Source: Verrucomicrobium sp. GAS474 (lineage in GTDB: Bacteria > Verrucomicrobiota > Verrucomicrobiia > Methylacidiphilales > GAS474). From it: DNA of 64,000 nucleotides. Below the pieces are notes generated by a model. The model saw only the letters and a list, made by a program, of their open reading frames with translations, had not been told where the DNA came from and ran no database searches. Position numbers and translations under genes: made by a program. This document shows positions 1-64,000 of this stretch, piece after piece; position 1 is the first letter of the stretch; every line of letters begins with the position of its first letter. The stretch is from positions 1,488,001 to 1,552,000 of the forward strand of contig NZ_LT629781.1 in the NCBI RefSeq assembly GCF_900105685.1. Reading direction: 5' to 3'.

Positions 1-75
1 ATTGCTGCAGCCGCCGAGGACGAGGGTCGCCGCGATGGCGAGGGTCGCGAGACGGGAGAGGGAAAGAATCTTCAT
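1..75 (-). CDS. Pal-like outer-membrane lipoprotein, N-terminus only (partial)
   Basis: The reading frame starts with an ATG at 73-75 and runs off the left edge after 25 residues. What is visible is a textbook lipoprotein signal: a short Lys/Arg start, a hydrophobic core and the lipobox LGGC with the lipidated Cys at residue 23. It lies 83 bases downstream of tolB on the same strand. In the Tol-Pal system the gene after tolB is usually pal, the peptidoglycan-associated lipoprotein that TolB binds. The lipoprotein signal is seen directly. The Pal identity is inferred from gene order, because no OmpA-like domain lies inside the window. Confidence 0.6.
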   Translation of the reverse strand, partial: MKILSLSRLATLAIAATLVLGGCSN

Positions 76-158
76 GATTTTAAATAGGTTATGTTAGATA
101 TTACGCTACTTCCTTAAAAAGTACAGCCGATATTTCAACTTTTTTTCGCGCCCCTCTT

Positions 159-1307
159 TTAGTGGGCGATGGCGGGCTCGCTGCACCGGCTGAGGCCGAC
201 GGGGAGGGGGGCGGTGCGGCCGGTGACGGTATCGAGGATATAGAGGTCGCCGCTGCGGGCGTAGACCAGGTGGCGGGAATTGGTGGTCCAGGTCGGGTTC
301 TGCCCGCCCGAGGTGGTGACGAGGACGGAGCGGCCGGTCGAGAGGTCGTAGACGCCGATCTGGAACTGGCCCGCCGAGCGGCCGGTGAAGGCGATCTTCG
401 TCCCGTCGGGCGACCAATCGGGCTCCGTGTTGTAGGAGACGCTCGTGACGAGGCGGGTCGGCGTGCCGCCGCCGGCGGGGACGGTGTAGAGCTGGGCGCT
501 GCCGTGCTCGTCCGAGTCGAAGACGACGCGGGTGCCGTCGGGGGACCAGCTGGGGGAGGTGGCGGTCCCGGTGCCGCTGGTGAGGCGGGAGGCCGCGCCG
601 CCGCCGGAGGGGATCGTGTAGATCTGCGGGGAGCCGTCCTTGCTGAGCGTCAGCGCGAGGCGGCCGCCGTCGGGGGAGAAGGAGGCCCCGGTGTTGATGC
701 CGGGGAAGAAGGCGACGCGGAGGCGCTGGCTGGTGGCGAGGGTGATGACGTAGCAGTCGGGATAGCCCTTGAGGTAGGAGGTGTAGGCGATCTTCGTCCC
801 GTCGTGGCTCCACTGCGGGCGGGAGGAGAGGGTGTGGTCGTTCGTCAGCTTCTTCCCGTCGGCCCCGTCGATGCCGACGACGCAGAGTTCCTTCGCCCCG
901 CCCTGGGCGGAGATGACGGCGATCTGGTTCGTCGAGAAGCCCTTCACGCGGGTCAGGGCGAAGAGGACCTCGTCGGAGAAGAGATGGGCCGCGCGGCGGA
1001 CGTCGCCGGAGAAGGTCTTCGCGACGAGGCTGTTCCCGTTGTCGGTCAGCTGGCCGCTGAGGGAGCCGGCGGAGAGGGTGGCGCTGACGATCTTCCCGCC
1101 CGAGGCCCCCGGCGTGGCGTCGATGAGGAGGGAGCGGTTGAGGTCGGCGATGACGATGCGGGCCGCCTCCTCGCCGCCCGGGCCGCTGAACGGGGCGACG
1201 CTGACGGGGATCTTGTACCCCTCGACGGTGACCTGCGCGGGGAGCGGCAGGGCGAGGGCGCAAAGGGTGAAGGCGGCTACAGAGAGGAGGCGAAAGGGGG
1301 TGATCAC
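159..1307 (-). CDS. tolB: TolB-like periplasmic beta-propeller protein
   Basis: A 382-residue protein with a GTG start and a Sec signal peptide (residues 1 to about 24, ending in LPAQ). An N-terminal TolB domain of about 120 residues follows, then about five PD40/WD40-like propeller blades from residue 145 on, recognisable by repeated motifs such as PQWSHDGTKIAYTS, SWSPDGTRVVFDSD and DWSPDGTKIAFTG. TolB works in the periplasm with Pal, linking the outer membrane to peptidoglycan and helping envelope constriction. The next gene downstream is a lipoprotein, which fits the tolB-pal order. No TolA, TolQ or TolR gene is visible upstream; the neighbour at 1411 runs the other way. Length and architecture are normal for the family. 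Confidence 0.85.
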   Translation of the reverse strand: MITPFRLLSVAAFTLCALALPLPAQVTVEGYKIPVSVAPFSGPGGEEAARIVIADLNRSLLIDATPGASGGKIVSATLSAGSLSGQLTDNGNSLVAKTFSGDVRRAAHLFSDEVLFALTRVKGFSTNQIAVISAQGGAKELCVVGIDGADGKKLTNDHTLSSRPQWSHDGTKIAYTSYLKGYPDCYVITLATSQRLRVAFFPGINTGASFSPDGGRLALTLSKDGSPQIYTIPSGGGAASRLTSGTGTATSPSWSPDGTRVVFDSDEHGSAQLYTVPAGGGTPTRLVTSVSYNTEPDWSPDGTKIAFTGRSAGQFQIGVYDLSTGRSVLVTTSGGQNPTWTTNSRHLVYARSGDLYILDTVTGRTAPLPVGLSRCSEPAIAH

Positions 1308-1410
1308 AACGCGCTATATAAGCGGTTGAGGGAGAAAGGTACAGAGGAATTTTCGGGGGGCGGAGGGGAGCCGCCTTGCCCCGTCCGTTCCCAGGCCTTA
1401 ACTTCCCCCC

Positions 1411-2319
1411 ATGACTACCGAGATCAAGCGGGACCGCGTTTCCATCGTCGGCGTGGGCCGGATGGGGGCGAACATGGCGCGGCGGCTGGCCGAGCGGAAC
1501 TTCCACGTCACCGCCGTCTACGACGTGAACCACAAGGCCGCCGTCGACCTCGCCGCCGAGCTCGGCTGCGCCGCCGCGAACACCCTCGCCGAGGTCGCCG
1601 CCGCTGCCGACTTCATCCTCACCGTCGTGACCGACGACGCCGCGATGCGCCAGATCTTCCTTGGCGACGGCGACACCCTCCTGGCCTCGGCGGCCGATGC
1701 GGCGGGGAAGATCTTCGTCAACTTCGCCACCGTCTCCCCCCAGGTCCACCTGGAGGTCGGCGCCGCCGCCGCCCACGTCGGCGCGGTCTCGATCGAGGCC
1801 TGCATGGCCTCCAGCATCACCCAGGCCCGGCAGGGGACCCTCTATCTCATCCTCGCTGGGGACGAAGGGGCGGTCGCCAAGGCCGAGCCCGTCCTCGAGG
1901 CCCTCAGCGCGGCCCGCCGCCACGTCGGCGCGGCGGGGAAGGCGGCGCAGGTGAAGGCGCTGGTGAACATGGTCATGAACATCAACACGGCGGGCCTCGC
2001 GGAGGGCCTCGCCGTCGGCGACGCGCTGGGGATCGACCTCGCCGTGCTGCGCGAGATCTTCAGCCAGACCGGGGCGAACTCCCGCGTCCTGGAGACCGAC
2101 GGGGCCGACATGGCGAACCGCGAGCACGAGTGCTATTTCTCCGCCGCCCATGCCGCGAAGGATTCCGGCATCGCCGGGGCGCTGGCGAAGGAGGCGGGGA
2201 TCGCCGTCCCGGTTTCCGACGCCGCGCTGGGGCAGTACCGGAAGATGGTCGAGAAGGGACTCGGCGAGCTCGACAAGTCAGGCGTGGCGGAGCTGACCTT
2301 CAAGGGGCGGGCGAAGTAG
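1411..2319 (+). CDS. NAD(P)-dependent oxidoreductase, 3-hydroxyisobutyrate dehydrogenase family
   Basis: A 302-residue cytosolic protein. The N-terminus has the Rossmann motif VGVGRMGANMARRL (about residues 13-26), the middle has the family block around ITQARQGTLYL, and the dimerising helical half has the Lys-Asn pair in QVKALVNMVMN where the catalytic Lys sits in beta-hydroxyacid dehydrogenases. The C-terminal pattern AKDSGIAGALAKEAG...GLGELDKSG is also typical. Such enzymes oxidise 3-hydroxyacids such as 3-hydroxyisobutyrate, tartronate semialdehyde or glyoxylate-type substrates; the substrate cannot be read from the sequence. It starts 103 bases from the divergent tolB and is followed 30 bases later by a serine hydrolase on the same strand. 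Confidence 0.8.
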   Translation: MTTEIKRDRVSIVGVGRMGANMARRLAERNFHVTAVYDVNHKAAVDLAAELGCAAANTLAEVAAAADFILTVVTDDAAMRQIFLGDGDTLLASAADAAGKIFVNFATVSPQVHLEVGAAAAHVGAVSIEACMASSITQARQGTLYLILAGDEGAVAKAEPVLEALSAARRHVGAAGKAAQVKALVNMVMNINTAGLAEGLAVGDALGIDLAVLREIFSQTGANSRVLETDGADMANREHECYFSAAHAAKDSGIAGALAKEAGIAVPVSDAALGQYRKMVEKGLGELDKSGVAELTFKGRAK

Positions 2320-2349
2320 GACGTCAAGGACGCCAAGGACATCATCAGG

Positions 2350-3360
2350 ATGCCTTCGTTCCCCGACATCGCGGCGATCCTGGGGGAAGGCCTTCGGGAA
2401 CTCGATTGCCGGGGATTGCTCTGCGCCGTGGAGCGGGGCGGGGTCCTACGGACGTTCTCGGCGGGGACGATCCCGCCCGCCGATCAGGGCCGTCCGTTCT
2501 ACGTCTACAGCATCACGAAGACCTTCACGGCGGTGGCGGTTCTCCGCCTGTTCGAGGAGCGTGGCTTGTCGCTCGACGCCCGCGTCGCGGAATGGCTGCC
2601 GGAGCCGCCGCTGCCCGAGGGGGTGACGGTGCGCCGCCTGCTGAACCACACGGGTGGGTTGTCCGATTATTTCTTCAAGGCGGAATATGGCGCGGCGGTG
2701 CGCGCCCATCCGGAGACGCCGTGGCCCCGGGCGCGGCTGATGGCCTTCGGCCTGGAAGGGACGCCGCGCTTCGCGCCCGGGGAAGGATGGAGCTACTCGA
2801 ACTGCGGCTACACGCTGCTGAACGAGGTGATCGAGCGGATCTCGGGCACCGTCTGGCATGCCTATGTGAAGGAAACGATCCTCGATCCCCTCGGTCTGAC
2901 CGGGACGAGGCCGTTCCTCGAACCCGACCGGGAGGGCCTCCTCCTGAAGGGGGAAGAGCCGTCGATCTCGGGCGATTTTCGGATGCGGTACGCGCCGGGC
3001 TGGATCGCGCCCGGTTGCCTGATCTCGACCGTCGCCGAGGTGGCCCGCTTTTATCGCGAGCTTCTCACCGGGAACGTTCTCTCTCCCTCCGCGCTAACCG
3101 CGATGAAGGAGACGGTCGACGTGCCTGTCTCTTCGCCCGTGCCGATGATCCCCGCCTACGGCCTCGGCGTGATGCACGGGAGGAACCACCCCCTCGGCCC
3201 GTCCTACGGCCACGGCGGCGGCGGGCCGGGCTATGCGACCTATGCGGCGTGCTATCCCGATCTGGCCGGGGAACCGCTGTCGTTCGCCCTGGTCGTGAAC
3301 CGGAGCCTGCCGAGCACGCCCTTCGCGCTGGCCGACCGGATCGCGGGCGCTTTTGTCTAA
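2350..3360 (+). CDS. Serine hydrolase, beta-lactamase / class C penicillin-binding fold
   Basis: A 336-residue protein with the three active-site signatures of the family. These are SxxK as SITK (near residue 54, in VYSITKTFTAV), YxN as YSN (GWSYSNCGY, near residue 155), and an HGG motif near residue 290 (YGHGGGGPGYATY) in place of KTG. This pattern fits EstB-type esterases and D-aminopeptidase-like proteins as well as class C beta-lactamases. No signal peptide is visible, so a cytoplasmic esterase or peptidase role is more likely than antibiotic resistance. It lies 30 bases behind the dehydrogenase and may be co-transcribed with it. It ends 5 bases from the convergent cyanase gene. Confidence 0.8.
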   Translation: MPSFPDIAAILGEGLRELDCRGLLCAVERGGVLRTFSAGTIPPADQGRPFYVYSITKTFTAVAVLRLFEERGLSLDARVAEWLPEPPLPEGVTVRRLLNHTGGLSDYFFKAEYGAAVRAHPETPWPRARLMAFGLEGTPRFAPGEGWSYSNCGYTLLNEVIERISGTVWHAYVKETILDPLGLTGTRPFLEPDREGLLLKGEEPSISGDFRMRYAPGWIAPGCLISTVAEVARFYRELLTGNVLSPSALTAMKETVDVPVSSPVPMIPAYGLGVMHGRNHPLGPSYGHGGGGPGYATYAACYPDLAGEPLSFALVVNRSLPSTPFALADRIAGAFV

Positions 3361-3364
3361 CCCC

Positions 3365-3808
3365 TCACCATTTTTTATAGCCGAGGAATTTTCCGTTCAT
3401 CGTGATTTTGACCCGGTCCCCCTTCGGGTCCTCGACCTTGTCGACATGCATCGTGAAGTCGATCGCGCTCATGATGCCGGGGCCGAATTTTTCCTCGATC
3501 AACGCCTTCAGGGTGCCGCCATAGACGTAGAGGATTTCCTGGAAGCGGTATTGGAGGGGTTCCTTCGGGATCGTCGGCGAGGCCTCTCCCTTGGACGGGT
3601 AGGCGGTGAGGGCCTGGGCGACGTCGGGGCCGAGGTCGAGGAGGGAGGCGAGCTTCGCCGCTTCCTCGGCGCTGAGGGAGTTTTCCCCCAGGCAGCAGGA
3701 GGTGGCGTACACCTCGGAGAGGCCGACGGCCTGGGCCAGGTGGCTCCACGTGAGGTTCTTGGCGGCCTTGGCGGCCACGATGGCATGGGTCATCTCGGTT
3801 TTGGTCAT
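3365..3808 (-). CDS. cynS: Cyanate hydratase (cyanase)
   Basis: A 147-residue protein. It catalyses bicarbonate-dependent conversion of cyanate to carbamate, which decays to ammonia and CO2. The N-terminal half is the HTH-like helical domain (LTWSHLAQAVGLSEVYATS). The C-terminal half carries the catalytic domain with Arg88, Glu91 and Ser114, whose 3- and 23-residue spacing equals that of Arg96, Glu99 and Ser122 of the Escherichia coli enzyme. The C-terminus GKFLGYKKW is typical of the family. Length is slightly short of the usual 150-156. No carbonic anhydrase, cyanate transporter or LysR-type CynR regulator lies beside it, so it looks like a stand-alone detoxification or nitrogen-scavenging gene. 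Confidence 0.93.
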   Translation of the reverse strand: MTKTEMTHAIVAAKAAKNLTWSHLAQAVGLSEVYATSCCLGENSLSAEEAAKLASLLDLGPDVAQALTAYPSKGEASPTIPKEPLQYRFQEILYVYGGTLKALIEEKFGPGIMSAIDFTMHVDKVEDPKGDRVKITMNGKFLGYKKW

Positions 3809-3931
3809 GGCTGGAGGGAAGCCCGTATCGTGCCGCTTCGCCGGAGGAAGCGAAGGGAAGGGTTGAAAACGAATCCGCGCGACGATGAGCGGAATTCATC
3901 CTCGCCGCCCCGCCTTTGCGATCCCGATTCC

Positions 3932-5017
3932 TTAAGGAATCGCCGGGAGGAGGCAGCTTCCCGGCCCGATCTCCCATACCGCCCCGCCATCGGGCATCAC
4001 GGTCCCGGCCTGGAGGATCTGGGCGTCGGCGGGGAGGAGTTGCTCTAGGGTCAGCTTCCGCTCGGGGTCGAGGGGGGTGAGGGCGTCGTCGAGGAGGAAG
4101 AGGGGCCAGCGGCCCCGTGCCTCCCTCACCCGGGCGGCCTCGATCAGGCGGAGCAGGAGGGCGGAGAGCCGCTGCTCCCCCTCGGAGCCGAAGCGGCCGA
4201 CCGATTTGCCCTTCCACTGGATGATCCATTCGTCGCGGTGGGGTCCGGCGAGGGTCCGGCCCTGCCGCTGTTCGGAGGGGGCGGCCTCGCGGAGGAGGGT
4301 GCGGGCGGCCTCCTCCCCTCCGGCGGGATCGAAGCCGGGACGGTAGGCGAAGCGGCAGACGGCGGCCCCGCCGAAGAAGGCCTCGAGGAGCGGCTCCGCC
4401 AGCCGCCCCGCCGCCTCGGCCGCCCGGACCCGCCCGGCGGTGACGGCGAGGCCGGTGGCGACGAGCTGGGCGTCGAGGACCTCGCCGAGGGCGCGGTCGC
4501 CCCGCCGGCCTCCGGCCCATTCGCGCAGCCAGGCGTTGCGCTGTTTCAGGACGGCGTTGTAACGCTGGACGGCGACGAGGTGGGCGGGGACGGCGAGGCT
4601 TTCCAGCGCGTCGAGCCAGGCCTGCCGCCGGGCGGCGGGGCCGCGGATCAGGACGGTGTCCTCGGCGCTGAGGAGGACGGTGGGGAGGCGGCCCCAGAAC
4701 TCGGGCATGGCGATCTTGTTCCCGTCGAGGAAGGTCTCCCGCGCGCCGTCGTTCCAGCGGACGATCAGGTGCTCCGCGGGGCCGCCCGCCGTCGCCGCGC
4801 AATCGGCCTCGATGGCGAAGCCCTTCCCGGGCCAGCGCGCCATCTCCCGGGGCTGCCCGGTGCGGAAGGAGCGGAGGCGGGAGAGGAACCAGGCCGCCTC
4901 GAGGATCGAGGTCTTCCCCCGCCCGTTCTGCCCCACGAGGTGGTTCCGCCCCGGCGTCGGGAAGAATTCGAGCCGCTCATGGCAGCGGAATTCGAGGAGG
5001 CGGAGGCGGAGGAGCAT
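3932..5017 (-). CDS. recF: DNA replication and repair protein RecF
   Basis: A 361-residue SMC-like ATPase that loads RecA at gapped DNA with RecO and RecR. Walker A is GQNGRGKTS (residues 29-37). The family block LSAEDTVLIRGPAARRQAWLD follows in the middle. Near the C-terminus are TLAGPHRDE, a signature-like SEGEQRLSALLL and Walker B LFLLDDALTPLD. Family members usually read LLDDV.SELD, so the ALTP variant is slightly unusual but keeps both Asp residues. It is not next to dnaA, dnaN or gyrB, so this is not the classical replication-origin arrangement. A GNAT gene ends 16 bases upstream of its start on the same strand, and the two may be co-transcribed. Confidence 0.9.
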   Translation of the reverse strand: MLLRLRLLEFRCHERLEFFPTPGRNHLVGQNGRGKTSILEAAWFLSRLRSFRTGQPREMARWPGKGFAIEADCAATAGGPAEHLIVRWNDGARETFLDGNKIAMPEFWGRLPTVLLSAEDTVLIRGPAARRQAWLDALESLAVPAHLVAVQRYNAVLKQRNAWLREWAGGRRGDRALGEVLDAQLVATGLAVTAGRVRAAEAAGRLAEPLLEAFFGGAAVCRFAYRPGFDPAGGEEAARTLLREAAPSEQRQGRTLAGPHRDEWIIQWKGKSVGRFGSEGEQRLSALLLRLIEAARVREARGRWPLFLLDDALTPLDPERKLTLEQLLPADAQILQAGTVMPDGGAVWEIGPGSCLLPAIP

Positions 5018-5033
5018 GGAAAGGGGGAGGAGC

Positions 5034-5477
5034 CTAAAGGGAGAGGCGCATCGCCCGCATCGACGAGACGGCGAAGCCTTTTTTCCAATAGAGCTCCTGC
5101 GCGGCGGCGTTGTCGGGATCGGTGAGGAGGGTGATCCGGCCGCAGTCCTCGGCCTTGGCCCGGGCGATGGCGGCGTCGAGGAGGAGGCTCCCGCCGCCCT
5201 GCCCCCGCCAGGAGGGATCGACGACCAGATCCTCCAGCACCGCCGCCCGCGTCCCGAGGTAGGTGCTGACGGTATAGAGGAGGATGACGGAGCCGACGAC
5301 GATCTCTTCGTCCCGCAGGACGAGGATCGTCCCCACGCCGGGATCGGCGAGGATGCGGGAGAGCCCCGCCTGCTGCCGCGCGGCGTCGGGCTGGAACTCG
5401 GCCTCCTGCGCGAAGAGGATGCCCAGGAGGCGGCAGAGCGCCGGAAGGTCGGCGGGGTTGGCTTCGGTGACGTTCAT
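5034..5477 (-). CDS. GNAT-family N-acetyltransferase
   Basis: 147 residues with the start placed at the ATG at 5475-5477. An in-frame ATG 54 bases further upstream would add an Arg-rich stretch unlike the family. The core has the acetyl-CoA-binding motif A, LEDLVVDPSWRGQGGGSLLL, where the RGQGGG loop binds the pyrophosphate. The typical C-terminal NAAAQELYWKKGF block follows. The acceptor substrate is unknown. It lies 16 bases upstream of recF on the same strand and is divergent from the amidotransferase at 5543, with a 65-base shared promoter region. Confidence 0.85.
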   Translation of the reverse strand: MNVTEANPADLPALCRLLGILFAQEAEFQPDAARQQAGLSRILADPGVGTILVLRDEEIVVGSVILLYTVSTYLGTRAAVLEDLVVDPSWRGQGGGSLLLDAAIARAKAEDCGRITLLTDPDNAAAQELYWKKGFAVSSMRAMRLSL

Positions 5478-5542
5478 GAGTCGATGAGGATACCTTAAAT
5501 CGCCTCGCCGTCGGCGCAATCCCTGCTTCACTCAATTGCGTC

Positions 5543-6268
5543 ATGAAATTCGCCGCCCTGATCCACGCCCCGTTCGAGACCCCCGCCGGAATCGCCGCCT
5601 GGATCGCCGCCCGCGGGCATGAGCTGGAGCTGGTCCACCTCCACGCCGGGGCCGCGCTGCCGCCGGAGGGGGCCTATGACGCCCTCGTCGTCATGGGCGG
5701 GCCGATGAATATCTACCAATACCGCGATTATCCGTGGCTGGCCGGGGAGGCCCGCTTCCTGGGGAAGGCGCTCGCCGCCGGGACGCCGACCCTCGGCATC
5801 TGCCTCGGCGCGCAGCTCCTCGCCGACGTGGCGGGGGCGCGGGTGGTGCAGAACCGGGAGCGGGAGATCGGCTGGCACTCGGTCGCCTTCACCGACGGGG
5901 CGCGGAAGCGGTTCCCCTCGCTCCCTCCCGCGTTGAAGGTGCTCCACTGGCACGGCGACACGTTCGGCCTGCCGCCGGGGGCGCTCCGCCTCGCCGTCAG
6001 CGAGGCGTGCGGGGAGCAGGGGTTCCTGATCGAGGAAGGGGGGGCGAAGGCGATGGGCCTCCAGTTCCATCTCGAGATCGGTCCCGCCGAGGTCGGGAGC
6101 CTCCTCGACCACTGCGCGGGCGACCTCGCGGTGCCGGGCCGCTACGTGCAGGAGGCGGACCGGCTCCTGGCCGCCGGGCGGGAGCATGCGCCCGCGGCGG
6201 CGGCGGTCCTCGACGGGTGGCTCGACGCTTTCTTTATGTCTTCTATGCCTTCAGCTCCCAAAGCGTGA
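5543..6268 (+). CDS. Class I glutamine amidotransferase-like protein
   Basis: A 241-residue stand-alone GATase1 domain of the GMP-synthase-like (type 1) family. The nucleophile elbow GICLGAQLLA holds Cys87, and the second signature LQFHLEIG holds His176 and Glu178, completing the Cys-His-Glu triad. VVMGGPMNIYQYRDYPWL near residues 49-66 is typical of this subgroup. These proteins release ammonia from glutamine or hydrolyse gamma-glutamyl bonds; the partner or substrate is unknown because no synthetase gene is adjacent. The 3' end overlaps the convergent RNA methyltransferase gene by 26 bases. Confidence 0.85.
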   Translation: MKFAALIHAPFETPAGIAAWIAARGHELELVHLHAGAALPPEGAYDALVVMGGPMNIYQYRDYPWLAGEARFLGKALAAGTPTLGICLGAQLLADVAGARVVQNREREIGWHSVAFTDGARKRFPSLPPALKVLHWHGDTFGLPPGALRLAVSEACGEQGFLIEEGGAKAMGLQFHLEIGPAEVGSLLDHCAGDLAVPGRYVQEADRLLAAGREHAPAAAAVLDGWLDAFFMSSMPSAPKA

Positions 6269-7379
6269 TCGACTCGACCTGCGCCGTGCGGGGGAAGAGG
6301 TCGAGGGGCTGGACCCGCGCCAGGGTGTAGCGGGCGGAGAGCTTGCCGCCGTCCCGCGCCAGCGTCGCCGGGTTGCAGGAGACGTAGACGATCCGCCGCG
6401 GAGGCTGCTCGGCTGCGAGGATCGCCGTGACGACGCCGGGGGCGAGGCCCTCGCGGGGCGGGTCGAGGAGGAGGGCGTCGGTGCCCTCGGCTCCCGAGGC
6501 GGCCAGCGCCGCGCCGAGGCATTCCTCGACGCTCCCCTCGATCCACGCGACGTTGATCAGCGTCTTCCGCCGCGCGTCGCGCAGGGAGCGGGAATCGAAC
6601 TCGATCGCCGTGATCGAGGCGAAGTGGGGGGCGAGGACCTCGGTGAAGAAGCCGCCGCCGCAATAGCCCTCGACGAGGCGCCGCCCCGTCCCGACCCACC
6701 CGGCGACGAGGTCGCGCAGGGGGCCGAGGAGGAAGAGATTCACCTGGTGGAAGGCCGAGGGGGGGAGATCGGGATGACGGAGGGAGAAGTGGGTCGGGCG
6801 GGTGAAGTTCACCGCGCGGCCCCGCTTCGGGGCGAGTTCCTGGCGGCGGAGCGCGCCGAGGGCGTCGTTCACTTCCGGGGCGGCGATCAGGCAATGGGGG
6901 ATGTCGATGATGTCGTGCGACTCGGCGCGGTGGAACCCGATCTTGTCCCCCTTGCCGTTCTCGCTCCGGTGGACGGTGATCCGGTTCCGGTAGCCGTAGG
7001 GCTGGGGGGAGGGGACGATCGGCTCGATCGTCCCGGCGGCGAGGGTCAGCTTCCCGATCCGGGTGAGCGCCTCGGCGACGTGGCCCGCCTTCGCCTTCAG
7101 CTCCGCCTCGTAGGTGAGGTGCTGGTATTGGCAGCCGCCGCACCGCTTCGGCCCGTAATAAGGGCAGGGGGCGGCCGCCCGGTCGGGCCCCGGCGTGACG
7201 ACCTGGACGACCTCGCCCCGCGCGAAGGTCTTCTTCGCCTCGGTGATCCGGACCTCGACGACGTCGCCCGGCGCGGTGAAGGGGACGAAGACGACCCGCC
7301 CGTTGTCCCGCGCGATGCCCTCCCCGCCGAAGGCCAGGGAGTCGATCGTCAGCGTCAGATGGGGGGAGTCGGTGGACAT
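6243..7379 (-). CDS. 23S rRNA / tRNA (uracil-5)-methyltransferase, RlmD/TrmA family
   Basis: 378 residues from the ATG at 7377-7379; a GTG at 7418 would add 13 residues with no family similarity. Domains in order are an N-terminal TRAM domain (LTIDSLAFGGEGIARDNGRVVFVPFTAPGD in pieces), then an iron-sulfur Cys cluster in APCPYYGPKRCGGCQYQH, with a further Cys in IPHCLIA matching the fourth ligand. The SAM-binding methyltransferase domain follows, with LLDPPREGL and the catalytic SCNPATLARD. The end, QVESITLWEL, is typical. The enzyme forms 5-methyluridine in rRNA or tRNA. RlmC, RlmD and TrmA cannot be separated from sequence alone. It is convergent with, and overlaps, the amidotransferase gene. 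Confidence 0.88.
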   Translation of the reverse strand: MSTDSPHLTLTIDSLAFGGEGIARDNGRVVFVPFTAPGDVVEVRITEAKKTFARGEVVQVVTPGPDRAAAPCPYYGPKRCGGCQYQHLTYEAELKAKAGHVAEALTRIGKLTLAAGTIEPIVPSPQPYGYRNRITVHRSENGKGDKIGFHRAESHDIIDIPHCLIAAPEVNDALGALRRQELAPKRGRAVNFTRPTHFSLRHPDLPPSAFHQVNLFLLGPLRDLVAGWVGTGRRLVEGYCGGGFFTEVLAPHFASITAIEFDSRSLRDARRKTLINVAWIEGSVEECLGAALAASGAEGTDALLLDPPREGLAPGVVTAILAAEQPPRRIVYVSCNPATLARDGGKLSARYTLARVQPLDLFPRTAQVESITLWELKA

Positions 7380-7794
7380 GGGAGGGGGAGTGAAGCGGAA
7401 GGGAGCGGTCTTGTCCACTTTGTGACAATCGGGTGACGTTTTGTACAGGCCCGATGGATCGAATCATGAAGGCGATTCATCGATCCTCGCTTCCGGCGGC
7501 TTCCATTAGAGGCTGTACCTTTTCCCCCTTCCAAATGGTACAGGCCGTGAAGAAAGCGCCGGGAGGGTTGATGGAATCAAGGAAAGAAGGGTTTTCCCGG
7601 GTCGGTACCCTTAAATAACCCTGTATAGCAACGACCCCGTAAAAATATTTGACGATGGGGGAAAATCCGCCACAGTAGCGACATAAAGGGATCAGGTAGG
7701 CACGTTGTGTGCTTACTTGAAAAAGCCGAAAACAGGCCGCTGAAGGATACTTCGGGGCCGGTTCTAGGAACCCTAAATTAAAAGGAGAAAAGAA
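7380..7794. promoter_or_regulatory. 415-base intergenic region upstream of the porin gene
   Basis: No credible gene lies here. The nonamer GTACAGGCC occurs twice in the same orientation (7443-7451 and 7538-7546). The second copy pairs with CTGTACC at 7513-7519 as an inverted repeat, so three related elements sit within about 100 bases. A TTGACG at 7649-7654 could be a -35 box, but no good -10 box follows at 16-18 bases. The last 180 bases are less GC-rich than their surroundings. This is the likely promoter and 5' leader of the strongly expressed porin; which element binds what is unknown. Confidence 0.5.
7760..7787 (+). promoter_or_regulatory. Leader hairpin and strong Shine-Dalgarno of the porin gene
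   Basis: GGTTC at 7760-7764 pairs with GAACC at 7768-7772 around a 3-base loop. An ideal AAGGAG ribosome-binding site follows at 7782-7787, 7 bases before the ATG at 7795. Most other genes in this window have no clear Shine-Dalgarno, so this strong site supports both the start choice and high expression. Confidence 0.65.
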
Positions 7795-9066
7795 ATGAAC
7801 AAAGCTCTCAAGAGCCTTACGGTTCTGACCCTCATCTCTTCCGTTGCGTTCGCCGGCGAAGAAGCCAAGGACCTCAAGAAGAAGATCGAAGATCAGGCCA
7901 TCTACGTTGAGACTGCCAAGCCCGGCATCGTCCTCAGCGGTTATGTTGACGCCGGTTACAGCTACAGCTTCACTGGTGGCGGCACCACGGCTGGCAACAC
8001 CCGCTTCGGCGGCGATCGCACCCAGACCGGCGGTCGCTTCGACGTGAACGCGGTGAAGATCGCGATCGAGAAGCCCCTCTCCACGAAGAACGAGTTCACC
8101 TCGGGCTTCCGTGTTGACGGCATGTACGGCAACGACGTCGCCAACGGCATCACGGCTTACGGTAACTCCGGCAGCTTCGGTCTCGAACAGGCCTACGTCC
8201 AGCTCCGCGTTCCCGCGGGCAACGGCATCGACATCAAGGTTGGTAAGTTCGTCACGATCCTCGGCTACGAGGTTATCGAGCGCCCCGCCAACATGAACAT
8301 CACCTACAGCAACGTGTTCAATAACCTGATCCCGTTGGTCCACACCGGTGCTCTCGCTGCCTACAAGTTCAACGACATCGTTGACGTGAAGTTCGGTGTC
8401 GTCAACGGCGGTCTCGCCGACGGCACGAACAACGTCTACGGCGCGAACAGCTCGCAGAACGCCGCCTACATCAAGTCCAACAGCGTTGGCTTCCTCGGCG
8501 CGGTGAACCTGACGGCCCCCGGCGGTAACGCGAACGTCCAGAATGCCGCCTACTTCGGCGTCAACACGACGGGCGTGAACTCCGGCCTCCCTGCCGGTCA
8601 GAACCTGACCAACAGCAACCAGGCTGACAACCTCTGGATCTACGACATCGTCGGCACTTGGAAGCCCAAGTTCGCCGGTGACAAGCTGACCCTCGGTGCG
8701 GAAGGCGACCTCGGCCACTTCGACGGCGCCGTTGCCGGTTCCGGCAACCAGGACTCGACGACTTGGGGTGGTGCGGCGGTCTTCGCCAAGTACCAGTTCA
8801 CCAAGATCTTCAGCCTCGCCAACCGTTTGGACTGGATCCACTCGGATGACGGCCAGAAGTTCAACGGTGGCACCCGTGCTTCCGATGTCTACAGCGAGAC
8901 CCTCACGGCCTCCTTCGACATCTGGGAAAACACCCTCCTCCGCGCTGAATACCGCGCTGACTTCGGCACCAATGCCATCGTCACCGGTGCCAACAACACG
9001 GTTGGCGGCGGCAGCAGCAACGGGCCTGCCCACCTCGTCGACCTCGAAGTCGTCTACAGCTTCTAA
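7795..9066 (+). CDS. Outer-membrane beta-barrel porin
   Basis: A 423-residue protein with a Sec signal peptide (cleavage after SSVAFA, about residue 20). A short charged helix follows (EEAKDLKKKIEDQ), then a long series of alternating amphipathic strands rich in Gly, Asn and aromatic residues, ending in VDLEVVYSF with the C-terminal Phe required for barrel insertion. It resembles the BBP2-type putative porins of Verrucomicrobiota and Planctomycetota. It would form a diffusion channel in the outer membrane. Codon use differs from its neighbours, with many GTT, GGT and GCT codons. Together with an ideal ribosome-binding site and a strong terminator, this indicates a highly expressed monocistronic gene. 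The pore substrate is unknown. Confidence 0.85.
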   Translation: MNKALKSLTVLTLISSVAFAGEEAKDLKKKIEDQAIYVETAKPGIVLSGYVDAGYSYSFTGGGTTAGNTRFGGDRTQTGGRFDVNAVKIAIEKPLSTKNEFTSGFRVDGMYGNDVANGITAYGNSGSFGLEQAYVQLRVPAGNGIDIKVGKFVTILGYEVIERPANMNITYSNVFNNLIPLVHTGALAAYKFNDIVDVKFGVVNGGLADGTNNVYGANSSQNAAYIKSNSVGFLGAVNLTAPGGNANVQNAAYFGVNTTGVNSGLPAGQNLTNSNQADNLWIYDIVGTWKPKFAGDKLTLGAEGDLGHFDGAVAGSGNQDSTTWGGAAVFAKYQFTKIFSLANRLDWIHSDDGQKFNGGTRASDVYSETLTASFDIWENTLLRAEYRADFGTNAIVTGANNTVGGGSSNGPAHLVDLEVVYSF

Positions 9067-9109
9067 TTTTAGAAGTTGCAGGAGACTCGATAGCGAGTTG
9101 ATTGCTTAG

Positions 9110-9142
9110 AAAAACCCCCGGGGGCAACCCCGGGGGTTTTTT
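9110..9142 (+). terminator. Strong rho-independent terminator after the porin gene
   Basis: Perfectly paired GC arms (about 13 base pairs, AAAACCCCCGGGG with CCCCGGGGGTTTT) close a four- to six-base loop. The right arm runs into six T residues at 9137-9142. It lies 44 bases after the porin stop codon. The upstream A run also makes it usable in the reverse direction. Confidence 0.92.
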
Positions 9143-9258
9143 GTGCCTTGGACCCGGGAGCCGCGTTCGCGGGGCGATCTTGCGATTCGGCCAACTTCAC
9201 GCTCGTCCATCGCGCGGCGGCCTGTTTAGAGTATCGGCTCCCCATCCCTTTTTACGCC

Positions 9259-10329
9259 ATGATTCAAAGCTACGCTCCCGGCCGTGCCGAACTTCTCGGC
9301 AACCACACCGATTACAATGACGGCCTCGTCCTCGCGATCGCCGTCGATCGGGGGGTCACGCTGACGGGAACGGTGCGCTCCGACGACGCCCTCTTCATCG
9401 CCGCCCCCGAGATGGGCGACGCCTACGAGGGAAGCCTCGCCGCCCTCGCTCCCGAAGGGGAGAAGACATGGGCGAATTACCTCCTCGGCGTTGTCGCCCA
9501 GTTCCAGAAGCGGGGCCTCGCCGTCGGCGGCGTCGACCTCCGGATCGAGAGCGATCTTCCCCCCGGTGCGGGCCTCAGCAGCAGCGCGGCGCTCGAGACC
9601 TCGACGGCCTTTTTCCTCGCCCACGCCTTCGGCCACGACGCGTTGACGCTCCTCGAGCGGGCGAAGATCGGCCAGGCCGCGGAACATCAATACGTGGGGG
9701 TGAAGTGCGGCCTCCTCGACCAGATCGCCTCGATCTTCAGCAAGGCGGGGCAGACGACGGTGATCGATTGCCGGTCCTTCGAGGTCCGCAACGCGCCGCT
9801 CGCGCCCGGCGTCTCCTTCGTCATCGCCAACTCGGGCGTGAAGCACGCGCTGGTCGCCGGGGAGTACAATGAGCGGCGCGAGGCCTGCGAGGAGGCGGCG
9901 CGGACGCTCGGGCTCAAGGCGCTCCGGGACATCGATCCCGAGACGCTCGAGAAGCGGGCCGGGGAGCTTTCCCCGTCGGCGCTGAAGCGGGCCCGCCACG
10001 TCGTCGGGGAGATTGACCGCGTGGCGCGGGGAACGGCGTTCCTCGAGGCGGGCGACATGGCGGCCTTCGGCCGGCTGATGTTCGCCTCCCATGAAAGCTC
10101 GATCGTCAATTTCGAGAACTCGTGCCCCGAGCTCGACGCCCTGGTGGCGGCGGCGAAGCGGGTGGAAGGCTGCCACGGCGCCCGCCTGAGCGGCGGCGGT
10201 TTCGGCGGCGCGACGATCAACCTCGTCGCGGCGGGCCGGGAAGAGGCGCTCATTCAGGCCCTGGAAGCGGCCGTTCCCGGGACGAAGTGCCTGGTGACGA
10301 AGGCGGCCGACGGCGCGCGGATCCTGTAG
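9259..10329 (+). CDS. galK: Galactokinase, GHMP kinase family
   Basis: 356 residues from the ATG at 9259, chosen because the family-typical APGRAELLGNHTDYNDG begins right after it; an ATG at 9148 would add 37 unrelated residues inside the terminator region. Three GHMP signatures are present: GRAELLGNHTDYN (galactose binding, near residue 10), PPGAGLSSSAALETS (ATP loop, near residue 100) and GARLSGGGFGGATINL (near residue 310). It phosphorylates galactose at C1 in the Leloir pathway. The usual GEHTDY has become GNHTDY. No galT or galE lies next to it. Confidence 0.87.
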   Translation: MIQSYAPGRAELLGNHTDYNDGLVLAIAVDRGVTLTGTVRSDDALFIAAPEMGDAYEGSLAALAPEGEKTWANYLLGVVAQFQKRGLAVGGVDLRIESDLPPGAGLSSSAALETSTAFFLAHAFGHDALTLLERAKIGQAAEHQYVGVKCGLLDQIASIFSKAGQTTVIDCRSFEVRNAPLAPGVSFVIANSGVKHALVAGEYNERREACEEAARTLGLKALRDIDPETLEKRAGELSPSALKRARHVVGEIDRVARGTAFLEAGDMAAFGRLMFASHESSIVNFENSCPELDALVAAAKRVEGCHGARLSGGGFGGATINLVAAGREEALIQALEAAVPGTKCLVTKAADGARIL

Positions 10330-10438
10330 GGAATCGGATTCCGCCGGGATGGCGGCGGTAGGGGCGGCGAGGGGATGAGGGCTGGCTTGCTTTTGCAATA
10401 AAGCACGGCTTAAGTGTACGGCCTCACCGCTTTCCCCC

Positions 10439-12493
10439 ATGAAACGCCTGATCCCCTTCCTCCTTCTCCTCTCTTTCTCCCTCCCCCTCCGGGCCGAGGT
10501 TTCGTTCCCGGCGATCTTATCCGACCACGCCGTCCTCCAGAAGGCGGCGAAGGTCCCCGTCTGGGGCAAGGCGGCACCGAACGAGGCGGTCGCCGTCTCG
10601 ATCGCCGGGAGCGAGGCGAAGGCGACCGCCGATGCGAACGGCCTCTGGCGCGTGACGTTCGACCTCTCGGCGAAGGGCCCCGGCCCGTTTGAGCTCGCGG
10701 TTGTGGGGGCCGACGGCAAGAAGGCCGTCTCGACCGACATCCTCGTCGGCGAGGTCTGGATCGCCTCGGGCCAGTCGAACATGGAGTTCATCCTGAAGAA
10801 CTCGACCGGCGCGGCGGAGGAGATCGCCGCCTCGGCCAATCCCCAGCTGCGCCAGTTCGCGGTGAAGAAAAACTTCTTCGCCGCGCCCTCCGCCCTCTCC
10901 GAGGGCGCCTGGACCGTCGCCGGGCCGGAGGCGGCGGGCGGCTTCACCGCCGTCGGCTATTACTTCGGGAAAAAGCTCCAGAAGGAACTCGGCGTCCCCG
11001 TCGCCCTCATCCACACGAGCTGGGGCGGGACGCCCGTCGAAGCGTGGATCAGCACCGAGGGTTTCGAGTCCGATCCCGAGATGAAGGACGGAGCGGCCCG
11101 GAACCGGAAGCTCCTGGAGGAATTCCCCGCCCGCGCCCAGGCCTACAATGAGCTCCTCGCCGCCTGGCAGACCCAGTACGGCCGCCAGCTCCCCCTCCCC
11201 ACCGATCCGGCCGCCCTGGCCGCCTACACCTCGGCCACCCCCGCCGAGGGCTGGAAGCCGGTGAAGCTTCCCGGCACCCTCGCCGCGGCGGGCCTGCCCG
11301 AGGCCGGGGCCTTTTGGCTGACCCGGAAAGTCACCCTCACCCCCGAGATGGCCGCTTCGCGCCCCGCCTTCGATCTCGGCGTCGTTCCCGGTGCCGACAA
11401 GGTCTATTGGAACGGCACCCTGCTCGGCGAGACGCGGTTCGAGAAGGGGGGCGTCTCCGAGACGCGCCGCTATTATCTGCCGGGCGGGATGAAGCTCGAA
11501 GCGGGCGAGGGGATCGTGGCGATCCGCCTTGCCGTCCCCTCGGGAGGCGCGGCGGTTCCCTCGGTCCGCTGGGGCAACCTCGATCTTTCGGGCGAATGGC
11601 AGGCGAAGGTCGAGAAGGAGCTCCCGCCGATGACCGCCGAGGCGAAGGCCGCCTACCCGCCCCTGCTGGCCCGGCCTCCCGCCGCGTGGAACACCGCCTC
11701 CTACCTCTACAACGCGATGATCTCCTCCGTCATCCCCTACGCGGTCAAGGGCGCGATCTGGTATCAGGGGGAAGCGAACGTCGGCCGCGCGCTCCAATAC
11801 CGGACGGCCCTCGCGCAGCTGATCGCCGACTGGCGCGGCCGGTGGGGCGTGGGCGATTTCCCCTTCTACATCTGCCAGCTCGCCAACATCGGCGCCCACC
11901 AGCCCGCCCCCGGCGAGTCGAACTGGGCCGAGCTCCGCGAGGCGCAGGCGAAGGTCGCCGCGCAGCCCCACAACGGCCTCGCCGTCCTCATCGACTGCGG
12001 CGACGAGGACGACATCCATCCCCGCGACAAGAAGACCCCGGGCGAGCGCCTCGCCGCCATCGCCCTGGCAAACGACTACGGGAAGCCGATCCCCTTCTCC
12101 GGCCCGGTCTACGCCGCGATGGCCGTCGAGGGCGACGCCGTCCGCCTCACCTTCACCCACGCCGAGGGAGGGCTGAGCGCGAAGCCCCTTCCCGCCGAGT
12201 ACGCCCTGAAGTCGGCCGAGCCCGACAAGAAAGTTCCCCTCGTCCGCAACGTCCCCGAGAGCCAGCTCGAAGGCTTCGCCGTCTGCGGCGAGGACCACGT
12301 GTGGAAATGGGCCGACGCGAAGATCGAGGGCGAGGCCGTCGTCGTCCGTTCCAAGGAAGTGGCGAAGCCCGTCGCCGTCCGCTACGCCTGGGCCCAGGAT
12401 CCGGTCTGCAATCTCTACAACGGGGCCGGATTCCCCGCCGTCCCCTTCCGGACCGACACCTTCCCCGGGGTGACCGACAAGAACAAGCTCTGA
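10439..12493 (+). CDS. Secreted sialate O-acetylesterase (SASA domain)
   Basis: A 684-residue protein with a signal peptide (residues 1-19, ending RA). The esterase domain starts with the block LVGEVWIASGQSNMEF holding catalytic Ser113, and continues with HTSWGGTPVEAW. A later AIWYQGEANVG block and D524xxH527 (EDDIHPRD) supply the His of the active site. Between about residues 250 and 390 a jelly-roll, sugar-binding-like domain is inserted (WLTRKVTLTPE, VYWNGTLLGET), as in many bacterial members. The enzyme removes acetyl groups from sialic acids or, in environmental bacteria, from acetylated polysaccharides. It would act in the periplasm or outside the cell. It stands alone between galactokinase and FabV. 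Confidence 0.88.
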   Translation: MKRLIPFLLLLSFSLPLRAEVSFPAILSDHAVLQKAAKVPVWGKAAPNEAVAVSIAGSEAKATADANGLWRVTFDLSAKGPGPFELAVVGADGKKAVSTDILVGEVWIASGQSNMEFILKNSTGAAEEIAASANPQLRQFAVKKNFFAAPSALSEGAWTVAGPEAAGGFTAVGYYFGKKLQKELGVPVALIHTSWGGTPVEAWISTEGFESDPEMKDGAARNRKLLEEFPARAQAYNELLAAWQTQYGRQLPLPTDPAALAAYTSATPAEGWKPVKLPGTLAAAGLPEAGAFWLTRKVTLTPEMAASRPAFDLGVVPGADKVYWNGTLLGETRFEKGGVSETRRYYLPGGMKLEAGEGIVAIRLAVPSGGAAVPSVRWGNLDLSGEWQAKVEKELPPMTAEAKAAYPPLLARPPAAWNTASYLYNAMISSVIPYAVKGAIWYQGEANVGRALQYRTALAQLIADWRGRWGVGDFPFYICQLANIGAHQPAPGESNWAELREAQAKVAAQPHNGLAVLIDCGDEDDIHPRDKKTPGERLAAIALANDYGKPIPFSGPVYAAMAVEGDAVRLTFTHAEGGLSAKPLPAEYALKSAEPDKKVPLVRNVPESQLEGFAVCGEDHVWKWADAKIEGEAVVVRSKEVAKPVAVRYAWAQDPVCNLYNGAGFPAVPFRTDTFPGVTDKNKL

Positions 12494-12526
12494 GCCCGCC
12501 CGGAGGCGCGGCACCTCCCCTCCTTC

Positions 12527-12546
12527 CCCGCCCGATTCCGGGCGGG
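12527..12546. terminator. GC-rich hairpin, possible terminator without a T run
   Basis: CCCGCCCG at 12527-12534 pairs perfectly with CGGGCGGG at 12539-12546 around the loop ATTC, 34 bases after the esterase stop codon. No T tract follows, so it is at best a weak or RNA-stabilising terminator. Confidence 0.4.
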
Positions 12547-12592
12547 AGGATCGGGCTGGACGAATCGGTCCCGGGATAGCAATTTCATCGCC

Positions 12593-13777
12593 ATGATTCT
12601 CCGTCCCCGTATCCGCGGCTTCATCTGCCTCACCACCCACCCCGACGGCTGCCGCGCCCACGTCCGCGAGCAGATCGCCTACGTGAAGGCGAAGGGCCCC
12701 GTCGCGAACCTCCCGAAGCGGGTCCTCGTCATCGGGGCCTCGACCGGCTACGGCCTCGCCGCCCGCATCGCGACGACCTTCGGCGGCGGCGCCTCGACCC
12801 TCGGCGTCTTCTTCGCGAAGCCCCCCTCCGAGGACCGCACCGCCACGGCGGGCTGGTACAACACCGTCGCCTTCGAGCGCGAGGCGGCGGCCGCCGGCTA
12901 CGACGCGAAGGACATCCACGGCGACGCCTACTCCGACGAGACGAAGCAGCGCGTCGTCGAGCAGATCCGCAAGAGCTGGGGACAGGTCGACTTGGTCGTC
13001 TACAGCCTCGCCTCCCCGAAGCGGAACAATCCCCGCACCGGCAAGGCCCCCAACTCCTGCCTGAAGCCGATCGGCGCGCCCTACACGGCGAAGACCGTGA
13101 ACACCGACAAGCAGGAAGTCCACGACATCACCCTCCCCGAGGCCTCCGAACAGGACATCGCCGACACCGTCTCCGTCATGGGCGGCGAGGATTGGGAATG
13201 GTGGATCGACGCACTCGAGCAGGGCGGCGTCCTCGCCCCCGGCGCCACCACGCTCGCCTTCTCCTATATCGGGCCGAAGCTGACCTTCCCCATCTATCGC
13301 CACGGCACCATCGGCCGCGCCAAGGAAGACCTGGAGGCGACCGCCCTCCGCCTGAACGAGCGCCTCGCCAAGACCAACGGCGGCGCCCGCGTCGTCATCA
13401 GCAAGGCTCTCGTCACCCAGGCCAGCTCGGCAATCCCCGTCGTCCCGCTCTACATCTCCCTCCTCTACAAGGTGATGAAGGAAAAGGGCCTCCACGAAGG
13501 GTGCATCGAGCAGATGTACCGCCTCTTCTCGACGACCCCCGCGCCCGACGCCGAGGGTCGCCTCCGCATCGACGATTGGGAGATGCGTCCCGACATCCAG
13601 GCCGAGGTCGAGGCCCTCTGGCCCCAGGTGGCCACGGGGAACCTGAAGGAAATCTCCGACTTCGCCGGGTACCAGAAGGAATTCCTCCGCCTCTTCGGCT
13701 ACGGCCTCGCCGAAGTCGACTACGAGGCCGAGTCCGACGCGATGAAGATGGGCGGCGAGCCCGCCGTCCTCCTCTAG
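12593..13777 (+). CDS. fabV: Trans-2-enoyl-ACP/CoA reductase FabV
   Basis: A 394-residue monomeric SDR-type enoyl reductase that carries out the last step of fatty-acid elongation with NADH. The N-terminus has the FabV-specific IRGFICLTTHPDGC and the NAD-binding VLVIGASTGYGLAARI. The active-site block SYIGPKLTFPIYRHGTIGRAK places Tyr235 and Lys244 exactly at the numbering reported for characterised FabV enzymes (Tyr-x8-Lys). The C-terminal DEGRLRIDDWEMR-like region is also present. FabV is the triclosan-tolerant alternative to FabI. The gene stands alone and no other fab genes are visible nearby. A short GCC/GGC hairpin with T residues follows the stop codon. Confidence 0.94.
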   Translation: MILRPRIRGFICLTTHPDGCRAHVREQIAYVKAKGPVANLPKRVLVIGASTGYGLAARIATTFGGGASTLGVFFAKPPSEDRTATAGWYNTVAFEREAAAAGYDAKDIHGDAYSDETKQRVVEQIRKSWGQVDLVVYSLASPKRNNPRTGKAPNSCLKPIGAPYTAKTVNTDKQEVHDITLPEASEQDIADTVSVMGGEDWEWWIDALEQGGVLAPGATTLAFSYIGPKLTFPIYRHGTIGRAKEDLEATALRLNERLAKTNGGARVVISKALVTQASSAIPVVPLYISLLYKVMKEKGLHEGCIEQMYRLFSTTPAPDAEGRLRIDDWEMRPDIQAEVEALWPQVATGNLKEISDFAGYQKEFLRLFGYGLAEVDYEAESDAMKMGGEPAVLL

Positions 13778-13805
13778 GCCTTTTTAGGCTTTCCCGCAAA
13801 CCGCC

Positions 13806-14567
13806 ATGAACCCCGTCATCACCGTCAGCGGATTGACCTGCCGCTTTGGAGGGTGGCGGGGCGTCGAGGCGGTGCGGGAATTGACCCTCGCCGTCCCGGA
13901 GGGCTCGATCTACGCGTTCCTCGGGACGAACGGCGCGGGCAAGACGACGACGATCAAGGCGCTCCTCAATCTCGTCGTTCCCACCTCGGGGACCTGCACC
14001 CTCCTCGGCGTCCCGTCGGCGAAGATCGGCCCCGCCGAGCTGGCGCAGATCGGCTACGTCTCCGAGAACCAGAAGCTGCCCGAGGCGCTGACGGTGCGGG
14101 AACTGATCGCTTACTCCCGCGCCCTCTACCCGACGTGGGACGACGCTTTCTGCCGCACCCTCGTGGAGAAGCTCGCCCTGCCGCTCGACCGGAAGGTGAA
14201 GCACTTCTCCCGGGGGATGAAGATGAAGGCGGCTCTTCTCATTTCCCTCGCCTACCGCCCGAAGCTCCTCCTCCTCGACGAGCCCTTCGCCGGGCTCGAC
14301 CCCCTGGTGCGCGAGGAATTCATCGAGGCCCTCCGCGAGCTCTCCCGTGAGGGCAACTGGACGGTCTTCATTTCCTCGCACGACATCGACGAGGTCGAAC
14401 GGCTGGCTGACTGGATCGGCATCATCGATGCCGGGCGGCTCTGCCTTTCCGAGTCGCTGGCGACGCTCCGCGCCCGTCCCATGCCCGACGGCAGCCCCTT
14501 CTCCCTCCGCGACCTCTTCCTCACCGTCACCCGCACCCTGCGGCAGAACCCCGCCGCCCGTTTCTAA
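13806..14567 (+). CDS. ABC transporter ATP-binding protein
   Basis: A 253-residue ATPase with Walker A GTNGAGKTT (residues 40-48), Q-loop region YVSENQKL, an ABC signature HFSRGMKMKAAL in place of LSGGQ, Walker B LLLLDEPFAGLD, and the H-loop SSHDIDEVE. The variant signature is common in ABC-2 type exporters of unknown substrate. One base separates its stop codon from the start of the membrane protein at 14569, so the two form a translationally close exporter pair. The exported substrate cannot be deduced. Confidence 0.88.
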   Translation: MNPVITVSGLTCRFGGWRGVEAVRELTLAVPEGSIYAFLGTNGAGKTTTIKALLNLVVPTSGTCTLLGVPSAKIGPAELAQIGYVSENQKLPEALTVRELIAYSRALYPTWDDAFCRTLVEKLALPLDRKVKHFSRGMKMKAALLISLAYRPKLLLLDEPFAGLDPLVREEFIEALRELSREGNWTVFISSHDIDEVERLADWIGIIDAGRLCLSESLATLRARPMPDGSPFSLRDLFLTVTRTLRQNPAARF

Positions 14568-14568
14568 C

Positions 14569-15297
14569 ATGCGTCTCATCCTCGCCCACGTGCGGAAAGA
14601 CATCGCCGCCCTCCGCCCGCTCCTGATCGGATGGGTCGTCGCCGCCGTCGTCACGGCCTTCAATCTCACGACGGGCTCGGTCAACATCGGGGCGGGGAGC
14701 CACTCCTTGAGCGGCGGATTCGGGATCTTCCTGCTGGTGCTGTTGTTCGCGATCCTGGCCGCCCGCGTGATTCATGAGGATGCCCTCGCGGAGACGGCCG
14801 ATGTCTTTTGGCGCACCCGTCCCATTTCCCGGCTTCAGCTGCTCGCGGCGAAGGGGCTGTTCATCGGCGTGCTGGCCGCGGGGACGGCGGGGATTCTGCT
14901 CCTCACCCCGTCTCCCGCCTCGATTCCCTACCGGCAGGGCCTGACGGTCCTGCTCGGCCTCGTCGCCTTCGCCGTCGTCACGCCCAACCTGACCCGGCTC
15001 CTCGCGTTGGCCATCGGGATGGCCGTCGGGGTCGGGTTCCTGATCGCGACGGTGCGGATTTTCCTCGTGACCCATGGCACGGGGAGTTTCTTTTTCCAGG
15101 GACAGCCGGGGTTCCTGGCCGCCCATCTGGACGGGATCGGCCAGGGGATTTATTGGGTCGGCTATCTCGGCGTGATCTTCCATCACTATCTCACGCTGCG
15201 GTGGAAGACCTCCTTTGCGCTTCTCGCGATCACCTCGTTCCTCCCCTCGCTGCTTCCGGCGCTCTTCTTCGCCGGGCGCTTCGGCCATTCTTCCTGA
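14569..15297 (+). CDS. ABC-2 type transporter permease-like membrane protein
   Basis: 242 residues, with about six hydrophobic helices (for example around LLIGWVVAAVVTAF, FGIFLLVLLFAILAA and LLGLVAFAVVT). A conserved-looking soluble turn RVIHEDALAETADVFWRTRPISRLQLLAAK follows the second helix; the pattern of a charged loop with W.TRPISR is seen in ABC-2 permease subunits. The start is placed at the ATG one base behind the ATPase stop codon; the frame stays open upstream, but only inside the ATPase gene. It most likely forms the channel for the preceding ATPase. It is convergent with the glycosyltransferase at 15305, seven bases away. Confidence 0.78.
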   Translation: MRLILAHVRKDIAALRPLLIGWVVAAVVTAFNLTTGSVNIGAGSHSLSGGFGIFLLVLLFAILAARVIHEDALAETADVFWRTRPISRLQLLAAKGLFIGVLAAGTAGILLLTPSPASIPYRQGLTVLLGLVAFAVVTPNLTRLLALAIGMAVGVGFLIATVRIFLVTHGTGSFFFQGQPGFLAAHLDGIGQGIYWVGYLGVIFHHYLTLRWKTSFALLAITSFLPSLLPALFFAGRFGHSS

Positions 15298-15304
15298 GAG
15301 GATT

Positions 15305-16543
15305 CTAACGGGGCATGAGGGCGGCCAGGAAGCGCCGCGCGTATTCCCCCCACGTCAGGAAGTGCCGGGCGCGGGCTTCGCGCTCGAGCCGTTCCCGCTC
15401 GCCCGGGGAGAGGAGGAGGCGGCGCATCGCTTCGGCGAGGGCCGCGGCATCGGCCATGTCGACCGGCAGGCAGCCGCCCCCCTCGGCAACCTCGGCGACC
15501 GCGCCGCTGTTCCCGCAGAGACAGGCCTTGCCGAAGGCGAGGCTCTCCAGGATCGGGAGGCCGAAGCCTTCCTTCAGCGAGGGATAGACGGTGAAGGTCG
15601 CCGAGCGGTAGAGCCCGCGCAGCGTCGCGTCGTCGGCCCCGGAGATCCATTCGAGCGGCCGTCCCAGCCCGCGCAATCGCGCCACCTCGGCGACGACCTC
15701 GCCGCCCGCCTCGGTCGTCCGCTCGCCGACCAGCACGGCGCGGAAGGCGATCCCTTCCCGCCACAGCCGCTCGCAGCTTTCGAGCCAGAGGAGGTGATTT
15801 TTCCTCGGCTCGAGCGAGGAGACGCAGAGGAGGCGGGGCTCCGCCTCCGGACGGGCCGCATCCGCATTGCCTCCGTCCCCCGCCGCGATGCCGGGCAGGG
15901 GCCAGTGCAGCACCTCGGTCCGGGCGGCGGGCCATCCCCGCGCGGCCCAGAAGGCGACGAGGTCGTCCCGCGATTGCCGGGAGACGCAGATCACCGCGTC
16001 GCAGCGGGTCAGCGCCTCGGCGTAGGCCTCGAAGCCGGAGAGGGCCTGCGGGGAGACCCAGTGGGGATGGGTCAGCGCGATCCCGTCGTGGAAGACGGCG
16101 GCGATCTTCATGCGGGGTGACGATTCCCGCGCGCGGCTGAGCCAGCGGAGCCGCCCGTCGGTGAAGACCTCGCTCAAGACCAGCCACGCGCCGTCGAGGT
16201 CGCCGGAGCCGAGGGCCCGCCTCCGGCGCGTCCAGCCGCGCCATTTCCGTTCCGCGAGCGAGGCCCGCTTGCGGAATGGAATCCAGTCCCGGAAATGGAG
16301 GTGGTGGAAGAAGCCGAGGCGGGCGAAGGCCCCGAGGGGCTCCTCCCAGGTGAGGGGAACGACCGGGGCGGTTCCGGCGAGGGTTGTCTGCAAGGCGCCG
16401 AACAACTCCCGGCTCATCCGGGGGATGCCGCCGCGCCCGCCGTGGAGGGCGCAGCCCGTGACATCGACGAAAAACCGCTCCCCGCCGCCGTGGCCTTCTA
16501 ATGTTGTCAAATGGACCTCTTTTTCTACACTCCGAGAGCCCAC
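15305..16543 (-). CDS. Glycosyltransferase, GT4-like (GT-B fold)
   Basis: Up to 412 residues from a GTG start. The first 25 residues are not family-like and the true start may be nearer the ERFFVDVTG segment. The C-terminal half has the GT4 hallmarks: LCVSSLEPRKNHLLWLE for the nucleotide-sugar domain and YPSLKEGFGLPILESLAFGKACLCG with the EGFGLPILE donor-binding motif. It would transfer a sugar from a nucleotide-activated donor during surface polysaccharide or glycan assembly at the inner face of the membrane. It is divergent from a second glycosyltransferase-like gene at 16602 and near a nucleotide-sugar epimerase, which supports an envelope-glycan role. Donor and acceptor are unknown. Confidence 0.83.
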   Translation of the reverse strand: MGSRSVEKEVHLTTLEGHGGGERFFVDVTGCALHGGRGGIPRMSRELFGALQTTLAGTAPVVPLTWEEPLGAFARLGFFHHLHFRDWIPFRKRASLAERKWRGWTRRRRALGSGDLDGAWLVLSEVFTDGRLRWLSRARESSPRMKIAAVFHDGIALTHPHWVSPQALSGFEAYAEALTRCDAVICVSRQSRDDLVAFWAARGWPAARTEVLHWPLPGIAAGDGGNADAARPEAEPRLLCVSSLEPRKNHLLWLESCERLWREGIAFRAVLVGERTTEAGGEVVAEVARLRGLGRPLEWISGADDATLRGLYRSATFTVYPSLKEGFGLPILESLAFGKACLCGNSGAVAEVAEGGGCLPVDMADAAALAEAMRRLLLSPGERERLEREARARHFLTWGEYARRFLAALMPR

Positions 16544-16601
16544 CTTACGAAGGATTCCCTCCCTTGGAAGCCCATTTTATCGCCCCGCCTCCTCCTTCGC
16601 A

Positions 16602-18350
16602 ATGAAGCCCCGCCTTTTCATCCTGAGCCCCGAGCTTCACGACGACAGCGGCCACTACCTCCCCTACGACCTCGCCCTCCAGAAAGGCGCGGCGGCCCTC
16701 GGCCTCGATTCCCTCGTCCTGACCCGCCTCGGCTTCGTCCCGCCTCCCGGCTCGCCCCTGGCCTTCCGCCCCGCCTTCCGGCACGACATCTGGGGAAAGA
16801 ACGCCGTGCCGGGCGGGGCCGACGGGCGGCTCCTCGCGAAGGGCGTCCCGACCGAAAAGCTCCGCGCCGCCTTCGCCAACCGCGCCTTCCTCGCCGATCT
16901 CCGCACCCATCTTCCGGCCTCCGCGCTCACGCCCGAGAGCGTCGTCTTCGTCCACTCCTTCCTCCACGGCCAGATCGCCGGTCTCGTCGACTGGTACGCC
17001 GCGCTCCCTCCCGCGCGGAGGCCGCAGCTCAAGCTCCTCTTCCGCTACCCCTTCTACTTCTTCGACGCGGCCTTCCTCGACGCCGCCTTCGAGGCGCTCC
17101 ATCGCCTTCCCGGCAGCCGCGAGTCGGTCACCTGCTTTTCCGACAGCGAGGAATTGGCCCGCCTGTACGGCGCGCGGATCGGCCGCCCCGTCCACCTGCT
17201 TCCCTTTCCCCACGCCTCCTTCGCCGACGCCGATCCCGAGGCGCGGGAGCGCGAGGCCCGGCCGATCCGGTGTGTCTCCCTCGGCAATGCGCGGATCGAG
17301 AAAGGCTTCGCCGAAATCGTCGACGCCCTCTTCCTCCTTCGCGAGACGGGCGACGCCGCTCCCTTCGAGTTCGTCCTCCAGGCCTCCTCCCCCGAAGCCG
17401 CGCTCCGGCCCCGCATCGCCCGCCTGCGCGAGGCGGCCCTTCCCGGCGTCACCCTCCTCGACGAGGCGATCTCCGAGACCGCCTATGCCGCCCTCATCGA
17501 ATCGGCCGACGTCATCCTCGCCCCCTATCATGAGGAGGCCTATGCCGACCGCACCTCCGGCATCGTTGCCGACGCCATCGGCGCGGGAAAGATCGTCCTT
17601 ACCCCCGCCGACTCGTGCCCCGGACGCCGCATCGCCTCGGCGGGGACCGGCCTGTTCTGCGCGAATCGTTCCCCCGCCTCCGTTGCCGCCCTCCTCCGGG
17701 GCCTGCCCGTCGCCCTTCCGCGCCTCCGCCGCGAGGCGGCCCAGCGCCAGAAGGAATGGAAGGCGCACCACAACGCCCGGCGCTTCGTCTCCCTCCTCCT
17801 CGCGCACGGGGAGCCTTGCCCGCCCGCTCCGGCGACTCCCGCTTCTCCGAGTCTGATCGCACCGCCTGCGCCGGAAACCGCGTCCGCCGGGGCCGGGCTC
17901 GGGGCCGTCCTCTTTTTCCCGGCGACCTGGCCGCTCCTTCAGGCCGCGGCTGAAAAGGAAGGGCTCCTCCTGCCCGGGATCGAAGTCCATCGGCCCGTCG
18001 TCGAAAAGGGATTCCTCGGCCATCTCCTCCTCGGCGTCCTGAAGGCGTTATCCCTTTCCTGGCTCGTCCCCTCCCGCATGGCCGGGGTGCCGACGCGGCT
18101 CGATCTCGCCCGCCTCCTCCTCTTCTCCCGGATCGGCCGCCGCGTCACGTGGGACGACCTCCTTCCCCTCTTCCTCCCCCGCGCCCTCCGCCAGCCGGCC
18201 GAACAGGCCCGCCTGGCGGCCCTGGCGGCGGGCAAGACCGCGCTCCTCACCGACTCCCCCCGCGCCCTTCCCTTTCTTCCCGGAAAGGCCATCCTCTTCC
18301 GATCCGCCTCCGCCGACCTCTTTGACGAAATCAGGGCCCGCACCTCGTAA
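16602..18350 (+). CDS. GT-B glycosyltransferase-like protein with an unrecognised C-terminal extension
   Basis: 582 residues from the ATG at 16602, which begins the family-like KPRLFILSPELHDDSGHYLPYD; the frame is open further upstream but only antisense to the neighbour. Residues 1-210 look like a GT-B N-terminal domain and 219-400 like the donor-binding domain (VSLGNARIEKGFAEIVDAL, ILAPYHEEAYADRTSG, TPADSCPGRRIASAGTG). A Pro/Ala-rich linker (about 405-430) leads to roughly 150 residues I do not recognise, with a hydrophobic segment (LGHLLLGVLKALSLSWLVP) and DLARLLLFSRIGRRVTWDDLLPLF. It probably acts in surface glycan synthesis with the neighbouring transferase and epimerase. Confidence 0.72.
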   Translation: MKPRLFILSPELHDDSGHYLPYDLALQKGAAALGLDSLVLTRLGFVPPPGSPLAFRPAFRHDIWGKNAVPGGADGRLLAKGVPTEKLRAAFANRAFLADLRTHLPASALTPESVVFVHSFLHGQIAGLVDWYAALPPARRPQLKLLFRYPFYFFDAAFLDAAFEALHRLPGSRESVTCFSDSEELARLYGARIGRPVHLLPFPHASFADADPEAREREARPIRCVSLGNARIEKGFAEIVDALFLLRETGDAAPFEFVLQASSPEAALRPRIARLREAALPGVTLLDEAISETAYAALIESADVILAPYHEEAYADRTSGIVADAIGAGKIVLTPADSCPGRRIASAGTGLFCANRSPASVAALLRGLPVALPRLRREAAQRQKEWKAHHNARRFVSLLLAHGEPCPPAPATPASPSLIAPPAPETASAGAGLGAVLFFPATWPLLQAAAEKEGLLLPGIEVHRPVVEKGFLGHLLLGVLKALSLSWLVPSRMAGVPTRLDLARLLLFSRIGRRVTWDDLLPLFLPRALRQPAEQARLAALAAGKTALLTDSPRALPFLPGKAILFRSASADLFDEIRARTS

Positions 18351-18358
18351 AGCAGGCG

Positions 18359-19294
18359 TTACAGAAGCGTCGCGATGCCCTGGGCGAGGGGGCATTCGGC
18401 TTTCCAGCCGAAGAGGTCGAGCGCCTTGCGGGCGTCGGCCCGGGAGTGGCGGATGTCGCCCTGGCGGGGCGGGGCGAAGAGCGGGGGGAGGGAGAGGCCG
18501 GCGGCTTTTTCGATGGCCTCCCAGAGGGTGAGGAGGGAGACGGCCTCGCCGGTCCCGACGTTGAGGGCGAGGCCGGGGGTGAAGGGGGTCTCGGAGGAGG
18601 CGCAGCGGAGGAGGCAGGCGGCGACGTCGGTGACGTGGATGAAGTCCCGCGTCTGGCCGCCGTCGCCGTGGATCGTCGGGGCCTGGCCCCGCTTCGCTGC
18701 GTCGATGAATTTCGCGATGACGCCGGAGTAGGGGGAGTCGGCCCGCTGGCGGGGGCCGTAGACGTTGAAGAAGCGGAGGGAGAGGGTCTGGAGGGGGGTG
18801 GTCTGCGCGATGTGGCGGCAGTGCCATTCGGCGGCCAGTTTCGCCGCCGCGTAGGGGCTGAGGGGGTCGAGGGGGGCGGTCTCGGCGATGGGGAGGGTGC
18901 GGGCGTCGCCGTAGACGGCGCAGGTCGAGGCGGAGAGGAAGCGGCTGGCTTGGCGGCTTGCCGCGCGGAGGAGGTGGAGGGTGCCGCGGGAGTTGATCTC
19001 CTCGCATTCCTCGAGCTTCGAGAACGACTCGGGAACCGAGACGAGGGCGGCGAGGTGGAAGACCCAATCGCAGCCCGCGACGGCCTCCTCGACCTTTTGC
19101 GGATCGCGGAGGTCGCCCTCGATGAAGTCGACGGGAGCCAGGGCGGCGAGGTTGTCGAGGTTCTCCCGCGAGCCCGTCTTGAGGTTGTCGAGGATGCGGA
19201 CCCGGTGGCCCTCCCGCACCAGCCGTTCGGCGAGGTGGGAGCCGATGAAGCCGGCACCGCCGGTGACGAGGGCGGTCTTGGGGGAAGAGTTCAT
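18359..19294 (-). CDS. NAD-dependent nucleotide-sugar epimerase/dehydratase (extended SDR)
   Basis: A 311-residue protein with the Rossmann motif TGGAGFIGSHLAERL (residues 11-25), DNL after the second strand, FHLAALVSVPES, and the active-site Ser/Thr (SASTCAVYGD, near 121-124) with Tyr148 and Lys152 in SPYAAAK. The C-terminal part has RFFNVYGPRQRADSPYSG and VHVTDVA-like patterns typical of UDP-glucose/UDP-GlcNAc 4-epimerases and related enzymes. It would make an activated sugar for the adjacent glycosyltransferases. Eight bases separate its 3' end from the convergent gene at 16602. The exact nucleotide sugar is not determinable. Confidence 0.85.
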   Translation of the reverse strand: MNSSPKTALVTGGAGFIGSHLAERLVREGHRVRILDNLKTGSRENLDNLAALAPVDFIEGDLRDPQKVEEAVAGCDWVFHLAALVSVPESFSKLEECEEINSRGTLHLLRAASRQASRFLSASTCAVYGDARTLPIAETAPLDPLSPYAAAKLAAEWHCRHIAQTTPLQTLSLRFFNVYGPRQRADSPYSGVIAKFIDAAKRGQAPTIHGDGGQTRDFIHVTDVAACLLRCASSETPFTPGLALNVGTGEAVSLLTLWEAIEKAAGLSLPPLFAPPRQGDIRHSRADARKALDLFGWKAECPLAQGIATLL

Positions 19295-19675
19295 GTCGGG
19301 AAGATCGGGGCAGGCCCGCAGGCCGACACGCTAAGGGCTTCGGGGAAAGTTTTCCATGAGATTTTGAACGCGTGCGCCGCGCCCGGAAGGGCGTCCGAAA
19401 GCGGGTGCCGTCACGTCGTTCGCGGAGGTCTCCGGGGGAGGTCGAAAAAACGTGTCGGTCTTAGGGGAAATGGGGTTGTAAACCTCGGTCTGACGGGTTT
19501 GTAGTCCGTTGTATTTAATCTCTGTCGGTCAGCGGACTACATGTTGTTTTATTTATTTTTAAGCCGTTCATTATCAATTTCAAAAATGAAGTTAAGTAAC
19601 GTTTCCATGATTTAATAGGTAGAATAATCATCCGAGAAATTTGAATTAAATAACCTTCGGAAGCATGATTTAATC
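19295..19675. promoter_or_regulatory. 381-base intergenic region with an AT-rich half upstream of the PATR protein gene
   Basis: No gene is visible. The half near the epimerase is GC-rich, and from about 19500 the DNA becomes strongly AT-rich, like the other regulatory gaps in this window. It contains an 8-base perfect inverted repeat (19501-19508 with 19533-19540) and two direct copies of CATGATTTAAT (19606-19616 and 19664-19674), 58 bases apart, the second abutting the start codon. It presumably holds the promoter of the large secreted protein at 19676 and the divergent epimerase promoter. I could not assign a convincing -35/-10 pair. Confidence 0.5.
19501..19540. repeat. Inverted repeat GTAGTCCG...CGGACTAC
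   Basis: Perfect 8-base arms (19501-19508 and 19533-19540) separated by 24 bases, at the junction from GC-rich to AT-rich DNA, 136 bases before the PATR gene. It could be an operator or a leader stem-loop; there is no T run to make it a terminator. Confidence 0.45.
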
Positions 19676-19678
19676 ATG
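19664..19678. promoter_or_regulatory. Palindrome CATGATT-T-AATCATG overlapping the start codon
   Basis: Seven-base perfect arms around a single central T. The right arm includes the ATG (19676-19678) of the PATR protein gene. A partial copy (CATGATTTAAT) lies 58 bases upstream. The position suggests control of translation start or a repressor site, but no regulator is known. Confidence 0.4.
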
Positions 19679-22600
19679 ACTGCTGAAGGGTATAAAAAGA
19701 ACGGCCGGGGCGGCTTCATCCTCGTCCTCGTCCTCGCGCTTTTCTGCGCCGCCGCCGGCCGGGCCGGGGCGGCTTCCTATTACTGGGACTCGACCCCGGC
19801 GACGACCTCCTGGGGCGACAGCTCCGACTGGAGCCGCTATGCGGCGACCGGGACCAACGGCGCTCCCTCTTCCAGCGCGACCTCGGCCGACACCTATGTC
19901 TTTGACGCCTCGACCTCGACCTCGCTGAACGACAATCTCTCCGGCCTCACCCTCGGCAGCCTCTCCTTCACCACGAACGCCGCCGCCTACACCCTCGGCG
20001 GCAATGCCTTCTCCCTCTACAAGGGGATCACCACCCGCGCGACGACCGCCGAGGCGATCAGCGCCGGGATCGCCCTCGCGGGGGCCAACACCTGGAATGT
20101 CTACGCGGGCGGCGCGCTGAACGTCTCCGGCGTCGTCTCCGGGGCCAATTCCCTCACCCTCGGCGGCGGCTACGGCGGCGGCACGGTGACCCTCTCCGGC
20201 GCGAACACCTACTCCGGCGGGACGATCCTCCGGGGCGGTTCGCTAAACCTCACCGGCTCCCTCAACGCCGCCGGGACGCTGAACCTCGGCGGCGGGACGC
20301 TGACCTATGCGCCGACGGCGGGGGGCTCGACCCAGGCCTTCGCCTCGACGACGGTGAGCCCCGGCCTCTCGACCGTCGCGAACGCCACGGCGGGCAACAA
20401 CGTCAACCTCGGGACGATCACCCGGAACGCCGGGGGCCTCCTCAATGTCTCCTCGGTCACCGGGACGACGAAGGCCGGCAACGGCAACACGAACGGGATC
20501 CTCGGCGCGTGGGCGACCGTCGGGAGCGGCTCCTCCCTCCGCTACGCCACCGTCACCGGCGGCAACATCGCCTCCTACACCGGCGCGACGGCGGCGACGA
20601 CGAACATGGGGAACATCAGCAGCGCGACGACGAACTACAGCTTCACCGCCAACGTCTCCCAGATCCTCGGCAACGTCACCGCGAACACCATCACCTACAC
20701 CGGCACGGGCGGCAACTGGACCAACGCCCTCAGCGCGGCGAACCTCAACGGCCTCATGAACGCGGGGACGGGGGCGCTGACCCTGAACTTCACGACCCTC
20801 GGCGCGATCAACATCGGGACGACCGCCGCCGCCGGGAACAGCGAGCTGGTCGTCACCACGAACGACCAGACCCTCACGATCAACGCCACGATCAACAACT
20901 ACACCTTCAACACCGGCTCCCTCACCCTCGGCAGCGTCGGCAACGGCACCATCGTCCTCGGCAACTCGAACAACTACACCGGCGGGACGACGATCACCTC
21001 CGGCACGGTCCAGCTCGGGAACGCGGGCGCGCTCAGCAGCGGCACCGTCACCCTCGCGGGCGGCACCCTCCAGGGGGCGACCGGCGCGGGGCTCACGATC
21101 TCGAACAGCCTCGTCGTCACCGGGGGCCTCAGCGCGATCTCGAGCAGCGTCGCCACCTCGGTCCTCCTCACCGGGGCGATCAGCGGCAGCGGCACCCTCG
21201 CCACCGAGGGGGCGGGCGCGGCGGGCGCGATGGTCGGCTTCACCAACACCAGCGTCGGCGGCTACAGCGGCTTCACCGGCACCCTCCTCTTCAGGACGGC
21301 GGGCCAGGAAAACTGGTCCTTCGGCTCGGGCAACACGATCGCCGCGACGTTCGACTTCTCCAACGCCACCCTCGTCATGGACGGCTCGGCCTCGACCCGC
21401 ACCGTCGGCTTCTACGGGGCGAGCGCGAACCAGGTCCTGAAGCTCGGCGAGCTCTCCGGCGGCGGCACGATCATCGGCTCGACCTCCGGGACGAACACCC
21501 TCTCCGTCGGCTACCTCGGGACCGACTCGGTCTTCGCCGGGGCGATCGGCGTCACCGGGGGCAACAAGGACAACATCGCCCTCACGAAGGAAGGGGCCGG
21601 GACGCTGGTCCTCTCCGGGGCGAACGTCTACACCGGCTCGACCTCGGTGAACACCGGGACCCTCCAGGTCGGCAACGGGACCTCGGGCTCGATCGGGGCG
21701 ACCTCCTCGGCGACCGTCGCCGCCGGGGCGACCCTCTCCTTCGACATGGCGAACGGGTCGACTTTCTCCAAGGCGATCGTGAATTCCGGCACGGTGGCGG
21801 GGGTCGAGGACCCGGGAGTCACGAACACCCTCTCCGGCGTCGTCAGCGGCACCGGCGGCCTCACCCAGGCGGGCGCGGGGACGACGGTCCTGACCGGGAC
21901 CGACACCTACACGGGGGCGACCTCGGTGAGCGCCGGAACCCTCCAGGTCGGCAACGGGACCAGCGGTTCCGTCGCCGCCACGGCCTCGGTCTCCGTCGCG
22001 AGCGGGGCGACGGTCGCCTTCGACATGGCGAACGGCTCGACCCTCTCCAAGGCGATCTCGAACTCGGGCTCGGTCGTCGGTGCCGAAGGGGCGGGGATCA
22101 CGAACACCCTCTCCGGCGTCGTCAGCGGCAGCGGGGCCTTCACCCAGACCGGCGCGGGGACGACGGTCCTCTCCGGGGCGAACACCTACACCGGCGGCAC
22201 GACGATCCAGGCGGGCAAGGTCACCCTCGGCAACGCGGCAGGCCTCGGCGCCTCGGCCAACGCCCTCACGATCCTCGGCGGCGCCACCCTCGACCTCTCC
22301 GGGAACAGCGCGGTGGTCGGTGCCCTCTCCGGGAGCGGCGGCGGCAGCGCCCTCCTCATGAACAGCAGCGCGGCGACTCCGGCGACCCTCGCCGCCTCCT
22401 CGGTCAATCCGGGCGGCGCGCTGACGGTCGGCACGCTCACCGTCGGCGGCGTCTCCGACACGGCGAAGACGACCCTCGCCCTCACGAACGCGGTCCTGAA
22501 CTTCGACCTCGCCGGGGCGGGGAGCAACGACAAGATCGTCCTCAACGGCAAGGGCGCGGTGACCTTCACCACCTCGCAGCTCGCCCTCACGGGAACGATC

Positions 22601-22882
22601 GCGGCGGGGAACTACACCTTCGTCACGGCGGCGAACAACGCCTCGGGGATCTTCTACAACACGAACCTCGCCAACGACCTGGGCCTCACCGCCTCCTCGA
22701 TCGCGACCCTCGCCTCCCTCGGCCTCGCCGGGACCCTCTCCCAGGTTCCCGACGGGACCGGCTACGACATCACCCTCTCGATCACCGCCGTCGCGGTTCC
22801 CGAGCCCGGCACGTGGATGCTGATGGGAATGGGCCTCGCCTTCCTCGGCCTGGCCGCCGCCCGCCGCCGCCGGATGGCGTAG
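19676..22882 (+). CDS. Large secreted PATR-repeat protein with PEP-CTERM sorting tail
   Basis: 1068 residues: an N-terminal signal peptide (FILVLVLALFCAAAGRAGA), a beta-helical body rich in Gly, Thr, Ser and Asn with many autotransporter-associated beta-strand repeats (patterns such as LSGANTYTGGTT, GTLQVGNGTSG, LTLGGGYGGG), and a C-terminal PEP-CTERM signal (VPEPGTW, a hydrophobic helix, then RRRR). PEP-CTERM proteins are recognised by an exosortase and end up on the surface or in exopolysaccharide. No autotransporter barrel domain is present. The body is Cys-poor. It probably is an adhesive or matrix protein. It converges with a second protein of the same type 13 bases away. Confidence 0.85.
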   Translation: MTAEGYKKNGRGGFILVLVLALFCAAAGRAGAASYYWDSTPATTSWGDSSDWSRYAATGTNGAPSSSATSADTYVFDASTSTSLNDNLSGLTLGSLSFTTNAAAYTLGGNAFSLYKGITTRATTAEAISAGIALAGANTWNVYAGGALNVSGVVSGANSLTLGGGYGGGTVTLSGANTYSGGTILRGGSLNLTGSLNAAGTLNLGGGTLTYAPTAGGSTQAFASTTVSPGLSTVANATAGNNVNLGTITRNAGGLLNVSSVTGTTKAGNGNTNGILGAWATVGSGSSLRYATVTGGNIASYTGATAATTNMGNISSATTNYSFTANVSQILGNVTANTITYTGTGGNWTNALSAANLNGLMNAGTGALTLNFTTLGAINIGTTAAAGNSELVVTTNDQTLTINATINNYTFNTGSLTLGSVGNGTIVLGNSNNYTGGTTITSGTVQLGNAGALSSGTVTLAGGTLQGATGAGLTISNSLVVTGGLSAISSSVATSVLLTGAISGSGTLATEGAGAAGAMVGFTNTSVGGYSGFTGTLLFRTAGQENWSFGSGNTIAATFDFSNATLVMDGSASTRTVGFYGASANQVLKLGELSGGGTIIGSTSGTNTLSVGYLGTDSVFAGAIGVTGGNKDNIALTKEGAGTLVLSGANVYTGSTSVNTGTLQVGNGTSGSIGATSSATVAAGATLSFDMANGSTFSKAIVNSGTVAGVEDPGVTNTLSGVVSGTGGLTQAGAGTTVLTGTDTYTGATSVSAGTLQVGNGTSGSVAATASVSVASGATVAFDMANGSTLSKAISNSGSVVGAEGAGITNTLSGVVSGSGAFTQTGAGTTVLSGANTYTGGTTIQAGKVTLGNAAGLGASANALTILGGATLDLSGNSAVVGALSGSGGGSALLMNSSAATPATLAASSVNPGGALTVGTLTVGGVSDTAKTTLALTNAVLNFDLAGAGSNDKIVLNGKGAVTFTTSQLALTGTIAAGNYTFVTAANNASGIFYNTNLANDLGLTASSIATLASLGLAGTLSQVPDGTGYDITLSITAVAVPEPGTWMLMGMGLAFLGLAAARRRRMA
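21623..22180 (+). repeat. Two tandem 279-base repeats inside the PATR protein gene
   Basis: Units 21623-21901 and 21902-22180 encode residues 650-742 and 743-835, 93 residues each. Both contain YTG.TSV..GTLQVGNGTSG, SFDMANGST or AFDMANGST, and NTLSGVVSG, with long stretches identical at the DNA level (for example CTCCAGGTCGGCAACGGGAC at 21662 and 21941). A third partial unit begins at 22181. This is recent in-frame duplication that lengthens the beta-helix. Confidence 0.85.
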
Positions 22883-22895
22883 GGCGGGGAGAAGA

Positions 22896-25421
22896 TTAGA
22901 TGCGCTCGAGGGCGAGGCGGCGGCGGATGGCCATCGCCAGGAAGAGCGCCCCGCCGCCGAGGAGGACGACGGTGGAGGGCTCCGGCACGGAGAGGACCGT
23001 CAGCGTGATGCCGCCGCCCGCGCCGTAGTTGATCCGGAGGACGTCGCTGCCGAGGGTGAACGTCGAGCCGTCGGCGAGGGTCGTCGTCGTGCCGTTGAGG
23101 CTGGCGAAGAGGCCCGAGACGGCCGTCGTGCCGGTGACGATGTTGAAGGCGTCGTTCACGCTCGCGGCGTAGTTGAGGGTCAAGGTCAGGTCGGTGCCGG
23201 TTCCGATGGTGAGGAGGTTGGTCCCCATCGCCAGCTGGCTGTAGCCGCTCCCCGCCGTCGTCCCGGCGAGGATGAAGGAGAGGGCCGAGCCCGAGGTCGT
23301 CGTCACCGCGCCGGTCGCGGTGAGGGAGTAGCGGCTCGCGTTCGTCGAGTCGTTCGCGTCGCCGACCTGGAGGATGCCGAAGTTCCCGACGTTCGTCTTG
23401 TAGATCGAGCCCGCGCCGCCGTAGGTCGCCTTGTTGGAGGCGTTGACGCCGGAGACCGTCGCCGTGCTGGCGCTGATCGAGCCGGTGCCGTTCAGGAGGA
23501 GCGCGCCCGCGCTGACCGTCGTCGCGCCGGTGTACGTGTTGGTCCCCTTCAGGATCTGGGTCCCCGCGCCGGTCTTCGTGATTCCCACGTAGTTACCCCC
23601 GACGGTGAAGCCGTTGTTCGAGGCGGTGCCGATGTTGCCCTGGAAGGTCTGGGTCCCCGAGGCAAGGTTGATGGTGTCGATGGCGACGGTCGTGAGGTCG
23701 TTGGTCACGTAGGTTCCCGCCTGGCCGGTGAGGCCGGCGAAGGTCTGGCCGTACCGGGTGTCGAAGATGCCGGCTTCGATGTCCATGAGGGACGAGGTGG
23801 AAAAGGCGTTCACCGCATTCGCGTAGACGATGCCGAGGCCGACGTTGGCACTGGTTCCGGCGGGGGAAATGTTGATGGTCGTCGTGCCGGTGATGTTGAT
23901 CATCCCCGTGCTGTTGAAGCCCCAGTAGCCGGGGCCGGAGGTCGTCGACGACGCGCCGCTGATGACCAGGTTGCCCGCGCCGTTGAACTTCGTGGTGGAG
24001 AGCAGGTAGGCGCCCAAGGTGCTCCCGGCCACATTTCCACCGTAGACGTTGTTCAGGTAGAACGTTCCGCCCGAGCCGATGTTGACCGTTCCCTTGATGC
24101 CTGCCCCCGTGCCGGAGTAGGCGGTGCCGGAGTCGAGGTTGAACGTCGCCCCCGCGGCGACGTAGGTGCCGCTGGAGAGGCCGGTGCTGCCCGCCGTGAG
24201 GCTTCCCGAGACGAGTTCGAGCGTCCCCGCGCTGATCGAGGTGACCCCCGAGAGGGTTCCCGAGTCGATGAGGAGGGTTCCCCCGCTGACCGTGACGGTG
24301 CCCGTCAGGTTCGCCGAGACGACTTCGAGCGTTCCCGCGCTGACCGTGGTGGTACCCGTCCAGTTGCCGACGGCGATCGACTGGGTGCCGGTCCCGGTCT
24401 TGTTCACGGTCACGTTCGCGGAGCGGGCGGTATCGGCGATCGCGGTGCCGAGGAGATTGGCCGACTTGCCGACCGTGCCGCTGTAGGTGTAGCTGCCGGT
24501 GCCGTTCAGCGTCAGGATCGTGCCGCTGGCGGCGGAGTCGGAGGTGATGGCGCCGCCGGTTCCGTTGATGCCGCCCATGGTCATGCTTTGGCGGACTTCG
24601 ACGTAGCCCGAGTTGACGGTCAGCGTCCCGATGTTCACCGCGTTGGGCGTCGGGGTGGTGGTGGGGGCGCCGATGAAGACGGTGCCGACGTACCAGCTCG
24701 CCGCGCTGGCCGAGCCCTGGGTCAGGTTGATGGTCAGGGAGCTTTCCGTGTTGGTGCCGTTCAGGTTGAAGTAGGAGGTTCCGAAGCCGCTGATCGTCAC
24801 GTTGCCGGAACCCGAGAGGGCCGAGGTGTTCGATTCGTTGGTCGACGTGCTGTTGCTGAAGACGAGGTTCGATCCGGTGCCGACGGCGATCGCCTGGCTG
24901 ACATAGGTGCCCGCCCCGGTCGTGCCGACGTTGGCGAACTGAAGGGTGCTGCCGCCGATAACACTGTAGCCGCCGGTGGCGGTCGGGAGCACCCCGAGCG
25001 TCAGCGTTCCCGTTCCTGCCACGGTGAAGCCGCTGGTACCCGCCAGAGAGGCGTTGATCGTGGCGTTCTGGTTCATGACGAGCGTCGGCGTCGGCCCGGC
25101 CAGGGTGATCGCGGAGCCGGTGATCGTGTAACCCGCCGTGTCGAAGATGATCCCGCTCGCCGTCATCCCTCCTGTGGAGGTCACGGTCCCGGCCGTCCCG
25201 GCAAAGTCGGCGACATCGCCGTTGATCCAGGGAGTGATATTGGCAATGTCGCCATTCACTGCCGTATTCCAAGTTCCGTTGGTGCCGCTATCCCACGTGC
25301 CGCTTCCGCCTGTCCCCAAGGCACCGAAATAAAGGGTCGACTGGGCTTTCGCCTGGGTGGCGGGAAGCACCAGGGAAAGGCTCAGGAGGGCGAGGGAGAG
25401 GAGGTTATATTGTTTATTCAT
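22896..25421 (-). CDS. Second large PATR-repeat protein with PEP-CTERM sorting tail
   Basis: 841 residues: signal peptide (LLSLALLSLSLVLPATQAKA, cleavage near residue 27), a Gly/Thr/Ser-rich beta-helix with PATR repeats (TFNLDSGTAYSGTGAG, GTNTYTGATTVSAGALLLNGTG, VSAGTLEVVSANLTG), and a PEP-CTERM tail (VPEPSTVVLLGG, hydrophobic helix, AIRRRLALERI). It is the mirror-image partner of the protein at 19676, with the two 3' ends only 13 bases apart. It is likely exported by Sec, processed by an exosortase-type enzyme and displayed on the surface or in the extracellular matrix. No enzymatic motif is visible. Its coding DNA is a little less GC-rich than that of its neighbour. Confidence 0.84.
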   Translation of the reverse strand: MNKQYNLLSLALLSLSLVLPATQAKAQSTLYFGALGTGGSGTWDSGTNGTWNTAVNGDIANITPWINGDVADFAGTAGTVTSTGGMTASGIIFDTAGYTITGSAITLAGPTPTLVMNQNATINASLAGTSGFTVAGTGTLTLGVLPTATGGYSVIGGSTLQFANVGTTGAGTYVSQAIAVGTGSNLVFSNSTSTNESNTSALSGSGNVTISGFGTSYFNLNGTNTESSLTINLTQGSASAASWYVGTVFIGAPTTTPTPNAVNIGTLTVNSGYVEVRQSMTMGGINGTGGAITSDSAASGTILTLNGTGSYTYSGTVGKSANLLGTAIADTARSANVTVNKTGTGTQSIAVGNWTGTTTVSAGTLEVVSANLTGTVTVSGGTLLIDSGTLSGVTSISAGTLELVSGSLTAGSTGLSSGTYVAAGATFNLDSGTAYSGTGAGIKGTVNIGSGGTFYLNNVYGGNVAGSTLGAYLLSTTKFNGAGNLVISGASSTTSGPGYWGFNSTGMINITGTTTINISPAGTSANVGLGIVYANAVNAFSTSSLMDIEAGIFDTRYGQTFAGLTGQAGTYVTNDLTTVAIDTINLASGTQTFQGNIGTASNNGFTVGGNYVGITKTGAGTQILKGTNTYTGATTVSAGALLLNGTGSISASTATVSGVNASNKATYGGAGSIYKTNVGNFGILQVGDANDSTNASRYSLTATGAVTTTSGSALSFILAGTTAGSGYSQLAMGTNLLTIGTGTDLTLTLNYAASVNDAFNIVTGTTAVSGLFASLNGTTTTLADGSTFTLGSDVLRINYGAGGGITLTVLSVPEPSTVVLLGGGALFLAMAIRRRLALERI

Positions 25422-25603
25422 AACGAACGTATGAGGTGGAGTGGGGGCGTTGGCTTACAGTGCACTTTATCGCATCCGTGTTTCTTTCCATAAGAGACGA
25501 ATGCGAATGATAATGGGACTTTTACGCAAACCGAAAATCGCCAGAGAAGGCGCTGCGCCCGATCGAATCGGGCTTTCAGATCGAATTCTCTAGAATATTT
25601 ATC

Positions 25604-25619
25604 AATAGCAATCGCTATT
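25604..25619. terminator. Small hairpin after the 2-hydroxyacid dehydrogenase gene
   Basis: AATAGC (25604-25609) pairs with GCTATT (25614-25619) around AATC, 14 bases past the leftward stop codon at 25633. The 211-base AT-rich gap 25422-25632 it lies in must also contain the promoter of the leftward PATR gene. There is no T run, so a terminator role is only possible. Confidence 0.3.
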
Positions 25620-25632
25620 TTCCAGCAAAAAA

Positions 25633-26574
25633 TCAATGCGCGGCCGGGGTCGCGGCGAGGGCGCGGAGGAGGTTGTCGACGGCAAAATCCATCGCGCGGT
25701 CGATGCTCTCGGCGGTGAAGCCGCCGATGTGGGGGGAGGCGATGACGCGGGGATGGGCGGCGAGGGACCAGTCCTGCGGCGGCTCCCCGTCGAAGACGTC
25801 GAGGGCGAGGGCGGCGATCCCTCCGGAATCGAGCGCGGCGGCGATGGCGGCCGGATCGATGAGGTCGAAGCGGGCGGTGTTGACCAGGAAGACCCCCTTC
25901 TTCATTCCGGCAAGGGCCGCCGCGTCGATCAGGGGGCGGTGGCCGGGAAGGGGGGGGCAGTGGAGGGTGACGACGTCGGCGGCGGCGAGGAGTTCCGGCA
26001 GCGGGGCGAAGCGGAAATCGGGCGAGGGGCGGTAGGAGGCGTCGGGATAGAGGTCCTGGGCGATCACTTTCATCCCGATCCCGAGCGCCATCCCCGAGAC
26101 GAGGCGGCCGATCCGGCCGCAGCCGACGACGCCGAGGGTCTTCCCCTCCAGCTCGATGCCGTTCGCCCGTTCCCACTTCCGCTCCTTCATCCGGGCGTCG
26201 GTGACGGGGAGCCCCCGCGCGAGGGCGAAGAGGAAGCCGATGGTCAGCTCGGCGACGCCGCGGGCGTTGGCCCCCTCGGCGCGGAGGAGGGCGATGCCTC
26301 GGGCCTGCGCGGCCTCGGTGTCGACATTGTCGATCCCGGTCCCGTTCCGGCTGATGGCGCGGAGCCGGGAGGCGGCGGCGAGGACGCGGGCCGAAACGGG
26401 CTCGACCCCGGCGAGGTAGCCCTCGCAGGCGGGGAGGAGCTCCAGGAGCTCGGCCTCGCTCGGCTGGCGTCCGGCCGGCCCGAGGACGACCTCGTGCCCC
26501 GCCGCCCGGAGGCGGTCGAGGGAGGGATGGCCGCTCCGGGTGACGGAGCGGGGGGTGACGAGGATGCGGCCCAT
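25633..26574 (-). CDS. D-2-hydroxyacid dehydrogenase (phosphoglycerate dehydrogenase-like)
   Basis: A 313-residue NAD-dependent enzyme. The NAD-binding motif is GCGRIG (151-156). The catalytic set is Arg235 (VNTAR), Glu264 (DVFDGEP) and His282 (SPHIGGFT), as in D-lactate, glycerate and phosphoglycerate dehydrogenases. It lacks the C-terminal ACT domain of many SerA enzymes, so a role in sugar-acid catabolism (for example reducing hydroxypyruvate or oxidising a D-hydroxyacid) is more likely than serine synthesis. It is the last gene of a leftward unit with the cupin isomerase (34 bases) and the shikimate-dehydrogenase-like gene. The natural substrate is unknown. Confidence 0.85.
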   Translation of the reverse strand: MGRILVTPRSVTRSGHPSLDRLRAAGHEVVLGPAGRQPSEAELLELLPACEGYLAGVEPVSARVLAAASRLRAISRNGTGIDNVDTEAAQARGIALLRAEGANARGVAELTIGFLFALARGLPVTDARMKERKWERANGIELEGKTLGVVGCGRIGRLVSGMALGIGMKVIAQDLYPDASYRPSPDFRFAPLPELLAAADVVTLHCPPLPGHRPLIDAAALAGMKKGVFLVNTARFDLIDPAAIAAALDSGGIAALALDVFDGEPPQDWSLAAHPRVIASPHIGGFTAESIDRAMDFAVDNLLRALAATPAAH

Positions 26575-26608
26575 GGCGCGTGGGGGGGGGAGGGTCCGGA
26601 AGGGGGGG

Positions 26609-27190
26609 TTACTCGATCACGACCTGGCCGCCGCGGTCGAAAGCCCGCTTCGGGAAGCCTTCCTTTTCGATGTCGCCGTAATTGTGCCCGGCGTCGCCCG
26701 GATAGACGCAGAAGCTGATCAGCGGCTCGCTCCCGGTGTTGATCGAGCGGTGGCCCCAGTAGGGCGGGACGTAGACCATCCGGCCCGGGGCGAAGCGTTC
26801 CCACCGGCACTGGCCGTCGGAGGTCTTCATCATCATCAGGCCCTCGCCGCGCAGGGCGAGGTAGATCTCCCCGGTGTTGACCCGGGAATGGTAGTGGCCC
26901 TTCGTCATGAAGTACTCGTCGCCGACCTTGCCGGCCTGGAGCTTGCTGATGCAGTACATCAGGTGGCCGTATTCGTGCGGGACGGGGACCTCGAAGACCT
27001 CGTAGTGGAGGGGGTTGCCGTCGGCGACGAGGCGGTCGAAGGCGGCCTGGTCCTGGTAGTGGCCCTTCATGTCGGAGGCGCGGCGGACGAGGTGGTCCTT
27101 CGGTTCCTTCATGATTCCGGCGACCAGGTCGAAGTCGACGGCGAAGGGATCGATGAAGCGGGTCTCGGGATGGAGTTCGATGGCGGGCAT
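26609..27190 (-). CDS. Cupin-type glucose-6-phosphate isomerase family protein
   Basis: 193 residues with the cupin phosphoglucose isomerase core FMTKGHYHSRVNTGEIYLALRGEG and VYVPPYWGHRSINTG...VYPGDAGHNYGDI. The metal ligands His99, His101, Glu108 and His147 have the same spacing as His88, His90, Glu97 and His136 of the Pyrococcus furiosus enzyme. Family members interconvert glucose-6-phosphate and fructose-6-phosphate with a metal, independently of the usual PGI fold; most are archaeal. Here it sits inside a sugar-catabolic unit between a hydroxyacid dehydrogenase and a shikimate-dehydrogenase-like protein, so it may isomerise another phosphorylated or acidic sugar. Confidence 0.85.
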   Translation of the reverse strand: MPAIELHPETRFIDPFAVDFDLVAGIMKEPKDHLVRRASDMKGHYQDQAAFDRLVADGNPLHYEVFEVPVPHEYGHLMYCISKLQAGKVGDEYFMTKGHYHSRVNTGEIYLALRGEGLMMMKTSDGQCRWERFAPGRMVYVPPYWGHRSINTGSEPLISFCVYPGDAGHNYGDIEKEGFPKRAFDRGGQVVIE

Positions 27191-27219
27191 GGGAGTGGGT
27201 TGGGTGGGTGGGAGAGGGA

Positions 27220-28170
27220 TCAGCGGGCTTCCTTGGCGATCTCGGAGAGGCGGTCGAAGACGGGGCCGCGCGGGGGGATCTCCGCGTCGAAGACGTCGGC
27301 GATGACGCGGGTCCAGCCGTGGATGAAGTAGATCCAGCCGTCCTCGACGAAGAGCGAGCGGCTCTTTTCCTGGGCCCGGGCCTGGTCGAGGAAGACGAGG
27401 TTGCCGCGGTAGTTGAATTCCCAGACATAGGCCCGCTCCGGGAAGACGACGGCGTCGGTGAGGGGGGAGCCGGGGGCGTCCTTGCCGAGGCCGGTGCCGT
27501 TCACGATCAGGGAGCCGGGCGGGAGCTTCGCGACGAGGGCGTCGCTCATCTCGGCCTGGGGGACGTGGTGGATGAGGAGCTCGACGGGGGTGTGCCAGCC
27601 CGCGTGGACCTGGCGGAGGTGGTGGAGGCGGGGCGTGCTCCGGTTGGCGACATGGATGCGGCGGGGCTTGTTGGCGCCGTGGCGTTCCTGCACCAGGTGC
27701 CAGGCGAGGGCGACGGCGGAGCCGCCCGCGCCGAGGATGAGGACCTCGGCCTCGGGGTTCTTGATCCAGTAGTCGGCGGGGAGGAAGGCCTCCAGGGCGA
27801 GGCCGCTGCTGAAGGGATCGACCGCGCGGCCCAGGATGCGGCCGTCGCGCTTGTAGATGCTGCTCACCTCGCCGAGGGCGTCGGAGAAGGCGTCGATCTC
27901 GTCGAACTGGTCGCGGCAGGCGGCGCAGAGGTCGAGCTTGTGGGTGGTGACGAGCGCGCCCCGGGAGAAGGGGTCGTTCTTGATGAAGTCGACGGCGGCG
28001 CGGTAGTTCTCCGCCGTGTCGTGGAGCTTGAAGTCGATGCCGCGGAGCTGGCAGTCGCCCAGCCCGAGGGCCTGGGCCCAGAGGGGAAAGATGCGGTTGA
28101 TCGACGACTTCGCGGTGGTGACGCCGATGAAGTACATGGTCGGCTTGTCTGCGGGGGGGTAGGCACTCAT
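27220..28170 (-). CDS. Shikimate dehydrogenase-like NAD(P)-dependent oxidoreductase
   Basis: 316 residues from the ATG at 28168-28170; an in-frame upstream codon at 28224 would run through the predicted operator. The N-terminus (FIGVTTAKSSINRIF) aligns with the substrate-binding block of AroE-type enzymes, and GALVTTHK supplies Lys78. GRAVD supplies Asp118, equivalents of the catalytic Lys65 and Asp102 of E. coli AroE, although NVTxPxK and NTD are altered to LVTTHK and AVD. The Rossmann domain reads VLILGAGGSAVALAWHL and IVNGTGLG. Its place in a sugar locus rather than an aromatic-biosynthesis locus suggests a different polyol or cyclic substrate (quinate- or inositol-like); that is inference. 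Confidence 0.72.
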   Translation of the reverse strand: MSAYPPADKPTMYFIGVTTAKSSINRIFPLWAQALGLGDCQLRGIDFKLHDTAENYRAAVDFIKNDPFSRGALVTTHKLDLCAACRDQFDEIDAFSDALGEVSSIYKRDGRILGRAVDPFSSGLALEAFLPADYWIKNPEAEVLILGAGGSAVALAWHLVQERHGANKPRRIHVANRSTPRLHHLRQVHAGWHTPVELLIHHVPQAEMSDALVAKLPPGSLIVNGTGLGKDAPGSPLTDAVVFPERAYVWEFNYRGNLVFLDQARAQEKSRSLFVEDGWIYFIHGWTRVIADVFDAEIPPRGPVFDRLSEIAKEAR

Positions 28171-28218
28171 GGGAAAATCGAGGATGGGGTGGAGGGGGTT
28201 TCGGGGAAATGAAGGTTT

Positions 28219-28242
28219 GCGCAATTAAATGGTATAAATGCG
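28219..28242 (-). promoter_or_regulatory. Predicted AraC/XylR-type operator A
   Basis: Read leftward it begins with CGCATTT (complement of 28236-28242), and 21 bases on has a second CGC half-site, CGCAAAC (28221 down to 28215). The middle (TATACCATTTAATTG) matches the sites at 33337 and 35660 at most positions. It lies 48 bases upstream of the ATG of the shikimate-dehydrogenase-like gene, in the only sizeable gap of this leftward series, suggesting a second promoter there. Confidence 0.6.
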
Positions 28243-28259
28243 AAAGCGAGGAAGCGGGC

Positions 28260-29774
28260 TCACGAAGCCGCGCTCCAGCCGTGGAGCGCGTCGAGGAGCG
28301 CCGCGTAGCGGCCGATGCGGGCCTCGCCCAGCGCGGCGATCCGGGGATCGGCGGCGGGCCGGGTGCGGGCGCCGAGGACGGTCCAGCAGTCGGCGGCGGT
28401 GGCGAGGGCGGGGAAGAGCCCGACGCCGTGCCCGGCGAGGAGGGCGGCCCCGACGGGGGCGCCCCCGGCGCGGGCGATGCCGACGACGTCGGCGCGGAGG
28501 CGGTCGGCCTTGATCCGGTTCCACGGCGCGCTCTTCTCGCCGCCGCCGGTGATGCGGATTTCGCCGATCTCGAAGCCAGGCAGGAGCGCCCGGAGCGCCC
28601 GCCGGTACAGGCCGTATTCGAGCGCGACGCCCTCGAGCATCGAGCGGAAGAGGGTTCCCTCCGAGGCGTCCCAGCCGAGCCCGACCCAGCCGCCCCGCAG
28701 CGCGGGCCAGTTCGGCGAGACCCGCCCGCCGAGGTGGGGGACGAAGAACGGGAGGGAGGCGTCGCGCAAGGGATCGGCGTCGGCGACCTCGGGGAGGCGG
28801 TTCAGTTCCTCGAAGGAAAGGCGGCCCTTGAGGATCGTCCCGCGGAACCATTCGAGGTTCTGCCCGCCGCCATTCACGTAGGCGTAGGGATGCCAGAGGC
28901 CGGGGACGACGGAGGGGCCGCAGCCGAGGGTCCGCGAGGGATCGGCGATGAACTCCGAGGTCGTCGCGGCGAAGACCGAGGCCGTCCCGGCCACGTCGAC
29001 GCAGATCCCCTCGCGGGTCGCGCCGCAGGAAAGGAAGCTGGCGGCGGTGTCGCCGCAGCCCGCCACGACGGGGAGCCCTTCGGGGAGGCCCGAGGCCCGG
29101 GCGGCCTCGGACGAGATCCGGCCGACGACCTCGTGGGGGGCGACGATCCGCGGAAGCTTCCCTGGATCGATCCCGAAGCGGGCGCAAAGGTCCGCGTCCC
29201 ACGCGCGGCGGCGGGTGTCGGCGTAGCCGGAAAAGTGGAGGTAGGTGGCGTCGATGAAGGCCTCCGCGCCGTCGAGGCCGCAGAGCCGCATCGCGACGTA
29301 GCCGCCGGGCTGGACGAAGGCGTGGATGCGGGCGTAGGCCTCGGGCCGGGTCTGCTTCCACCAGAGGATCTTCGGGCCGTGGTTGAAGCTCGGGGCGTTG
29401 CCGGTCTTCCCCAGGATCTCGTCGCCCGCCTCGCGGCTCATCTCGACGATCTGGGCGCTGCACCGGGTGTCGAGCCACGAGTCGTACGGGGTGACGGCGC
29501 GGCCCGCGCGGTCGATGCCGAGGACCCCCGCCATCTGCCCGGCGATGCCGAGCGCGGCGACGTCCCGGCCCGGCTCCCCCGCCTTGGCGAGGCACTCGGC
29601 GACAACCTCGAGGGCCGAGGTGTACTGGAATTCGGGGTCCTCCTCGACCGTCCCGGGCTCGGGCCGCAGGGGACGGGAGGGGCGGAACGCCTCGGCGAGG
29701 CAGAGGCCGTCGGCGGTGTAGAGCGCCGCCTTGACCCCCTGGGTGCCGATGTCGATGCCGACGAGCGACGCCAT
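28260..29774 (-). CDS. FGGY-family carbohydrate kinase (xylulokinase-like)
   Basis: A 504-residue ATP-dependent sugar kinase. The N-terminal phosphate-1 motif is GIDIGTQGVKAALY (residues 6-19), followed by GIAGQMAGVLGID, PYDSWLDTR and, in the second half, the FGGY-type hinge VAGCGDTAASF and GVALEYGLYRRAL...ITGGGEKSAPWNRIKAD. The overall pattern is closest to xylulokinase. It would phosphorylate a ketose produced by the fucose-isomerase-like protein encoded two genes upstream. It is part of a leftward series 33275 to 28260 with short gaps, and is followed by the operator-containing gap. The true sugar (xylulose, fuculose, or another) cannot be fixed from sequence. Confidence 0.85.
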   Translation of the reverse strand: MASLVGIDIGTQGVKAALYTADGLCLAEAFRPSRPLRPEPGTVEEDPEFQYTSALEVVAECLAKAGEPGRDVAALGIAGQMAGVLGIDRAGRAVTPYDSWLDTRCSAQIVEMSREAGDEILGKTGNAPSFNHGPKILWWKQTRPEAYARIHAFVQPGGYVAMRLCGLDGAEAFIDATYLHFSGYADTRRRAWDADLCARFGIDPGKLPRIVAPHEVVGRISSEAARASGLPEGLPVVAGCGDTAASFLSCGATREGICVDVAGTASVFAATTSEFIADPSRTLGCGPSVVPGLWHPYAYVNGGGQNLEWFRGTILKGRLSFEELNRLPEVADADPLRDASLPFFVPHLGGRVSPNWPALRGGWVGLGWDASEGTLFRSMLEGVALEYGLYRRALRALLPGFEIGEIRITGGGEKSAPWNRIKADRLRADVVGIARAGGAPVGAALLAGHGVGLFPALATAADCWTVLGARTRPAADPRIAALGEARIGRYAALLDALHGWSAAS

Positions 29775-29807
29775 GGTCTTGGTTTTCTGGGGTGGCCGGG
29801 CCGCCCG

Positions 29808-30851
29808 TTAGTTGAACGAGATGGCGGTCTTCAGCCCGCCGGTCCGGCTCACGGCCCCGGCGAAGGCCTTCTGGATCTCGCCGAGGGGGTAGGTCGCGGT
29901 GACGAGGTCATCGACGACGAGGAGGCCGTCGGCGATCAGGGCGAGGGTTTTCTGGAACTGCCGGAGGCTCTGCCGGGTCGTCCCGGTGACGAGGAGCTGC
30001 TTGTAGTGGATCAGGTTCGTGTCGAGCGGGACGTGGGACTTCCCCTTCGGCAGGCCGCCGAAGAAGAGGACGCGGCCGTTGACGGCGGCGAGCTCGACGG
30101 CGCGGGCCTGGATGTCGGCGGAAGAGCAGGCGGTGATGATGACGTCGGCCCCGCGGCCGCCGGTGAGGCGCTTCAGCTCCTCGCCGGGATCGCCGCAGAT
30201 CGTGATGAAGGAGGGGTCGATCGAGCGGACGAGGGCGAGGCGGTCCTCGTGGCGGTCGTTCACGATCACCTTCCCCGCGCCGACCATCTTCGAGAGCTTC
30301 GCGTGCATCACGCCGATCGGGCCCGCGCCGACGATGAGGACGACGTCGCCGGGGCCGGTGCGCGCCTTCTCGTAGTTGTTGTAGACGCAGGAGAGGGGCT
30401 CCACCATCGCGGCGGCCGCGAAGCTGACGTGGTTGGGGATCGGGAAGAGGTTCCCCTGGAGGACGGCCTCGCGCGGGATGCGGACGTACTCGGCGAAGGC
30501 GCCGTGCTCGTGGATGCCGAGGGCGCGGTAGTCGGGATCGAGGTAGCCCTCGCCCGCGACGGTCAGCTCGGAGCTGACGGGATTGTAGTTCGGGGCGACG
30601 CAGACGCGCTGTCCGGCCTGGAGACCCCGGACCCCGGCCCCGACGCGGGCGATCGTCCCCGCCATCTCGTGGCCGATCACGAGGGGTTGGTCGGGCGTGG
30701 CGAAGGCGTGGCCGTTCTTCCACATGCGGATGTCGGTGCCGCAGATCGAGGCCCCGCCGGTGCGGATCAGGACTTCGCCCTCCCCGATCTGGGGTTCGGG
30801 CAGGGTGCCGAGGCGGAGGTCTTCTTTTTCGTAGAGGAGGGCGGCGTTCAT
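29808..30851 (-). CDS. Zinc-type medium-chain dehydrogenase without structural zinc site
   Basis: 347 residues of the sorbitol/L-threonine/galactitol dehydrogenase-like MDR group. The catalytic zinc ligands are in place: Cys37 (ASICGTD), His61-Glu62 (GHEMAG) and Glu151 (MVEPLSC). The NAD domain reads VLIVGAGPIGVMHAKLSK. The lobe that normally holds four Cys ligands for the structural zinc (residues 84-115) has only Cys84 and contains PNYNPVSSELTVAGEGYLD instead. It probably oxidises a sugar or polyol hydroxyl in the pathway encoded around it. It lies 33 bases upstream of the FGGY kinase and 55 bases downstream of the isomerase-like gene. Confidence 0.83.
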   Translation of the reverse strand: MNAALLYEKEDLRLGTLPEPQIGEGEVLIRTGGASICGTDIRMWKNGHAFATPDQPLVIGHEMAGTIARVGAGVRGLQAGQRVCVAPNYNPVSSELTVAGEGYLDPDYRALGIHEHGAFAEYVRIPREAVLQGNLFPIPNHVSFAAAAMVEPLSCVYNNYEKARTGPGDVVLIVGAGPIGVMHAKLSKMVGAGKVIVNDRHEDRLALVRSIDPSFITICGDPGEELKRLTGGRGADVIITACSSADIQARAVELAAVNGRVLFFGGLPKGKSHVPLDTNLIHYKQLLVTGTTRQSLRQFQKTLALIADGLLVVDDLVTATYPLGEIQKAFAGAVSRTGGLKTAISFN

Positions 30852-30906
30852 GAAACGAGGGGTGAGGGGTGGGAGGGATTGGGTTCGGAACGGGTCGGTC
30901 GGCGCA

Positions 30907-32241
30907 TCAGGCTTCGTCGATCCGGAGCCCGAAGATGGGGGCGATCTCCCCGATGTCCGACCCGTAGTGGCCGTGCATGAGGAGGAAGTGGTGGGAGGCG
31001 AGGCGGCTCAGGAGCTTCTTCCCGTCCTTCACCCGGACGACGCCGCCGGTGAGGCAGTCGGTCCCCGGCTGCTGGGAGTAGCCTTCGAGCTCGCCCTCGG
31101 CGACGGTCATCGTCGAGAAGTCGGAATGGATCTTCGCAAGGGTGAGGGGCCCCTCGGGGATCCGGGCGTCGATGGCGACGGCGTTCTCGTCGACGATGCG
31201 GAGGACCTTCTTCTTGAGGTTCCACTCGGTGGCGTAGGACTGGGGGATGAGGCCGGTGTAGCCGCAGTGGGCGACGAGGATGTAGTCGTCGGGGTTCCCC
31301 TTCACGGGGGGGAAAGCGGTCATCCGCTCGTGCCGCAGGGCGGCGTCGCCCATGAGGAAGGGATAGAGGTTCGTCATGAACGCGGGCGCGCCGAGCGACT
31401 TGTTCAGGATGTACTGGTTGAGCATCGAGATGACGTCGCCCTCGCAGCCCCAGATGAAGCCGCCCTCGAGGTGGAGCCGGTTCCAGGCGAGGCACGGGGT
31501 GCTGTCGCAGAAGTGGGACTCGTTGAGGCAGTTGATGCCGACGGCGCGGATCGAGCGGTCGGCGTCGAGGTCGCGCTTCACGGCCAGGTAGAGTTTCGTC
31601 GCGCTGTTGAGGGCGCGGTCGGAGAGGTCCTCCGTCGGGACGCCCCAGCTCCGGCGGGCCTCGACGGCGTCGGCGTCGGGGAGGGAGCGGGACCGCTCGC
31701 CGAGTTCCTTGAAGCTCCGCTTCTCGATCCGGATGCCGAAGCGGTCGGTCATCCGCTGGACGGCCTCGCTTTCCCACCAATAGAAGCGTTTGAAGATCGG
31801 GGCCTGCTGTCCCTCGCCGGGATTGTCCTGGTAGACGAGGAACTTCGTCCCGCGGAGCTCCGCGCGGACGCGGAGGGCGGAGAACATCTTCCGGGCCTGG
31901 GCCGGGCTGCGGGGGGCGAGGGTCGGGACGCCGGCCTCGCGGAGGTAGGTCATCAGCTCCCAGTCCCACATGGAGAAGGTGCCGAACTCCGAGGTGATGA
32001 TGAGGATCGGGAGGGTGATCGCCTTGAAGGCGGCCAGGCACCGGTAGCCCTCGCCGAGAAGTTGCGGGAAGACCACGGCGTCGGCCGCGGGAAGGGATTC
32101 CCCCAGCGCGACGGGCGGAAGGAAATCGGCGACGTCGCCGAAGAGCTCCCGCAGGATGACGAGCTGGCGGTCGAAGCCGTCGTCGCGGCCCGGTTGGAAG
32201 AAGAGAGGGACGATCTGCGGCTTCGGCTCGGTGGAGGGCAT
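30907..32241 (-). CDS. L-fucose isomerase-like protein
   Basis: 444 residues from the ATG at 32239-32241; the frame is open upstream but only antisense to the oxidoreductase. Features match the fucose/arabinose isomerase-related family: an N-terminal Rossmann-like region (ILIITSEFGTFSMWDWELMTYLR), then the hallmark AVGINCLNESHFCDSTPCLAWN and GCEGDVISMLNQYIL in the central domain, and a C-terminal domain with HCGYTG and HHFLLMHGHYG. Such proteins interconvert aldoses and ketoses with a divalent metal. The gene sits just behind a Gfo/Idh/MocA oxidoreductase (8 bases) and ahead of the MDR dehydrogenase, in the XylR-type regulated series. The substrate may not be fucose. Confidence 0.72.
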   Translation of the reverse strand: MPSTEPKPQIVPLFFQPGRDDGFDRQLVILRELFGDVADFLPPVALGESLPAADAVVFPQLLGEGYRCLAAFKAITLPILIITSEFGTFSMWDWELMTYLREAGVPTLAPRSPAQARKMFSALRVRAELRGTKFLVYQDNPGEGQQAPIFKRFYWWESEAVQRMTDRFGIRIEKRSFKELGERSRSLPDADAVEARRSWGVPTEDLSDRALNSATKLYLAVKRDLDADRSIRAVGINCLNESHFCDSTPCLAWNRLHLEGGFIWGCEGDVISMLNQYILNKSLGAPAFMTNLYPFLMGDAALRHERMTAFPPVKGNPDDYILVAHCGYTGLIPQSYATEWNLKKKVLRIVDENAVAIDARIPEGPLTLAKIHSDFSTMTVAEGELEGYSQQPGTDCLTGGVVRVKDGKKLLSRLASHHFLLMHGHYGSDIGEIAPIFGLRIDEA

Positions 32242-32249
32242 AACAGGCT

Positions 32250-33275
32250 TTAGAGGGTGACGGGCTTGCGCTCGCGGATCGACTGGTTGCCCGCGTTGAC
32301 GACGGCGACGGCGGCGCGGCCGTCCTTCCCGGCGGCGGCGGGGGGGCGGCCCTCCCGGATCGAGGTGGCGAACTCGATGTCCTCGGCGAGGTAGGCCTCG
32401 CGGAAGAGGTTCATCCACGAGACGATGGCGGGGCTCCGGAGTTCCTTCTCGCGGGTGCAGACCATGACGGTGTCCCCGCGGAGGCTCCCGATCGTGATCA
32501 GGCCGTGGGTGCCGAGGATCTCGCACCGGGCGTCGTAGGCGTACTGGACGCCCTGCGCGCCGCTGATCGAGCCCTGCGCGCCGTTCGAGAGGCGGGCCGT
32601 GAGGAGGACCTGGTCGTAGAAGTCGGGGTAGTCGGCGACGGCCTCGGGGGTCCGGTAGTTCCCGGCGATGGCGTGGACTTCGGTGAATTCCCCGCCGCTG
32701 AACCAGCGGACCGTGTCGATGTCGTGGCTGTTCACCTCGGCGAGGGGGCCGTTGCTCTTCGCGAGGTCGAACATCCACGGACGGGGGTAGCTGGGGCCGT
32801 GGGTGAGGGTCTTCACCTGGACGACCTCGCCGATCTCCCCGGCCTCGACCCGGGCCTTCGCCGCGCGGAATCCGGCGTCGAAGCGGCGCATGAAGCCGAT
32901 CTGGAGGTTGACCTTCCCCTTCGCGGCGGCGGCGATCATCGCGTCGCACTCGTCGACCCGCATCGCCATCGGCTTCTCGCAGAAGATGTGCTTCCCGGCG
33001 GCGGCGGCGGCCTCGGCGATCTCCCGGTGGAGGGAGGTGGGGGTGGCGATGACGACGGCGTCGACGTCGTCGCGGGTGACGGCCTCGCGGTAGTCGGCAT
33101 GGGCCGCCGAGGCGGGGAGGGCGAGGTCCCGGGCGGCGGTCTCGCGGGACTCGGCGACGGCGTCGGAGACCGCCGTGACGCGGGCGTCGGGGACGGAACG
33201 GGAGAAATTACCGGCGTGGATCATGCCGGCGCGGCCGGTGCCGACGATGGCGATGCGAAGGGGTTGCTGGCTCAT
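32250..33275 (-). CDS. Gfo/Idh/MocA family oxidoreductase (inositol 2-dehydrogenase-like)
   Basis: 341 residues from the ATG at 33273-33275, where IAIVGTGRAGMIHAGN follows directly. The NAD(P)-binding GTGRAG (12-17), the family signature FCEKPMA with Glu100-Lys101-Pro102, and NSHDIDTVRWFSG with the conserved Asp/His of the active site are all present. Family members oxidise or reduce inositols, sugars or sugar acids at a ring carbon. It is the first gene of the leftward series (Gfo, isomerase, MDR, kinase) and has predicted operator B 61 bases upstream of its start. It is divergent from the TIM-barrel isomerase at 33575. Confidence 0.87.
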   Translation of the reverse strand: MSQQPLRIAIVGTGRAGMIHAGNFSRSVPDARVTAVSDAVAESRETAARDLALPASAAHADYREAVTRDDVDAVVIATPTSLHREIAEAAAAAGKHIFCEKPMAMRVDECDAMIAAAAKGKVNLQIGFMRRFDAGFRAAKARVEAGEIGEVVQVKTLTHGPSYPRPWMFDLAKSNGPLAEVNSHDIDTVRWFSGGEFTEVHAIAGNYRTPEAVADYPDFYDQVLLTARLSNGAQGSISGAQGVQYAYDARCEILGTHGLITIGSLRGDTVMVCTREKELRSPAIVSWMNLFREAYLAEDIEFATSIREGRPPAAAGKDGRAAVAVVNAGNQSIRERKPVTL

Positions 33276-33336
33276 GAAAAAAATGGAGGGAAGGTCCCAA
33301 CCTGCCCGAGCGGGTTCCGTCGCCCAATGACCAATC

Positions 33337-33360
33337 GCGTAATAAAATGATACAAATGCG
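33337..33360. promoter_or_regulatory. Predicted AraC/XylR-type operator B (divergent promoter)
   Basis: Leftward reading gives CGCATTT (33360-33354) and, 21 bases on, CGCGATT (33339-33333). A further CGCGATT precedes the first half-site (33367-33361). The middle TGTATCATTTTAT is identical to that of the site at 35660. It lies in the gap between the divergent genes starting at 33275 and 33575, 61 bases before the former. Confidence 0.68.
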
Positions 33361-33574
33361 AATCGCGTTTCGCGCTCCTCTCTTATCGTCTCGCCCGAGG
33401 GCCGCCGCGCGGCGGTCCCCCTGCCCGGCGATGATTGACTTGGCGTCGCGCTTGGGAATAGCTTCCCCCAGCCGCCTCTCTCCCCGCCGCGTCCGGCATC
33501 GCGGAGAAAGGAGGTCCGCCCCCATTCATCCGAATCCTCGAAATCCACCCCCAAAAAATTCCCGGAGTCTTCCC

Positions 33575-34435
33575 ATGAAAATCGGCATCGACAGCTACTG
33601 CTACCATCGCTTCTTCGGCGAGGTCTATCCCATGCAGAAACCGGCCCCCGCGCCCTACACGATGGAATCGTTCCTCGACCGCGCCAAGGCGCTCGGCTGC
33701 GACGGCGTCTCGCTCGAGAGCTGCTTCTTCCCCGAGTTCGGGGCCGCCTACCTCGCCCGGCTGCGGACGAAGCTCGACGCCCTCGGCTTTGACCGCGTCT
33801 ACGCCTGGGGCCATCCCGACGGCCTCGAGGCGGGGGGCAACGCGAAGGCGAAGGAGGAGATGATCGCCCACATCGAGCACGCCGCCGCGATCGGCGCGCC
33901 GGTGATGCGGGTCGTCGGCAGCAGCCTCATGTTCCGCAACGCCCCGCACGAGCCGCAGCTGAAGATCCTCGCCCAATGGTTCCGCGAGGCCGCCGCCGTC
34001 GCGGAGAAGAAGGGGATCCGCCTCGCGGTGGAGAACCACATCGACTACAATTCCGACGAGATCCTCTGGCTGATCGAGGAGGTGGGCTCTGAGTACTTCG
34101 GCGTCAACCTCGACACGGCCAACTTCATCCGCGTCCTCGACGATCCGGTCGAGGCGACCCGCAAGCTCGCGAAGCATGTCTTCGCGACCCACGTGAAGGA
34201 CCTCCGCCCGGTGAAGGGGGTCAGCGTGCGCGAGTGGTATTACTTCTCCTCCGTCGCCGCCGGGACCGGCCTCGTCGAGGTCGAGTCGATCGCCCGCATC
34301 CTGAAGGAGGCCGGCTACAAGGGCTTCCTCGCCTTCGAGACCGACATGCCCCACCCCGACTACGAGGGAGAGGAAGAGCGGATGATCGAGGAGAGCATGG
34401 CCTACCTGAAGGGGGTCGCCGCCCGCGTCGGCTAA
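33575..34435 (+). CDS. Sugar phosphate isomerase/epimerase (xylose-isomerase-like TIM barrel)
   Basis: 286 residues from the ATG at 33575. The AP-endonuclease-2/xylose-isomerase TIM barrel is recognisable from MKIGIDSYCYH at strand 1, GCDGVSLES near residue 45, RLAVENHIDYNSDEI with the metal-binding Glu, FGVNLDTANF with the Asp, FATHVKD with the His, and a final FLAFETDMPHP. These enzymes isomerise or epimerise small sugars, keto-inositols or hydroxypyruvate. It leads the rightward unit with the Gfo/Idh/MocA gene at 34478 (42 bases on) and is divergent from the Gfo gene at 33275 across predicted operator B. Confidence 0.85.
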   Translation: MKIGIDSYCYHRFFGEVYPMQKPAPAPYTMESFLDRAKALGCDGVSLESCFFPEFGAAYLARLRTKLDALGFDRVYAWGHPDGLEAGGNAKAKEEMIAHIEHAAAIGAPVMRVVGSSLMFRNAPHEPQLKILAQWFREAAAVAEKKGIRLAVENHIDYNSDEILWLIEEVGSEYFGVNLDTANFIRVLDDPVEATRKLAKHVFATHVKDLRPVKGVSVREWYYFSSVAAGTGLVEVESIARILKEAGYKGFLAFETDMPHPDYEGEEERMIEESMAYLKGVAARVG

Positions 34436-34477
34436 GGCTGTCCCGTCCGTTCCATCCCAAATCAACCCATCCCTGTC

Positions 34478-35653
34478 ATGAGCAAAAAACCGCTCCGCAT
34501 CGCCATCATCGGCTACAACTTCATGGGCAAGGCCCACTCGAACGGCTGGCTCCAGGCCCGCCGGTTCTTCGACCTCGACGTCGAGCCGGTCCTCCAGGTC
34601 GCCTGCGGCCGGGACGAGGCTGCCGTCCGCGCCTTCGCCGACCGCTGGGGCTGGAAGCACGTCGAGACCGACTGGCGGAAGGCCGTCGAGCGGGACGACG
34701 TCGACGTCGTCGACATTTCGCTCCCGCAGCACCTCCATCACGACGTGGCGGTCGCCGCCGCCCGCGCCGGGAAGCATCTCTTCTGCGAGAAGCCGATGGC
34801 CCTCTCCCTCTCCGACGCGGAGGAGATGCTCGCCGCCGCCCGGAAGGCCGGGGTGAAGCATTACGTCAACCACAACTACCGCCGCTGCCCCGCCGTCCGC
34901 CTCGCCCGCCAGCTCATCGACGAGGGACGGATCGGGCGCATCTTCCATTGGCGCGGCTCCTACCAGCAGGACTGGATCGTCGATCCCGCCTTCCCTCTCA
35001 CGTGGCACTTGAAGAAGGAGACGGCGGGCTCGGGGCCGCACGGCGACCTCAATTCCCACAGCGTCGACCTCGCCCACTACCTCGTCGGCGACATCCGGCG
35101 CGTCTCGTGCCTCACCACCCGCTTCATCGACGAGCGGCCCCTGCCGGGCGCGGGGGCGGCGACCTTCAGCGCGGGGACCGGCGCCGGTCCGGTCGAGATG
35201 GGCAAGGTGACCGTCGAGGACGCCTCGCTGATGATGGCCGAGTTCGCCTCCGGCGCGGTCGGTTCCTTCGAGGCGACCCGCTTCGCGCCGGGGCGGAAGA
35301 ACCGCAACGCCTTCGAGATCTACGGCAGCGAGGGAAGCCTCGCCTTCGACCTCGAGCGGATGAACGAGCTCCAGTATTTCTCCCGCCGCGACCCCGGGCA
35401 CGCCCAGGGCTTCCGCACGATCCTGGCGACCGAGGCCTCCCATCCCTACATCGCGAACTGGTGGCCCCCCGGCCACATCATCGGCTACGAGCACGGCTTC
35501 GCCCACGCCGCGGCCGACTTCGCCCAGGCCGTCGCCCGCGACCTGCCGATCGATCCCGATTTCTCCGACGGGGTGAAATGCATCCGCGTCCTCGAGGCCG
35601 GCCTGAAGTCGGCCGCCGAGGGGCGCGCCGTCGAGACCGGCGCGGGAAAATGA
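34478..35653 (+). CDS. Gfo/Idh/MocA family oxidoreductase
   Basis: 391 residues with IAIIGYNFMGKAHSNGW at the nucleotide-binding site (Gly12, Gly17), FCEKPMALSLSDAEEML with Glu104-Lys105-Pro106, HNYRRCPAV, and GDLNSHSVDLAHYLVG holding the active-site Asp and His. It is longer than the paralogue at 32250 and matches the subgroup found beside xylose-isomerase-like proteins in inositol and sugar-derivative pathways; the two together (isomerase plus dehydrogenase) often form a pair. The substrate is unknown. Operator C lies right behind its stop codon, showing that the aldolase gene downstream has its own control. Confidence 0.87.
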   Translation: MSKKPLRIAIIGYNFMGKAHSNGWLQARRFFDLDVEPVLQVACGRDEAAVRAFADRWGWKHVETDWRKAVERDDVDVVDISLPQHLHHDVAVAAARAGKHLFCEKPMALSLSDAEEMLAAARKAGVKHYVNHNYRRCPAVRLARQLIDEGRIGRIFHWRGSYQQDWIVDPAFPLTWHLKKETAGSGPHGDLNSHSVDLAHYLVGDIRRVSCLTTRFIDERPLPGAGAATFSAGTGAGPVEMGKVTVEDASLMMAEFASGAVGSFEATRFAPGRKNRNAFEIYGSEGSLAFDLERMNELQYFSRRDPGHAQGFRTILATEASHPYIANWWPPGHIIGYEHGFAHAAADFAQAVARDLPIDPDFSDGVKCIRVLEAGLKSAAEGRAVETGAGK

Positions 35654-35659
35654 CGGCGA

Positions 35660-35683
35660 CGCATTTGTATCATTTTATGACGC
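35660..35683 (+). promoter_or_regulatory. Predicted AraC/XylR-type operator C
   Basis: CGCATTT at 35660-35666 is repeated exactly at 35681-35687, 21 bases (two helical turns) later, the spacing of AraC-type direct repeats. It lies between the Gfo stop codon (35651-35653) and the aldolase start, 92 bases before the chosen ATG at 35776 or 59 before the alternative at 35743. Confidence 0.68.
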
Positions 35684-35775
35684 ATTTCAACCATGCGGAG
35701 CCGGAGGCTCCTTTGGGATAAGGGTCTTTTCCGAACCGTCCCATGACTCCCAGCGCCCCCTCCTCCTCTCCCGCC

Positions 35776-36429
35776 ATGAACAAAGAACAGATCCTCCAGC
35801 GTCTCCTCGATCCCGGCCTCGTCGCCATCATCCGGGCCGACAGCTCCGAGGGGGTGGCCGACGCGGCGGCCGCTCTCCTCGAGGGCGGGATCGACGCGAT
35901 CGAGCTGACGATGACGACGCCCGGGGCCCTCGGCGCGGTCGCCGAGATCTCCCGCCGCTTCGGCGATCGCGTCCTGATCGGAATCGGCTCGGTGACCGAC
36001 GTCGAGAGCGCCGAGCGGGCGATCTACGCGGGGGCCCTCTTCGTCGTCACGCCGGTCTTCCGTCCGAAGGTCGTCGCCGCCTGCCGCCGCCACGGGAGGC
36101 CGATCGCCTCGGGCGCCTACACGCCGACCGAGGCCCTCGACGCGTGGGAGGCGGGGAGCGATTTCGTGAAGATCTTCCCGGCCGACAGCGTCGGGCCCGG
36201 TTACATCAAGGCCCTCAAGGCCCCGCTCCCCCAGCTGCGGATCATCCCGACGGGCGGGGTGAACCTGAAGACGGTGAAGGAGTTCCTCGCCGCCGGGTGT
36301 GCCGCCCTCGCGGTCGGGAGCAACCTGGTCTCGAAGGAAGTCCTCGCCAGGAAGGATTGGAAGACCCTGAGCGAGACCGCCGCCGCCTACGTCGCCGCGG
36401 TCCGGACCGCCCGGCAGGAATTGAAATGA
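35776..36429 (+). CDS. KDPG/KHG-type aldolase
   Basis: 217 residues from the ATG at 35776, preferred over an in-frame ATG at 35743 that adds TPSAPSSSPA. It is a class I aldolase of the Eda family that would cleave a 2-keto-3-deoxy sugar acid phosphate to pyruvate plus an aldehyde. The Schiff-base Lys132 lies in DFVKIFPAD, Glu43 in IELTMTTP, and the phosphate-binding IPTGGVN near residue 158. The Arg of the E. coli EVTLRT motif is a Thr here (ELTMTT), a variant found in many paralogues of unproven substrate. It closes the rightward unit of this locus and is preceded by operator C. Confidence 0.87.
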   Translation: MNKEQILQRLLDPGLVAIIRADSSEGVADAAAALLEGGIDAIELTMTTPGALGAVAEISRRFGDRVLIGIGSVTDVESAERAIYAGALFVVTPVFRPKVVAACRRHGRPIASGAYTPTEALDAWEAGSDFVKIFPADSVGPGYIKALKAPLPQLRIIPTGGVNLKTVKEFLAAGCAALAVGSNLVSKEVLARKDWKTLSETAAAYVAAVRTARQELK

Positions 36430-36461
36430 AGCCCCTCCCCCCGGACGGCCGCCCTCTCGTC

Positions 36462-37319
36462 TCAGCGAAGGGTGATTCGTTCCCCGCAGCGGGGGAGGAG
36501 GAACGGCTGGCCCAGGCGGCGGCACGTCGCGGCGAATTCGTCGGGCAGCGCCGTGTTGAAGGTGAACATGTCGTAGTGGTGGGGGATCGCGAGGGCCGCG
36601 CCGCAGGCCCGGGCGAGGGCCGCTGCCTCGATCCCGTTGAGGTTCCCCGCGACGCCGCGCGCCGGCTCGTTCCCGTTGATCGGGAGGAGGACGGTGTCGG
36701 GACGGGCGGCGAGAAGGGCCTCGCTCAGACCCGCGTGCCAGAGGGTGTCGCCGCTGTGGTAGAGCGTCCGCTTGCCGAGCCGGAAGACGAAGCCGAGGTA
36801 GAGATGCTCCCCCGCGTTGTTCCGCGCGAGGTCGGGATGGGCCGAGGCGATCGCCTCGACGGTGATTTCGCCGGCCTTGCCGAGGCGGATCGCGCCGCCC
36901 GCGTCGAGGGGAAGATAATCGACGGGGGCCTCTCCGAGCTTGCCCTTGGCGATGAGGATGTTCGCGGGCGAGAGGACCAGCTTCATCGTCTCCCCGCGCG
37001 CCGCCATGGCGTGGGCCAGGGGAACGAGGGTCTCGGGATCGAGGTGGTCGGTGTGGGCGTGGCTCGAGAAGACGATGGGGGAGAGGGAGGCGAGGGCTTC
37101 GGGAGCGAGGCACCGTTCGGTCATGCGGACGTGCTCCTTGTCGGTTCCCGCGTACTTCCGCGTCAGCGAATCGGAGAGGTAGGGATCGACCAGCAGATGG
37201 ACGCCGCCGCTCTTGACGAGGTAGCCGCTCTGTCCCAGCCACCAGAGATGGGACTCCTCCCCCGGGGCGGAAGCGATGTCGGCAAGGAGGGCGTCGTCCT
37301 GGAGGGCGGGGATGATCAT
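36462..37319 (-). CDS. Metallo-beta-lactamase-fold hydrolase, UlaG-like
   Basis: 285 residues. The metal-binding motif is SSHAHTDHLD, with His87, His89, Asp91 and His92. Upstream is LWWLGQSGYLVKSGGVHLLVDPYLSDS, and downstream are HLYLGFVFRLGKRTLYHSGDT and IPHHYDMF. This order is typical of UlaG, the L-ascorbate-6-phosphate lactonase. In this locus it could open a sugar lactone made by one of the dehydrogenases. It is divergent from the AraC/XylR regulator with predicted operator D between them, 48 bases before its start, so it is probably a target of that regulator. Confidence 0.83.
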   Translation of the reverse strand: MIIPALQDDALLADIASAPGEESHLWWLGQSGYLVKSGGVHLLVDPYLSDSLTRKYAGTDKEHVRMTERCLAPEALASLSPIVFSSHAHTDHLDPETLVPLAHAMAARGETMKLVLSPANILIAKGKLGEAPVDYLPLDAGGAIRLGKAGEITVEAIASAHPDLARNNAGEHLYLGFVFRLGKRTLYHSGDTLWHAGLSEALLAARPDTVLLPINGNEPARGVAGNLNGIEAAALARACGAALAIPHHYDMFTFNTALPDEFAATCRRLGQPFLLPRCGERITLR

Positions 37320-37367
37320 GAGGGCCTGAGGATGGGCCGGGGCGGTCCGAATGGCATTGAGATAAAT

Positions 37368-37391
37368 CGCAAACTTATTACACTTTTGCGC
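37368..37391. promoter_or_regulatory. Predicted AraC/XylR-type operator D, next to the regulator's start codon
   Basis: A more degenerate copy: CGCAAAC at 37368-37374 equals the second half-site of operator A, and a CGC lies 21 bases on (37389-37391). TTTTGCG at 37384-37390 also makes an inverted arrangement. It ends two bases before the regulator ATG at 37394, so binding would block the regulator's own expression, and it lies 48 bases upstream of the divergent UlaG-like gene. Confidence 0.5.
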
Positions 37392-37393
37392 TA

Positions 37394-38566
37394 ATGGCCC
37401 GCCGCCCGCCAGTCCTTTCCCGCACGCCGCACGTCGCGCTCCTGATCGAGACGTCGAAGTTCTACGGCCGCGAGAGCCTCCTCGGCATCAGCACCTATGC
37501 CCGCCTTCACGGCGGTTGGTCGATCTACGCCGTCGAGCGGGGGCAGAACGATCCCGATCCCGGCTGGCTGGCGAACTGGAAGGGCGACGGCATCATCACG
37601 CGGAGCTTCGACCTGAAGCTCTGCCGCCGCGCCCAGAAGCGGGGCATCCCCGTCGTCAGCCTCCGCCACCTCGTTCCGAAGCCCGAGTTCCCCTCCTTCT
37701 TTCCCGACCAGGTGGCGATCGCGAACCGCGTCGCCCGCCACTTCATCGAGCGCGGCGTCCGCCGCTTCGCCTACATGACGATCCCGGGGGACCGGGGATG
37801 GGAGGAGATCCGCCGCGCCGCCTTCGTCCAGGTCCTCCAGAAGGAGGGGATGCCCGCGCCCGCCATCCGCCTCCTCTCGACCGAGGCGGGGATGAACTGG
37901 GAGCACCAGGAGGGCGAGCTCGTCACCTGGCTGCGGCAGCTGCCGAAGCCGGTCGGCATCATGACGAGCCACGACGCCCAGGGACTCCTCGTCCTCGACG
38001 CCTGCCGCCGCGCGGGGATCCGGGTCCCCGACGACGTCGCCGTGGTCAGCGTCGACAACGACCCGGTCCTCTGCGAGATCTCGGCCCCGCCGCTCTCCAG
38101 CCTCGACCAGAACGTCCAGAAAATCGGCTTCGAGGCGGCGGCGGCCCTCGACCGGATGATGCGGGGCGAGGCGTGCGCGGCGAAGAATTACTTCATCGAG
38201 CCGGGCGACGTCGTCACGCGGCAATCGTCCGACGTCCTGATGGTCGACGATCCGGGCCTCGCCAAGGCGATCCGGTTCGTCCGCGAGGCGGGCGGGAAGG
38301 GGATCGGCGTCAACGACATGGCCCGCGTCGCCGGGATGTCCCGGCGGGCGCTCGAGATGAAATTCGTGAAGGTGATCGGCCGGACCCCGCTGGAGGAGAT
38401 CCAGGAGATCCGCTACCGCCGCACCCGCCATCTCCTGCTGGAGACGAACTACACCCTGCCGCAGATCGCCGAACTGGTCGGCATCCAGTACCACGAGTAC
38501 CTCGTCCGCTTCTTCAAGAAACGCTCGGGCATGACCCCGGGGGAATTTCGGCGGCGGATGGGGTGA
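37394..38566 (+). CDS. XylR-like transcriptional regulator (sugar-binding domain plus AraC HTH)
   Basis: 390 residues. Residues about 12-270 form a LacI/periplasmic-binding-protein-like domain (VALLIETSKFYGRESLLGI, GIMTSHDAQGLLVLDACRRAGIRVPDDVAVVSVDND), as in E. coli XylR. Residues about 285-388 are the AraC double helix-turn-helix (GVNDMARVAGMSRRALEMKF and YTLPQIAELVGIQYHEYLVRFFKKRSGMTPGEFRRR). It should bind a sugar or sugar phosphate and activate or repress nearby genes by contacting direct repeats. Four candidate sites occur in the 9.2 kb to its left, one at its own start. The inducer is unknown. Confidence 0.87.
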   Translation: MARRPPVLSRTPHVALLIETSKFYGRESLLGISTYARLHGGWSIYAVERGQNDPDPGWLANWKGDGIITRSFDLKLCRRAQKRGIPVVSLRHLVPKPEFPSFFPDQVAIANRVARHFIERGVRRFAYMTIPGDRGWEEIRRAAFVQVLQKEGMPAPAIRLLSTEAGMNWEHQEGELVTWLRQLPKPVGIMTSHDAQGLLVLDACRRAGIRVPDDVAVVSVDNDPVLCEISAPPLSSLDQNVQKIGFEAAAALDRMMRGEACAAKNYFIEPGDVVTRQSSDVLMVDDPGLAKAIRFVREAGGKGIGVNDMARVAGMSRRALEMKFVKVIGRTPLEEIQEIRYRRTRHLLLETNYTLPQIAELVGIQYHEYLVRFFKKRSGMTPGEFRRRMG

Positions 38567-38659
38567 GGAAAGCTCTTCCGGTTTCCCCAGCCTTTGGAAG
38601 CGTAGTTCCTCCCAAGCGGACAAACCGCCCCTTCGCGACCCCTTCCCAATCTTCTCAGC

Positions 38660-39058
38660 CTAGCCGATCGGTCGCGCCGCGATCACCAGAAGCCGGAGAT
38701 CCTCGGTCCCCGTGTTCTTCAGCCCGTGGAAGCCGTTGGCGAAGCAGCCGCTGACGTCGCCCGGCCCCATCGGATAGTCCTTCCCGTCGAGGGTCATCAC
38801 GCCGTGGCCGGAGAGGACGTAATACCATTCCTCGAACGGCGTCTCGCTCGGATGCTGATGGTAGCCGATCGAGGTGCCGGGCGGGAGGATGTCGTCGTGG
38901 ATGTAGCGGATGAAGTGCTTGGCGGGGAGCTTCTCGATCAGGTCGCGGCAGGTGACGGTGCCGACGCCGCCATGGCATTCGCCGAACGCCTTCGCCGCGA
39001 TCTCCCGGTCTTCGATGAAGAGGGTGGTCGATGGAGAGGGGGCAGGGCGGGTGCTCAT
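38660..39058 (-). CDS. Small cupin-domain protein
   Basis: 132 residues from the ATG at 39056-39058. One cupin-2 barrel is visible: PPGTSIGYHQHPSETPFEEWYYVLSGHG has the His, His and Glu metal ligands, and PMGPGDVSGCFANGFHGLKN has the last His. Such proteins are sugar isomerases, dioxygenases or sensors. It is third in a leftward group with the TIM-barrel isomerase and MDR protein, 23 bases behind the latter. The function is not determinable. Confidence 0.78.
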   Translation of the reverse strand: MSTRPAPSPSTTLFIEDREIAAKAFGECHGGVGTVTCRDLIEKLPAKHFIRYIHDDILPPGTSIGYHQHPSETPFEEWYYVLSGHGVMTLDGKDYPMGPGDVSGCFANGFHGLKNTGTEDLRLLVIAARPIG

Positions 39059-39081
39059 GGCGGCGAAGGGGTGTCGGAGGA

Positions 39082-40056
39082 CTAGCTGCGCCAGTCGAAG
39101 AGCGCGGCGGGGGTGGGGAGGCTTTGGTCGAGGAGGCCGCTGTAGACTTTCTGCGCCTCGGAGGGGGCGTAGCAGGAGGCCATCCCTTCGAGGTTGATCC
39201 GGCCGGAGGCGATCCACTCGATCGCGGCGCGGTAGTTCTCGATGAGGGAGTTCGGGCGGAAGTCGGTCGGGTGGCCCGGGACTTCCCATTCCCAGCCGCT
39301 GCGGAGGACGGCGTACTTGTGGAAGACGGCGTGGAGGATGTCGAAGGCGGCGAGGTCGGTCCGCTTCCGCCAGGGGACGCCGACCATGACGACCTCGCCC
39401 CGCTTGCCGACCGCCTTGCAGCCGTCGAGGACGGCCTGCTCGTGGCCGCTGCACTCGACGTGGAGGGCGATCTGGCCGACGATTTCGGGGGCGCCCCCCG
39501 TGGCTTCGAGCGAGGGGCGGACGTCGGCGAGGCCCATCTTCCGCGCGCTCTCGCGGCGGCTTTCCACGGGGTCGACGGCGGTGACGCGGTAACCGCAGGT
39601 CGAGAAGATCTGCGCCGCGAGGTTCCCGACCGGGCCGAGGCCGGTGATCAGGACGCGGGCGGGAGGCCGGGCCGTGGTGGTGGTGAGGGTGCTCATGCTG
39701 ACGCCCATCAGCCGGGCGAAGACGGCGGCCTCGGGGGCGAGGCCGGCGGGGAGGGGGACGGCGTCGGCGCGCCGGACCTGCTGGGTGTCCCGGTGGCGGC
39801 CCGAGGCGTAGACGAGGGTGCCGGGGGCGATGTCGGTGACGTCGGAGGCGACCTCGTCGACCCGGAAGACCGAGGCGTAGCCGGGATAGCCGGGGAAGTG
39901 TTCCTTGCCGAGGAAGCCCCAGTTCAGCTCGGTGCCGGGGCTGGTGAGGGAGATCACCGTACGGCCCCGGATGTCGCCGGGGTTGAGGGGATCGGTCAGG
40001 TCGGGGAGGTCGACGACTTCGGCTTGGCGGTGGGCGGTGAAGGCAACTTGTTTCAT
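39082..40056 (-). CDS. Medium-chain dehydrogenase/reductase-like protein
   Basis: 324 residues from the ATG at 40054-40056. The nucleotide-binding motif VLITGLGPVGNLAAQIFSTCGY sits mid-protein, with ALHVECSGHEQAVLDGCK and GKRGEVVMVGVPW later, as in bacterial MDR enzymes. At the N-terminus the usual catalytic C-G-x-D and GHE blocks are replaced by SLTSPGTELNWGFLG and PGYPGYASV, so a classical catalytic zinc site is absent. This is the pattern of the zinc-independent MDR subgroup associated with sugar-derivative metabolism. It is the middle gene of the leftward trio 40919-38660. Confidence 0.78.
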   Translation of the reverse strand: MKQVAFTAHRQAEVVDLPDLTDPLNPGDIRGRTVISLTSPGTELNWGFLGKEHFPGYPGYASVFRVDEVASDVTDIAPGTLVYASGRHRDTQQVRRADAVPLPAGLAPEAAVFARLMGVSMSTLTTTTARPPARVLITGLGPVGNLAAQIFSTCGYRVTAVDPVESRRESARKMGLADVRPSLEATGGAPEIVGQIALHVECSGHEQAVLDGCKAVGKRGEVVMVGVPWRKRTDLAAFDILHAVFHKYAVLRSGWEWEVPGHPTDFRPNSLIENYRAAIEWIASGRINLEGMASCYAPSEAQKVYSGLLDQSLPTPAALFDWRS

Positions 40057-40082
40057 GGGATCGTGGGTCGGGTGGGGTGGGG

Positions 40083-40919
40083 TTACTTGAACCGGAGGCC
40101 GTTCTTCTTCGCGACGGAACGGATGTAGTCGGCGGCGATCGGGTATTCCTCCATCGGGAGGTGTTCCATGTAGAGGGGGATGTCGGGGTCGAGCTTGTCG
40201 AGCTCGCGCAGGTAGGCGCCGAAGTCGAGGAAGCCGGTGCCGGGGCGGCATTCGTCGAGGTGGACCGTGAGGTTCTCCCGCAGGATGATGTCCTTCGCGT
40301 GGCAGCTCTTGATGTAGGGCCCGAGCTTCGCGAAGCAGTCCCGGATGAAGTCGCCGTTGCGGTAGTAGCGGGCCGGGGTGTTGATCATGTTCACGGGATC
40401 GAGGTGGACTCCCATCGCGGGCCGGTCGACCGCCTTGATCAGGGCGAGGTACTCGTCGGGCGAGGAGGGGAAGATCCACGGCATCGTCTCGAGGCAGTAG
40501 AAGGTCCGCTTCGGCTTCACCGCGTCGATGATCTCCCGCGTCGTCTGGACGACCATCTCGAACGTCTCGTCGGAGAAGTTCTCGGGATGGGGGCCGTCCC
40601 ACTTCTCGGGGTTCCGGGAGCCGACGATGTTGACGCAGCAGCGCGCCCCGCTCCGCTCCGCGAAGGCGAGCTGGGTCTTGCACTTGTCGAGCGCCGCCTT
40701 GGCCTTCGCGGGATCGGCGTCGATCGGGTTCGACCAGGCGCCGACCTCGGCGACGACGATGTCGGCTGCCTTGGCCGCCTCGAGGAAGGTGGCGAGGACC
40801 GCGTCGGAGACCTCGTGGTTCAGGGGGAGGTTCGCCCCGCCGTAGCCCGCGTTCTTCACGTTGGCGATCCACTCGGCGGGATTGGAGGGGCTGCCGCTAT
40901 TGGGGCCGCTCAGGCGCAT
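40083..40919 (-). CDS. Sugar phosphate isomerase/epimerase (TIM barrel)
   Basis: 278 residues from the ATG at 40917-40919; the upstream in-frame extension is not family-like. TIM-barrel landmarks are NAGYGGANLPLN near the start, ADIVVAEVGAWSNPIDADP, TFYCLETMPWIFP with the metal Glu, MGVHLDPVNMINTP with the Asp, SCHAKDI with the His, and PLYMEHL at the end. It is first in a leftward group (isomerase, MDR protein, cupin) and is divergent from the AraC-family gene at 41069, which probably regulates it. The reaction is unknown. Confidence 0.83.
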   Translation of the reverse strand: MRLSGPNSGSPSNPAEWIANVKNAGYGGANLPLNHEVSDAVLATFLEAAKAADIVVAEVGAWSNPIDADPAKAKAALDKCKTQLAFAERSGARCCVNIVGSRNPEKWDGPHPENFSDETFEMVVQTTREIIDAVKPKRTFYCLETMPWIFPSSPDEYLALIKAVDRPAMGVHLDPVNMINTPARYYRNGDFIRDCFAKLGPYIKSCHAKDIILRENLTVHLDECRPGTGFLDFGAYLRELDKLDPDIPLYMEHLPMEEYPIAADYIRSVAKKNGLRFK

Positions 40920-41068
40920 GGGACTCCGTTCGAAAAGGGAAGGATTTGCATCGGTCGAGGATGGGGCCTTTTCTCCTTTTCGGCCATGCCTGGTTCGATT
41001 ATAGATATATCCAAAACAACTGCGCCTCTTCAAGTCCCCTTTCGTTCCCTTTCCGGCGCCACCCCGAA

Positions 41069-41899
41069 ATGATCGACCTCGACGGCATCCGCATCGAATA
41101 CCTGGAAGCGGGCCGGGGCGGCGCGAACTGGCCCGACGGCTGGTCCCACCGGAAGATCGTCCCCTTCGCGATCTTCGCCGAGGCGACTCAGGGCGCGTAC
41201 GAGGCGACCGTCGGCGGGAAGACGGTCCGGGCCACGGCGGGGGAGATTCTCTTCATCCCGCCGAACGCCCCGGTGACCTTCGTTCACCATTGGGGGCGGA
41301 AGGGCCATTTCCTCGGCCGCTGGCTCCACCTGCGGGCGACGCTCCACGGGACCGTCGACGTCACCGAGCTGCTCGCCCTCCCGGCGCTGCTGCAGGGCTC
41401 CCCCGCCCGGCTCCTGGGGTTGCGGACGAACCAGGTGATGGCGGCGGCGGGCGGGGGGGCGCTGTGGGAGGCGCTCCATCGGCAGGAGCTCGCCTTCAAG
41501 ATCCTGCGGGAACTCGGCGAGGCGTTCGCGGCCCGGGGCGATTGGCGCGACGCGCAGGACCGGCTGCTGCGGGTCTCCCGCTTCCGCCCGGTGTTCGAGT
41601 ATGTCCGGAATCACCTGGCGGAGCCGCTCACGGTGGCGGGACTGGCGCGGACGGTCTCGCTCTCCCCCTCCCGCTTCCTCGCCGCTTTCAAGGAGGCGAT
41701 GGGGCTCTCCCCGATGGCCTACGTCCAGCAGGCGCGGCTGGCGCTGGCCCGGCAGCGGCTCCTCGCCGACGCGCCGAGCATCGCCGCCGTGGCCGAGGAG
41801 ACCGGCTTCGTCAACCAGTTCCACTTCAGCCGGGTCTTCAAGACCCGCTTCGGGATCACTCCTTCCCGCTACCGGACGACCCACCGGCAGCGGGAGTAG
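41069..41899 (+). CDS. AraC-family regulator with N-terminal cupin sensor
   Basis: 276 residues from the ATG at 41069. Residues 1-100 form an arabinose-binding-like cupin (VGGKTVRATAGEILFIPPNAPVTFVHHW). Residues about 170-272 are the AraC HTH pair (LTVAGLARTVSLSPSRFLAAFKEAMG and PSIAAVAEETGFVNQFHFSRVFKTRFGITPSRYR). It is divergent from the TIM-barrel isomerase group and most likely controls it in response to a sugar. Its 149-base promoter region (40920-41068) lacks the 24-bp element of the XylR-type regulator. It ends 4 bases from the convergent ADP-ribosylglycohydrolase-like gene. Confidence 0.84.
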   Translation: MIDLDGIRIEYLEAGRGGANWPDGWSHRKIVPFAIFAEATQGAYEATVGGKTVRATAGEILFIPPNAPVTFVHHWGRKGHFLGRWLHLRATLHGTVDVTELLALPALLQGSPARLLGLRTNQVMAAAGGGALWEALHRQELAFKILRELGEAFAARGDWRDAQDRLLRVSRFRPVFEYVRNHLAEPLTVAGLARTVSLSPSRFLAAFKEAMGLSPMAYVQQARLALARQRLLADAPSIAAVAEETGFVNQFHFSRVFKTRFGITPSRYRTTHRQRE

Positions 41900-41903
41900 G
41901 GCT

Positions 41904-43328
41904 CTAGAACGCCGCGGGGAGCGTGGCGCGGAACGCCAGGATCTCCCCACTCCACGGCGCGATGTGGAGGGAGGCGTCGGCGAGGAGGAGGGTCGCCTCC
42001 TGGAAGGGATTCGCCGCGTTGAGCTCGATCTTCACCTCGTGGGAGGCCTGTGTCGGGACGAAGGTGGCGAAGCTGCCCTCGGCGGAACGGTGGGTCGCGG
42101 GGACGTAGGGGACCCCGGCGGGGCAATCGACGACGACCTTTCCGTCGACGCGGAGGCGGCAGCCGGAACGGGCGAGGGCGACGAGGCGGAACGGCTTGCC
42201 GAGGTCGGCCCCGGGCTTCCATTCGATCGTGCCGCCGCCGTTGGCCTTGATCTCGCCCGGCAGCTCGCCGTTCGCCCAGGGGACGAGGGCGTTCCCGCCG
42301 GTGAAGGAGACGGTGCCGGGGAGCGAGGCGAGGGAGGGGAGCGCCGTCGGGGCCGAGGGGAACCGGGGGGCGAGCTCCTCCGCGCGGGAGCGGAGGGCGA
42401 GGCTCCGGGCGGTCAGTTCCTGGAGGCTCTGCGGCGCGCGGATGCCGACGATGCCCGCGCCGACCTCGACCGAATCGCCGATCGGGGCGATCCATTTCTG
42501 CGGGAGCCGCTCCGCCCCGTGGAGCATGCCGAGGATTGCCCCGGCGGTGGCGGCGGTGCAGTCGGTGTCGTATCCGCCGTTGACGCCGAGGAGGACCGTC
42601 GCCTCGAAGTCGCCCGCGCCGTAGAGGAGCGCCCAGAAGGTGAGGGCGACGTTGAGCGGGGCGTGGGTGAAGTTGTCGCTGTGATGGGCGGCGAGGAGCC
42701 GCTCCCGCGCCGTCCAGCACTCGACGCCCTGGCGGTGGAGGTGGAAGAGGAGGTCGAAGGCCTGGCGGGTCTCGGTGGCGGGATCGACCCGCTTCAGCGC
42801 CTCCTCGATCCCCTCGTCGAGGCCGACGCCGTCGAGGAGGAGGGACTGGAGGACGGCGATGAAGACCTCGCCCGCGACGCCCTCGGCCCCGTGGTCGATC
42901 ATCGAGTCGAGCCGGGCGAAGGCCTCGGCGAGGTCGGGCTTCCCGGCGGCGACGATGGCCCAGACCTCGCTGCGGATCGGGGAGCCCATGCCGGAGGCGA
43001 AGGGATTCTCGTAGACCCCGGCGAGGGCGGCGGGGACGCCCCGGCGGAGGTTCCAGCGGCAGCGGCCGTACTCGTCCCACATGTAGTGGATGTGGGAGAG
43101 CCAGGCGTCGGCGATGGTCTCGATGGTCAGCGGTCCGCGATGGTTCTCCATCCGGTCGAGCCAGACGAGCTGGAGTTCCAGGTCGTCGTTCGGCGGGGCG
43201 ACGGTCGGGACGGGATCGTAGAAGCGGTAGTGCTGCCGCTCGGTCTTCCCCTCGGCGGGAAGGCCGAGGGTGCCGCCGATCGATTTGCCGAGCCAGCCGC
43301 CGTAGGAACGCGATTCGAGGGAGATCAT
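41904..43328 (-). CDS. ADP-ribosylglycohydrolase-fold protein with C-terminal beta domain
   Basis: 474 residues. The N-terminal about 300 residues show the all-helical ADP-ribosylglycohydrolase fold: GGWLGKSIGGTLGLPAEG, the first metal block PPNDDLELQ (usually TDD), and the second VNGGYDTDCTAATAGAILGM. The last about 170 residues (from SLQELTARS) look like a beta-rich sugar-binding-like domain. Classical members remove ADP-ribose from proteins. Its place between two sugar loci, under an IclR-type regulator, suggests a carbohydrate role; that is inference. It lies 104 bases downstream of iclR-1 on the same strand, with a perfect 8+8 inverted repeat between. Confidence 0.78.
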   Translation of the reverse strand: MISLESRSYGGWLGKSIGGTLGLPAEGKTERQHYRFYDPVPTVAPPNDDLELQLVWLDRMENHRGPLTIETIADAWLSHIHYMWDEYGRCRWNLRRGVPAALAGVYENPFASGMGSPIRSEVWAIVAAGKPDLAEAFARLDSMIDHGAEGVAGEVFIAVLQSLLLDGVGLDEGIEEALKRVDPATETRQAFDLLFHLHRQGVECWTARERLLAAHHSDNFTHAPLNVALTFWALLYGAGDFEATVLLGVNGGYDTDCTAATAGAILGMLHGAERLPQKWIAPIGDSVEVGAGIVGIRAPQSLQELTARSLALRSRAEELAPRFPSAPTALPSLASLPGTVSFTGGNALVPWANGELPGEIKANGGGTIEWKPGADLGKPFRLVALARSGCRLRVDGKVVVDCPAGVPYVPATHRSAEGSFATFVPTQASHEVKIELNAANPFQEATLLLADASLHIAPWSGEILAFRATLPAAF

Positions 43329-43374
43329 CTTTTGGGAAGGGGTGGAGATGGGAGTCTATTGAATGGTCACAAAT

Positions 43375-43395
43375 TTTATTTGTCCATCAAATAAA
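43375..43395. promoter_or_regulatory. Perfect inverted repeat TTTATTTG-N5-CAAATAAA, predicted IclR operator
   Basis: Arms 43375-43382 and 43388-43395 pair perfectly around TCCAT, and the right half contains ATCAAATAAAC, the core also found at 44493 and 53889. It lies 46 bases upstream of the ATG of the ADP-ribosylglycohydrolase-like gene. Confidence 0.62.
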
Positions 43396-43432
43396 CCGAC
43401 CGACGCATCGCGTCTCCCTTTGCGCTGAAAAA

Positions 43433-44302
43433 TCACGCCGGATCGGAATCGCCCGTGCCGGGTCCGGACTCCGGCGCGGCCTTTGCGGCGGTCTTCGCGG
43501 CGGGGCCGCGTCCCCGGCGGGCGGCCTTGCGGGGCTGGGTCTGCTGGGCTTCGCGCCACTGGGCCTCGATCGCCGATGCGGCCTGGCTCAGGTCGGCGAA
43601 GAGGGCCTCCCACTGTTCCTCGGTCTCGAGGCGGATGGTGGGGGCGCTCGCCCCGATGGCGGCGACGATCGATCCCCACGGGTCGCGGATGGGGACGGCC
43701 CCGGCGTTCAGCCCGGCGCAGAATTCCTCGCGGGTCCGGGCGCGGCCCTCCTCGCGGACGCGGCGCAGCTCGGCCTTCAGGCTCTCGACGGTGGAGAAGG
43801 TCCGGGGGGTGAAGGCCTGGAGCTTCGTCTCCTGGAGGAAGGCGTCGAGCTCGGGATTCGTCGTCGCGGCGAGGAGGATCTTGCCGACGGCGGTGGCGTA
43901 GGAATGGAGGCTCATGTCCTCCGATTCCTGGGCGCGGAGGGCCTGGCGGCTGGGGACGTACTTCAGGTTCAGCACCCGGCCATGGTCCATCGAGGCGAGC
44001 AGGACGCTCTCGTTCAGCTTCCGCGCCGTCTCCTCGACGATCCCGGAGGCGGAGAGGGTCAGGGAGCGGAGGTACGTGGGATGGCGGGCGAGGAGCATCA
44101 GGCGGATGCCGGGATAGAAGACCTTCGTCTCGGGGTCCTGGCGGAGGTAGCCCCGGAGGCAGAAGGTCCGCGCGATGTTGTGGATCGTGGCGACGTTCAG
44201 CTGCATCTGCTGGGCGAGGGCGCGGGTGCCGATGCCGTCGTGGTGATGGAAGATCGCCTCCAGGACGGAGAGGCTCTTATCGAGGCTTAAGACTCTGGGC
44301 AT
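43433..44302 (-). CDS. IclR-family transcriptional regulator (copy 1)
   Basis: 289 residues. The N-terminal winged HTH is recognisable (SLSVLEAIFHHHDGIGTRALA, then LNVATIHNIARTFCLRGYLRQD). The IclR effector domain follows, with ATAVGKILLAA and GAVPIRDPWGSIVAAIGASAP. The tail of about 30 residues is rich in Lys, Arg, Ala and Pro. It is closely similar to the regulator at 52916 (same HTH segment with three changes), so both may read the same DNA site. It is divergent from the sugar transporter gene at 44633 and upstream of the ADP-ribosylglycohydrolase-like gene. The inducer is unknown, presumably a sugar derivative. Confidence 0.88.
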   Translation of the reverse strand: MPRVLSLDKSLSVLEAIFHHHDGIGTRALAQQMQLNVATIHNIARTFCLRGYLRQDPETKVFYPGIRLMLLARHPTYLRSLTLSASGIVEETARKLNESVLLASMDHGRVLNLKYVPSRQALRAQESEDMSLHSYATAVGKILLAATTNPELDAFLQETKLQAFTPRTFSTVESLKAELRRVREEGRARTREEFCAGLNAGAVPIRDPWGSIVAAIGASAPTIRLETEEQWEALFADLSQAASAIEAQWREAQQTQPRKAARRGRGPAAKTAAKAAPESGPGTGDSDPA

Positions 44303-44397
44303 AAGGGATTCCCCTGATTCTGTTCGGATTTCGTAAACATGACAAAACCTAAAACCAGGTAAAAATCGCTTCGGGAAGGGGAATTTCCCGCGATTTT

Positions 44398-44424
44398 TTA
44401 TTGTTTATATTATGATAACAATAA
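44398..44424. promoter_or_regulatory. Inverted repeat TTATTGTT-N11-AACAATAA
   Basis: Perfect 8-base arms (44398-44405 and 44417-44424) with an 11-base AT-only spacer apart from one G, about 96 bases upstream of the IclR-1 start. It is a candidate autoregulatory site. Confidence 0.5.
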
Positions 44425-44476
44425 CTTCTTAAATCGCTTTTTGTGTAATTTGGATTGCCTGTTTAAAGGAGATGAG

Positions 44477-44509
44477 TATCGTTTGGTTGTTTATCAAATA
44501 GAAACGATA
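44477..44509. promoter_or_regulatory. Nested inverted repeat around TTTATCAAATAGAAAC, predicted IclR operator
   Basis: Outer arms TATCGTTT (44477-44484) and AAACGATA (44502-44509) pair perfectly. Inside, GTTTAT-CAAAT-AGAAAC (44489-44505) is a five-of-six inverted repeat almost identical to the site at 53886-53902. It lies 123 bases before the transporter ATG. Confidence 0.6.
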
Positions 44510-44632
44510 TGTTGTTTTTCGAGGTCGAAAGAGGCGATGCAGGTGGTTTCGAGGCGATCTGTTCCCGAGGCGGACCGCGCTAGGCGTCCTTCTACGTCCC
44601 TTCTCCCTCCCCTGCCGTTCCGTTAATCCGCC

Positions 44633-47176
44633 ATGATCGTCACTTGCAAAAAGGAGATCCCGTTCCGCTGGATTTTCTTCGCCGTCCTTCCCTGGGCCGC
44701 CTTCTCGTTCAACTGGGGCGTGGTCGGCGTCGCCTTCCTGTTCTCGCTGAAGAAATTCATCGAGAACCCGGCGGGACTGACCTTCATCCTCAGCATGCCG
44801 AGCTTCATCTCGGTCGTCACCGCGCCGACGGTCGGCTTCGTCTCCGACCGGATCTGGACCCGCTTCGGGCGGCGGAAGCCGTTCATCATCATCTCGTGGA
44901 CCGGGATCATCACCTCGCTGGTGCTGATGCCGCTGATGCCGAATTTCTGGTCGCTCCTCGTCGTCTACCTTTTCTACAACCTCTCCACCGATCTCAATTC
45001 GGCGCTCGACCCGTTGAAGCAGGAGATCATCCCTCCCCACGAGCGGGGCCGCGCGGTCGGCATGGTCTCGTGGTTCTCGAACCTCGGCTGGATGAGTTTC
45101 TATTTCATCGCCTTCGGCCGCTTCGACGACGTCCGCTACATGGGCGGCAGCCTCTTCGCGGGGGAGAAGGCGCTCTACTGGTCGGCGGCGCTCCTCATCG
45201 CCGTGATGCTCTGCATGATCACGCTCGGGATCAAGGAACTCGACCCGAAGAGCGCCCTGCGCGGGCAGCCGCTCACCCCGAAGAACTTCTTCACCGGGGT
45301 CTTCACCGCGGAGCTCCGCCCCATCTACCTCCTGGTCCTCGGGGCCGCCTCGCTCGGCGCGGGCCTCGGGCCGCTCGGCAACCTCCTCTACATCGACCAG
45401 TGGGGCTACACGAAGCAGCAGATGGGGATCAACATGGCCGTCGGCGGCGTGATCAACCTCTTCATCATCGGCTTGCTCACTGTCTTCGCCGACAAGCTGA
45501 ACCGGATGAAGGCCTACAAGATCCTCATCTTCATCTCGCTCTCGATCAACATCAGCTATTACTGCTACGTCAACTTCGTCCTCCCGGACAAGCATCCCTC
45601 CCTCGTCGAGATCATCTTCTTCGGCGAGACGGGAAGCATCGTCGGCCTCCTCACCGGGATGGTCTACGTCCCCCTCGTCTACGACTACGTCCGCCGGAAC
45701 CGGATGGGCACCTTCGCCGCCGGGTCGGGACTGGTCGGGCGGCTCACCGGGATCATCACGCTGAACGGCGTCGGCCTCTTCGTCTGGGGCTACGCCACCC
45801 TCTTCCTCCCGCCCGCCGGGGAGATGACCCGCGTCGTCCTCCGGGAGGAGACGAGCCGGACCGACCTCCTCGCGGCGCTCCGCTCCGCCCCGTGGGTCCT
45901 CCCTTCCGACGGCAGCGCGGCCCCGGCGCGGGACCTCGACGCGAAGGCGTGGCAGGCCAACGGCACCGCCTCCGAGAGGGGACGGACCTGGGAGATCCGC
46001 CTCCACGACAAGGAGAGCGAGAAGCGGAGCGAGCGGAAGAAGGATCTCAGCTCGAAGCAGTCGCTCCTCGTCTCGTCGGAAGAGCTCCTCGCCGCGAAGG
46101 TCGCCTCGGCGACCCGCCGGGGGGATCCCGCCGCCGTCGGGCGGCTGGGGAAGGAAGTCGCGGCCAAGCGGCAGGAGCGGGAGAAGATCACCGCTGAGAT
46201 CGCCGCGATCGACGCCGAGCTGGCCCGCCGCTCCGAGGCGTTCCACGCGCAGGTGGAGAAGGTCCTCGGCGGACGGATCCTCGCCCCCGGGGAATCGCTG
46301 CGGCGGGCCGCCCTCGGCGAGGCCGTCCTGGTCGAGCTGCCGACGACGGCGCGGCCCGAGGGGAAGGCGCTGGAGAAGGCCTCGGCGGCGCTCCGGCAGG
46401 CCTTCCCCGACCTGATCGACATCCGGCCGCTGAAATTGAAGGAGACGAAGGAGGAGGAAAACGGCTACGCCCTGGTCGTCAGCTTCCCTGCCGGAAGTGG
46501 CGGCGGGAGCGACGCGTCCCTCGCCGAGGCCGTGGCGCGGACGGCGGCGGGGGCGGGCTCCCCGCTCTTCCCCTCCGGAGGCGGCCCGCTCGCTCCCCTC
46601 GGCACCTGGCGCGAGCCCCTTCTCTCGTTCGAGGCGATGGTCGTCGAGAATCCGGTCGATCCCTACGTCTCGCCGATCAACCGGGTCGTGAACGGCCTCT
46701 TCTCCCTCTTCCAGAAAAACCCGACCGCGCGGCGGAAGCTCGACGCGATGGCGAGCACCCTGCGGAGTTCCTCCGGGATCGGCCACCTCCGGATCGATCC
46801 CGGCGCGGAGCCGAAGACCCTCGCCGTCACCGTCGTCCTGCCGCCGACCCTCGAGGGCATGATTCCCACCGCGGGCGACGCGGCGGTCGGCACCCGGCTG
46901 GAGCAGTTGCCGCCCGCCGGGGCGGCCAAGGCGGGAATCGCCGCCGAGGCGCGGCAGTTCTACGACCAGCTGGAGGTCGCCGCCGCGGCCCAGCGGATCA
47001 CCCTGGTCCGGCCCCGGCTGGCGTCGGGCTATGCGCCGATGCAGTATGATTACATGAGCGGTTACCTATGGATGTTCCTGATGAGCGTGATCGGCATCAC
47101 GATGGTCTTCGTCTTCTGCCACGTCGAGCGGAAGGGGTTGGTCCGCAAGCGGGGCGTCGAGGAGGAAAAGGCATGA
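44633..47176 (+). CDS. MFS/GPH-type sugar transporter with a large insert between the last two helices
   Basis: 847 residues, about twice the usual 400-450. Residues 1-393 carry eleven predicted membrane helices of a GPH-like sugar:cation symporter, with loop motif GFVSDRIWTRFGRRKP (68-83), DPLKQEIIPPHERGRAVGM (126-144) and LVYDYVRRNRMGTFAAGSGLVGR (348-370). Residues about 395-805 form a soluble insert: a charged, probably coiled-coil helix (about 455-545, EREKITAEIAAIDAELARR) followed by mixed alpha/beta sequence. A last helix (808-830, GYLWMFLMSVIGITMVFVF) completes the transporter. The gene overlaps the next one by ATGA. It is divergent from IclR-1, which likely controls it. The sugar is unknown, and the insert's function is unrecognised. 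Confidence 0.8.
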   Translation: MIVTCKKEIPFRWIFFAVLPWAAFSFNWGVVGVAFLFSLKKFIENPAGLTFILSMPSFISVVTAPTVGFVSDRIWTRFGRRKPFIIISWTGIITSLVLMPLMPNFWSLLVVYLFYNLSTDLNSALDPLKQEIIPPHERGRAVGMVSWFSNLGWMSFYFIAFGRFDDVRYMGGSLFAGEKALYWSAALLIAVMLCMITLGIKELDPKSALRGQPLTPKNFFTGVFTAELRPIYLLVLGAASLGAGLGPLGNLLYIDQWGYTKQQMGINMAVGGVINLFIIGLLTVFADKLNRMKAYKILIFISLSINISYYCYVNFVLPDKHPSLVEIIFFGETGSIVGLLTGMVYVPLVYDYVRRNRMGTFAAGSGLVGRLTGIITLNGVGLFVWGYATLFLPPAGEMTRVVLREETSRTDLLAALRSAPWVLPSDGSAAPARDLDAKAWQANGTASERGRTWEIRLHDKESEKRSERKKDLSSKQSLLVSSEELLAAKVASATRRGDPAAVGRLGKEVAAKRQEREKITAEIAAIDAELARRSEAFHAQVEKVLGGRILAPGESLRRAALGEAVLVELPTTARPEGKALEKASAALRQAFPDLIDIRPLKLKETKEEENGYALVVSFPAGSGGGSDASLAEAVARTAAGAGSPLFPSGGGPLAPLGTWREPLLSFEAMVVENPVDPYVSPINRVVNGLFSLFQKNPTARRKLDAMASTLRSSSGIGHLRIDPGAEPKTLAVTVVLPPTLEGMIPTAGDAAVGTRLEQLPPAGAAKAGIAAEARQFYDQLEVAAAAQRITLVRPRLASGYAPMQYDYMSGYLWMFLMSVIGITMVFVFCHVERKGLVRKRGVEEEKA

Positions 47177-47772
47177 GCGACGAGATCCCGATGAATCCTT
47201 CCGTCCGGGCCCGGGCCGAGGCCGAGGGCGATTACGGCACCTACACGCCGGGCTATGCCCGGTCGAAGGCGGTGATGATCGCCGTCGGCCTCTGCATCAT
47301 GGGCTTCGGCTTCAGCCAGCTGGTCCTCCCGCTCCGCCTCCTCGCCTTCGGCGGGCGGGCGCGGGCCGAGGCGGTCGCGGTGGTCAAGGAAAAGGAGGGC
47401 CTCCCCCCCGGCGTGCTGCGGAGCGATGCCGAGATCGCGAAACAGCTCGAACCCCGCGACCGGAGCTACACGTTCTGGAACACGTTCCGTTTCCGCACCC
47501 GGGAGGGCGTCGTCGTCGAGGTCCGCGCGCCGGTCGGAAGCCAGCTGAAGCCGCTCTACGCCCTGATCGACGAGGAGGGGCTGCCGACGGGCGACCTCGT
47601 CTGGTACGACAAGGCCTGCCCGGAAACCGTCGTCTTCCCGCTGATCGTCAGCACGTGGTTCGCCCCCGTCATGATCGTCCTCGGCGGGGCGCTCACGGTC
47701 TTCGTCGGCTCTTTCCTCTTCTACTGGGCGAACAGGCCGATCGCCCTCCCCCGCATCGGGGAATCGTCCTAA
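47173..47772 (+). CDS. Small two-helix membrane protein, translationally coupled to the transporter
   Basis: 199 residues from the ATG at 47173, which overlaps the transporter TGA as ATGA. A cytoplasmic N-terminus (about 35 residues) is followed by a helix (AVMIAVGLCIMGFGFSQLVLPLRLLAF), a soluble segment of about 110 residues between the helices with FRTREGVVVEVRAPVGSQLKP, and a second helix (TWFAPVMIVLGGALTVFVGSFLFYWA). The layout resembles DUF3592-type membrane proteins, without certainty. The strict coupling implies it is made in fixed ratio with the transporter and may be an accessory subunit. Confidence 0.72.
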   Translation: MSDEIPMNPSVRARAEAEGDYGTYTPGYARSKAVMIAVGLCIMGFGFSQLVLPLRLLAFGGRARAEAVAVVKEKEGLPPGVLRSDAEIAKQLEPRDRSYTFWNTFRFRTREGVVVEVRAPVGSQLKPLYALIDEEGLPTGDLVWYDKACPETVVFPLIVSTWFAPVMIVLGGALTVFVGSFLFYWANRPIALPRIGESS

Positions 47773-47797
47773 AGCCTAGGCCTGCCAGCCTCTCGGC

Positions 47798-48937
47798 TCA
47801 CAGGATGCCGATCAGGCCGAGCCGGAGTTCCGTCCCGGTGCAGTCCGGGCGGTTGCCGTGGAGGAGTTCGAGCTCGAAGGTGTGGCGGCCCGGAGGAAGG
47901 TCGTCGGCGATCACGTAGGGCTGGACCATGCCGCAGTCGCCTCCCCAGTCGTAACGTTCCCGCTTCGTCGCCGTCCACTCGCCGCCGTCGACGCGGTAGG
48001 CGAACTCGGCGGAGCGCTTTCCGTACTCGAAGGCGAGGGCGACGCCCCGGCCCTCGAAGGCGAAGCGGAGGCGGGCTCCCGGCGTGTGCGATTCGAGGAC
48101 CCGGCCGGTGTGGAGCCGGGTCTGGACGCGGCGGAGGACCCACGGTCCCTCGGCCTCGACCGATTCCAGGGGGAGGAGGACGGCGCTCTCCCAGTTCTGC
48201 GGGGAGAGCGGCGCGGGAAGAGCCGCCGGAGCCGAAGGCGAAGCGGCAGAGGCAGGGGCGGCGGCGAATTCCTCCTTCAGGAATCCGATGATCGCCTCGG
48301 CGTAGCTCCAGCTGCCGCGATGGGCGGGATGGAGGCCGTCGGGGAGCCATTCCCCCCACTTCATCGCGCCGGAGCGGACCTCGTTCAGCGCGTGGAGGCC
48401 GGCCCAGACGGAGCTGAGGCCGTAGTGTTCCGCGAGGGCCTCGAACTCGGCGACCGTCGGCGGCATCCGCCCGGCGAGCATGTCGTCGTACATCCCCTGG
48501 CAGTAGGTGTAGACGAGGACGACTTCGTGGCCCGCGGCGAGGAGCTGGCGGATCACTCCCTCGCGGGTCCGGGCGCGGCGTTCGGTCTCGGTGCCGTTGT
48601 CGTTCACGGCGTATTCGACGAAGGTGAGGTGGCATCCCCGGTCGATGATCTCGGCGCGGGCGCGGAGGCAGGCGGAATCGCTCCCCGTCGCCCCCATTCC
48701 GGCGTTCTCGGCCGCGATCCGGGCGCGGGGGAAGGCGGCGGCGAACCAGCGCGCCACCGGGCCGGGCCAGTTCGAGTCGCCGTCCTCGGTGATCGAGCCG
48801 CCGAGGAAGCCGAGCGTCAGCGCCCCTCCGGCGAGGTGGCGCGCCGTCCCGGCGAGGGGACGGCGGCGGCGGACGACGGGGAGGGCGTCGACGGGCTGGG
48901 CGGGGAGGGCGGAGCGGAGCGGAACGGAGGGGGTCAT
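47798..48937 (-). CDS. SGNH/GDSL-type hydrolase (putative carbohydrate esterase)
   Basis: 379 residues from the ATG at 48935-48937, overlapping the upstream stop codon by four bases. SGNH blocks are present: GFLGGSITEDG with Ser48, ENAGMGATGS with Gly82, EYAVNDNG with Asn112, and PDGLHPAHRG with Asp200 and His203. A C-terminal beta domain (about 250-379) resembles the sugar-binding-like domain of SGNH esterases. No signal peptide is visible, so it probably deacetylates imported oligosaccharides in the cytoplasm. It is last in the leftward unit led by IclR-2. Confidence 0.82.
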   Translation of the reverse strand: MTPSVPLRSALPAQPVDALPVVRRRRPLAGTARHLAGGALTLGFLGGSITEDGDSNWPGPVARWFAAAFPRARIAAENAGMGATGSDSACLRARAEIIDRGCHLTFVEYAVNDNGTETERRARTREGVIRQLLAAGHEVVLVYTYCQGMYDDMLAGRMPPTVAEFEALAEHYGLSSVWAGLHALNEVRSGAMKWGEWLPDGLHPAHRGSWSYAEAIIGFLKEEFAAAPASAASPSAPAALPAPLSPQNWESAVLLPLESVEAEGPWVLRRVQTRLHTGRVLESHTPGARLRFAFEGRGVALAFEYGKRSAEFAYRVDGGEWTATKRERYDWGGDCGMVQPYVIADDLPPGRHTFELELLHGNRPDCTGTELRLGLIGIL

Positions 48938-50406
48938 GCCACCACAGCGTACTCGAGGTCGAGGATCTTGGCGATCTCGACGAGCTCGGCGGCATGGTGG
49001 CCGATCCCGAGGGCGAAGTGGTGCGTCGGCCCCTCGGCGACCCACCGCTTGAGGAAGGTGCGGACGTCGGGCTTGAAGATGCCGTGGGTGTTCGTGTTCC
49101 CCGTCGGCGGGATCGGCCGCTTGGCCGACTCGCCCTCGGCGATGACGAACTTGAACTTCCCCTCGCGGGTCTGGCCGATGCTGAGCATCGTGATCGGGCC
49201 TTCCTTGATCTGGAACTCGACCCCGGCGCCGGAGCCCGGCTTGCCGTGGTACTTCTTCAGGCTGCGGATGACCGGCTTGCTCGCCGCGATGTTGATGTGG
49301 TGGGGGCCGTCATGGCCGACGAGGACGCTGTCGAGGGTGAAGTCGATGGGGTGGAACTCGGCGAAGCTGCCGCCGATGTCGAGGCGGTCCATGATCATCA
49401 TCGCGATGCAGGTCTTCAGGTCGAACTCGCCGCACATCGGGAAACCGCCGCCGGTGAGGAGGGAGTTGCCGACGATGAGGTTCGTGACGAGGGTGCGGAG
49501 TTCCGACTCGGGCTCGCCCTCGTAGTAGTAGGCGAGGCCGTCGAGCTTCTTCTCGGCGATGAGGCCCTCCAGCGCCACGGCGGCGCGGGCGGCGATCCCG
49601 AGGTCCTTCTCGGTCAGCTTCTCGGTGAGGGGGTCGGACTTCGGGTCGGGGGTGTCGAAGAAGTCGAGGATCTTCGCCTTCCACGTGTCGACGGCCTTCG
49701 GGTCGGGCTGCGTGTAGTGCTTGAAGATGTCGCCCGGCTCGACGAGGACGACGTGGGGGCCGAAGGCGGCGGTGATCGCCGTCGGGTCGGTGTGCATGTC
49801 GAGCATCGACTCGAGGACGTGGCCCATGAGGCCGATCCGGGCGGTGCGGAGGCTGTGGATGACCTTCGCGATGCCGCACCAGCTCTTCAGCTCGGCCTCG
49901 ACGATGGGGTCGCCCGTCTCGTGGCCGAGGATGACGGCGGGGGGGCGGCGGCCGAAGCGGATGGCGACGCCGGTGAACTCCGGGACGGAGCAGAAATCGT
50001 CGTTCACCAGCTGCATGAAGGTGGTGCCGTTCGCGTAGTCCATCGCGGCGAGGGGCTGGATGGCGACGAGGACGATGGGGACGTTGATCTCGCGGCAGAG
50101 GATGCCGAAGGTCGAGGAGGTGCCGTAGGTGACCATGTCGACGAAGAGGACGTCGATGTCGGCGGCCTTGATCTTCGCGACGGCGTCGTAGGCGGCCTGG
50201 GCGGTGTCGAGCATGCCGAACTCGGCGACCTCGACGCCGTGGGACTCGATCCGGCCCTTCACGTGGGCGATCTTCCGGTGGAGCTCGTCGAGGAGGCCGT
50301 CGAACTGTTTCCAGTAGACGTGGTGGCCGATGCCGAGGAGCCCGGCGCGGGCGCGGAGCGGCTTGATGCGTTGGACTTGCTGGGGGGCGGCGGAGGGGGC
50401 GTGCAT
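48934..50406 (-). CDS. L-arabinose isomerase-like sugar isomerase
   Basis: 490 residues. It matches the arabinose/fucose isomerase superfamily: GIGHHVYWKQFDGLLDEL near residue 25, DVLFVDMVTYGTSSTFGILC in the Rossmann-like N-domain, YYYEGEPESELRTLVTNLIVGNSLLTGGGFPMCGEFD (given in parts) with the metal-binding Glu residues, and the C-terminal HHFALGIGHHAAEL with His ligands. It would convert an aldose such as arabinose to its ketose with a divalent metal. It diverges from classical AraA and may have another substrate. It is 33 bases downstream of the gene ending at 50440 and overlaps the SGNH gene by four bases, so one operon is likely. Confidence 0.75.
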   Translation of the reverse strand: MHAPSAAPQQVQRIKPLRARAGLLGIGHHVYWKQFDGLLDELHRKIAHVKGRIESHGVEVAEFGMLDTAQAAYDAVAKIKAADIDVLFVDMVTYGTSSTFGILCREINVPIVLVAIQPLAAMDYANGTTFMQLVNDDFCSVPEFTGVAIRFGRRPPAVILGHETGDPIVEAELKSWCGIAKVIHSLRTARIGLMGHVLESMLDMHTDPTAITAAFGPHVVLVEPGDIFKHYTQPDPKAVDTWKAKILDFFDTPDPKSDPLTEKLTEKDLGIAARAAVALEGLIAEKKLDGLAYYYEGEPESELRTLVTNLIVGNSLLTGGGFPMCGEFDLKTCIAMMIMDRLDIGGSFAEFHPIDFTLDSVLVGHDGPHHINIAASKPVIRSLKKYHGKPGSGAGVEFQIKEGPITMLSIGQTREGKFKFVIAEGESAKRPIPPTGNTNTHGIFKPDVRTFLKRWVAEGPTHHFALGIGHHAAELVEIAKILDLEYAVVA

Positions 50407-50439
50407 GGGATGGATGGTTGAGGGATTTTTCGGTTTTTT

Positions 50440-52881
50440 TTACCAGGAAATGAGGAGGGGGCCGGTGACGTGGTGGGCGACGGTGCGGTGGCCCGCCGTG
50501 GTGCCCGGGATTTCTTTCCCGATGCCGAGGTAGGGCTGCTCTTCCTGGAACCGGACGGGGGTGCCGAGGTCGGTGTCGTGGAGGAAGGTGACGGTGGCGT
50601 CCTTCAGCCCGGTGACGAGGAGGCGGCGGCGGACGTCGACGGCGCCCTGGAATTTCTCCCGGCAGCCGACCTCGCCCCCCTCCTTCTGCTCGACGAAGAC
50701 GCGGCACTCGCGGTGCCAGGCGCGGGCGGGGTTCAGCGTGCCGAGGTTCGGGCCCTTCCCGTCGTTCTTCTCCATCAGGACGTCGCAGCCGACGGGGACG
50801 GGTACCCCCTCGGGGAAGCGCCACCGGAGCTGGACGTTCGTCGAGGGAGAGAAGCCGGAGAAGAACCAGCCGTTGCGGCACCGCGCGGCGAGGATGAGGG
50901 GATCGACGGTCTCGGGTGACGGCTTGTTGAACCGGAGGACGGTCCCGAATTTTTCGAGGATCGAGCGCATGAGCCGCTCGCTGGAGAACCATTCCCGCGC
51001 GTCGTCGCGGACGGGGAGCATCTGGTGGGGATCGATCTCCTCGGCGAGGGCGCCGCGGACCCAGCCGAGCTTCCCGCCGCCGGGAAGGGCGCGGAGGAGG
51101 GAGAAGGCCCGCCGTTCCTCGTCCCGCGCGACCTCGGCGAGGACCTCGCTCCCGGCCGAAGCGGGGAGGAGTTCCTCGGCGCCGCCGCCCGAGGTGAGCG
51201 CCCGGAGGTGGAGCTTCCCGGCGAAGGCCCCTTCGCCAAGGGAATCGGCGGGGAGGGTGGTATGGAAGTCGAGGACGCCGGAGAGCGGCGCGCCGCATTT
51301 CAGGCCGAGGAGGTCGAGGAGGAGGGGGTCGGCGTGACGGAGGGGGCCGTAGAGGAGGACCGAGCCCCCTTTCTCCAGGTGGGCCACGAGGAGCCCGGCG
51401 AGGGCTGATCCGGCGTCGGGCGCGGGGGAGACGAGGAGGGTCCCGTCGAAGAGGGCGGGGTTGGCCGCCTTCGCCTTGGCGAAGTTTCCGGTCGAGACGG
51501 CGGTGTTCAGCGGGAAGCCCTGGTTCACGGCGGCGCGGAGGAACCAGTCGCCGAAGAAGACCTCGTTCACCCGCCGGCCGTCCTTCGCGAAGGTCCACTC
51601 GTGGTATTCGTCGAAGGGATAGATCCAGGTGACGAGGCCGGGGGCGTCGGGGAAGTCGCGGAGCGCCTGCTGGACGTGGGGGGTGACCTCGTTCGGGACG
51701 ACCTCGGGCATGTTCCCATAGGAGTCGTCGATCGTCAGCATCGCGACCGACCCGGGCCGGGTGACGGTGCCGTCGCCGTCGATGCGGCAGACCGAGAGGG
51801 GGAGGTAGATGTCGTTCGGTTCCCGGCCGTAGCGGTCGAGCCACGGGCTGTTCGCCCACCAGGGATCGTGGATGTAGAAGCGGAAGGGGACGGCGCTGCG
51901 GCCCGAGGCGTTCTCCGGCAGCTCGGCGATGTGGGAGAGCCAGCCGATGAGCTCGAGGCCGTAGTCGCCGTTCAGCGCGGCCCACGGGGAATTGACCGGG
52001 GCGGTGAGGTTGAAGCCGCCCTCGTAGATGTCCCGCACGGGCGAGGCGTGGGCGGAGAGGTCCATCCCGGTGGAGAGGTTGCTGCCGCGCGTCTCGATGG
52101 GGAAGAGGGGGCATTCCTTGCGGAAGTCCTTCCAGAATTGGAGGATCGTCTCGCGGACGCGGGGGGCGTTCGTCGTGTCGAAGTGCTTTCCGTCGAAGAC
52201 CTCGCCCGTCACGTTCCAGGCGGCGAGGGCGAAGGCGAAGCCGTTCGAGAACCAGATGTAGTCGAAGCCGAGGTCGGTGAGGAAATGCTGGCTCTGCCGC
52301 CCGAGGAAGAGGCCGAAGGGGGTCCCGTCGGGAATGCCGCCGGGGAAGCCGACGTAGGGCCGGGTGTCGCCCGAGAGGGGGCGGGTGCAGTTGACCCACT
52401 TCCCCTCGCCCATCGTCGCGCCGCTGCTGATTTCCTTGTGCCGCGCGTACTTGAACGACGACTCGGCGAACTCCGGGCCGGGATCGAAGACGGTGCCGAT
52501 GGTGACCGGCTTCCCCGTCGCCTTCCCGGCCTCCTCCTTCACGATGCGGACGAGGGTGGCGAGGCGCTCGTAGGTCAGCACCGCGGGCTTCTCGCAGTAG
52601 GGCCAGCGCCAGGTGTGGAGGATCTGGTGGGGCTCCTTCCGCCACGGCCCGTTGGCGATGCCGATCCAGCGGCCCCAGTCGATCTCGTCGTCCCAGTGGG
52701 CCTTGCCGTTGTAGTCGAGGATCTCGCTCCCCTCGGCGGTCCAGAGCATGAAGGAAAGGGTCTCCGCGTCGCGGATGAGGGAGCCCCACTGGCGGACGAT
52801 CTCGCGGGCGGTGGCGGCGATCCCGGCGTCGGAGAGGTCGCGGAAGGGCTTGAGGCTGACTTCGAGGATGAGGCGTTTCAT
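50440..52881 (-). CDS. Large unrecognised protein, possibly a glycoside hydrolase-like enzyme
   Basis: 813 residues, no signal peptide. I do not recognise the family with certainty. The first about 450 residues look like a TIM-barrel enzyme (LEVSLKPFRDLSDAGI, GTVFDPGPEFAESSFKYA, FGLFLGRQSQHFLTDLGFDYIWFSNGFAFAL, WIYPFDEYHEW), with many Trp, Asp and Glu residues typical of sugar-active enzymes. Residues about 480-560 resemble the amidotransferase-like trimerisation domain of some beta-galactosidases (AGLLVAHLEKGGSVLLYGP). The last 150 residues are beta-rich. It sits between IclR-2 (34 bases) and the arabinose-isomerase-like gene (33 bases), so an intracellular oligosaccharide-processing role is a fair guess. 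Confidence 0.6.
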   Translation of the reverse strand: MKRLILEVSLKPFRDLSDAGIAATAREIVRQWGSLIRDAETLSFMLWTAEGSEILDYNGKAHWDDEIDWGRWIGIANGPWRKEPHQILHTWRWPYCEKPAVLTYERLATLVRIVKEEAGKATGKPVTIGTVFDPGPEFAESSFKYARHKEISSGATMGEGKWVNCTRPLSGDTRPYVGFPGGIPDGTPFGLFLGRQSQHFLTDLGFDYIWFSNGFAFALAAWNVTGEVFDGKHFDTTNAPRVRETILQFWKDFRKECPLFPIETRGSNLSTGMDLSAHASPVRDIYEGGFNLTAPVNSPWAALNGDYGLELIGWLSHIAELPENASGRSAVPFRFYIHDPWWANSPWLDRYGREPNDIYLPLSVCRIDGDGTVTRPGSVAMLTIDDSYGNMPEVVPNEVTPHVQQALRDFPDAPGLVTWIYPFDEYHEWTFAKDGRRVNEVFFGDWFLRAAVNQGFPLNTAVSTGNFAKAKAANPALFDGTLLVSPAPDAGSALAGLLVAHLEKGGSVLLYGPLRHADPLLLDLLGLKCGAPLSGVLDFHTTLPADSLGEGAFAGKLHLRALTSGGGAEELLPASAGSEVLAEVARDEERRAFSLLRALPGGGKLGWVRGALAEEIDPHQMLPVRDDAREWFSSERLMRSILEKFGTVLRFNKPSPETVDPLILAARCRNGWFFSGFSPSTNVQLRWRFPEGVPVPVGCDVLMEKNDGKGPNLGTLNPARAWHRECRVFVEQKEGGEVGCREKFQGAVDVRRRLLVTGLKDATVTFLHDTDLGTPVRFQEEQPYLGIGKEIPGTTAGHRTVAHHVTGPLLISW

Positions 52882-52915
52882 GGGGCGGAAAAGAAAGGAA
52901 AAGGAGGGAAGGGGA

Positions 52916-53761
52916 TCAGGCGGCGGCCTGCTGGGGCGCGGGCGTCTTCGATGGGGCCTTCGCCTTGGGCGCGGTCTTTCCCTTTCCCTTGCCCTCGGGC
53001 TGCCGGTTCTCGGTCCACTGCTTTTCGACGAGGGCGGCGGCCTCGCGGAGTTCGCGGAGCGTCGTCTCGAAGTGGTCGGCGTCCTGGAGGCGGACGGTCG
53101 GGGCGCTCGCCCCGATCCCGGCGACGATCACGTTCCACGGATCGCGGACGGGGACGGCGATGGCGCTGACCCCCTCGGCCGCTTCGTCGCGGGTCTCGCC
53201 GTATCCCTGGATGGCGATCTTGCGGAGCTCCTCCTTCAGCGCCTCGGGGGTGGAGAGGGTGTGGGGGGTGAAATGCTGGAGCGGGGTCTTCCGCAGGTAG
53301 GCCTCGAGCTCGGGCTTCGAGAGCGAGGCGAGGAGGACCTTGCCGACGGCGGTGCAATAGGAGTGGTCGCTGATGTCGTCGGCCTCGTGGACGCGGAGGG
53401 CCTGGCGGCTCGGCACGTACTTCAGGTTCAGGATATGCCCGTGATCGATGGAGGCCAGCATGACGCTCTCGTTCAGTTTCTTCGCGACCTTCTCGATGAT
53501 GGGGGAGGCGGAGACGGCGAGGGATTGGAGGTAGGAAGGCTGCCGCCCGAGCAGCATCAGCCGCATGCCGGGGAAGAAGGTCTTCGTTCCGCTGTCCTGG
53601 CGCAGGTAGCCGCGATGGCAGAAGGTCCGGGCGATATTGTGGACCGTGGCGACGTTCAGGTCGAGTTCCTGCGCAAGGGCCCGCGTCCCGATGCCGTCCC
53701 GATGGGCGACGACCGCCTCCAGCAGGGAAAGGCTCTTATCGAGAGTGAGGACGAGGGGCAT
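52916..53761 (-). CDS. IclR-family transcriptional regulator (copy 2)
   Basis: 281 residues, closely related to the regulator at 43433. Its HTH reads LNVATVHNIARTFCHRGYLRQD against LNVATIHNIARTFCLRGYLRQD there. The effector domain has NLKYVPSRQALRVHE, CTAVGKVLLASL and VPVRDPWNVIVAGIGASAP. It ends in a similar Lys/Ala/Pro-rich tail (KGKGKTAPKAKAPSKT). It leads a leftward unit with the large putative enzyme, the isomerase-like protein and the SGNH hydrolase. Two AT-rich sites lie upstream (53778 and 53886). The high likeness to copy 1, including the recognition helix, suggests cross-regulation of both halves of this locus. Confidence 0.88.
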   Translation of the reverse strand: MPLVLTLDKSLSLLEAVVAHRDGIGTRALAQELDLNVATVHNIARTFCHRGYLRQDSGTKTFFPGMRLMLLGRQPSYLQSLAVSASPIIEKVAKKLNESVMLASIDHGHILNLKYVPSRQALRVHEADDISDHSYCTAVGKVLLASLSKPELEAYLRKTPLQHFTPHTLSTPEALKEELRKIAIQGYGETRDEAAEGVSAIAVPVRDPWNVIVAGIGASAPTVRLQDADHFETTLRELREAAALVEKQWTENRQPEGKGKGKTAPKAKAPSKTPAPQQAAA

Positions 53762-53777
53762 GGCGCAAAAGAGATGT

Positions 53778-53794
53778 GTTTATTAAAAACAAAC
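53778..53794. promoter_or_regulatory. Inverted repeat GTTTAT-TAAAA-ACAAAC, predicted IclR operator
   Basis: Six-base arms with one mismatch and a 5-base spacer, the same geometry as the sites at 44489-44505 and 53886-53902, 16 bases before the IclR-2 start codon. TGTTT/AAACA (53777-53781, 53787-53791) is perfect inside it. Binding here should repress the regulator's own operon. Confidence 0.52.
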
Positions 53795-53885
53795 GTTATG
53801 GCTATTATTGCTCATTTTGGATAAACAAATCAAATCGAAATTTCATTTTTAAACTGGAGATTGTGATTTTTAAGGAGGATTATGT

Positions 53886-53902
53886 TTTTATCAAATATAA
53901 AC
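53886..53902. promoter_or_regulatory. Inverted repeat around TTTATCAAATATAAAC, predicted IclR operator
   Basis: TTTTAT-CAAAT-ATAAAC has the same 6+5+6 layout as 44489-44505; 15 of 16 bases of the core TTTATCAAATA(G/T)AAAC are shared. It lies between the stop codon of the SGNH esterase (53907) and the IclR-2 start, 124 bases upstream of the latter. Confidence 0.6.
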
Positions 53903-53906
53903 ACAT

Positions 53907-54917
53907 CTAGATGATGTCGGCCAGCCACGTTGCCATTTGGGCGAAGCCCTGATCGTTCGGATGGACGGCGACGGGGTCGAAGAGGGCGGGATCGGGATCG
54001 ATCAGGGAGGGGCCTTCGACGAGGTGGAGGTGAGGGTCGCGGCGGGTCGAGACGAGATCGCGCAGGGCCTGGCGGTAGGCCTCCAGGGGGACGGCGGCGT
54101 GTTCCGGTTTCCAGCTCGGGGCGACCCAGAGGGGGGTGAGGAGATAGATCGACGTGGTCGGCAGGTGCTTGCGGAGGAGGAAGAAGAAGGCGTCCATCTG
54201 GATCCGGTAGGTGGCGACGGGGATGCCGCTCTGCCAGTCGTTCACCCCCATGAGGACGGTGAGGAGATCGGGCGCGAGGGAGCCGAGGGCCTCGGCGTCG
54301 GAGGGGTTCGAGGAGCGCCCGCCGAAGCCCATGTTCAGGAGTTGCCATCCCTTCATCTCGGCGAGGCGGAAGGCGTACCCGCGCGAGGCCTCGCTCGCGG
54401 TGAAGCCGTGAGTGACCGAGTCGCCGTAGGCGACGTAGCGGAAGGCGGGCCGCGCGGGAGGGGTTTCGAGGCGGGGCTCGCTGTCGTCGTTGCTGGGGGC
54501 GAGGCGGAGGCCGTGGCACTCGACCGCATCGGCGTAGGGAAGGATCACCTCGTAATCGTGGAACGTGCCGGGCGCGGGGGAGGTGAGGCGGAGGACGGTA
54601 TCCCCGGGCTCGCGGGGGGTGGAGGTCCAGCCGGCCTCGCTCCGTCCGTCGATCCGGTAGCGGAGGGTGGTGTTGCGCGCCGCCGTCGCCGCATGGCGGG
54701 TGCTGGAATGGAGGAGGACGTCGATGGCCGTGGCGTCGGTGCGGAAGCCGATCCGGGTGCCGGGGTTGTCCCAGCGGTATCCCTTCCCGGGCATGTCGAG
54801 GATCCGGTCGAAGCGGGCAGCCTTCCCGGTGGGGGAGAGGGGCTCGTCGGCCTGCTCCAACCGGACGAAGTCCGAATAGGCGATCCGGGGATCATCGGGG
54901 GGGAGGATGACTTCCAT
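53907..54917 (-). CDS. SGNH hydrolase with N-terminal jelly-roll, carbohydrate esterase family 2-like
   Basis: 336 residues without a signal peptide. Residues about 35-140 form a beta-sandwich (YRWDNPGTRIGFRTDATAIDVLLHSS), followed by an SGNH domain: YGDSVTHGF with Ser167, NMGFGGRSS with Gly199 or Gly200, MGVNDWQSG with Asn226, and VAVHPNDQG with His319. The residue three before the His, normally Asp, is Val316; a Ser-His dyad without Asp is known in CE2 esterases. It probably removes acetyl groups from oligosaccharides. It lies upstream of IclR-2 on the same strand but is separated from it by 145 AT-rich bases with two operator-like sites. Confidence 0.8.
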   Translation of the reverse strand: MEVILPPDDPRIAYSDFVRLEQADEPLSPTGKAARFDRILDMPGKGYRWDNPGTRIGFRTDATAIDVLLHSSTRHAATAARNTTLRYRIDGRSEAGWTSTPREPGDTVLRLTSPAPGTFHDYEVILPYADAVECHGLRLAPSNDDSEPRLETPPARPAFRYVAYGDSVTHGFTASEASRGYAFRLAEMKGWQLLNMGFGGRSSNPSDAEALGSLAPDLLTVLMGVNDWQSGIPVATYRIQMDAFFFLLRKHLPTTSIYLLTPLWVAPSWKPEHAAVPLEAYRQALRDLVSTRRDPHLHLVEGPSLIDPDPALFDPVAVHPNDQGFAQMATWLADII

Positions 54918-55097
54918 AAGAGAGGGAAGGGGGAAGGTGGGAAACTGTTGTTTAGATATAATGAATTTAAATTATCAAAATACAAGTTATCAGGTCAAAT
55001 TTCAAGAAATATCATTTGACGAAATCGGCTTTTACGTGATTTAATAAGAGTGAAATCCGCCAGAATTGCAATACCAACAACGCAAAAACAGGTGTTT
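54918..55097. promoter_or_regulatory. 180-base AT-rich divergent promoter region
   Basis: It separates the leftward CE2-like esterase from the rightward PEP-CTERM gene. It is AT-rich from about 54950 on. TTATCAAAATACAAG at 54972-54986 is a looser copy of the IclR-type core (first eight bases identical to the copies at 44491 and 53888). No definite -35/-10 pair could be assigned. Confidence 0.45.
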
Positions 55098-56015
55098 ATG
55101 AATACAAAACGAAATAGATTTTTCACCTCTCTCTCCAAGGTTTGCGGTATCGGATTGGCCCTCTTCGCGGCGGTCTTCTTTTTGGCGGGAGCCCAGCCTC
55201 TTTCGGCCCAAAATCTCTTTAGCGGAAGCTCGGTCGATTTGTGGCCGACGCTCAATGGAAGTCACGCGGCCACGCCGACGGGGTGGTCGAGCGCGGCGGT
55301 CCAGGCCCCGGGCCTTCTCACGGCGGCCCAGAACGGCGGATCGACCGATTACTTCTCGGCTCTCTTCATGAGTACGACCGGGGCGCTGAAGGGATATTCG
55401 GGGACTTCCTATATCTCCGCCCCCAATTATACCGGCGGGACGGCGGTCCAGTCGTTCCAGTTGAGCTTCGTCTTTGCGGCGACCGATCCCGGCTCGGGCA
55501 ATAGCTACAACGACCGGAGCCTGAGCTTCTACGTCTATCAGAACGGCACGAACACGGCGGTCCAGTCCTTCCGGACAGTCGAGACGACCGGTTCCCCCGG
55601 CTTCCTCGATATCCAGAGTTACAATGGGTCTGCCTGGGTGCAGTTGGCCACTGGCATCGCGGCCTCCACGTATGACACCACGACGAATACGTGGACGGCG
55701 CTGAATGCTTATAATTTCTCCCTGACGACCGATTTCACCACGAAGACGTCGACGTTGACCTGGGGCGCGGTGGGCGGGACCCAGACCTCGGTGGCCGCCA
55801 CCTTTTATCCCGCCGAATCGACGACCGGTTATCTGAACGGCGTCGGCTTCGGGAACAACTCCACTGCCGCCTTTGCCATCGATAATGTCACCGTGACCGC
55901 CGTCGCCGTCCCCGAACCGGCCACCAACGCCCTCCTCGCCCTCGGCGGCCTCTTCTTCCTTGCCCTTGTCCGACGGAATCGTCGCCTCGCCTGGGAGACG
56001 GTTTCCTACCCTTAA
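55098..56015 (+). CDS. PEP-CTERM secreted protein of unknown function
   Basis: 305 residues from the ATG at 55098; an earlier in-frame ATG at 55050 would put 16 polar residues before the signal peptide. The signal peptide spans residues 1 to about 37 (GIGLALFAAVFFLAGAQPLSA). The body of about 230 residues is rich in Ser, Thr, Asn and aromatic residues and predicts as a beta-sandwich, with no catalytic motif seen. The C-terminus is a PEP-CTERM signal (VAVPEPATNALLALGG, helix, LVRRNRRLAW). It is likely surface-attached after exosortase processing and may bind polysaccharide, since sugar genes flank it on both sides. Confidence 0.82.
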   Translation: MNTKRNRFFTSLSKVCGIGLALFAAVFFLAGAQPLSAQNLFSGSSVDLWPTLNGSHAATPTGWSSAAVQAPGLLTAAQNGGSTDYFSALFMSTTGALKGYSGTSYISAPNYTGGTAVQSFQLSFVFAATDPGSGNSYNDRSLSFYVYQNGTNTAVQSFRTVETTGSPGFLDIQSYNGSAWVQLATGIAASTYDTTTNTWTALNAYNFSLTTDFTTKTSTLTWGAVGGTQTSVAATFYPAESTTGYLNGVGFGNNSTAAFAIDNVTVTAVAVPEPATNALLALGGLFFLALVRRNRRLAWETVSYP

Positions 56016-56068
56016 AAAAGGGGGAGGGGAACCGGGGGTCTTCGCAGCCAGGTCCCTCTCGGCTCCCG

Positions 56069-56097
56069 CCCTCTCCGGTGAAAGCCGGAGGGGGTTT
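56069..56097 (+). terminator. Hairpin terminator after the PEP-CTERM gene
   Basis: CCCTCTCCGG (56069-56078) pairs with CCGGAGGGGG (56085-56094, one G-T pair) around TGAAAG, followed by TTT. It lies 53 bases after the stop codon and before the arabinofuranosidase-like gene. Confidence 0.55.
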
Positions 56098-56153
56098 CCC
56101 GTTCCCCCGGCCTTCCCAACGTAGACTTACTTATTTTCCAACCCCCCTCGCCA

Positions 56154-57776
56154 ATGATACCATCCCTCTCGTTGTCCCGCCGCCTCCCGCTCTGCCTCCT
56201 CACCCTTGCCGCCATGGGCGTCTCCTCTTTCCCTTCGCTCCTGTGGGCCGAGGAAAAGGCCGGTCCCGGCACCGAGTATGACGGGGTGAAGGTCGTCAAC
56301 AGCGACCCCGTCCCGACCGAGGAGCCGCTCCCCGTCCGCATCGTCGTCGACGAGACGCGGGTGGTGAAGCCGTTCGACCGCGAAATCTTCGGCATCAACT
56401 ACGACTGGGAGGCGACGCAGCCTTCCTTCATCTCGCCGCTGAACCCGGTGATCGACCCCGCGCCGGTCGAGATGCTCATGAAGGGGATCAAGTTCCCGCT
56501 GAACCGCGTCGCCGGGTCCGATTCCCAGGTCATCGACTTCAAGAAATCGATCGGCCCGGTCGAGTCCCGCCCGGGGCAGAAACTCTGGCCGTGGTCGCCC
56601 GGAAAGCCCCTCCTCTTCGGCCCCGTCGAGTTGTTTTCCTGGCTCCGCAAGGTCGATCCCGATTCCCACATCAGCTACACGGTCAACCTCCACCAGCCCG
56701 CCGAGGAGACGGGCGACATCGCCGAGTTCCTCGTCGGCGACGCCAAGGCGACGAAGCCCGACGGCGCGGTGAACTGGGCCGCGAAGCGGGCCGAGTACGG
56801 CATGCCCGATCCGGTCCCCGTCGCGATCTGGGAACTCGGCAGCGAGATCGACTTCGGCCGCGGCGCGAACCATTGGACCGTCGACCGTTACATCAAGGCG
56901 GCCAAGGCCGTCATCCCCCTGATCCGGGCCGTCGATCCGAACGCGAAGTTCGCCATGGGGGCGATCACCGCCCCCTGGGGCGGGACCGGCGAGGGCCAGC
57001 CGCCGTGGCGGAACTGGCACCAGACGATCCTCAAGGAGATGGGCGGCGACCTCGCCTACATCACCTTCCACCCCTACTACTACGGCTTCCCCGTGAGTTC
57101 CATCGACGGCTACCTCGACCAGATCTCGCAGGACATCAACGCCGCCGGGTACAAGGGGAAGATCAAGATCTACAACTCCGAGCACGCCGTCTGGCCCTCG
57201 ATGCCCGCCGACGGCAAGTGGGAGAAGATGTGGTTCATGACCCATTCCCTCGGCGGCTGCCTCGGCACCTCCCTCATCTACGGGCGGTGGCTGAACCGGC
57301 CCGACGTCGGCCCCGCCGCCTATCATGCCTTCTCCGCCGGGCCGTGGTGGATGATCTCCCGCCAGAGGAAGACCGAGCGCCTCCACACCTCGGGCATCGC
57401 CGAGCTCTTCCGCCTCCTCTCGAAGATCGAGGGGGAGAACGTCGTCCAGTCCGAGGCGCAGGGGGCGCTCACCGACGTCCGGAAGCCCGACCTGCAGTTC
57501 GACACCGCCGCCATCCGCCGGGCCGACGGGACGCTCCAGCTCTTCATCGCGAACCGGGGCGGCCCCCGCACCGCCGACTTCTCCCTCGGCAAGGATTACG
57601 CGATCGCCGACTCGTGCCAGCTCACCTCGACGGGGGGCATGAGTTCGGTGAACACGCCCGACGAGCAGCCGATCACGGTGAAGGACGGCGTCTATCCCGC
57701 CGACGAGACGAAGTCCCTCGGGAAGCTCGATCTCCCCGCCCGCTCGGTAACCCTGCTGACGCTCAAAAAGAGGTAA
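56154..57776 (+). CDS. Secreted alpha-L-arabinofuranosidase-like glycoside hydrolase (GH51/clan A type)
   Basis: 540 residues with a signal peptide (residues 1 to about 32, ending LLWAEE). The catalytic TIM barrel starts near residue 65 (EIFGINYDWEA). The likely acid/base is Glu231 in WELGSEIDFG, the clan A motif usually read ELGNE, here with Ser in place of Asn. The likely nucleophile is Glu343 in IYNSEHAVW. FHPYYYGFP (His306) lies between them, and a small beta domain closes the protein. It would release arabinose or a related sugar from hemicellulose outside the inner membrane. It is followed 17 bases later by the pseudopilin-like cassette and may be co-transcribed with it. Confidence 0.78.
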   Translation: MIPSLSLSRRLPLCLLTLAAMGVSSFPSLLWAEEKAGPGTEYDGVKVVNSDPVPTEEPLPVRIVVDETRVVKPFDREIFGINYDWEATQPSFISPLNPVIDPAPVEMLMKGIKFPLNRVAGSDSQVIDFKKSIGPVESRPGQKLWPWSPGKPLLFGPVELFSWLRKVDPDSHISYTVNLHQPAEETGDIAEFLVGDAKATKPDGAVNWAAKRAEYGMPDPVPVAIWELGSEIDFGRGANHWTVDRYIKAAKAVIPLIRAVDPNAKFAMGAITAPWGGTGEGQPPWRNWHQTILKEMGGDLAYITFHPYYYGFPVSSIDGYLDQISQDINAAGYKGKIKIYNSEHAVWPSMPADGKWEKMWFMTHSLGGCLGTSLIYGRWLNRPDVGPAAYHAFSAGPWWMISRQRKTERLHTSGIAELFRLLSKIEGENVVQSEAQGALTDVRKPDLQFDTAAIRRADGTLQLFIANRGGPRTADFSLGKDYAIADSCQLTSTGGMSSVNTPDEQPITVKDGVYPADETKSLGKLDLPARSVTLLTLKKR

Positions 57777-57793
57777 TTCTCCCCGCCCATCCT

Positions 57794-58297
57794 ATGCCCG
57801 CCCGCGCCGCCGGACTCCGGAACGCCGCCCTCCTGGCCAAAGCCAGCGCCTTCAGCCTGGTCGAGGTCGTCCTCGCCCTCGGCGTGGTCTCGGTCGGCTT
57901 CGTCGCGGTCATGGGCCTCATGCCGGTCGGGCTGAAGACGATGCGGCAGGCGACGACGCTGACCGTGCAGAGCCAGATCGTCCAGCAGCTCGTCGGGACG
58001 GCCGAGACGACGCCGTTCCCGAAGCTGGCGGCGAAGTTCGACAACGCGAAGTTCTACTACGACGACGAGGGCGGGAGCCTCACCAACGCGGTGGGCAAAA
58101 CCCGCTACTGGGTCACAACGACGGTCACCGATCCGATCTATCCCGGCTCGGACCAGGTCGACAAGGCGAACCCCCTCTCGCAGAACCTCCGCCTGGTCCG
58201 CATCCAGGTGATCAACTCCCCCATCGCCCCGACCTCGGGCGGCGTCGGGCAGGTCACGAACGTCTTCTTCATCCAGGTCGCCTCCTCGGAGAAATGA
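57794..58297 (+). CDS. Prepilin-like protein, Verru_Chthon cassette B type (GspI/PilV-like)
   Basis: 167 residues from the ATG at 57794. After a 19-residue leader comes a type IV prepilin signal, ASAFSLVEVVLALGVVSVGFV, with Phe at +1 and Glu at +5 of the mature protein. The residue before the cleavage site is Ala instead of the usual Gly. The remaining 130 residues are a pseudopilin-like globular domain. It is the first of four prepilin-like genes in a row, resembling the minor pseudopilins of type II secretion tips. The ATGA overlap with the next gene shows coupled translation. Confidence 0.78.
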   Translation: MPARAAGLRNAALLAKASAFSLVEVVLALGVVSVGFVAVMGLMPVGLKTMRQATTLTVQSQIVQQLVGTAETTPFPKLAAKFDNAKFYYDDEGGSLTNAVGKTRYWVTTTVTDPIYPGSDQVDKANPLSQNLRLVRIQVINSPIAPTSGGVGQVTNVFFIQVASSEK

Positions 58298-59289
58298 GTC
58301 CGCCCATGAAGCCCGTCCCGCCTTCCCGCCTCCCCCGCTCCCGCGGCTTCACTGTCGTCGAGATCCTCGTCGCCACGACGATCCTCGCCTTCCTCCTCGT
58401 CTTCACCCTCCAGATCGTCAACCAGTCGAGCCGGATCTGGCGGCACGCCTCGGACAAGATGGAGTCATTCCAGGGGGCGCGGAACAGCTTCGGCCTCCTC
58501 ACGCGGAACCTCGGCCAGGCGACCCTCAACGCCTACCTCGACTACGACAGCGCGACGGCGCCGAAGTACTACATCCGCAAGTCCGACCTCGCCTTCTACA
58601 TCGGCCCCGCCGGGACGGGGAGCAATCCCGGGACCGCCGGGAGCGGCCAGTGCGTCTTCTTCCAGTTCCCCGGCGGCTACACCGCCACCTCGACCTACGC
58701 CTCCCTCGACGCCCTCCTCAACGGCTGCGGCTATTTCGTCAGCTTCAGCCGGGAGCCGGGGATCCCCAGCTACATCCCGCTCTCGAAGGCCCCCTACCGC
58801 TATCGGCTCATGCAGTACCTCGTCCCGACGGAGCAGAACAAGATCTATTCCTACGCCGCCCTCGGGAAGGCCAACGGCTGGTTCACCGACACCGGCGTCG
58901 GGGCGACGCCGACTCCCGTCGCCGACAACGTGATCGCCCTCGTCATCCGCCCGCAGGACCCCGCCTCGACCCCGCCCGACCTCGCCCCGAACTACCTCTA
59001 CGATTCGACGGTCGGCGCGACCTACCCCCAGGTCGTCACCTCGAACCAGCTCCCTCCCGTCCTCCTCGTCACCCTCATCGCGATCAGCGAGTCGTCGGCG
59101 AAGCGCCTCGACACCGGCACCTCGACGCCCCCGGCGCTGATCACCTCGATCCTCCACGGCCACTTCCAGAGCGCCTCCTCCTACGACGCCGATCTCGCCG
59201 CCGTCGAGGCCGGGCTCAACAACGCCCACATCGACTACGAGGTCTTCGTCGGCGCGGTCCCCCTGCGGGAATCGAAATGGACCAAATAA
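58294..59289 (+). CDS. Prepilin-like protein, Verru_Chthon cassette C type (GspJ-like)
   Basis: 331 residues. The start ATG at 58294 overlaps the previous TGA. The prepilin signal is RSRGFTVVEILVATTILAFLL, with Gly before Phe and Glu at +5. The mature part of about 310 residues is longer than GspJ and holds repeated aromatic and Asp-rich segments (NAYLDYDSATAPKYYIR, CVFFQFPGGYTATSTYAS). It would be inserted in the inner membrane, processed by a prepilin peptidase encoded elsewhere, and built into a pseudopilus-like structure. Confidence 0.78.
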   Translation: MSPPMKPVPPSRLPRSRGFTVVEILVATTILAFLLVFTLQIVNQSSRIWRHASDKMESFQGARNSFGLLTRNLGQATLNAYLDYDSATAPKYYIRKSDLAFYIGPAGTGSNPGTAGSGQCVFFQFPGGYTATSTYASLDALLNGCGYFVSFSREPGIPSYIPLSKAPYRYRLMQYLVPTEQNKIYSYAALGKANGWFTDTGVGATPTPVADNVIALVIRPQDPASTPPDLAPNYLYDSTVGATYPQVVTSNQLPPVLLVTLIAISESSAKRLDTGTSTPPALITSILHGHFQSASSYDADLAAVEAGLNNAHIDYEVFVGAVPLRESKWTK

Positions 59290-59302
59290 GGGCAAGGACC
59301 GG

Positions 59303-59905
59303 ATGAACCGCCTTTCTTCCCCCTCCCTCCCCGGCTCCCGTCCCCGGCGCGGCTTCACGCTCATCGAGCTCCTCGTCGTCATGGGGATCGTCGCGGTGGT
59401 CGCCGTCTTCGCCGTTCCCGCGCTTCCCTCGCTCCTCCTCGGCAACGCGCTGAGCCGGGGCGGCCAGGTGCTCGGGAACGAGCTCGCCCTCGCCCGCCAG
59501 GAGGCGATGACGGCGAACCGCGAGGTCGAGGTCCGCTTCTACCGGATCTCGGGATCTTGGACCGCGGTCCAGGCGTGGCGCGTCGACACCGACGACAGCG
59601 GCACCACCTACACGCCGCTCCGGCACATCCAATACCTCCCCGACGGCATCATCGTGAAGGAGGGCCTCTCCCCCCTCCTCACCGCCGATCCGGCGGTCAC
59701 CGGTCAGGTCGTCCTCCCGGCCCGGATCACCGCCAGCTACGGCGGCTTCCGCTTCCGTCCCAGCGGCGCGACGAGCGTCGCCGTGACCGACGCGAACAAC
59801 TTCCTCACCGTGCAGGACCGCAACGCCCAGGGCGATCCTCCCAAGAATTACTACACCCTCCAGGTCAACCCGCTCAGCGGGAAGATCGCGGTTTACCGGC
59901 CCTGA
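59303..59905 (+). CDS. Prepilin-like protein, Verru_Chthon cassette D type (GspH/FimT-like)
   Basis: 200 residues. The canonical prepilin signal RRGFTLIELLVVMGIVAVVAV is present (cleavage Gly-Phe, Glu at +5), followed by helix LLGNALSRGGQVLGNELALARQEAMTANREVEV, the block typical of GspH and FimT proteins, and a beta-rich domain ending NPLSGKIAVYRP. It lies 13 bases behind the previous gene and 17 bases ahead of the large cassette protein, so one operon is likely. Confidence 0.82.
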   Translation: MNRLSSPSLPGSRPRRGFTLIELLVVMGIVAVVAVFAVPALPSLLLGNALSRGGQVLGNELALARQEAMTANREVEVRFYRISGSWTAVQAWRVDTDDSGTTYTPLRHIQYLPDGIIVKEGLSPLLTADPAVTGQVVLPARITASYGGFRFRPSGATSVAVTDANNFLTVQDRNAQGDPPKNYYTLQVNPLSGKIAVYRP

Positions 59906-59922
59906 CGCGCCTCCCCCAACCC

Positions 59923-62900
59923 ATGAGTCACGCCATGAAACTCCCCCCCCGTCGCTCCGGCTTCGCCCTCCTCCTCGTCCTCGGGATGCTCGTCCTCATC
60001 GTCGGCCTCGCCGTCGGCTTCCTGATGAGTTCGACGACCGAGCTGCGGAGCGCCTCGGGCTTCGGGGCCACCGTCGCGGCCCGGAACCTCGCCGACACCG
60101 CCGTCGGCCTCGTGCAGGGGCAGATCAACCTCGCCGCCACGCAGGGAACCGGCGTCGCCTGGGTCTCCCAGCCCGGCATGGTGCGGACCTACGACACCGC
60201 CGGAAGCCTGAAGAAGGCCTACAAGCTCTACTCGGCGGCGAACATGATCTCCTCGACGGTCGACGTCGCCGGCGGGAAATCGGCCGACGAGCCGCCGGCC
60301 GCCTGGAAGAGCAGCCCCGCCCTCTGGACCGATCTCAACGCGCCGGTCCAGACCTCCAACGGCAAGGTCTACCCGATCCTCGACGGCAGCGTCGGATCGA
60401 ACGGCCTGAAGCCCGAGGGATTCAGCCTCGGCACCGTTCCCGGGGCCTCCTCCTGGCAGCCGATCCCGATGCCGGTCCGCTGGCTCTATGTCCTCCAGGA
60501 CGGGACGATGGTCGCCGCCACGGGGAGCGGGAAGAGCGCCACCGTCGCCGGGGCGAGCGCGGCGAATCCGATCGTCGGCCGCGTCGCCTTCTGGACCGAC
60601 GACGACTCGTGCAAGGTGAACATCAACACCGCCGGCGAGGGGACCTACTGGAACACCCCGCACACCGTCACCGCCAACGAGGTGAACTGGGGCAAGTATC
60701 AGCCCGCGAAGGGCGAGTTCCAGCGTTACCCGGGCCATCCCGCGATGACCTGCCTCTCCTCGGTCCTCGGCGTCTCCCCCTCCCACGCCACCCTGAGCAA
60801 CGACGATATCTACGCGATCACCCCGCGCATCTCCACCGGCGGCTCGAACGGGAAGACTGTTGTCGCCGGCACGACCTCGACGGCCGTCGGCACCACGATC
60901 CCGACCGCCGCCATCGCGGCGAAGACCCAGCGCCTCTACGCCTCGGTCGACGAGCTCGCCTTCAACGTCGCGCGGACCCAGAACTCGACGAAGATCACGC
61001 CGACCGACATCGCCCAGGCCCGCTTCTTCCTCACCGCGAACAGCCGGGCCCCGGAGACCAACCTCTTCAACCTCCCCCGCATCGCCTGCTGGCCGGTCTA
61101 CAGCAACCTCGCCCCGACCCGCACCACCTCCTACGACCAGCTCATCGCCTTCTGCGCCTCGACCAGCGGGACCGCCGGGAACAACCCCTATTATTTCCAG
61201 CGCCAGACGAACACCAACCCGACGACCGACATCAGCCTCCCGCGCAACGGAACCCTCTACAAATACCTGCGGACCCTCACGGGCCGGGCGATCCCCGGAT
61301 TCGGCAACAACTTCCTGACGAAGTACAGCGACGACCGCGACCAGATCCTCACGGAGATCTTCGACTACATCCGCTGCACCAACCTCTACGACGACAGCAT
61401 GACGGGGACCGGCAAGACCCCCTACACCCAGGCGCCGGGCGCCGCGGGCCACGGCTGGGTGGCGCCGACCGTGAACAACATCACCGTGCCGGTGACGCAG
61501 GGCCTCGGTCGCTCCTTCACCCTTTCCTCGTTCGGCATCGGCTTCATCTGCAACGCCGATGCCGCCGTTCCCCGCAGCAATGACCTTGTCAATAACAAGG
61601 CGCTTCGGAACACGGGCAACGTGGTACTCGCCCCCGGGGAGAAGGTCGTCCAGGCAATCCTCATTCCCCAGCTCTTCGCTCCCATGATGGGGTATACGAC
61701 GATCACCCCGTCGATGAAGATGACGATCACCGGTCAGGGGGCGATGTCGCTGACCGCCCTGCCCGGGGGAGGGACGTCGCAGCTCTTCACGGGCACCGCC
61801 ATCAGCGGGACCGAGAACTACAACGGCCTCCTCAGCTACATCATCAATGGCGGCTCGGGCTGGGGCGGCCATCCCTCCTGGCGTTTCTTCACCAACGCCT
61901 ACGGCGGGTCCTATCCTTGGGTCAGCGTTCCCGTGAAGCTTGCCGCCGGCACGACGTCGATGCTCCTCGCCGGCACGACCCTCATCGTCACATTCACCGA
62001 CATCGCTTCGGGACAGGTTTTGCAGACTTTCAATGTTCCCCTTCCCTCGGTTGTCCTGCCGATCCCGGCCCTCGTCAATGATCCGAGTTTGGTCTCGCCC
62101 CCGACGACCGATTTGCCGAATTGGTGGAGCTTCGGGGTGAATTTCCCGAACACCAGCGCCTATCCCTCGATTTTCGGCACCTTCCCGGGGCGGCTCTCTT
62201 TCGTCAGCTCAAAGGGCCAAGGCGGAGCGACGACGCCGCAGCTCGGCAATCCCGTGATCGACACGTACGACGTCGTCCGCACCGTCCAGCCGGCCCACGG
62301 CGACTTCCGCGTCCTCGCCGGTCTCAACAACGTCCCCGCGTCGACCTACATCATCCATCCCGACTACCGGGATACGACGAAGATGTGGGCCTCGACCCTC
62401 ACCGAGGCCTACAGCACGGCCAGCACCCAGGGTCTTTCCCTCGGCAGCTACTTCCCCAGCACGATCACCGCCGCCCAGTACCGGGGCACCCTGGCCGCGC
62501 CCGACATCATCCCCTCGGCCACCGGGACGAACACCCCCGAGGGAACCGGCGACTTCGACAGCGGCCTTCCGAACATCCCCGACGGCGCCTACATCAACAA
62601 GCCCGACGAGGGCCTCGGGCCGGGGGCCGCCGGGGCGAGTACCTACTTCGACTACCCGTGGACCGCCAATGCGGCGGGGGTGAACTTCTTCTCCCCGAAC
62701 CGCCAGATTCCGTCGCCCGGGATGTTCGGCTCCCTGCCTACGGGGGTGAAGGCGGGCGTCCCGTGGCGGACGCTCCTCTTCCACCCCCAGACGAGCCACT
62801 TCGGCTCCAGCCATCTGCCCGAGGATCATCTCTTCCTCGACCTCTTCTGGATGCCGGTCGTCGAGCCCTACGCGATCAGCGACCGCTTCTCGACCGCCGG

Positions 62901-63540
62901 GAAGATCAACATGAATTACCAGATCCTCCCCTTCACCTACATCAACCGGTCGACCGGGCTCAACGCCCTCCTCAAGTCGGAGCGCGTCTACGCGATCCCG
63001 AACGCCGACGTACAGCTCGGCTACAAGGTCGGCCCCCAGGTCCCGGCGGTCGACTACCCCGTCGACGCGACGCAGACCCTCGCCCAGTTCCAGACGAAGT
63101 TCCAGTCGGGCGACGTCTACCGGTCGGCCTCGGAGATCTGCGATCTCCACATCGTCCCCCTCGGCCTCACGGGGGCCTCCGTCGCGACGATGGCGAACAC
63201 CACGACGGGCGGATTCTGGGCCGGGATGCGGCTTACCGGGGAAAACCTGCGGGAGCGGATCTACACGACCCTCTATCCCCGCCTCACGACGAAGTCGAAC
63301 ACCTACACCGTCCACTTCCGCGCCCAGTCGCTGAAGAAGGCGGCGGCCTCGATCCCGAGCGCGTGGCAGGAAGGGGCCGATGTCGTCACCGGGGAATACC
63401 GAGGCTCCGCCACCATCGAGCGTTTCATCGACGCCAACAACACGAGCATCCCCGACTACGGCACGAACCCCGACGCGACGCCGACCCTCGATACCTACTA
63501 CCGCTGGCGCGTCATCCGCAACCGGCAGTTCTCCCCCTAG
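59923..63540 (+). CDS. Large cassette protein, Verru_Chthon cassette A type (GspK/PilX-like N-terminus)
   Basis: 1205 residues from the ATG at 59923 (or 1201 from 59935). The N-terminus RRSGFALLLVLGMLVLIVGLAVGFLM is a prepilin-like membrane helix without the usual Glu at +5, as in GspK and PilX, followed by a conserved-looking TTELRSASGFGATVAARNLADTAVGLVQGQI. The rest is a very long, Gly/Thr/Pro-rich extracytoplasmic region with NINTAGEGTYWNTP near residue 230, and ends WRVIRNRQFSP. GspK lacks Glu5 and caps the type II pseudopilus tip; by analogy this would be the tip subunit of the cassette. Its size, about three to four times GspK, is notable. Confidence 0.78.
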   Translation: MSHAMKLPPRRSGFALLLVLGMLVLIVGLAVGFLMSSTTELRSASGFGATVAARNLADTAVGLVQGQINLAATQGTGVAWVSQPGMVRTYDTAGSLKKAYKLYSAANMISSTVDVAGGKSADEPPAAWKSSPALWTDLNAPVQTSNGKVYPILDGSVGSNGLKPEGFSLGTVPGASSWQPIPMPVRWLYVLQDGTMVAATGSGKSATVAGASAANPIVGRVAFWTDDDSCKVNINTAGEGTYWNTPHTVTANEVNWGKYQPAKGEFQRYPGHPAMTCLSSVLGVSPSHATLSNDDIYAITPRISTGGSNGKTVVAGTTSTAVGTTIPTAAIAAKTQRLYASVDELAFNVARTQNSTKITPTDIAQARFFLTANSRAPETNLFNLPRIACWPVYSNLAPTRTTSYDQLIAFCASTSGTAGNNPYYFQRQTNTNPTTDISLPRNGTLYKYLRTLTGRAIPGFGNNFLTKYSDDRDQILTEIFDYIRCTNLYDDSMTGTGKTPYTQAPGAAGHGWVAPTVNNITVPVTQGLGRSFTLSSFGIGFICNADAAVPRSNDLVNNKALRNTGNVVLAPGEKVVQAILIPQLFAPMMGYTTITPSMKMTITGQGAMSLTALPGGGTSQLFTGTAISGTENYNGLLSYIINGGSGWGGHPSWRFFTNAYGGSYPWVSVPVKLAAGTTSMLLAGTTLIVTFTDIASGQVLQTFNVPLPSVVLPIPALVNDPSLVSPPTTDLPNWWSFGVNFPNTSAYPSIFGTFPGRLSFVSSKGQGGATTPQLGNPVIDTYDVVRTVQPAHGDFRVLAGLNNVPASTYIIHPDYRDTTKMWASTLTEAYSTASTQGLSLGSYFPSTITAAQYRGTLAAPDIIPSATGTNTPEGTGDFDSGLPNIPDGAYINKPDEGLGPGAAGASTYFDYPWTANAAGVNFFSPNRQIPSPGMFGSLPTGVKAGVPWRTLLFHPQTSHFGSSHLPEDHLFLDLFWMPVVEPYAISDRFSTAGKINMNYQILPFTYINRSTGLNALLKSERVYAIPNADVQLGYKVGPQVPAVDYPVDATQTLAQFQTKFQSGDVYRSASEICDLHIVPLGLTGASVATMANTTTGGFWAGMRLTGENLRERIYTTLYPRLTTKSNTYTVHFRAQSLKKAAASIPSAWQEGADVVTGEYRGSATIERFIDANNTSIPDYGTNPDATPTLDTYYRWRVIRNRQFSP

Positions 63541-63558
63541 AATCTTTCCGATTTTTCC

Positions 63559-64000
63559 ATGAACGAAACGACTAAGCACACGGGCCGCTTCTCCCTCGGC
63601 TGCAATTACTGGGCTTCCCACGCGGGGATCGAGATGTGGTCCGATGCCAACTGGCGGCCCGAGGTCGTCGACGCCGATTTCCGGCTCCTCGCCGAGAGCG
63701 GCCTGCGGACTGTCCGGGTCTTCCCCCTCTGGCCCGAATTCCAGCCGATCAAGCGGCTCTACACCGCGATGGGCCGCGCCTGCGACACCGTCCTTCCCGA
63801 TGACGGCGGCGATCCCGCCCTGCGCCGCGCGGGGGTCTCTCGCGCCGCGCTGGAGAAATTCCAGGTCCTCGCCGACCTCGCCTCGAAGCACGGCCTCGAG
63901 CTCATCGTCGGTCTCGTCACCGGGTGGATGAGCGGCCGCCTCTTCGTCCCGCCGGCGCTCGAGGAGAGGAACATCCTGACCGATCCCGCCGCCCTCATGT
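63559..64000 (+). CDS. GH5-like (beta-mannanase/cellulase-type) glycoside hydrolase, partial
   Basis: 147 residues are visible before the window ends. The start, GRFSLGCNYWASHAGIEMWSDANW, and RLLAESGLRTVRVFPLWPEFQP are typical of the first strand and helix of a GH5-type (beta/alpha)8 barrel, followed by FQVLADLASKHGLELIVGLVTGWMSG at strand 2-3. No signal peptide precedes it, so it may act in the cytoplasm, unlike the upstream arabinofuranosidase-like enzyme. It starts 18 bases behind the pseudopilin-like cassette. The catalytic Glu residues lie outside the window, so the family call is tentative. Confidence 0.65.
   Translation, partial: MNETTKHTGRFSLGCNYWASHAGIEMWSDANWRPEVVDADFRLLAESGLRTVRVFPLWPEFQPIKRLYTAMGRACDTVLPDDGGDPALRRAGVSRAALEKFQVLADLASKHGLELIVGLVTGWMSGRLFVPPALEERNILTDPAALM

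Follow-up and report, generated by a model that had tools for sequence, protein, structure and literature searches.

Gene content of the locus

Do eleven enzyme genes and one regulator gene, adjacent at positions 25633-38566 of the window (the whole 64,000-nucleotide stretch of Verrucomicrobium sp. GAS474 analysed here), encode one catabolic pathway, and if so, for which sugar? Every gene family claimed in the first-pass annotation was found at its place by Pfam/NCBIfam profiles and folds (Table 1), with the family motifs kept in all of the genes. The twelve genes look like a seemingly complete, still uncharacterised route in which an unusual sugar is phosphorylated and degraded to compounds of central metabolism, and the set is probably a real pathway, since its core recurs in unrelated bacteria. 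The statement that no single described pathway uses the full set also stood, as searches of the open-licence PMC literature turned up no description of it.

Table 1. Features of the locus, in window coordinates.
Feature	Position	Strand	Assignment and evidence
D-isomer-specific 2-hydroxyacid dehydrogenase	25633..26574	-	core; PF02826 163.7 bits
Cupin-type phosphoglucose isomerase	26609..27190	-	core; PF06560 102.6 bits (cut-off 20.7)
Shikimate-dehydrogenase-like (AroE-like) dehydrogenase	27220..28170	-	core, anchor gene; AroE fold
FGGY carbohydrate kinase, xylulokinase-like	28260..29774	-	core; PF00370/PF02782
Zinc-type MDR alcohol/polyol dehydrogenase	29808..30851	-	PF08240/PF00107
Arabinose/fucose-isomerase-fold (FucI-like) protein, likely aldose isomerase	30907..32241	-	putative upstream add-on; fold match
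IolG-like Gfo/Idh/MocA dehydrogenase (Gfo1)	32250..33275	-	TIGR04380 264 bits
Divergent intergenic region, parting the two arms	33276..33574	.	flanking gene coordinates
AP_endonuc_2 TIM barrel (TIM1), epimerase/dehydratase/eliminase type	33575..34435	+	PF01261 113.9 bits
Levoglucosan-dehydrogenase-like Gfo/Idh/MocA dehydrogenase (Gfo2)	34478..35653	+	NF052479 368 bits
KDPG/KHG aldolase	35743..36429	+	TIGR01182 178.4 bits
UlaG-like metallo-beta-lactamase-fold hydrolase, likely lactonase	36462..37319	-	core; PF12706
Regulator: periplasmic-binding-protein domain and AraC-type HTH	37394..38566	+	PF13377, PF12833

A core of about six genes is conserved

Gene neighbourhoods were compared around the best 80 of 273 confirmed AroE-like relatives, so that the counts lean towards close relatives, and 11 plasmid loci (L090-L100) were added to give 91 loci, 16 of which were shorter than 12 kb and were excluded from the 75-locus counts. 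Matches were counted by tblastn and not by ORF communities, because a simple ORF caller chose antisense ORFs in several loci (community c15 over the AroE-like gene). Of the 75 loci that span 12 kb or more (best 80 of 273 plus plasmid loci), 69 have a cupin isomerase near the AroE-like gene, 60 an FGGY kinase, 59 a UlaG-like hydrolase and 51 a 2-hydroxyacid dehydrogenase. A KDPG-type aldolase is present in 34 of them and absent from 41. Some of the FGGY and aldolase matches, like some of those to Gfo2 and the MDR enzyme, are distant paralogues. Where both genes were present within the 91 loci, the partner was co-directional with the AroE-like gene in 77/78 cases for the isomerase, 59/59 for the 2-hydroxyacid dehydrogenase, 65/66 for the UlaG-like hydrolase and 38/38 for the aldolase. 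Strand and close spacing are kept in at least six phyla (Verrucomicrobiota, Planctomycetota, Spirochaetota, Lentisphaerota, Pseudomonadota and Actinomycetota), and the carriers include Paraburkholderia tropica, Rhizobium leguminosarum and Marinovum algicola. Two Phycisphaerae (L024 and L031) hold 10 of the 12 families on one strand, and in L031 the aldolase brings the number to eleven.

Within the phylum, the AroE-like gene was found in 4 of 387 genomes and any cupin isomerase in 17 of 387; in each of the 4 genomes with an AroE-like gene, no more than about 150 bp separates it from the cupin match, a pairing that exceeds chance. Around cupin isomerases without an AroE-like dehydrogenase, the rest of the set was missing at 12 of 12 loci. 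The genes thus stay together for a core of about six, and for this core the scattering that would speak against a common function was not seen.

The core also varies. Of the 75 loci, 49 carry the 2-hydroxyacid dehydrogenase alone, 16 a GlcD-type FAD oxidase alone, 2 carry both and 8 neither; the aldolase is always accompanied by the 2-hydroxyacid dehydrogenase (34/34). A DeoC aldolase gene lies 8-50 bp from that of the FGGY kinase in six of the nine DeoC-bearing loci. The FGGY partners in Proteobacteria share only about 26-31% identity with the window kinase and may use other substrates. At L017 the AroE-like gene is present without the isomerase, the 2-hydroxyacid dehydrogenase and the UlaG-like hydrolase. 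No fusions between core-enzyme genes were found among the ORFs of the 91 loci.

Properties of the core enzymes

The cupin isomerase is the sole PF06560 match of a genome that has two ordinary PGIs elsewhere, and its residues His99, His101, Glu108 and His147, which we take to be the metal ligands, are conserved in 54/54 rows. PfPGI, a cupin isomerase of the same family, is reported to act on glucose/fructose 6-phosphate (PMC6627849). The UlaG-like hydrolase scored 30.9 bits with the UlaG model and matched the UlaG structure 2wyl with an E value of 9.7e-6, its HxHxDH motif being conserved in 61/61 rows; going by database entry names, UlaG opens a phosphorylated lactone. The FGGY kinase reached 241.8 bits with the XylB model, under the cut-off of 380, with Asp8 and Asp242 conserved in 20/20 rows. 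PfPGI uses sugar phosphates, UlaG uses a phosphorylated lactone and an FGGY kinase regularly accompanies the core, so the sugar is probably phosphorylated before it is oxidised and its lactone opened. A Shinella plasmid locus where the UlaG-like hydrolase is fused to a phosphatase domain (PF01451) fits a phosphorylated substrate. Of the sequence first suggested for the locus (oxidise, open the lactone, isomerise, phosphorylate, cleave), lactone opening, phosphorylation and KDPG-type cleavage are still plausible, but the order of the steps found only partial support.

In the 2-hydroxyacid dehydrogenase, the presumably catalytic Arg235, Glu264 and His282 are conserved in 51/51 aligned rows. The aldolase scored above the TIGR01182 cut-off of 156 and so classifies as an Entner-Doudoroff aldolase, though of a different sequence type, with ELTMTT instead of the EITFRT of most core-linked copies.

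The anchor protein had no Pfam match above cut-off and only weak matches to the NCBIfam aroE models (best 41.4 bits against a cut-off of 413), so that the equivalog score was not reached; a second gene with an AroE N-terminal domain lies elsewhere in the genome. Its predicted model (pLDDT 94) has an AroE fold, with a top Z of 26.9 to 3tnl, and Lys78 and Asp118, presumably the catalytic pair, are invariant in 38 rows. We know of no enzyme of this subfamily with a tested activity in any record. The model also matched 7cok with a Z of 25.5 and 18% identity over the structural alignment. This structure is the 5-ketofructose reductase of Gluconobacter, an enzyme also described from Tatumella (Kfr), and likewise an AroE-fold enzyme acting on a sugar (PMC7954740); we count it in favour of the route proposed below.

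The upstream arm and the regulator

With the MDR dehydrogenase, both the L-threonine dehydrogenase (164.6 bits) and IolM (157 bits, cut-off 450) models stayed below cut-off. The FucI-like protein scored 14.8 bits with PF02952, and its predicted model (pLDDT 86) resembles L-arabinose/L-fucose isomerases in Foldseek (E 5.5e-19 to 4r1p and 1.2e-13 to 6k1g). Gfo1 falls below the TIGR04380 (IolG) cut-off of 355, with EKP and HDxD motifs conserved in 14/14 rows, and TIM1 scored 40.3 bits with the IolE model. Gfo2 is likewise below the cut-off of 650 of the levoglucosan dehydrogenase model; its PDB neighbours are 4h3v and 6a3f, the latter, we assume, a levoglucosan dehydrogenase.

Alongside the core, FucI-like, TIM1 and Gfo2 genes occur in 12, 8 and 8 of the 91 loci (best 80 of 273 plus 11 plasmid loci), TIM1 (>150 bits) and Gfo2 in the same 8. 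Since so few loci carry them, these three look like an upstream add-on to the core, and the proposal of one shared catabolic set holds for the conserved core and not uniformly for all members. As an anchor within the phylum, TIM1 was uninformative: it was found in 4 of the 387 genomes, and two of the other three have it on contigs of about 3.3 kb. The single predicted regulator was located, but in just 5 of the best 80 of 273 loci (4/91 under a stricter filter), all labelled as Verrucomicrobiota; its relatives, at 59-69%, accompany the core at L010-L013 and L015. A search for a regulator motif between the two divergent arms returned weak repeats only, among them a 24-nt inverted repeat at 33385-33432 that is at most a candidate operator. 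Promoter and terminator scans gave 2 and 4 matches, respectively, the terminators not above shuffled sequence.

A proposed phosphorylative route

Gene families, motifs, folds, the conserved neighbourhood and the replacement of the 2-hydroxyacid dehydrogenase by a flavin oxidase are observations; from them we infer the reactions, their order and the substrate of a two-armed catabolic locus. Its core would run a phosphorylative, Entner-Doudoroff-like route with enzymes that are not homologous to the classical ones. To this most likely reading we assign a probability of about 0.4. The FGGY kinase would add a phosphate to the far end of a ketose, and the cupin isomerase would convert the ketose phosphate to an aldose phosphate. 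Oxidation of the latter to a lactone would fall to the AroE-like enzyme, probably with NADP, and the UlaG-like hydrolase would open this lactone, yielding an aldonate phosphate. The 2-hydroxyacid dehydrogenase would then oxidise C2 to give a 2-keto acid, which the KDPG-type aldolase would cleave to pyruvate and a triose phosphate. Gfo1 and the MDR enzyme may supply the ketose by acting on a polyol or dicarbonyl form, a feeding role that an SDR, GldA-type or aldo-keto reductase would take in other phyla; the FucI-like enzyme may supply it from an aldose, and the TIM1/Gfo2 pair may prepare a further precursor.

The 2-hydroxyacid step is read as an oxidation because the flavin-dependent GlcD-type substitute would work as an oxidase. 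Oxidation would here replace the classical dehydratase step, which is chemically workable if the sugar already lacks the C3 hydroxyl. No member of PF00920 (the 6-phosphogluconate dehydratase family) was found in the cluster, the only one of the genome lying outside the window at 3412126-3413079, and MR_MLE_C had no match in the genome at E 1e-5; dehydratases of these two families thus do not obviously serve the aldolase. Several observations count against the proposed route: the absence of the aldolase from 41 of 75 loci, the different sequence type of the window aldolase, the low identity of the proteobacterial FGGY partners, and the AroE-like genes that stand apart from the core (L018, L020, L022) or from much of it (L017). 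Moreover, AroE enzymes use secondary alcohols within a ring as substrates, so a lactone-forming C1 oxidation is not textbook AroE chemistry.

The proposed logic is shared with the Entner-Doudoroff pathway (Pgi, Zwf, Pgl, Edd, Eda) in the isomerase, sugar-phosphate dehydrogenase, lactonase and KDPG-type aldolase, but all steps except the aldolase would be carried out by unrelated families, with 2-hydroxyacid oxidation where Edd dehydrates. Within the same phylum, the L-glucose/L-galactose pathway of Luteolibacter LG18 (lguABCDEF with lguG and lguH) also oxidises the sugar and ends with a KDPG aldolase (PMC12632266). Its steps as published are those of L-glucose dehydrogenase, L-gluconate dehydrogenase, C-4 epimerase, D-tagaturonate reductase, altronate dehydratase, KDG kinase and aldolase (PMC12632266). 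An AroE-like enzyme, a cupin isomerase and an FGGY kinase do not figure among them, and on these described steps it was set aside as the identity of the locus.

Alternative readings

The best-placed alternative, though an unlikely one, is a route for a cyclitol (inositol or deoxyinositol), similar to the Thermotoga maritima myo-inositol route of IolG, IolM, IolN and IolO. Gfo1 and the MDR enzyme would oxidise the ring twice, the UlaG-like hydrolase would open it, the cupin and FGGY enzymes would stand in for IolB and IolC, and the aldolase would act last. The likeness lies in the IolG-like and IolM-like relatives, the TIM barrel and the hydrolase, and it is favoured by the IolG (264 bits), IolM (157) and IolE (40) scores and by the use of cyclohexane-ring substrates by AroE enzymes. 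The genome also has no IolB/KduI (PF04962) match at E 0.01, so that the canonical IolB route is absent and another inositol route would be needed. However, all three scores are below the curated cut-offs, and IolN had no match genome-wide at E 10, a search in which the T. maritima control was positive and which ruled out the UlaG-like gene as an IolN equivalent. Moreover, the kinase belongs to a different family, the cupin, AroE-like and 2-hydroxyacid genes are extra to the Thermotoga route, the 2-hydroxyacid dehydrogenase is left unexplained, and the proteobacterial core comes without close Gfo1 relatives.

Rather doubtful is a generic route for ordinary hexulose or pentulose phosphates with an unusual stereochemistry. 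Here the AroE-like and 2-hydroxyacid enzymes would invert one carbon by oxidation and reduction, with the KDPG aldolase serving another substrate. Xylulokinases are the best matches of the kinase, and the upstream SDR, GldA-type and MDR enzymes of rhizobia resemble polyol dehydrogenases, as such a route would have it; the GlcD-type substitution (16/75 loci) argues against a reductive role, and the tie between aldolase and 2-hydroxyacid dehydrogenase (34/34) also counts against this reading.

We give still less credence to a 3-keto-glycoside route, in which Gfo2 would oxidise C3 of a glycoside or anhydrosugar, TIM1 would eliminate the aglycone or ring bond, Gfo1 would re-reduce the product and the core would process the freed sugar. 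The levoglucosan pathway pairs a dehydrogenase with a TIM barrel, and Gfo2, by its 368 bits to the corresponding model, and TIM1, its partner in the same 8/91 loci, resemble that pair. Nevertheless, Gfo2 is far under the equivalog cut-off, the core genes are not known to belong to the levoglucosan pathway, and no further levoglucosan-route partners were identified; this reading covers the upstream arm only, and TIM1 is missing from 83 of the 91 loci with the anchor gene. Finally, a loose assembly of sugar genes with no common pathway, which the anchor gene without the core in L018, L020 and L022 and the variable upstream arm might suggest, is highly improbable given the strand and tight spacing conserved across phyla.

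Possible substrate and implications

Returning to the Entner-Doudoroff-like reading, its oxidation-for-dehydration logic, together with DeoC beside the FGGY kinase in six loci, hints at a 3-deoxy-hexulose as substrate. A pathway dedicated to 3-deoxy-hexuloses such as 3-deoxyfructose, which would give KDPG directly without a dehydratase and in some carriers use a DeoC-type alternative cut, is an improbable specific form of it; a search of the open-licence PMC literature under 3-deoxy sugars returned nothing on such a pathway. A possible source of 3-deoxyfructose is 3-deoxyglucosone, a product of Maillard/Amadori breakdown.

Genome annotations name the members of the set 'shikimate dehydrogenase', 'glucose-6-phosphate isomerase', 'phosphoglycerate dehydrogenase' and 'Eda', and as the set is conserved across six phyla under such names, it is probably mis-described in many genomes. 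The named species among the carriers make a substrate screen practical. If the oxidation-for-dehydration logic is true, the core would represent a second chemical solution for KDPG-type keto acids, and if 3-deoxy-hexuloses are its substrates, sugar-damage products in soil, sediment and water would drain into a widespread pathway that has so far gone unrecognised.

Organization of the cluster

Every family listed in the first-pass annotation was found at 25633-38566. From 33275 down to 25633, the minus-strand arm encodes an IolG-like Gfo/Idh/MocA dehydrogenase (Gfo1), a fucose-isomerase-like protein (FucI-like), a zinc-type dehydrogenase (MDR), a xylulokinase-like FGGY kinase, a shikimate-dehydrogenase-like protein (AroE-like), a cupin isomerase and a 2-hydroxyacid dehydrogenase, with 8 to 89 bases between genes. 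The plus-strand arm, from 33575, encodes an AP_endonuc_2 TIM barrel (TIM1), a levoglucosan-dehydrogenase-like Gfo/Idh/MocA protein (Gfo2) and a KDPG-type aldolase. An intergenic stretch of 299 bases separates the two divergent arms. The Pfam signal of FucI-like is almost nil (14.8 bits); its predicted fold is that of arabinose/fucose isomerases, and AroE-like is predicted to have the AroE fold. Residues that we take to be catalytic or metal-binding are conserved in alignments of the orthologues.

The genome is a single contig of 3.76 Mb. As it holds another gene with an AroE N-terminal domain, two ordinary PGIs and a second KDPG-type aldolase, the cluster enzymes are probably not the housekeeping copies. 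One gene matches PF00920, and profile searches of the genome gave no match to PF04962 or MR_MLE_C. The AroE-like protein forms one clade with eight Verrucomicrobiota rows (support 100/100), on which account the window looks verrucomicrobial. Of 387 genomes searched in the phylum, 4 gave an AroE-like match; none of the six other genomes listed from the same order did.

Two large exported repeat proteins adjoin the cluster, both with a C-terminal tail judged by eye to be PEP-CTERM-like; in loci L010 and L012, too, the regulator is followed by a long repeat-type protein (633 and 1621 aa). On the other side, a cupin, an MDR, an AP_endonuc_2 TIM barrel and a divergent AraC regulator make up another small sugar group, which is not conserved with the core genes: single matches were an MDR in L015 (40%) and an AraC protein in L066 (33%). 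An ADP-ribosylglycohydrolase family protein adjoins this group and an IclR-type regulator. The MFS sugar-type transporter, which has several hundred residues outside its transporter domain, may serve either sugar group as importer.

Positions of individual genes in the window and in related loci
Feature	Sequence	Position	Strand	Remark
Repeat protein	window	19676-22882	+	
Repeat protein	window	22896-25421	-	PATR repeat
UlaG-like	window	36462-37319	-	
Regulator	window	37394-38566	+	periplasmic-binding-protein domain, AraC-type HTH
Second sugar group	window	38660-41899		
ADP-ribosylglycohydrolase family protein	window	41904-43328	-	PF03747
IclR-type regulator	window	43433-44302		
MFS sugar-type transporter	window	44633-47176	+	847 aa
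Long candidate ORF	window	47769-48995		no Pfam match at E 1e-4
Long candidate ORF	window	48994-50421		no Pfam match at E 1e-4
Long candidate ORF	window	50440-52881		no Pfam match at E 1e-4
UlaG-like fusion	L093	14464-15807		
DeoC beside FGGY	L095	15654-17952		also L069, L078, L080, L089, L099

Conservation around AroE-like genes

An alignment of four AroE-like proteins was used to search one genome from each of 84,980 species. The best 80 of the 273 relatives found were retained as loci and eleven plasmid loci (L090-L100) were added, giving 91, 75 of them at least 12 kb long. In these 75, genes were counted by tblastn (E 1e-15, 40% coverage). The cupin isomerase was present in 69, FGGY in 60, UlaG-like in 59, the 2-hydroxyacid dehydrogenase in 51 and the aldolase in 34, so that the neighborhood comparison proposed in the first-pass annotation bears out a recurrent core. 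MDR (26/75), a GlcD-type oxidase (18/75), Gfo1 (17/75), Gfo2-type proteins (16/75, paralogues included), FucI-like (9/75), TIM1 (7/75) and the regulator (3/75) were also counted. Above 150 bits, Gfo2 and TIM1 share the same 8 of the 91 loci, seven of which have FucI-like. Among loci with both genes, strand agreement with AroE-like was 77/78 for the isomerase, 59/59 for the 2-hydroxyacid dehydrogenase, 65/66 for UlaG-like and 38/38 for the aldolase, but only 40/66 for FGGY and 2/18 for the GlcD-type oxidase. Two Phycisphaerae loci (L024 and L031) carry Gfo1, TIM1, FucI, Gfo2, MDR, FGGY, AroE-like, isomerase, 2-hydroxyacid dehydrogenase and UlaG-like on one strand, joined in L031 by the aldolase. 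Of the twelve window families, a Chthoniobacteraceae locus (L012) lacks UlaG-like alone. In the annotated plasmid records, these genes bear the names shikimate dehydrogenase, glucose-6-phosphate isomerase, phosphoglycerate dehydrogenase, MBL-fold hydrolase and Eda. As counter-examples, L018, L020 and L022 have AroE-like without core genes, and L017 lacks the isomerase, 2-hydroxyacid dehydrogenase and UlaG-like. The first three loci come from Opitutaceae-type records.

Cupin isomerases of any kind occur in 17 of the 387 genomes. Twelve loci from the 13 of these genomes without AroE-like (a weak match in one, G202, was omitted) served as control; AroE-like, FGGY, UlaG-like, 2-hydroxyacid dehydrogenase and aldolase were absent from all twelve, which had only scattered MDR-, AKR-, AraC- or GlcD-type matches. 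The linkage therefore concerns this isomerase subfamily and not cupin isomerases in general.

Variation and proposed pathway

Across the 75 loci, the NAD-type 2-hydroxyacid dehydrogenase and the GlcD-type FAD oxidase are largely mutually exclusive (dehydrogenase alone 49, GlcD-type alone 16, both 2, neither 8), an exchange that we read as two enzymes for one 2-hydroxyacid oxidation. Because the GlcD carriers are mostly Burkholderiaceae, the pattern owes something to shared descent, and the 16 loci are not independent events. The aldolase is confined to loci with the 2-hydroxyacid dehydrogenase (34/34), and its position in the operon differs from phylum to phylum. The enzymes at the upstream end differ between groups: Verrucomicrobiota, Planctomycetota and Spirochaetota have IolG-like and MDR, rhizobia have SDRs, GldA-type and GolD/DthD-type dehydrogenases, and Marinovum has a DkgA-type aldo-keto reductase and a HAD phosphatase. 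Nine loci have a DeoC aldolase (TIGR00126, 173.9 bits, over the cut-off), in six of them 8-50 bp from an FGGY kinase. A Shinella plasmid (L093) encodes a UlaG-like protein with a fused low-molecular-weight phosphatase domain.

The first-pass annotation had tentatively ordered the steps as oxidation, lactone opening, isomerization, phosphorylation and cleavage to pyruvate. Its central idea of a gene set for a sugar, polyol or sugar acid stands, but we revise the order to a proposed Entner-Doudoroff-like sequence. Kinase, isomerase, NADP-linked dehydrogenase, lactonase and KDPG-type aldolase would reproduce Entner-Doudoroff logic with other enzyme families, the missing dehydratase having its slot occupied by 2-hydroxyacid oxidation. 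KDPG aldolases require a 2-keto-3-deoxy acid; with C2 oxidized instead of C2-C3 dehydrated, the sugar would therefore already have to lack O-3. A 3-deoxy-hexulose would be compatible with each step, a DeoC-type aldolase could cut this skeleton while it is still a ketose phosphate, and a housekeeping Eda could serve loci without the aldolase.

The 5-ketofructose reductases (PMC7954740; PDB 7cok) show that sugars can be substrates of AroE-fold enzymes. The lgu pathway of Luteolibacter is from the same phylum but differs in its described steps (PMC12632266). Similarity to IolG and IolM of the Thermotoga inositol route is weak and below all cut-offs, and IolN has no match in the genome. A search of the open-licence literature found no description of this gene set. 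The cluster is a conserved, uncharacterized catabolic module, to which this genome adds an upstream arm that occurs more rarely.

Follow-up and report, generated by a model that had tools for sequence, protein, structure and literature searches.

Genome-unique tandem sites in Verrucomicrobium sp. GAS474 are putative operators of a XylR-type activator

In the genome of Verrucomicrobium sp. GAS474 (3,763,444 bp), the three tandem sites designated A, B, and C are genuine and specific, and we regard them as probable operators of an AraC/XylR-type activator acting as a dimer, the likeliest candidate being the XylR-like protein encoded at 37394 (Table 1; site coordinates are those of the window, the 64-kb stretch of DNA that was analyzed). 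A preliminary description had delimited these sites and a fourth, D, as 24-bp elements with CGC trinucleotides 21 bp apart. All four stretches were found at the positions given there, with CGC-N18-CGC in 4/4, but the true unit is longer: a tandem of two 15-bp half-sites, CGCATTTnTAYCATT, 21 bp apart and 36 bp in total, each half-site consisting of the two boxes CGCATTT and TAYCATT.

Table 1. Features of the locus, with positions in the 64-kb window
Feature	Position	Strand	Sequence or description
D-2-hydroxyacid (phosphoglycerate-type) dehydrogenase, pgdh	25633–26574	−	Behind A
Cupin-type glucose-6-phosphate isomerase	26609–27190	−	PF06560; behind A
sdh, divergent AroE/shikimate-dehydrogenase-like	27220–28170	−	First gene behind A
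Site A, tandem	28207–28242	−	CGCATTTATACCATT + (21 bp) CGCAAACCTTCATTT; upstream of sdh-cupin-pgdh, ATG 28170
Site A, 24-bp frame	28219–28242	−	CGCATTTATACCATTTAATTGCGC
FGGY carbohydrate kinase	28260–29774	−	Behind B
Zinc alcohol dehydrogenase family (adh)	29808–30851	−	Behind B
Orphan ORF, 444 aa, C terminus faintly L-fucose-isomerase-like	30907–32241	−	Fucose_iso_C E 0.022, below cut-off
gfo1, Gfo/Idh/MocA dehydrogenase	32250–33275	−	First gene behind B; 59–60% to L156/L157
Site B, tandem	33325–33360	−	CGCATTTGTATCATT + (21 bp) CGCGATTGGTCATTG; upstream of gfo1-fucI-like-adh-FGGY, ATG 33275
Site B, 24-bp frame	33337–33360	−	CGCATTTGTATCATTTTATTACGC
TIM-barrel isomerase/epimerase + Gfo/Idh/MocA dehydrogenase pair	33575–35653	+	Site B 215 bp upstream, facing away
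Site C, tandem	35660–35695	+	CGCATTTGTATCATT and CGCATTTCAACCATG, exactly 21 bp apart; upstream of KDPG/KHG-type aldolase gene
Site C, 24-bp frame	35660–35683	+	CGCATTTGTATCATTTTATGACGC
KDPG/KHG-type aldolase	35743–36429	+	Behind C; alternative start 35776
MBL-fold (UlaG-like) hydrolase	36462–37319	−	Behind candidate D
Site D (candidate)	37355–37391	−	CGCAAAAGTGTAATA and GCGATTTATCTCAAT, 20 bp apart; facing MBL hydrolase ATG 37319
Site D, 24-bp frame	37368–37391	+	CGCAAACTTATTACACTTTTGCGC
XylR-like regulator, 390 aa	37394–38566	+	LacI-type sugar-binding domain + AraC-type HTH; Pfam Peripla_BP_3, HTH_18

The tandem is clearest in site C, where CGCATTT is repeated at 21 bp, as had been described, and where the second copy of the half-site (35681–35695), positioned at exactly +21, lies mostly outside the earlier 24-bp frame. 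Site C thus comprises two good half-sites (strong-strong), whereas A and B combine a strong distal with a weak proximal half-site; the first 19 bases of B and C are identical. A scan of offsets from 14 to 32, using a matrix made from the distal halves only, returned 21 as the best offset for all three sites (background percentiles 0.009 for A, 0.016 for B, and approximately zero for C), which bears out their description as AraC/XylR-type direct repeats. When the 15-bp unit is sought genome-wide with up to two mismatches, 11 inexact matches are found, of which only the one in site C is paired with a good second copy at a distance of 21 bp. An AraC/XylS dimer operator is expected to consist of two similar, directly repeated half-sites with a period of about 21 bp; C shows this in full, and A and B show it with the proximal half weak. 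As far as it can be computed from sequence, the site architecture fits AraC/XylS dimer sites in every respect.

The three sites share one orientation, in which CGCATTT reads toward the downstream start codon. The reported distances of 48–61 bp to the start codon were reproduced (A, 48 bp; B, 61 bp; C, 59 bp to ATG 35743, or 92 bp if the alternative aldolase ATG 35776 is used), and, measured from the 3′ end of the tandem, the ATG follows after 36 bp in A, 49 bp in B, and 47 bp in C. A promoter search identified no clear −10/−35 elements downstream of A–C, and no Shine-Dalgarno sequence is visible before the start codons behind them (3/3). Across positions 25633–44302 of the window, a Shine-Dalgarno sequence is missing before most start codons of the locus, which have C-rich leaders instead.

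Specificity was assessed by pattern searches of the whole genome with CGCATTTNTAYCATTTNATKNCGC, allowing up to three mismatches and using the reversed pattern as a control. Exactly three matches were obtained, namely A, B, and C, each matching perfectly; none was obtained with the reversed control at up to three mismatches. The matrix scores within the window show the same separation, with A–C at 43–48 and the next best position at 10.3. In 386 other Verrucomicrobiota genomes, searched with up to two mismatches, there were six scattered single matches versus four for the control; the one inspected closely (genome L128) is inside a gene. In contrast, the generic pattern CGCAWWW-N14-CGCAWWW, with up to two mismatches, gave 169 genome matches versus 210 for its reversed control, so that CGC spacing alone has no predictive value and is no evidence in this GC-rich genome. 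The further claims that the sites are confined to one locus and are hard to explain by chance hold for A–C, for which the genome scan proposed at the time yields no other copy; the case for D is weaker.

Site D does end 2 bp before the xylR ATG, in agreement with the report that it touches the start of the regulator gene, and it overlaps a predicted sigma-70-like xylR promoter. It fits better on the minus strand, where its halves score 5.8 and 11.1 but are 20 bp apart, and where it lies 48 bp from the ATG of the MBL hydrolase. A matrix made without D places it 16th among 127,954 window positions, and its best score is reached in 20/1000 shuffles of the AT-rich gap in which it lies. A pattern widened to admit D matches only A–D in the genome, with 0.01 matches expected in the window, although this pattern derives from all four sites and is therefore circular as support for D. 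Pairs of this kind arise often in locally shuffled windows, and D is therefore only a plausible candidate, weak and not significant alone. A further weak tandem, candidate site E (25491–25526, minus strand; CGTAAAAGTCCCATT / CGCATTCGTCTCTTA, 21 bp apart), is located 69 bp upstream of the ATG (25421) of an 841-residue ORF with a PEP-CTERM-like tail, and its first half resembles the first half of D. Promising at first as a fifth site, E proved to be within chance by local shuffles; in locally shuffled windows, at least two pairs as good as D and E occurred in 6/40 trials.

The pathway enzymes encoded at the locus comprise a Gfo/Idh dehydrogenase, a Zn-alcohol dehydrogenase, an FGGY kinase, an AroE-like dehydrogenase, a cupin isomerase, a 2-hydroxyacid dehydrogenase, an MBL lactonase-like hydrolase, and a KDPG-type aldolase. 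The distribution of this pathway is patchy in Verrucomicrobiota and on alphaproteobacterial plasmids. Within the phylum, sdh is present in three more distant genomes (L156, L157, and L158; 57–62% identity), and it recurs on rhizobial/roseobacter plasmids (57–59% identity); among 60 relatives in the order (two from the same genus), no gfo1 or sdh orthologues were found at the thresholds used. In L157 and L156, gfo1-adh-FGGY-sdh-cupin-pgdh-mbl are arranged in a single gene run, and in L158 the copy is partial; on the plasmids (NZ_CP119567.1, CP010863.1, and CP090106.1), isomerase-aldolase-sdh-pgdh-mbl occur together, with an FGGY kinase gene in the vicinity. The single operon in L157/L156, together with the one plasmid cluster, identifies the genes fronted by the sites as one pathway. 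Those pieces that are separated from gfo1-FGGY in GAS474, i.e. the sdh unit, the aldolase, and mbl, are each preceded by a site or candidate, which provides the strongest independent argument for A–C (and D) constituting one regulon; for D, its position before the split-off mbl is the only extra argument.

The rhizobial/roseobacter PGI-eda-AroE-like-PGDH-MBL cluster and the L156/L157 operon have the same enzyme set as the GAS474 locus. The rhizobial clusters differ in containing a SIS-domain protein within the run and in lacking the motif and the XylR of this locus. Neither the CGCATTT motif nor a nearby XylR was found in the other carriers of the operon (L156–L158 and the plasmid clusters), and site conservation at orthologous loci is absent (L156–L158; upstream of XylR relatives). 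Upstream of gfo1 in L156 (8081–8300) and L157 (14100–14260) there are GAAAGCA-like repeats, which suggests that the operon is under a different regulator in these genomes.

The orphan ORF within the unit behind B has no relative at E ≤ 1e-30 in 387 genomes of the phylum, no PDB match, and no plasmid match, and BLAST shows no similarity between it and the fucose isomerase of L157; a single-sequence AlphaFold model (pLDDT 35) was uninformative. The TIM-barrel and Gfo/Idh/MocA pair is faced by no good site and is probably a separate module. An adjacent pair with 59% identity to it is present on a Spirosoma oryzicola plasmid, beside SusCD, GH5, and GH140 genes. Next to the locus are genes for a cupin-AraC (41069–41899) and an IclR (43433–44302) regulator, accompanied by those for a TIM-barrel protein, an alcohol dehydrogenase, and an ADP-ribosylglycohydrolase-like protein.

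The 37394 protein aligns over its full length with E. coli XylR (4fe7; residues 9–386, E 1.1e-47), with both domains in the same order, and is in these respects of the XylR type. Phylogenetic footprinting of the DNA upstream of 22 XylR relatives revealed no tandem of the A–C type, and the relatives of the regulator (36–47% identity) have neither the pathway genes nearby nor the motif upstream. The second HTH of the 37394 protein departs from the consensus of these relatives (GIQYHEYLVRFFKK versus GF.HPEYLSV.FKR), and this divergence may explain the private motif.

Regulators of the E. coli XylR type bind two AT-rich direct repeats (PMC12125979). E. coli XylR (PDB 4FE4/4FE7) resembles the 37394 protein in the fusion of a LacI-type sensor to an AraC-type HTH, but its xylA/xylF operators serve different genes, whereas the sites described here consist of CGCATTT boxes, and the genes checked here include no xylose isomerase or xylose transport genes. 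In the xul locus of Vibrio, one XylR-type activator, XylRA, likewise has several direct-repeat sites across a sugar locus (PMC12125979). That system concerns xylan/xylose genes in Gammaproteobacteria, and its binding and xylose affinity were shown experimentally (PMC12125979), whereas the regulon proposed here is predicted from sequence. The two-box direct repeats, the 21–22 bp period, and the combination of a strong distal and a weak proximal half are shared with the tandem half-sites of AraC, XylS, and MtlR, although box sequences and sensor domains differ. For example, the XylS site, TGCA-N6-GGNTA-N6-TGCA-N6-GGNTA, has a 21-bp period; a stronger upstream half has been described for MelR, RhaS, and MtlR, and for MtlR the weak proximal half has been argued to make binding ligand dependent (PMC4514859).

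By analogy with these systems, the AraC-type double HTH of each monomer would read one 15-bp half-site through its CGCATTT and TAYCATT boxes, and the head-to-tail arrangement of two half-sites 21 bp apart would accommodate a dimer. Binding of a sugar to the LacI-type domain would lead the dimer to occupy both halves adjoining RNA polymerase, which the promoter-proximal monomer would touch, such that three units would be switched on jointly: gfo1-fucI-adh-FGGY (B), sdh-cupin isomerase-hydroxyacid dehydrogenase (A), and the aldolase (C). In A and B, the weakness of the proximal half may render binding ligand dependent, as for MtlR, and D may exert weaker control over the MBL hydrolase, with perhaps autorepression of xylR. 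If RNA polymerase is positioned right beside the tandem, 36–49 bp from the ATG, the mRNA leaders would be very short or absent. The sites with their uniqueness, 21-bp tandem structure, and common orientation, the domain architecture of the regulator, and the membership of the fronted genes in one conserved pathway are direct observations, whereas we infer that the sites are bound, that binding activates the genes, that a sugar is the ligand, and which regulator is responsible. The adjacent 37394 XylR-like protein is most likely the binder of A–C; a second AraC-type gene is present at 41069.

That second gene defines the closest alternative, in which the operators are AraC-type but serve the cupin-AraC protein or some other AraC-type protein encoded in the genome. 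In the 41069 protein, whose gene lies in the same region, an AraC HTH is combined with a cupin sensor domain, and both kinds of protein bind tandem half-sites. We nevertheless consider this alternative unlikely: the gap before its gene (40947–41068) has no good half-site, the best in 40901–41100 scoring 8.8, and it is the XylR-like gene that adjoins those of the MBL hydrolase and aldolase and is abutted by candidate D. A different nature for the shared element, as a core promoter (e.g. of an alternative sigma factor) or part thereof rather than an activator site, is more improbable still. The conservation of approximately 20 contiguous bases with no variable spacer, the recurrence at +21 in C, the failure to find a −35 partner for the element, and the presence of three copies in 3.76 Mb, too few for a sigma factor, outweigh its AT-richness, its location 48–61 bp before start codons, and a TTTTAT/TTTAAT string that might be taken for a −10. 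It is hardly credible that A–C are leftovers of a small repeat or of a recent duplication of promoter DNA with no regulatory function; the 19-base identity of B and C could be read in this way, but likeness among the copies ends at the half-site edges, they occur on both strands and without exception in start-proximal gaps, facing a gene each time, and there is no further copy anywhere in the genome.

Our literature searches turned up nothing about this enzyme set or about XylR regulons of Verrucomicrobiota, nor any account of DNA sites for XylR-type regulators in the phylum. With A–C read as operators of the XylR-type activator, the mechanism is already known, and what is new is the private motif and the apparently unnamed pathway placed under such an activator. 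We tentatively suggest that this pathway, split here into several units, may have come under a XylR-type activator via newly evolved 21-bp tandem sites, its relatives appearing to use other regulators. The locus offers a small, concrete, and testable predicted XylR-type regulon in a phylum with numerous such regulators, and, by connecting genes that encode a conserved enzyme set, would narrow the search for the sugar.

Follow-up and report, generated by a model that had tools for sequence, protein, structure and literature searches.

Carrier Gene and Insert

The locus lies within a 64,000-nucleotide stretch of DNA (the window). An open reading frame at 44633-47176 on the plus strand runs from an ATG start without interruption and encodes a predicted carrier of 847 aa (component A), whose stop codon overlaps the start of a gene for a smaller membrane protein (component B). 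The features are as follows.

44633..47176, + strand: component A, MFS/GPH-like carrier with insert, 847 aa (ORF, Pfam)
44663..45820, + strand: TM1-TM11 up to the junction FLPPAG, residues 11-396 (mapping from the L042 fusion model, hydropathy)
45821..47044, + strand: insert, predicted periplasmic soluble domain, residues 397-804 (alignment of insert-free relatives, AlphaFold pLDDT 84.5)
45821..46009, + strand: insert part 1 (residues 397-459), a beta-alpha-beta-beta unit that includes W440, E454, and R456 (AlphaFold model, conservation)
46010..46276, + strand: coiled-coil hairpin, residues 460-548, least conserved and variable in length (model, conservation)
46283..46642, + strand: insert part 2, residues 551-670, ferredoxin-like element order (AlphaFold model, structure comparison)
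46643..47044, + strand: insert part 3 (residues 671-804), in which conservation peaks at E672-F693 (S680, P681, F693) (model, conservation)
47045..47131, + strand: TM12, residues 805-833 (mapping from the L042 fusion model, hydropathy)
47173..47772, + strand: component B, 199 aa, a domain enclosed by two membrane helices, with weak likeness to DUF3592 (ATGA overlap with the carrier stop)

Pfam searches matched carrier residues 24-375 to MFS_1 (49.7 bits; gathering score, 33.4) and residues 46-375 to MFS_2 (PF13347; 34.3 bits; gathering score, 27), in agreement with an earlier note on this DNA that had read the frame as an MFS/GPH-type protein of 847 residues. MFS_1/MFS_2 matches are common to the GPH symporters (MFS_2; e.g., the melibiose permease MelB) and the SLC45/sucrose carriers, although with the sucrose/H+ symporter model TIGR01301 the protein scored 20.5 bits versus a curated cut-off of 511.

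In the nearest short relatives TM11 is joined straight to TM12, and alignment with them delimited an insert of 408 aa between FLPPAG (391-396) and YDYMSGYLW (from 805), with a sharp junction at both ends. The short relative L012 runs ...YSKWFLPEG directly into KFDYFSGYLF..., whereas the window carrier runs ...YATLFLPPAG, then 408 residues, then YDYMSGYLW.... The insert between helices 11 and 12, noted earlier as about 395-805, is thus set at residues 397-804. From residue 393 to about 807 hydropathy analysis found no hydrophobic segment, and in the AlphaFold model of a naturally fused homolog (L042) a single helix follows the insert, which itself comes after eleven long ones. The carrier's MFS motif A (SDRIWTRFGRRKPF) lies in loop 2-3 of a 12-helix arrangement (L042 homolog model and hydropathy), and Lys and Arg are on the whole commoner in its cytoplasmic loops than in the short periplasmic ones. 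Since TM11 is odd-numbered, the position of motif A and the loop charges predict that it ends in the periplasm, which would place the insert there as well. Motif A, loop charges, and the AlphaFold model therefore concur with the side proposed in the earlier note, and the topology evidence keeps the segment between TM11 and TM12. That the insert is a conserved periplasmic domain is, in our assessment, very probable.

The view that GC content and codon use were uniform held at third codon positions (GC 0.952 in the carrier vs. 0.939 in the insert) but not for overall GC (62.8% vs. 73.0%); since third-position GC is even across both parts, the overall gap comes from amino-acid content. Chance and a frame or assembly artefact were excluded, the latter as had been argued from the unbroken frame, by the open ORF, a paralog in the same genome, and about 25 homologs of the same architecture.

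Predicted Fold of the Insert

An AlphaFold model of the insert, built from 12 sequences, reached a pLDDT of 84.5 and a pTM of 0.77 and contained both the charged coiled coil and the mixed alpha/beta part that had been foreseen. The order of its elements suggests three beta-alpha-beta-beta-alpha-beta parts, in the first of which the coiled-coil hairpin (its modeled helices about 36 and about 50 residues long) replaces the second helix. We also considered whether these parts were homologous repeats; hhalign found no sequence relation among them. Residues W440, E454, and R456, together with 672-693 (including S680, P681, and F693), were the best conserved, while the apparent conservation of columns 602-607 and 648-650 reflects gaps in most of the other sequences.

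The window insert had zero Pfam matches, and neither Pfam nor NCBIfam offers a name for the domain. Across 12 inserts Pfam returned scattered matches only, mostly of coiled-coil type, and a PDB sequence profile search gave only weak matches to ribosomal S6 (E 0.005) and coiled coils. HMG-CoA reductases, the top Foldseek results, were rejected as a fold match at TM-scores of 0.14-0.16; VIA-align found nothing well above background, and the ferredoxin-like element order of part 2 in the model came with a structural Z of about 7, which is within the usual background. No carbohydrate-binding fold was recognized in the insert by Pfam, Foldseek, or structure comparison. As modeled, the insert has no clear match among solved structures, and we do not claim a new fold; it is a conserved yet unnamed domain rather than one already described.

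The hairpin aligned with those of EmrA and MacA (Z 7.3-7.7), which raises the idea that it reaches peptidoglycan or an outer-membrane channel in the manner of membrane-fusion proteins, so that glycans would pass from pore to carrier. The lipoyl and barrel domains that accompany such hairpins were not seen on inspection of the model. Such a trans-envelope bridge is quite unlikely: any helical hairpin gives Z values of this size, and seryl-tRNA synthetase and SMC proteins scored higher in the same comparison. Moreover, conservation within the insert is lowest in the hairpin, the length of the segment containing it ranges from 69 to 98 residues across homologs, which argues against spanning a fixed distance, and no outer-membrane channel gene was recognized in the neighborhoods scanned.

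Distribution and Selection

Homologs came from three sources: 188 searched genomes of the class, a genome-contig scan, and profile searches. These yielded about 25 distinct insert-bearing carriers from several Verrucomicrobiota families, with inserts of 352-416 aa at the same junction. Strong insert-bearing loci numbered 18, in 14 of about 370-384 genomes of the class; the distribution is patchy, with 7 of 62 genomes in the order, and neither of the genus's two further genomes has such a carrier. The window's own genome encodes a second full-length copy with 63% identity overall (core, 75.6%; insert, 46.1%). No insert was found on plasmids, and one pattern-based genome-contig scan, of limited sensitivity, found no insert-bearing relative outside Verrucomicrobiota. 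As a stand-alone protein the insert was not seen in the class-wide search, where a weak match in G184 (E 9e-4) was centered around the coiled coil.

As to a single origin of the insert, the insert-bearing carriers fell on one side of a branch in the tree, but its support was low (49/45). For four close pairs dN/dS was 0.07-0.17 in the insert vs. 0.035-0.06 in the core, and the rate of evolution was 2-5 times higher in the insert than in the carrier. By these rates the insert is under purifying selection, looser than that on the carrier; the value for the paralog in the same genome (0.47-0.60) was set aside, since third-position GC near 0.95 makes dS unreliable.

Two loci merit separate mention. 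In the metagenome-assembled genome STA_34 one carrier copy (L035 4001-6532) breaks into two reading frames around residue 311, by a frameshift or an assembly error, and a second copy (L037) is intact. On a contig of G089, an insert-free and an insert-bearing relative lie about 7 kb apart (L069 2692-4059 and 10936-13326), providing a natural comparison of function.

Pairing with Component B

The start codon of the B gene lies inside the carrier stop (ATGA, 47173-47176). At almost every insert-bearing locus checked, B adjoins the carrier or is fused to it in frame after TM12, the fused form accounting for 8 of the 25 tree members (a single origin of the fusion, at p-AU 0.067, was not clearly rejected). 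Class-wide searches found the 18 strong insert loci and 18 strong B loci in the same 14 genomes. No strong B matches were found elsewhere in the class; two extra matches were both weak (E 1.9e-7 and 9e-4), and G076, the genome of the insert-free relative L012, was not among the listed B matches. Of the new evidence obtained here this pairing is the strongest, and judging by these searches the insert and B travel together. DUF3592 (PF12158), for which we know of no function, showed a weak likeness to 4 of 12 B homologs (best E 2e-4); the window's own B had no match. The AlphaFold model of the L042 fusion was poor over B.

The earlier note proposed a polysaccharide, a porin, or a partner protein as ligand; the last of these is favored first by the evidence, in the form of the product of the next gene, on which that note is silent. 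Contact between B and the insert or carrier is reasonably likely. An insert that merely holds A and B, or two copies of A, together as an assembly or stability module, taking no part in substrate handling, would account for strict pairing, for the coiled coil, and for the lack of a recognized binding fold. However, a domain of 350-416 residues with conserved W440, E454, R456, S680, P681, and F693 is large for a tether, which counts somewhat against this explanation, and we consider it unlikely.

The insert might instead sense a periplasmic glycan and pass a signal on to a regulator by way of B or of the carrier, the sole pointer being a divergent IclR-family gene that adjoins the window carrier. 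Adjacent regulators differ or are absent at other loci, the cytoplasmic tail of the carrier past TM12 is only about 14 residues long, and no signaling domain was recognized in B, all of which make such a transceptor highly improbable.

Gene Neighborhoods and Likely Substrate

Besides the carrier, the window encodes proteins resembling fucose/arabinose isomerases and, weakly, CE2 enzymes, as well as a GDSL esterase, a member of the ADP-ribosylglycohydrolase family, and two IclR regulators. The IclR genes (43433-44302 and 52916-53761, both on the minus strand) have very similar N-termini and flank the region with the carrier and the isomerase and esterase genes. The ADP-ribosylglycohydrolase-family protein of this sugar cluster (41904-43328, minus strand) has about 190 extra C-terminal residues, and beside the isomerase-like gene an 813-residue protein (50440-52881, minus strand) has no Pfam or NCBIfam match.

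Carbohydrate enzymes are encoded close to most of the carrier copies: GH2 near carriers L033 and L042; GH1 near L036 and L069; GH38 near L037, L039, L041, and L072; GH130 near L039 and L043; GH43 near L041; GH5 near L072; GH78 near L079; GH39 near L069; and a heparinase-like gene near L043. AXE1 and a polysaccharide deacetylase lie near the paralog in the same genome (L078), and deacetylases also near L042 and L069. No glycan enzyme was recognized among the neighbors scanned at L038, L075, L076, and L077. Considering these glycosidase, esterase, and deacetylase neighbors, the carrier is likely an oligosaccharide importer. Several of the neighboring glycosidases had no obvious signal peptide in a crude hydropathy test, as would be expected if oligosaccharides were imported intact. 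Enzymes of mannose type appear repeatedly, yet the range of enzymes is wide, so that different carrier copies probably serve different glycans.

Transport in the opposite direction was weighed as well, with a glycan or other compound moved outward to a periplasmic partner, as is thought for Rv1410 homologs with LprG; functional extensions in the same loop are found in Rv1410 homologs and in QacA, both exporters. The MFS_2 (sugar symporter) match above cut-off and the catabolic neighbors, including GH130 phosphorylase-like proteins, fit import instead, and export appears the most improbable of the readings considered. Structure does not decide direction, as Foldseek matched the 12-helix part of a homolog about equally to many MFS types, MelB among them. 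On balance, glycan import is predicted with good confidence.

Pilin-like cassettes of the Verru_Chthon type were also observed. The window's own genome has about seven, one of which lies in the window at 58294-63540, about 12 kb from the carrier. At the paralog (L078 10339-13872; G000:C1:957338-960835, minus strand) a cassette lies 29 bases upstream on the same strand; directly upstream of the L038 carrier is a pilin-like cassette (1208-3949) that scores below the cut-off of the family, and the L043 carrier has a related pilin-like gene beside it (3065-3871). Since G015 and G280 both have the carrier and no match to cassette protein A, the carrier-cassette link is not obligatory.

Comparison with Known Carriers

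MFS carriers are normally single polypeptides without large soluble parts, and we know of no named GPH, SLC45, or sucrose carrier with a large domain between TM11 and TM12. The MFS core of the window carrier is itself ordinary; what appears new is a large insertion without a named family, together with an undescribed partner. In the open-access literature searched we found no description of a TM11-TM12 domain of 400-residue size, nor of DUF3592 together with MFS.

The position is not unprecedented. In the Rv1410 homolog MHAS2168, truncation of the TM11-TM12 extension abolished transport, and docking of LprG there has been proposed (PMC10576003). Like the window carrier, this mycobacterial triacylglyceride transporter has a periplasmic TM11-TM12 elaboration with a proposed partner, but the elaboration is a helix extension of about 20 angstrom, the protein is a 14-helix lipid exporter, and the partner is a lipoprotein. 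In QacA, a DHA2 drug efflux protein with an inserted element between its last two helices, deletion of the EL7 hairpin abolished activity, and the hairpin is thought to gate the outer mouth (PMC10425836). EL7 has about 25 residues, and QacA is a drug exporter with no partner gene; nor does the window carrier, with 12 helices by homolog model and hydropathy, show the DHA2 trait of 14 helices with two linker helices. The loop elements of Rv1410 and QacA are more than 10 times smaller than the window insert. Thus, of the earlier claim that the site is unusual, the size stands as unprecedented, while the loop position was already known from these smaller, essential extensions.

Another likeness is offered by the mammalian peptide carriers PepT1 and PepT2, whose immunoglobulin-like domain lies between TM9 and TM10. 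These MFS importers bear a complete folded extracellular domain within one outer loop (PMC4597091), and to that extent the window carrier resembles them.

Proposed Mechanism and Significance

Building on the architecture, periplasmic placement, conservation, B pairing, and glycan-degradation neighborhoods found computationally, we infer A-B contact, the direction of transport, its substrate, and a capping or gating role. The locus would belong to a family of such two-part importers in Verrucomicrobiota. Component A would be a 12-helix GPH-like MFS carrier in which the final periplasmic loop expanded to a 350-416 residue domain. Component B, made from the overlapping gene or as a C-terminal fusion, would pack beside the carrier, and its periplasmic domain would dock on the insert to form a cap over the carrier's outer mouth. 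This cap would hold incoming oligosaccharides and/or gate access, after which ordinary MFS alternating access would hand them to cytoplasmic glycosidases and phosphorylases. Taken as a whole, the reading we lean toward, by a little, is a two-part glycan importer with a periplasmic cap, built from insert and B, for capturing substrate or gating the carrier; capture or gating in particular is a tentative element of it.

A further version, in which the insert and B act as a conduit or adaptor that takes oligosaccharides from outer-membrane machinery, possibly the Verru_Chthon cassettes, we hold to be very unlikely; if a trans-envelope reading were true, two-component MFS uptake would stand where other systems use a binding protein or SusCD-type capture.

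The Verrucomicrobiota are notable for degrading polysaccharides, and to our knowledge the passage of glycans across their inner membrane is poorly worked out. Since the insert and B are unnamed in Pfam and NCBIfam, annotations of these genes probably read simply MFS protein and hypothetical protein. The A-B pair is small and directly testable. With a conserved last-loop domain that is genetically tied to another membrane protein, the carrier family would seem to have its own device for capture or gating built in.
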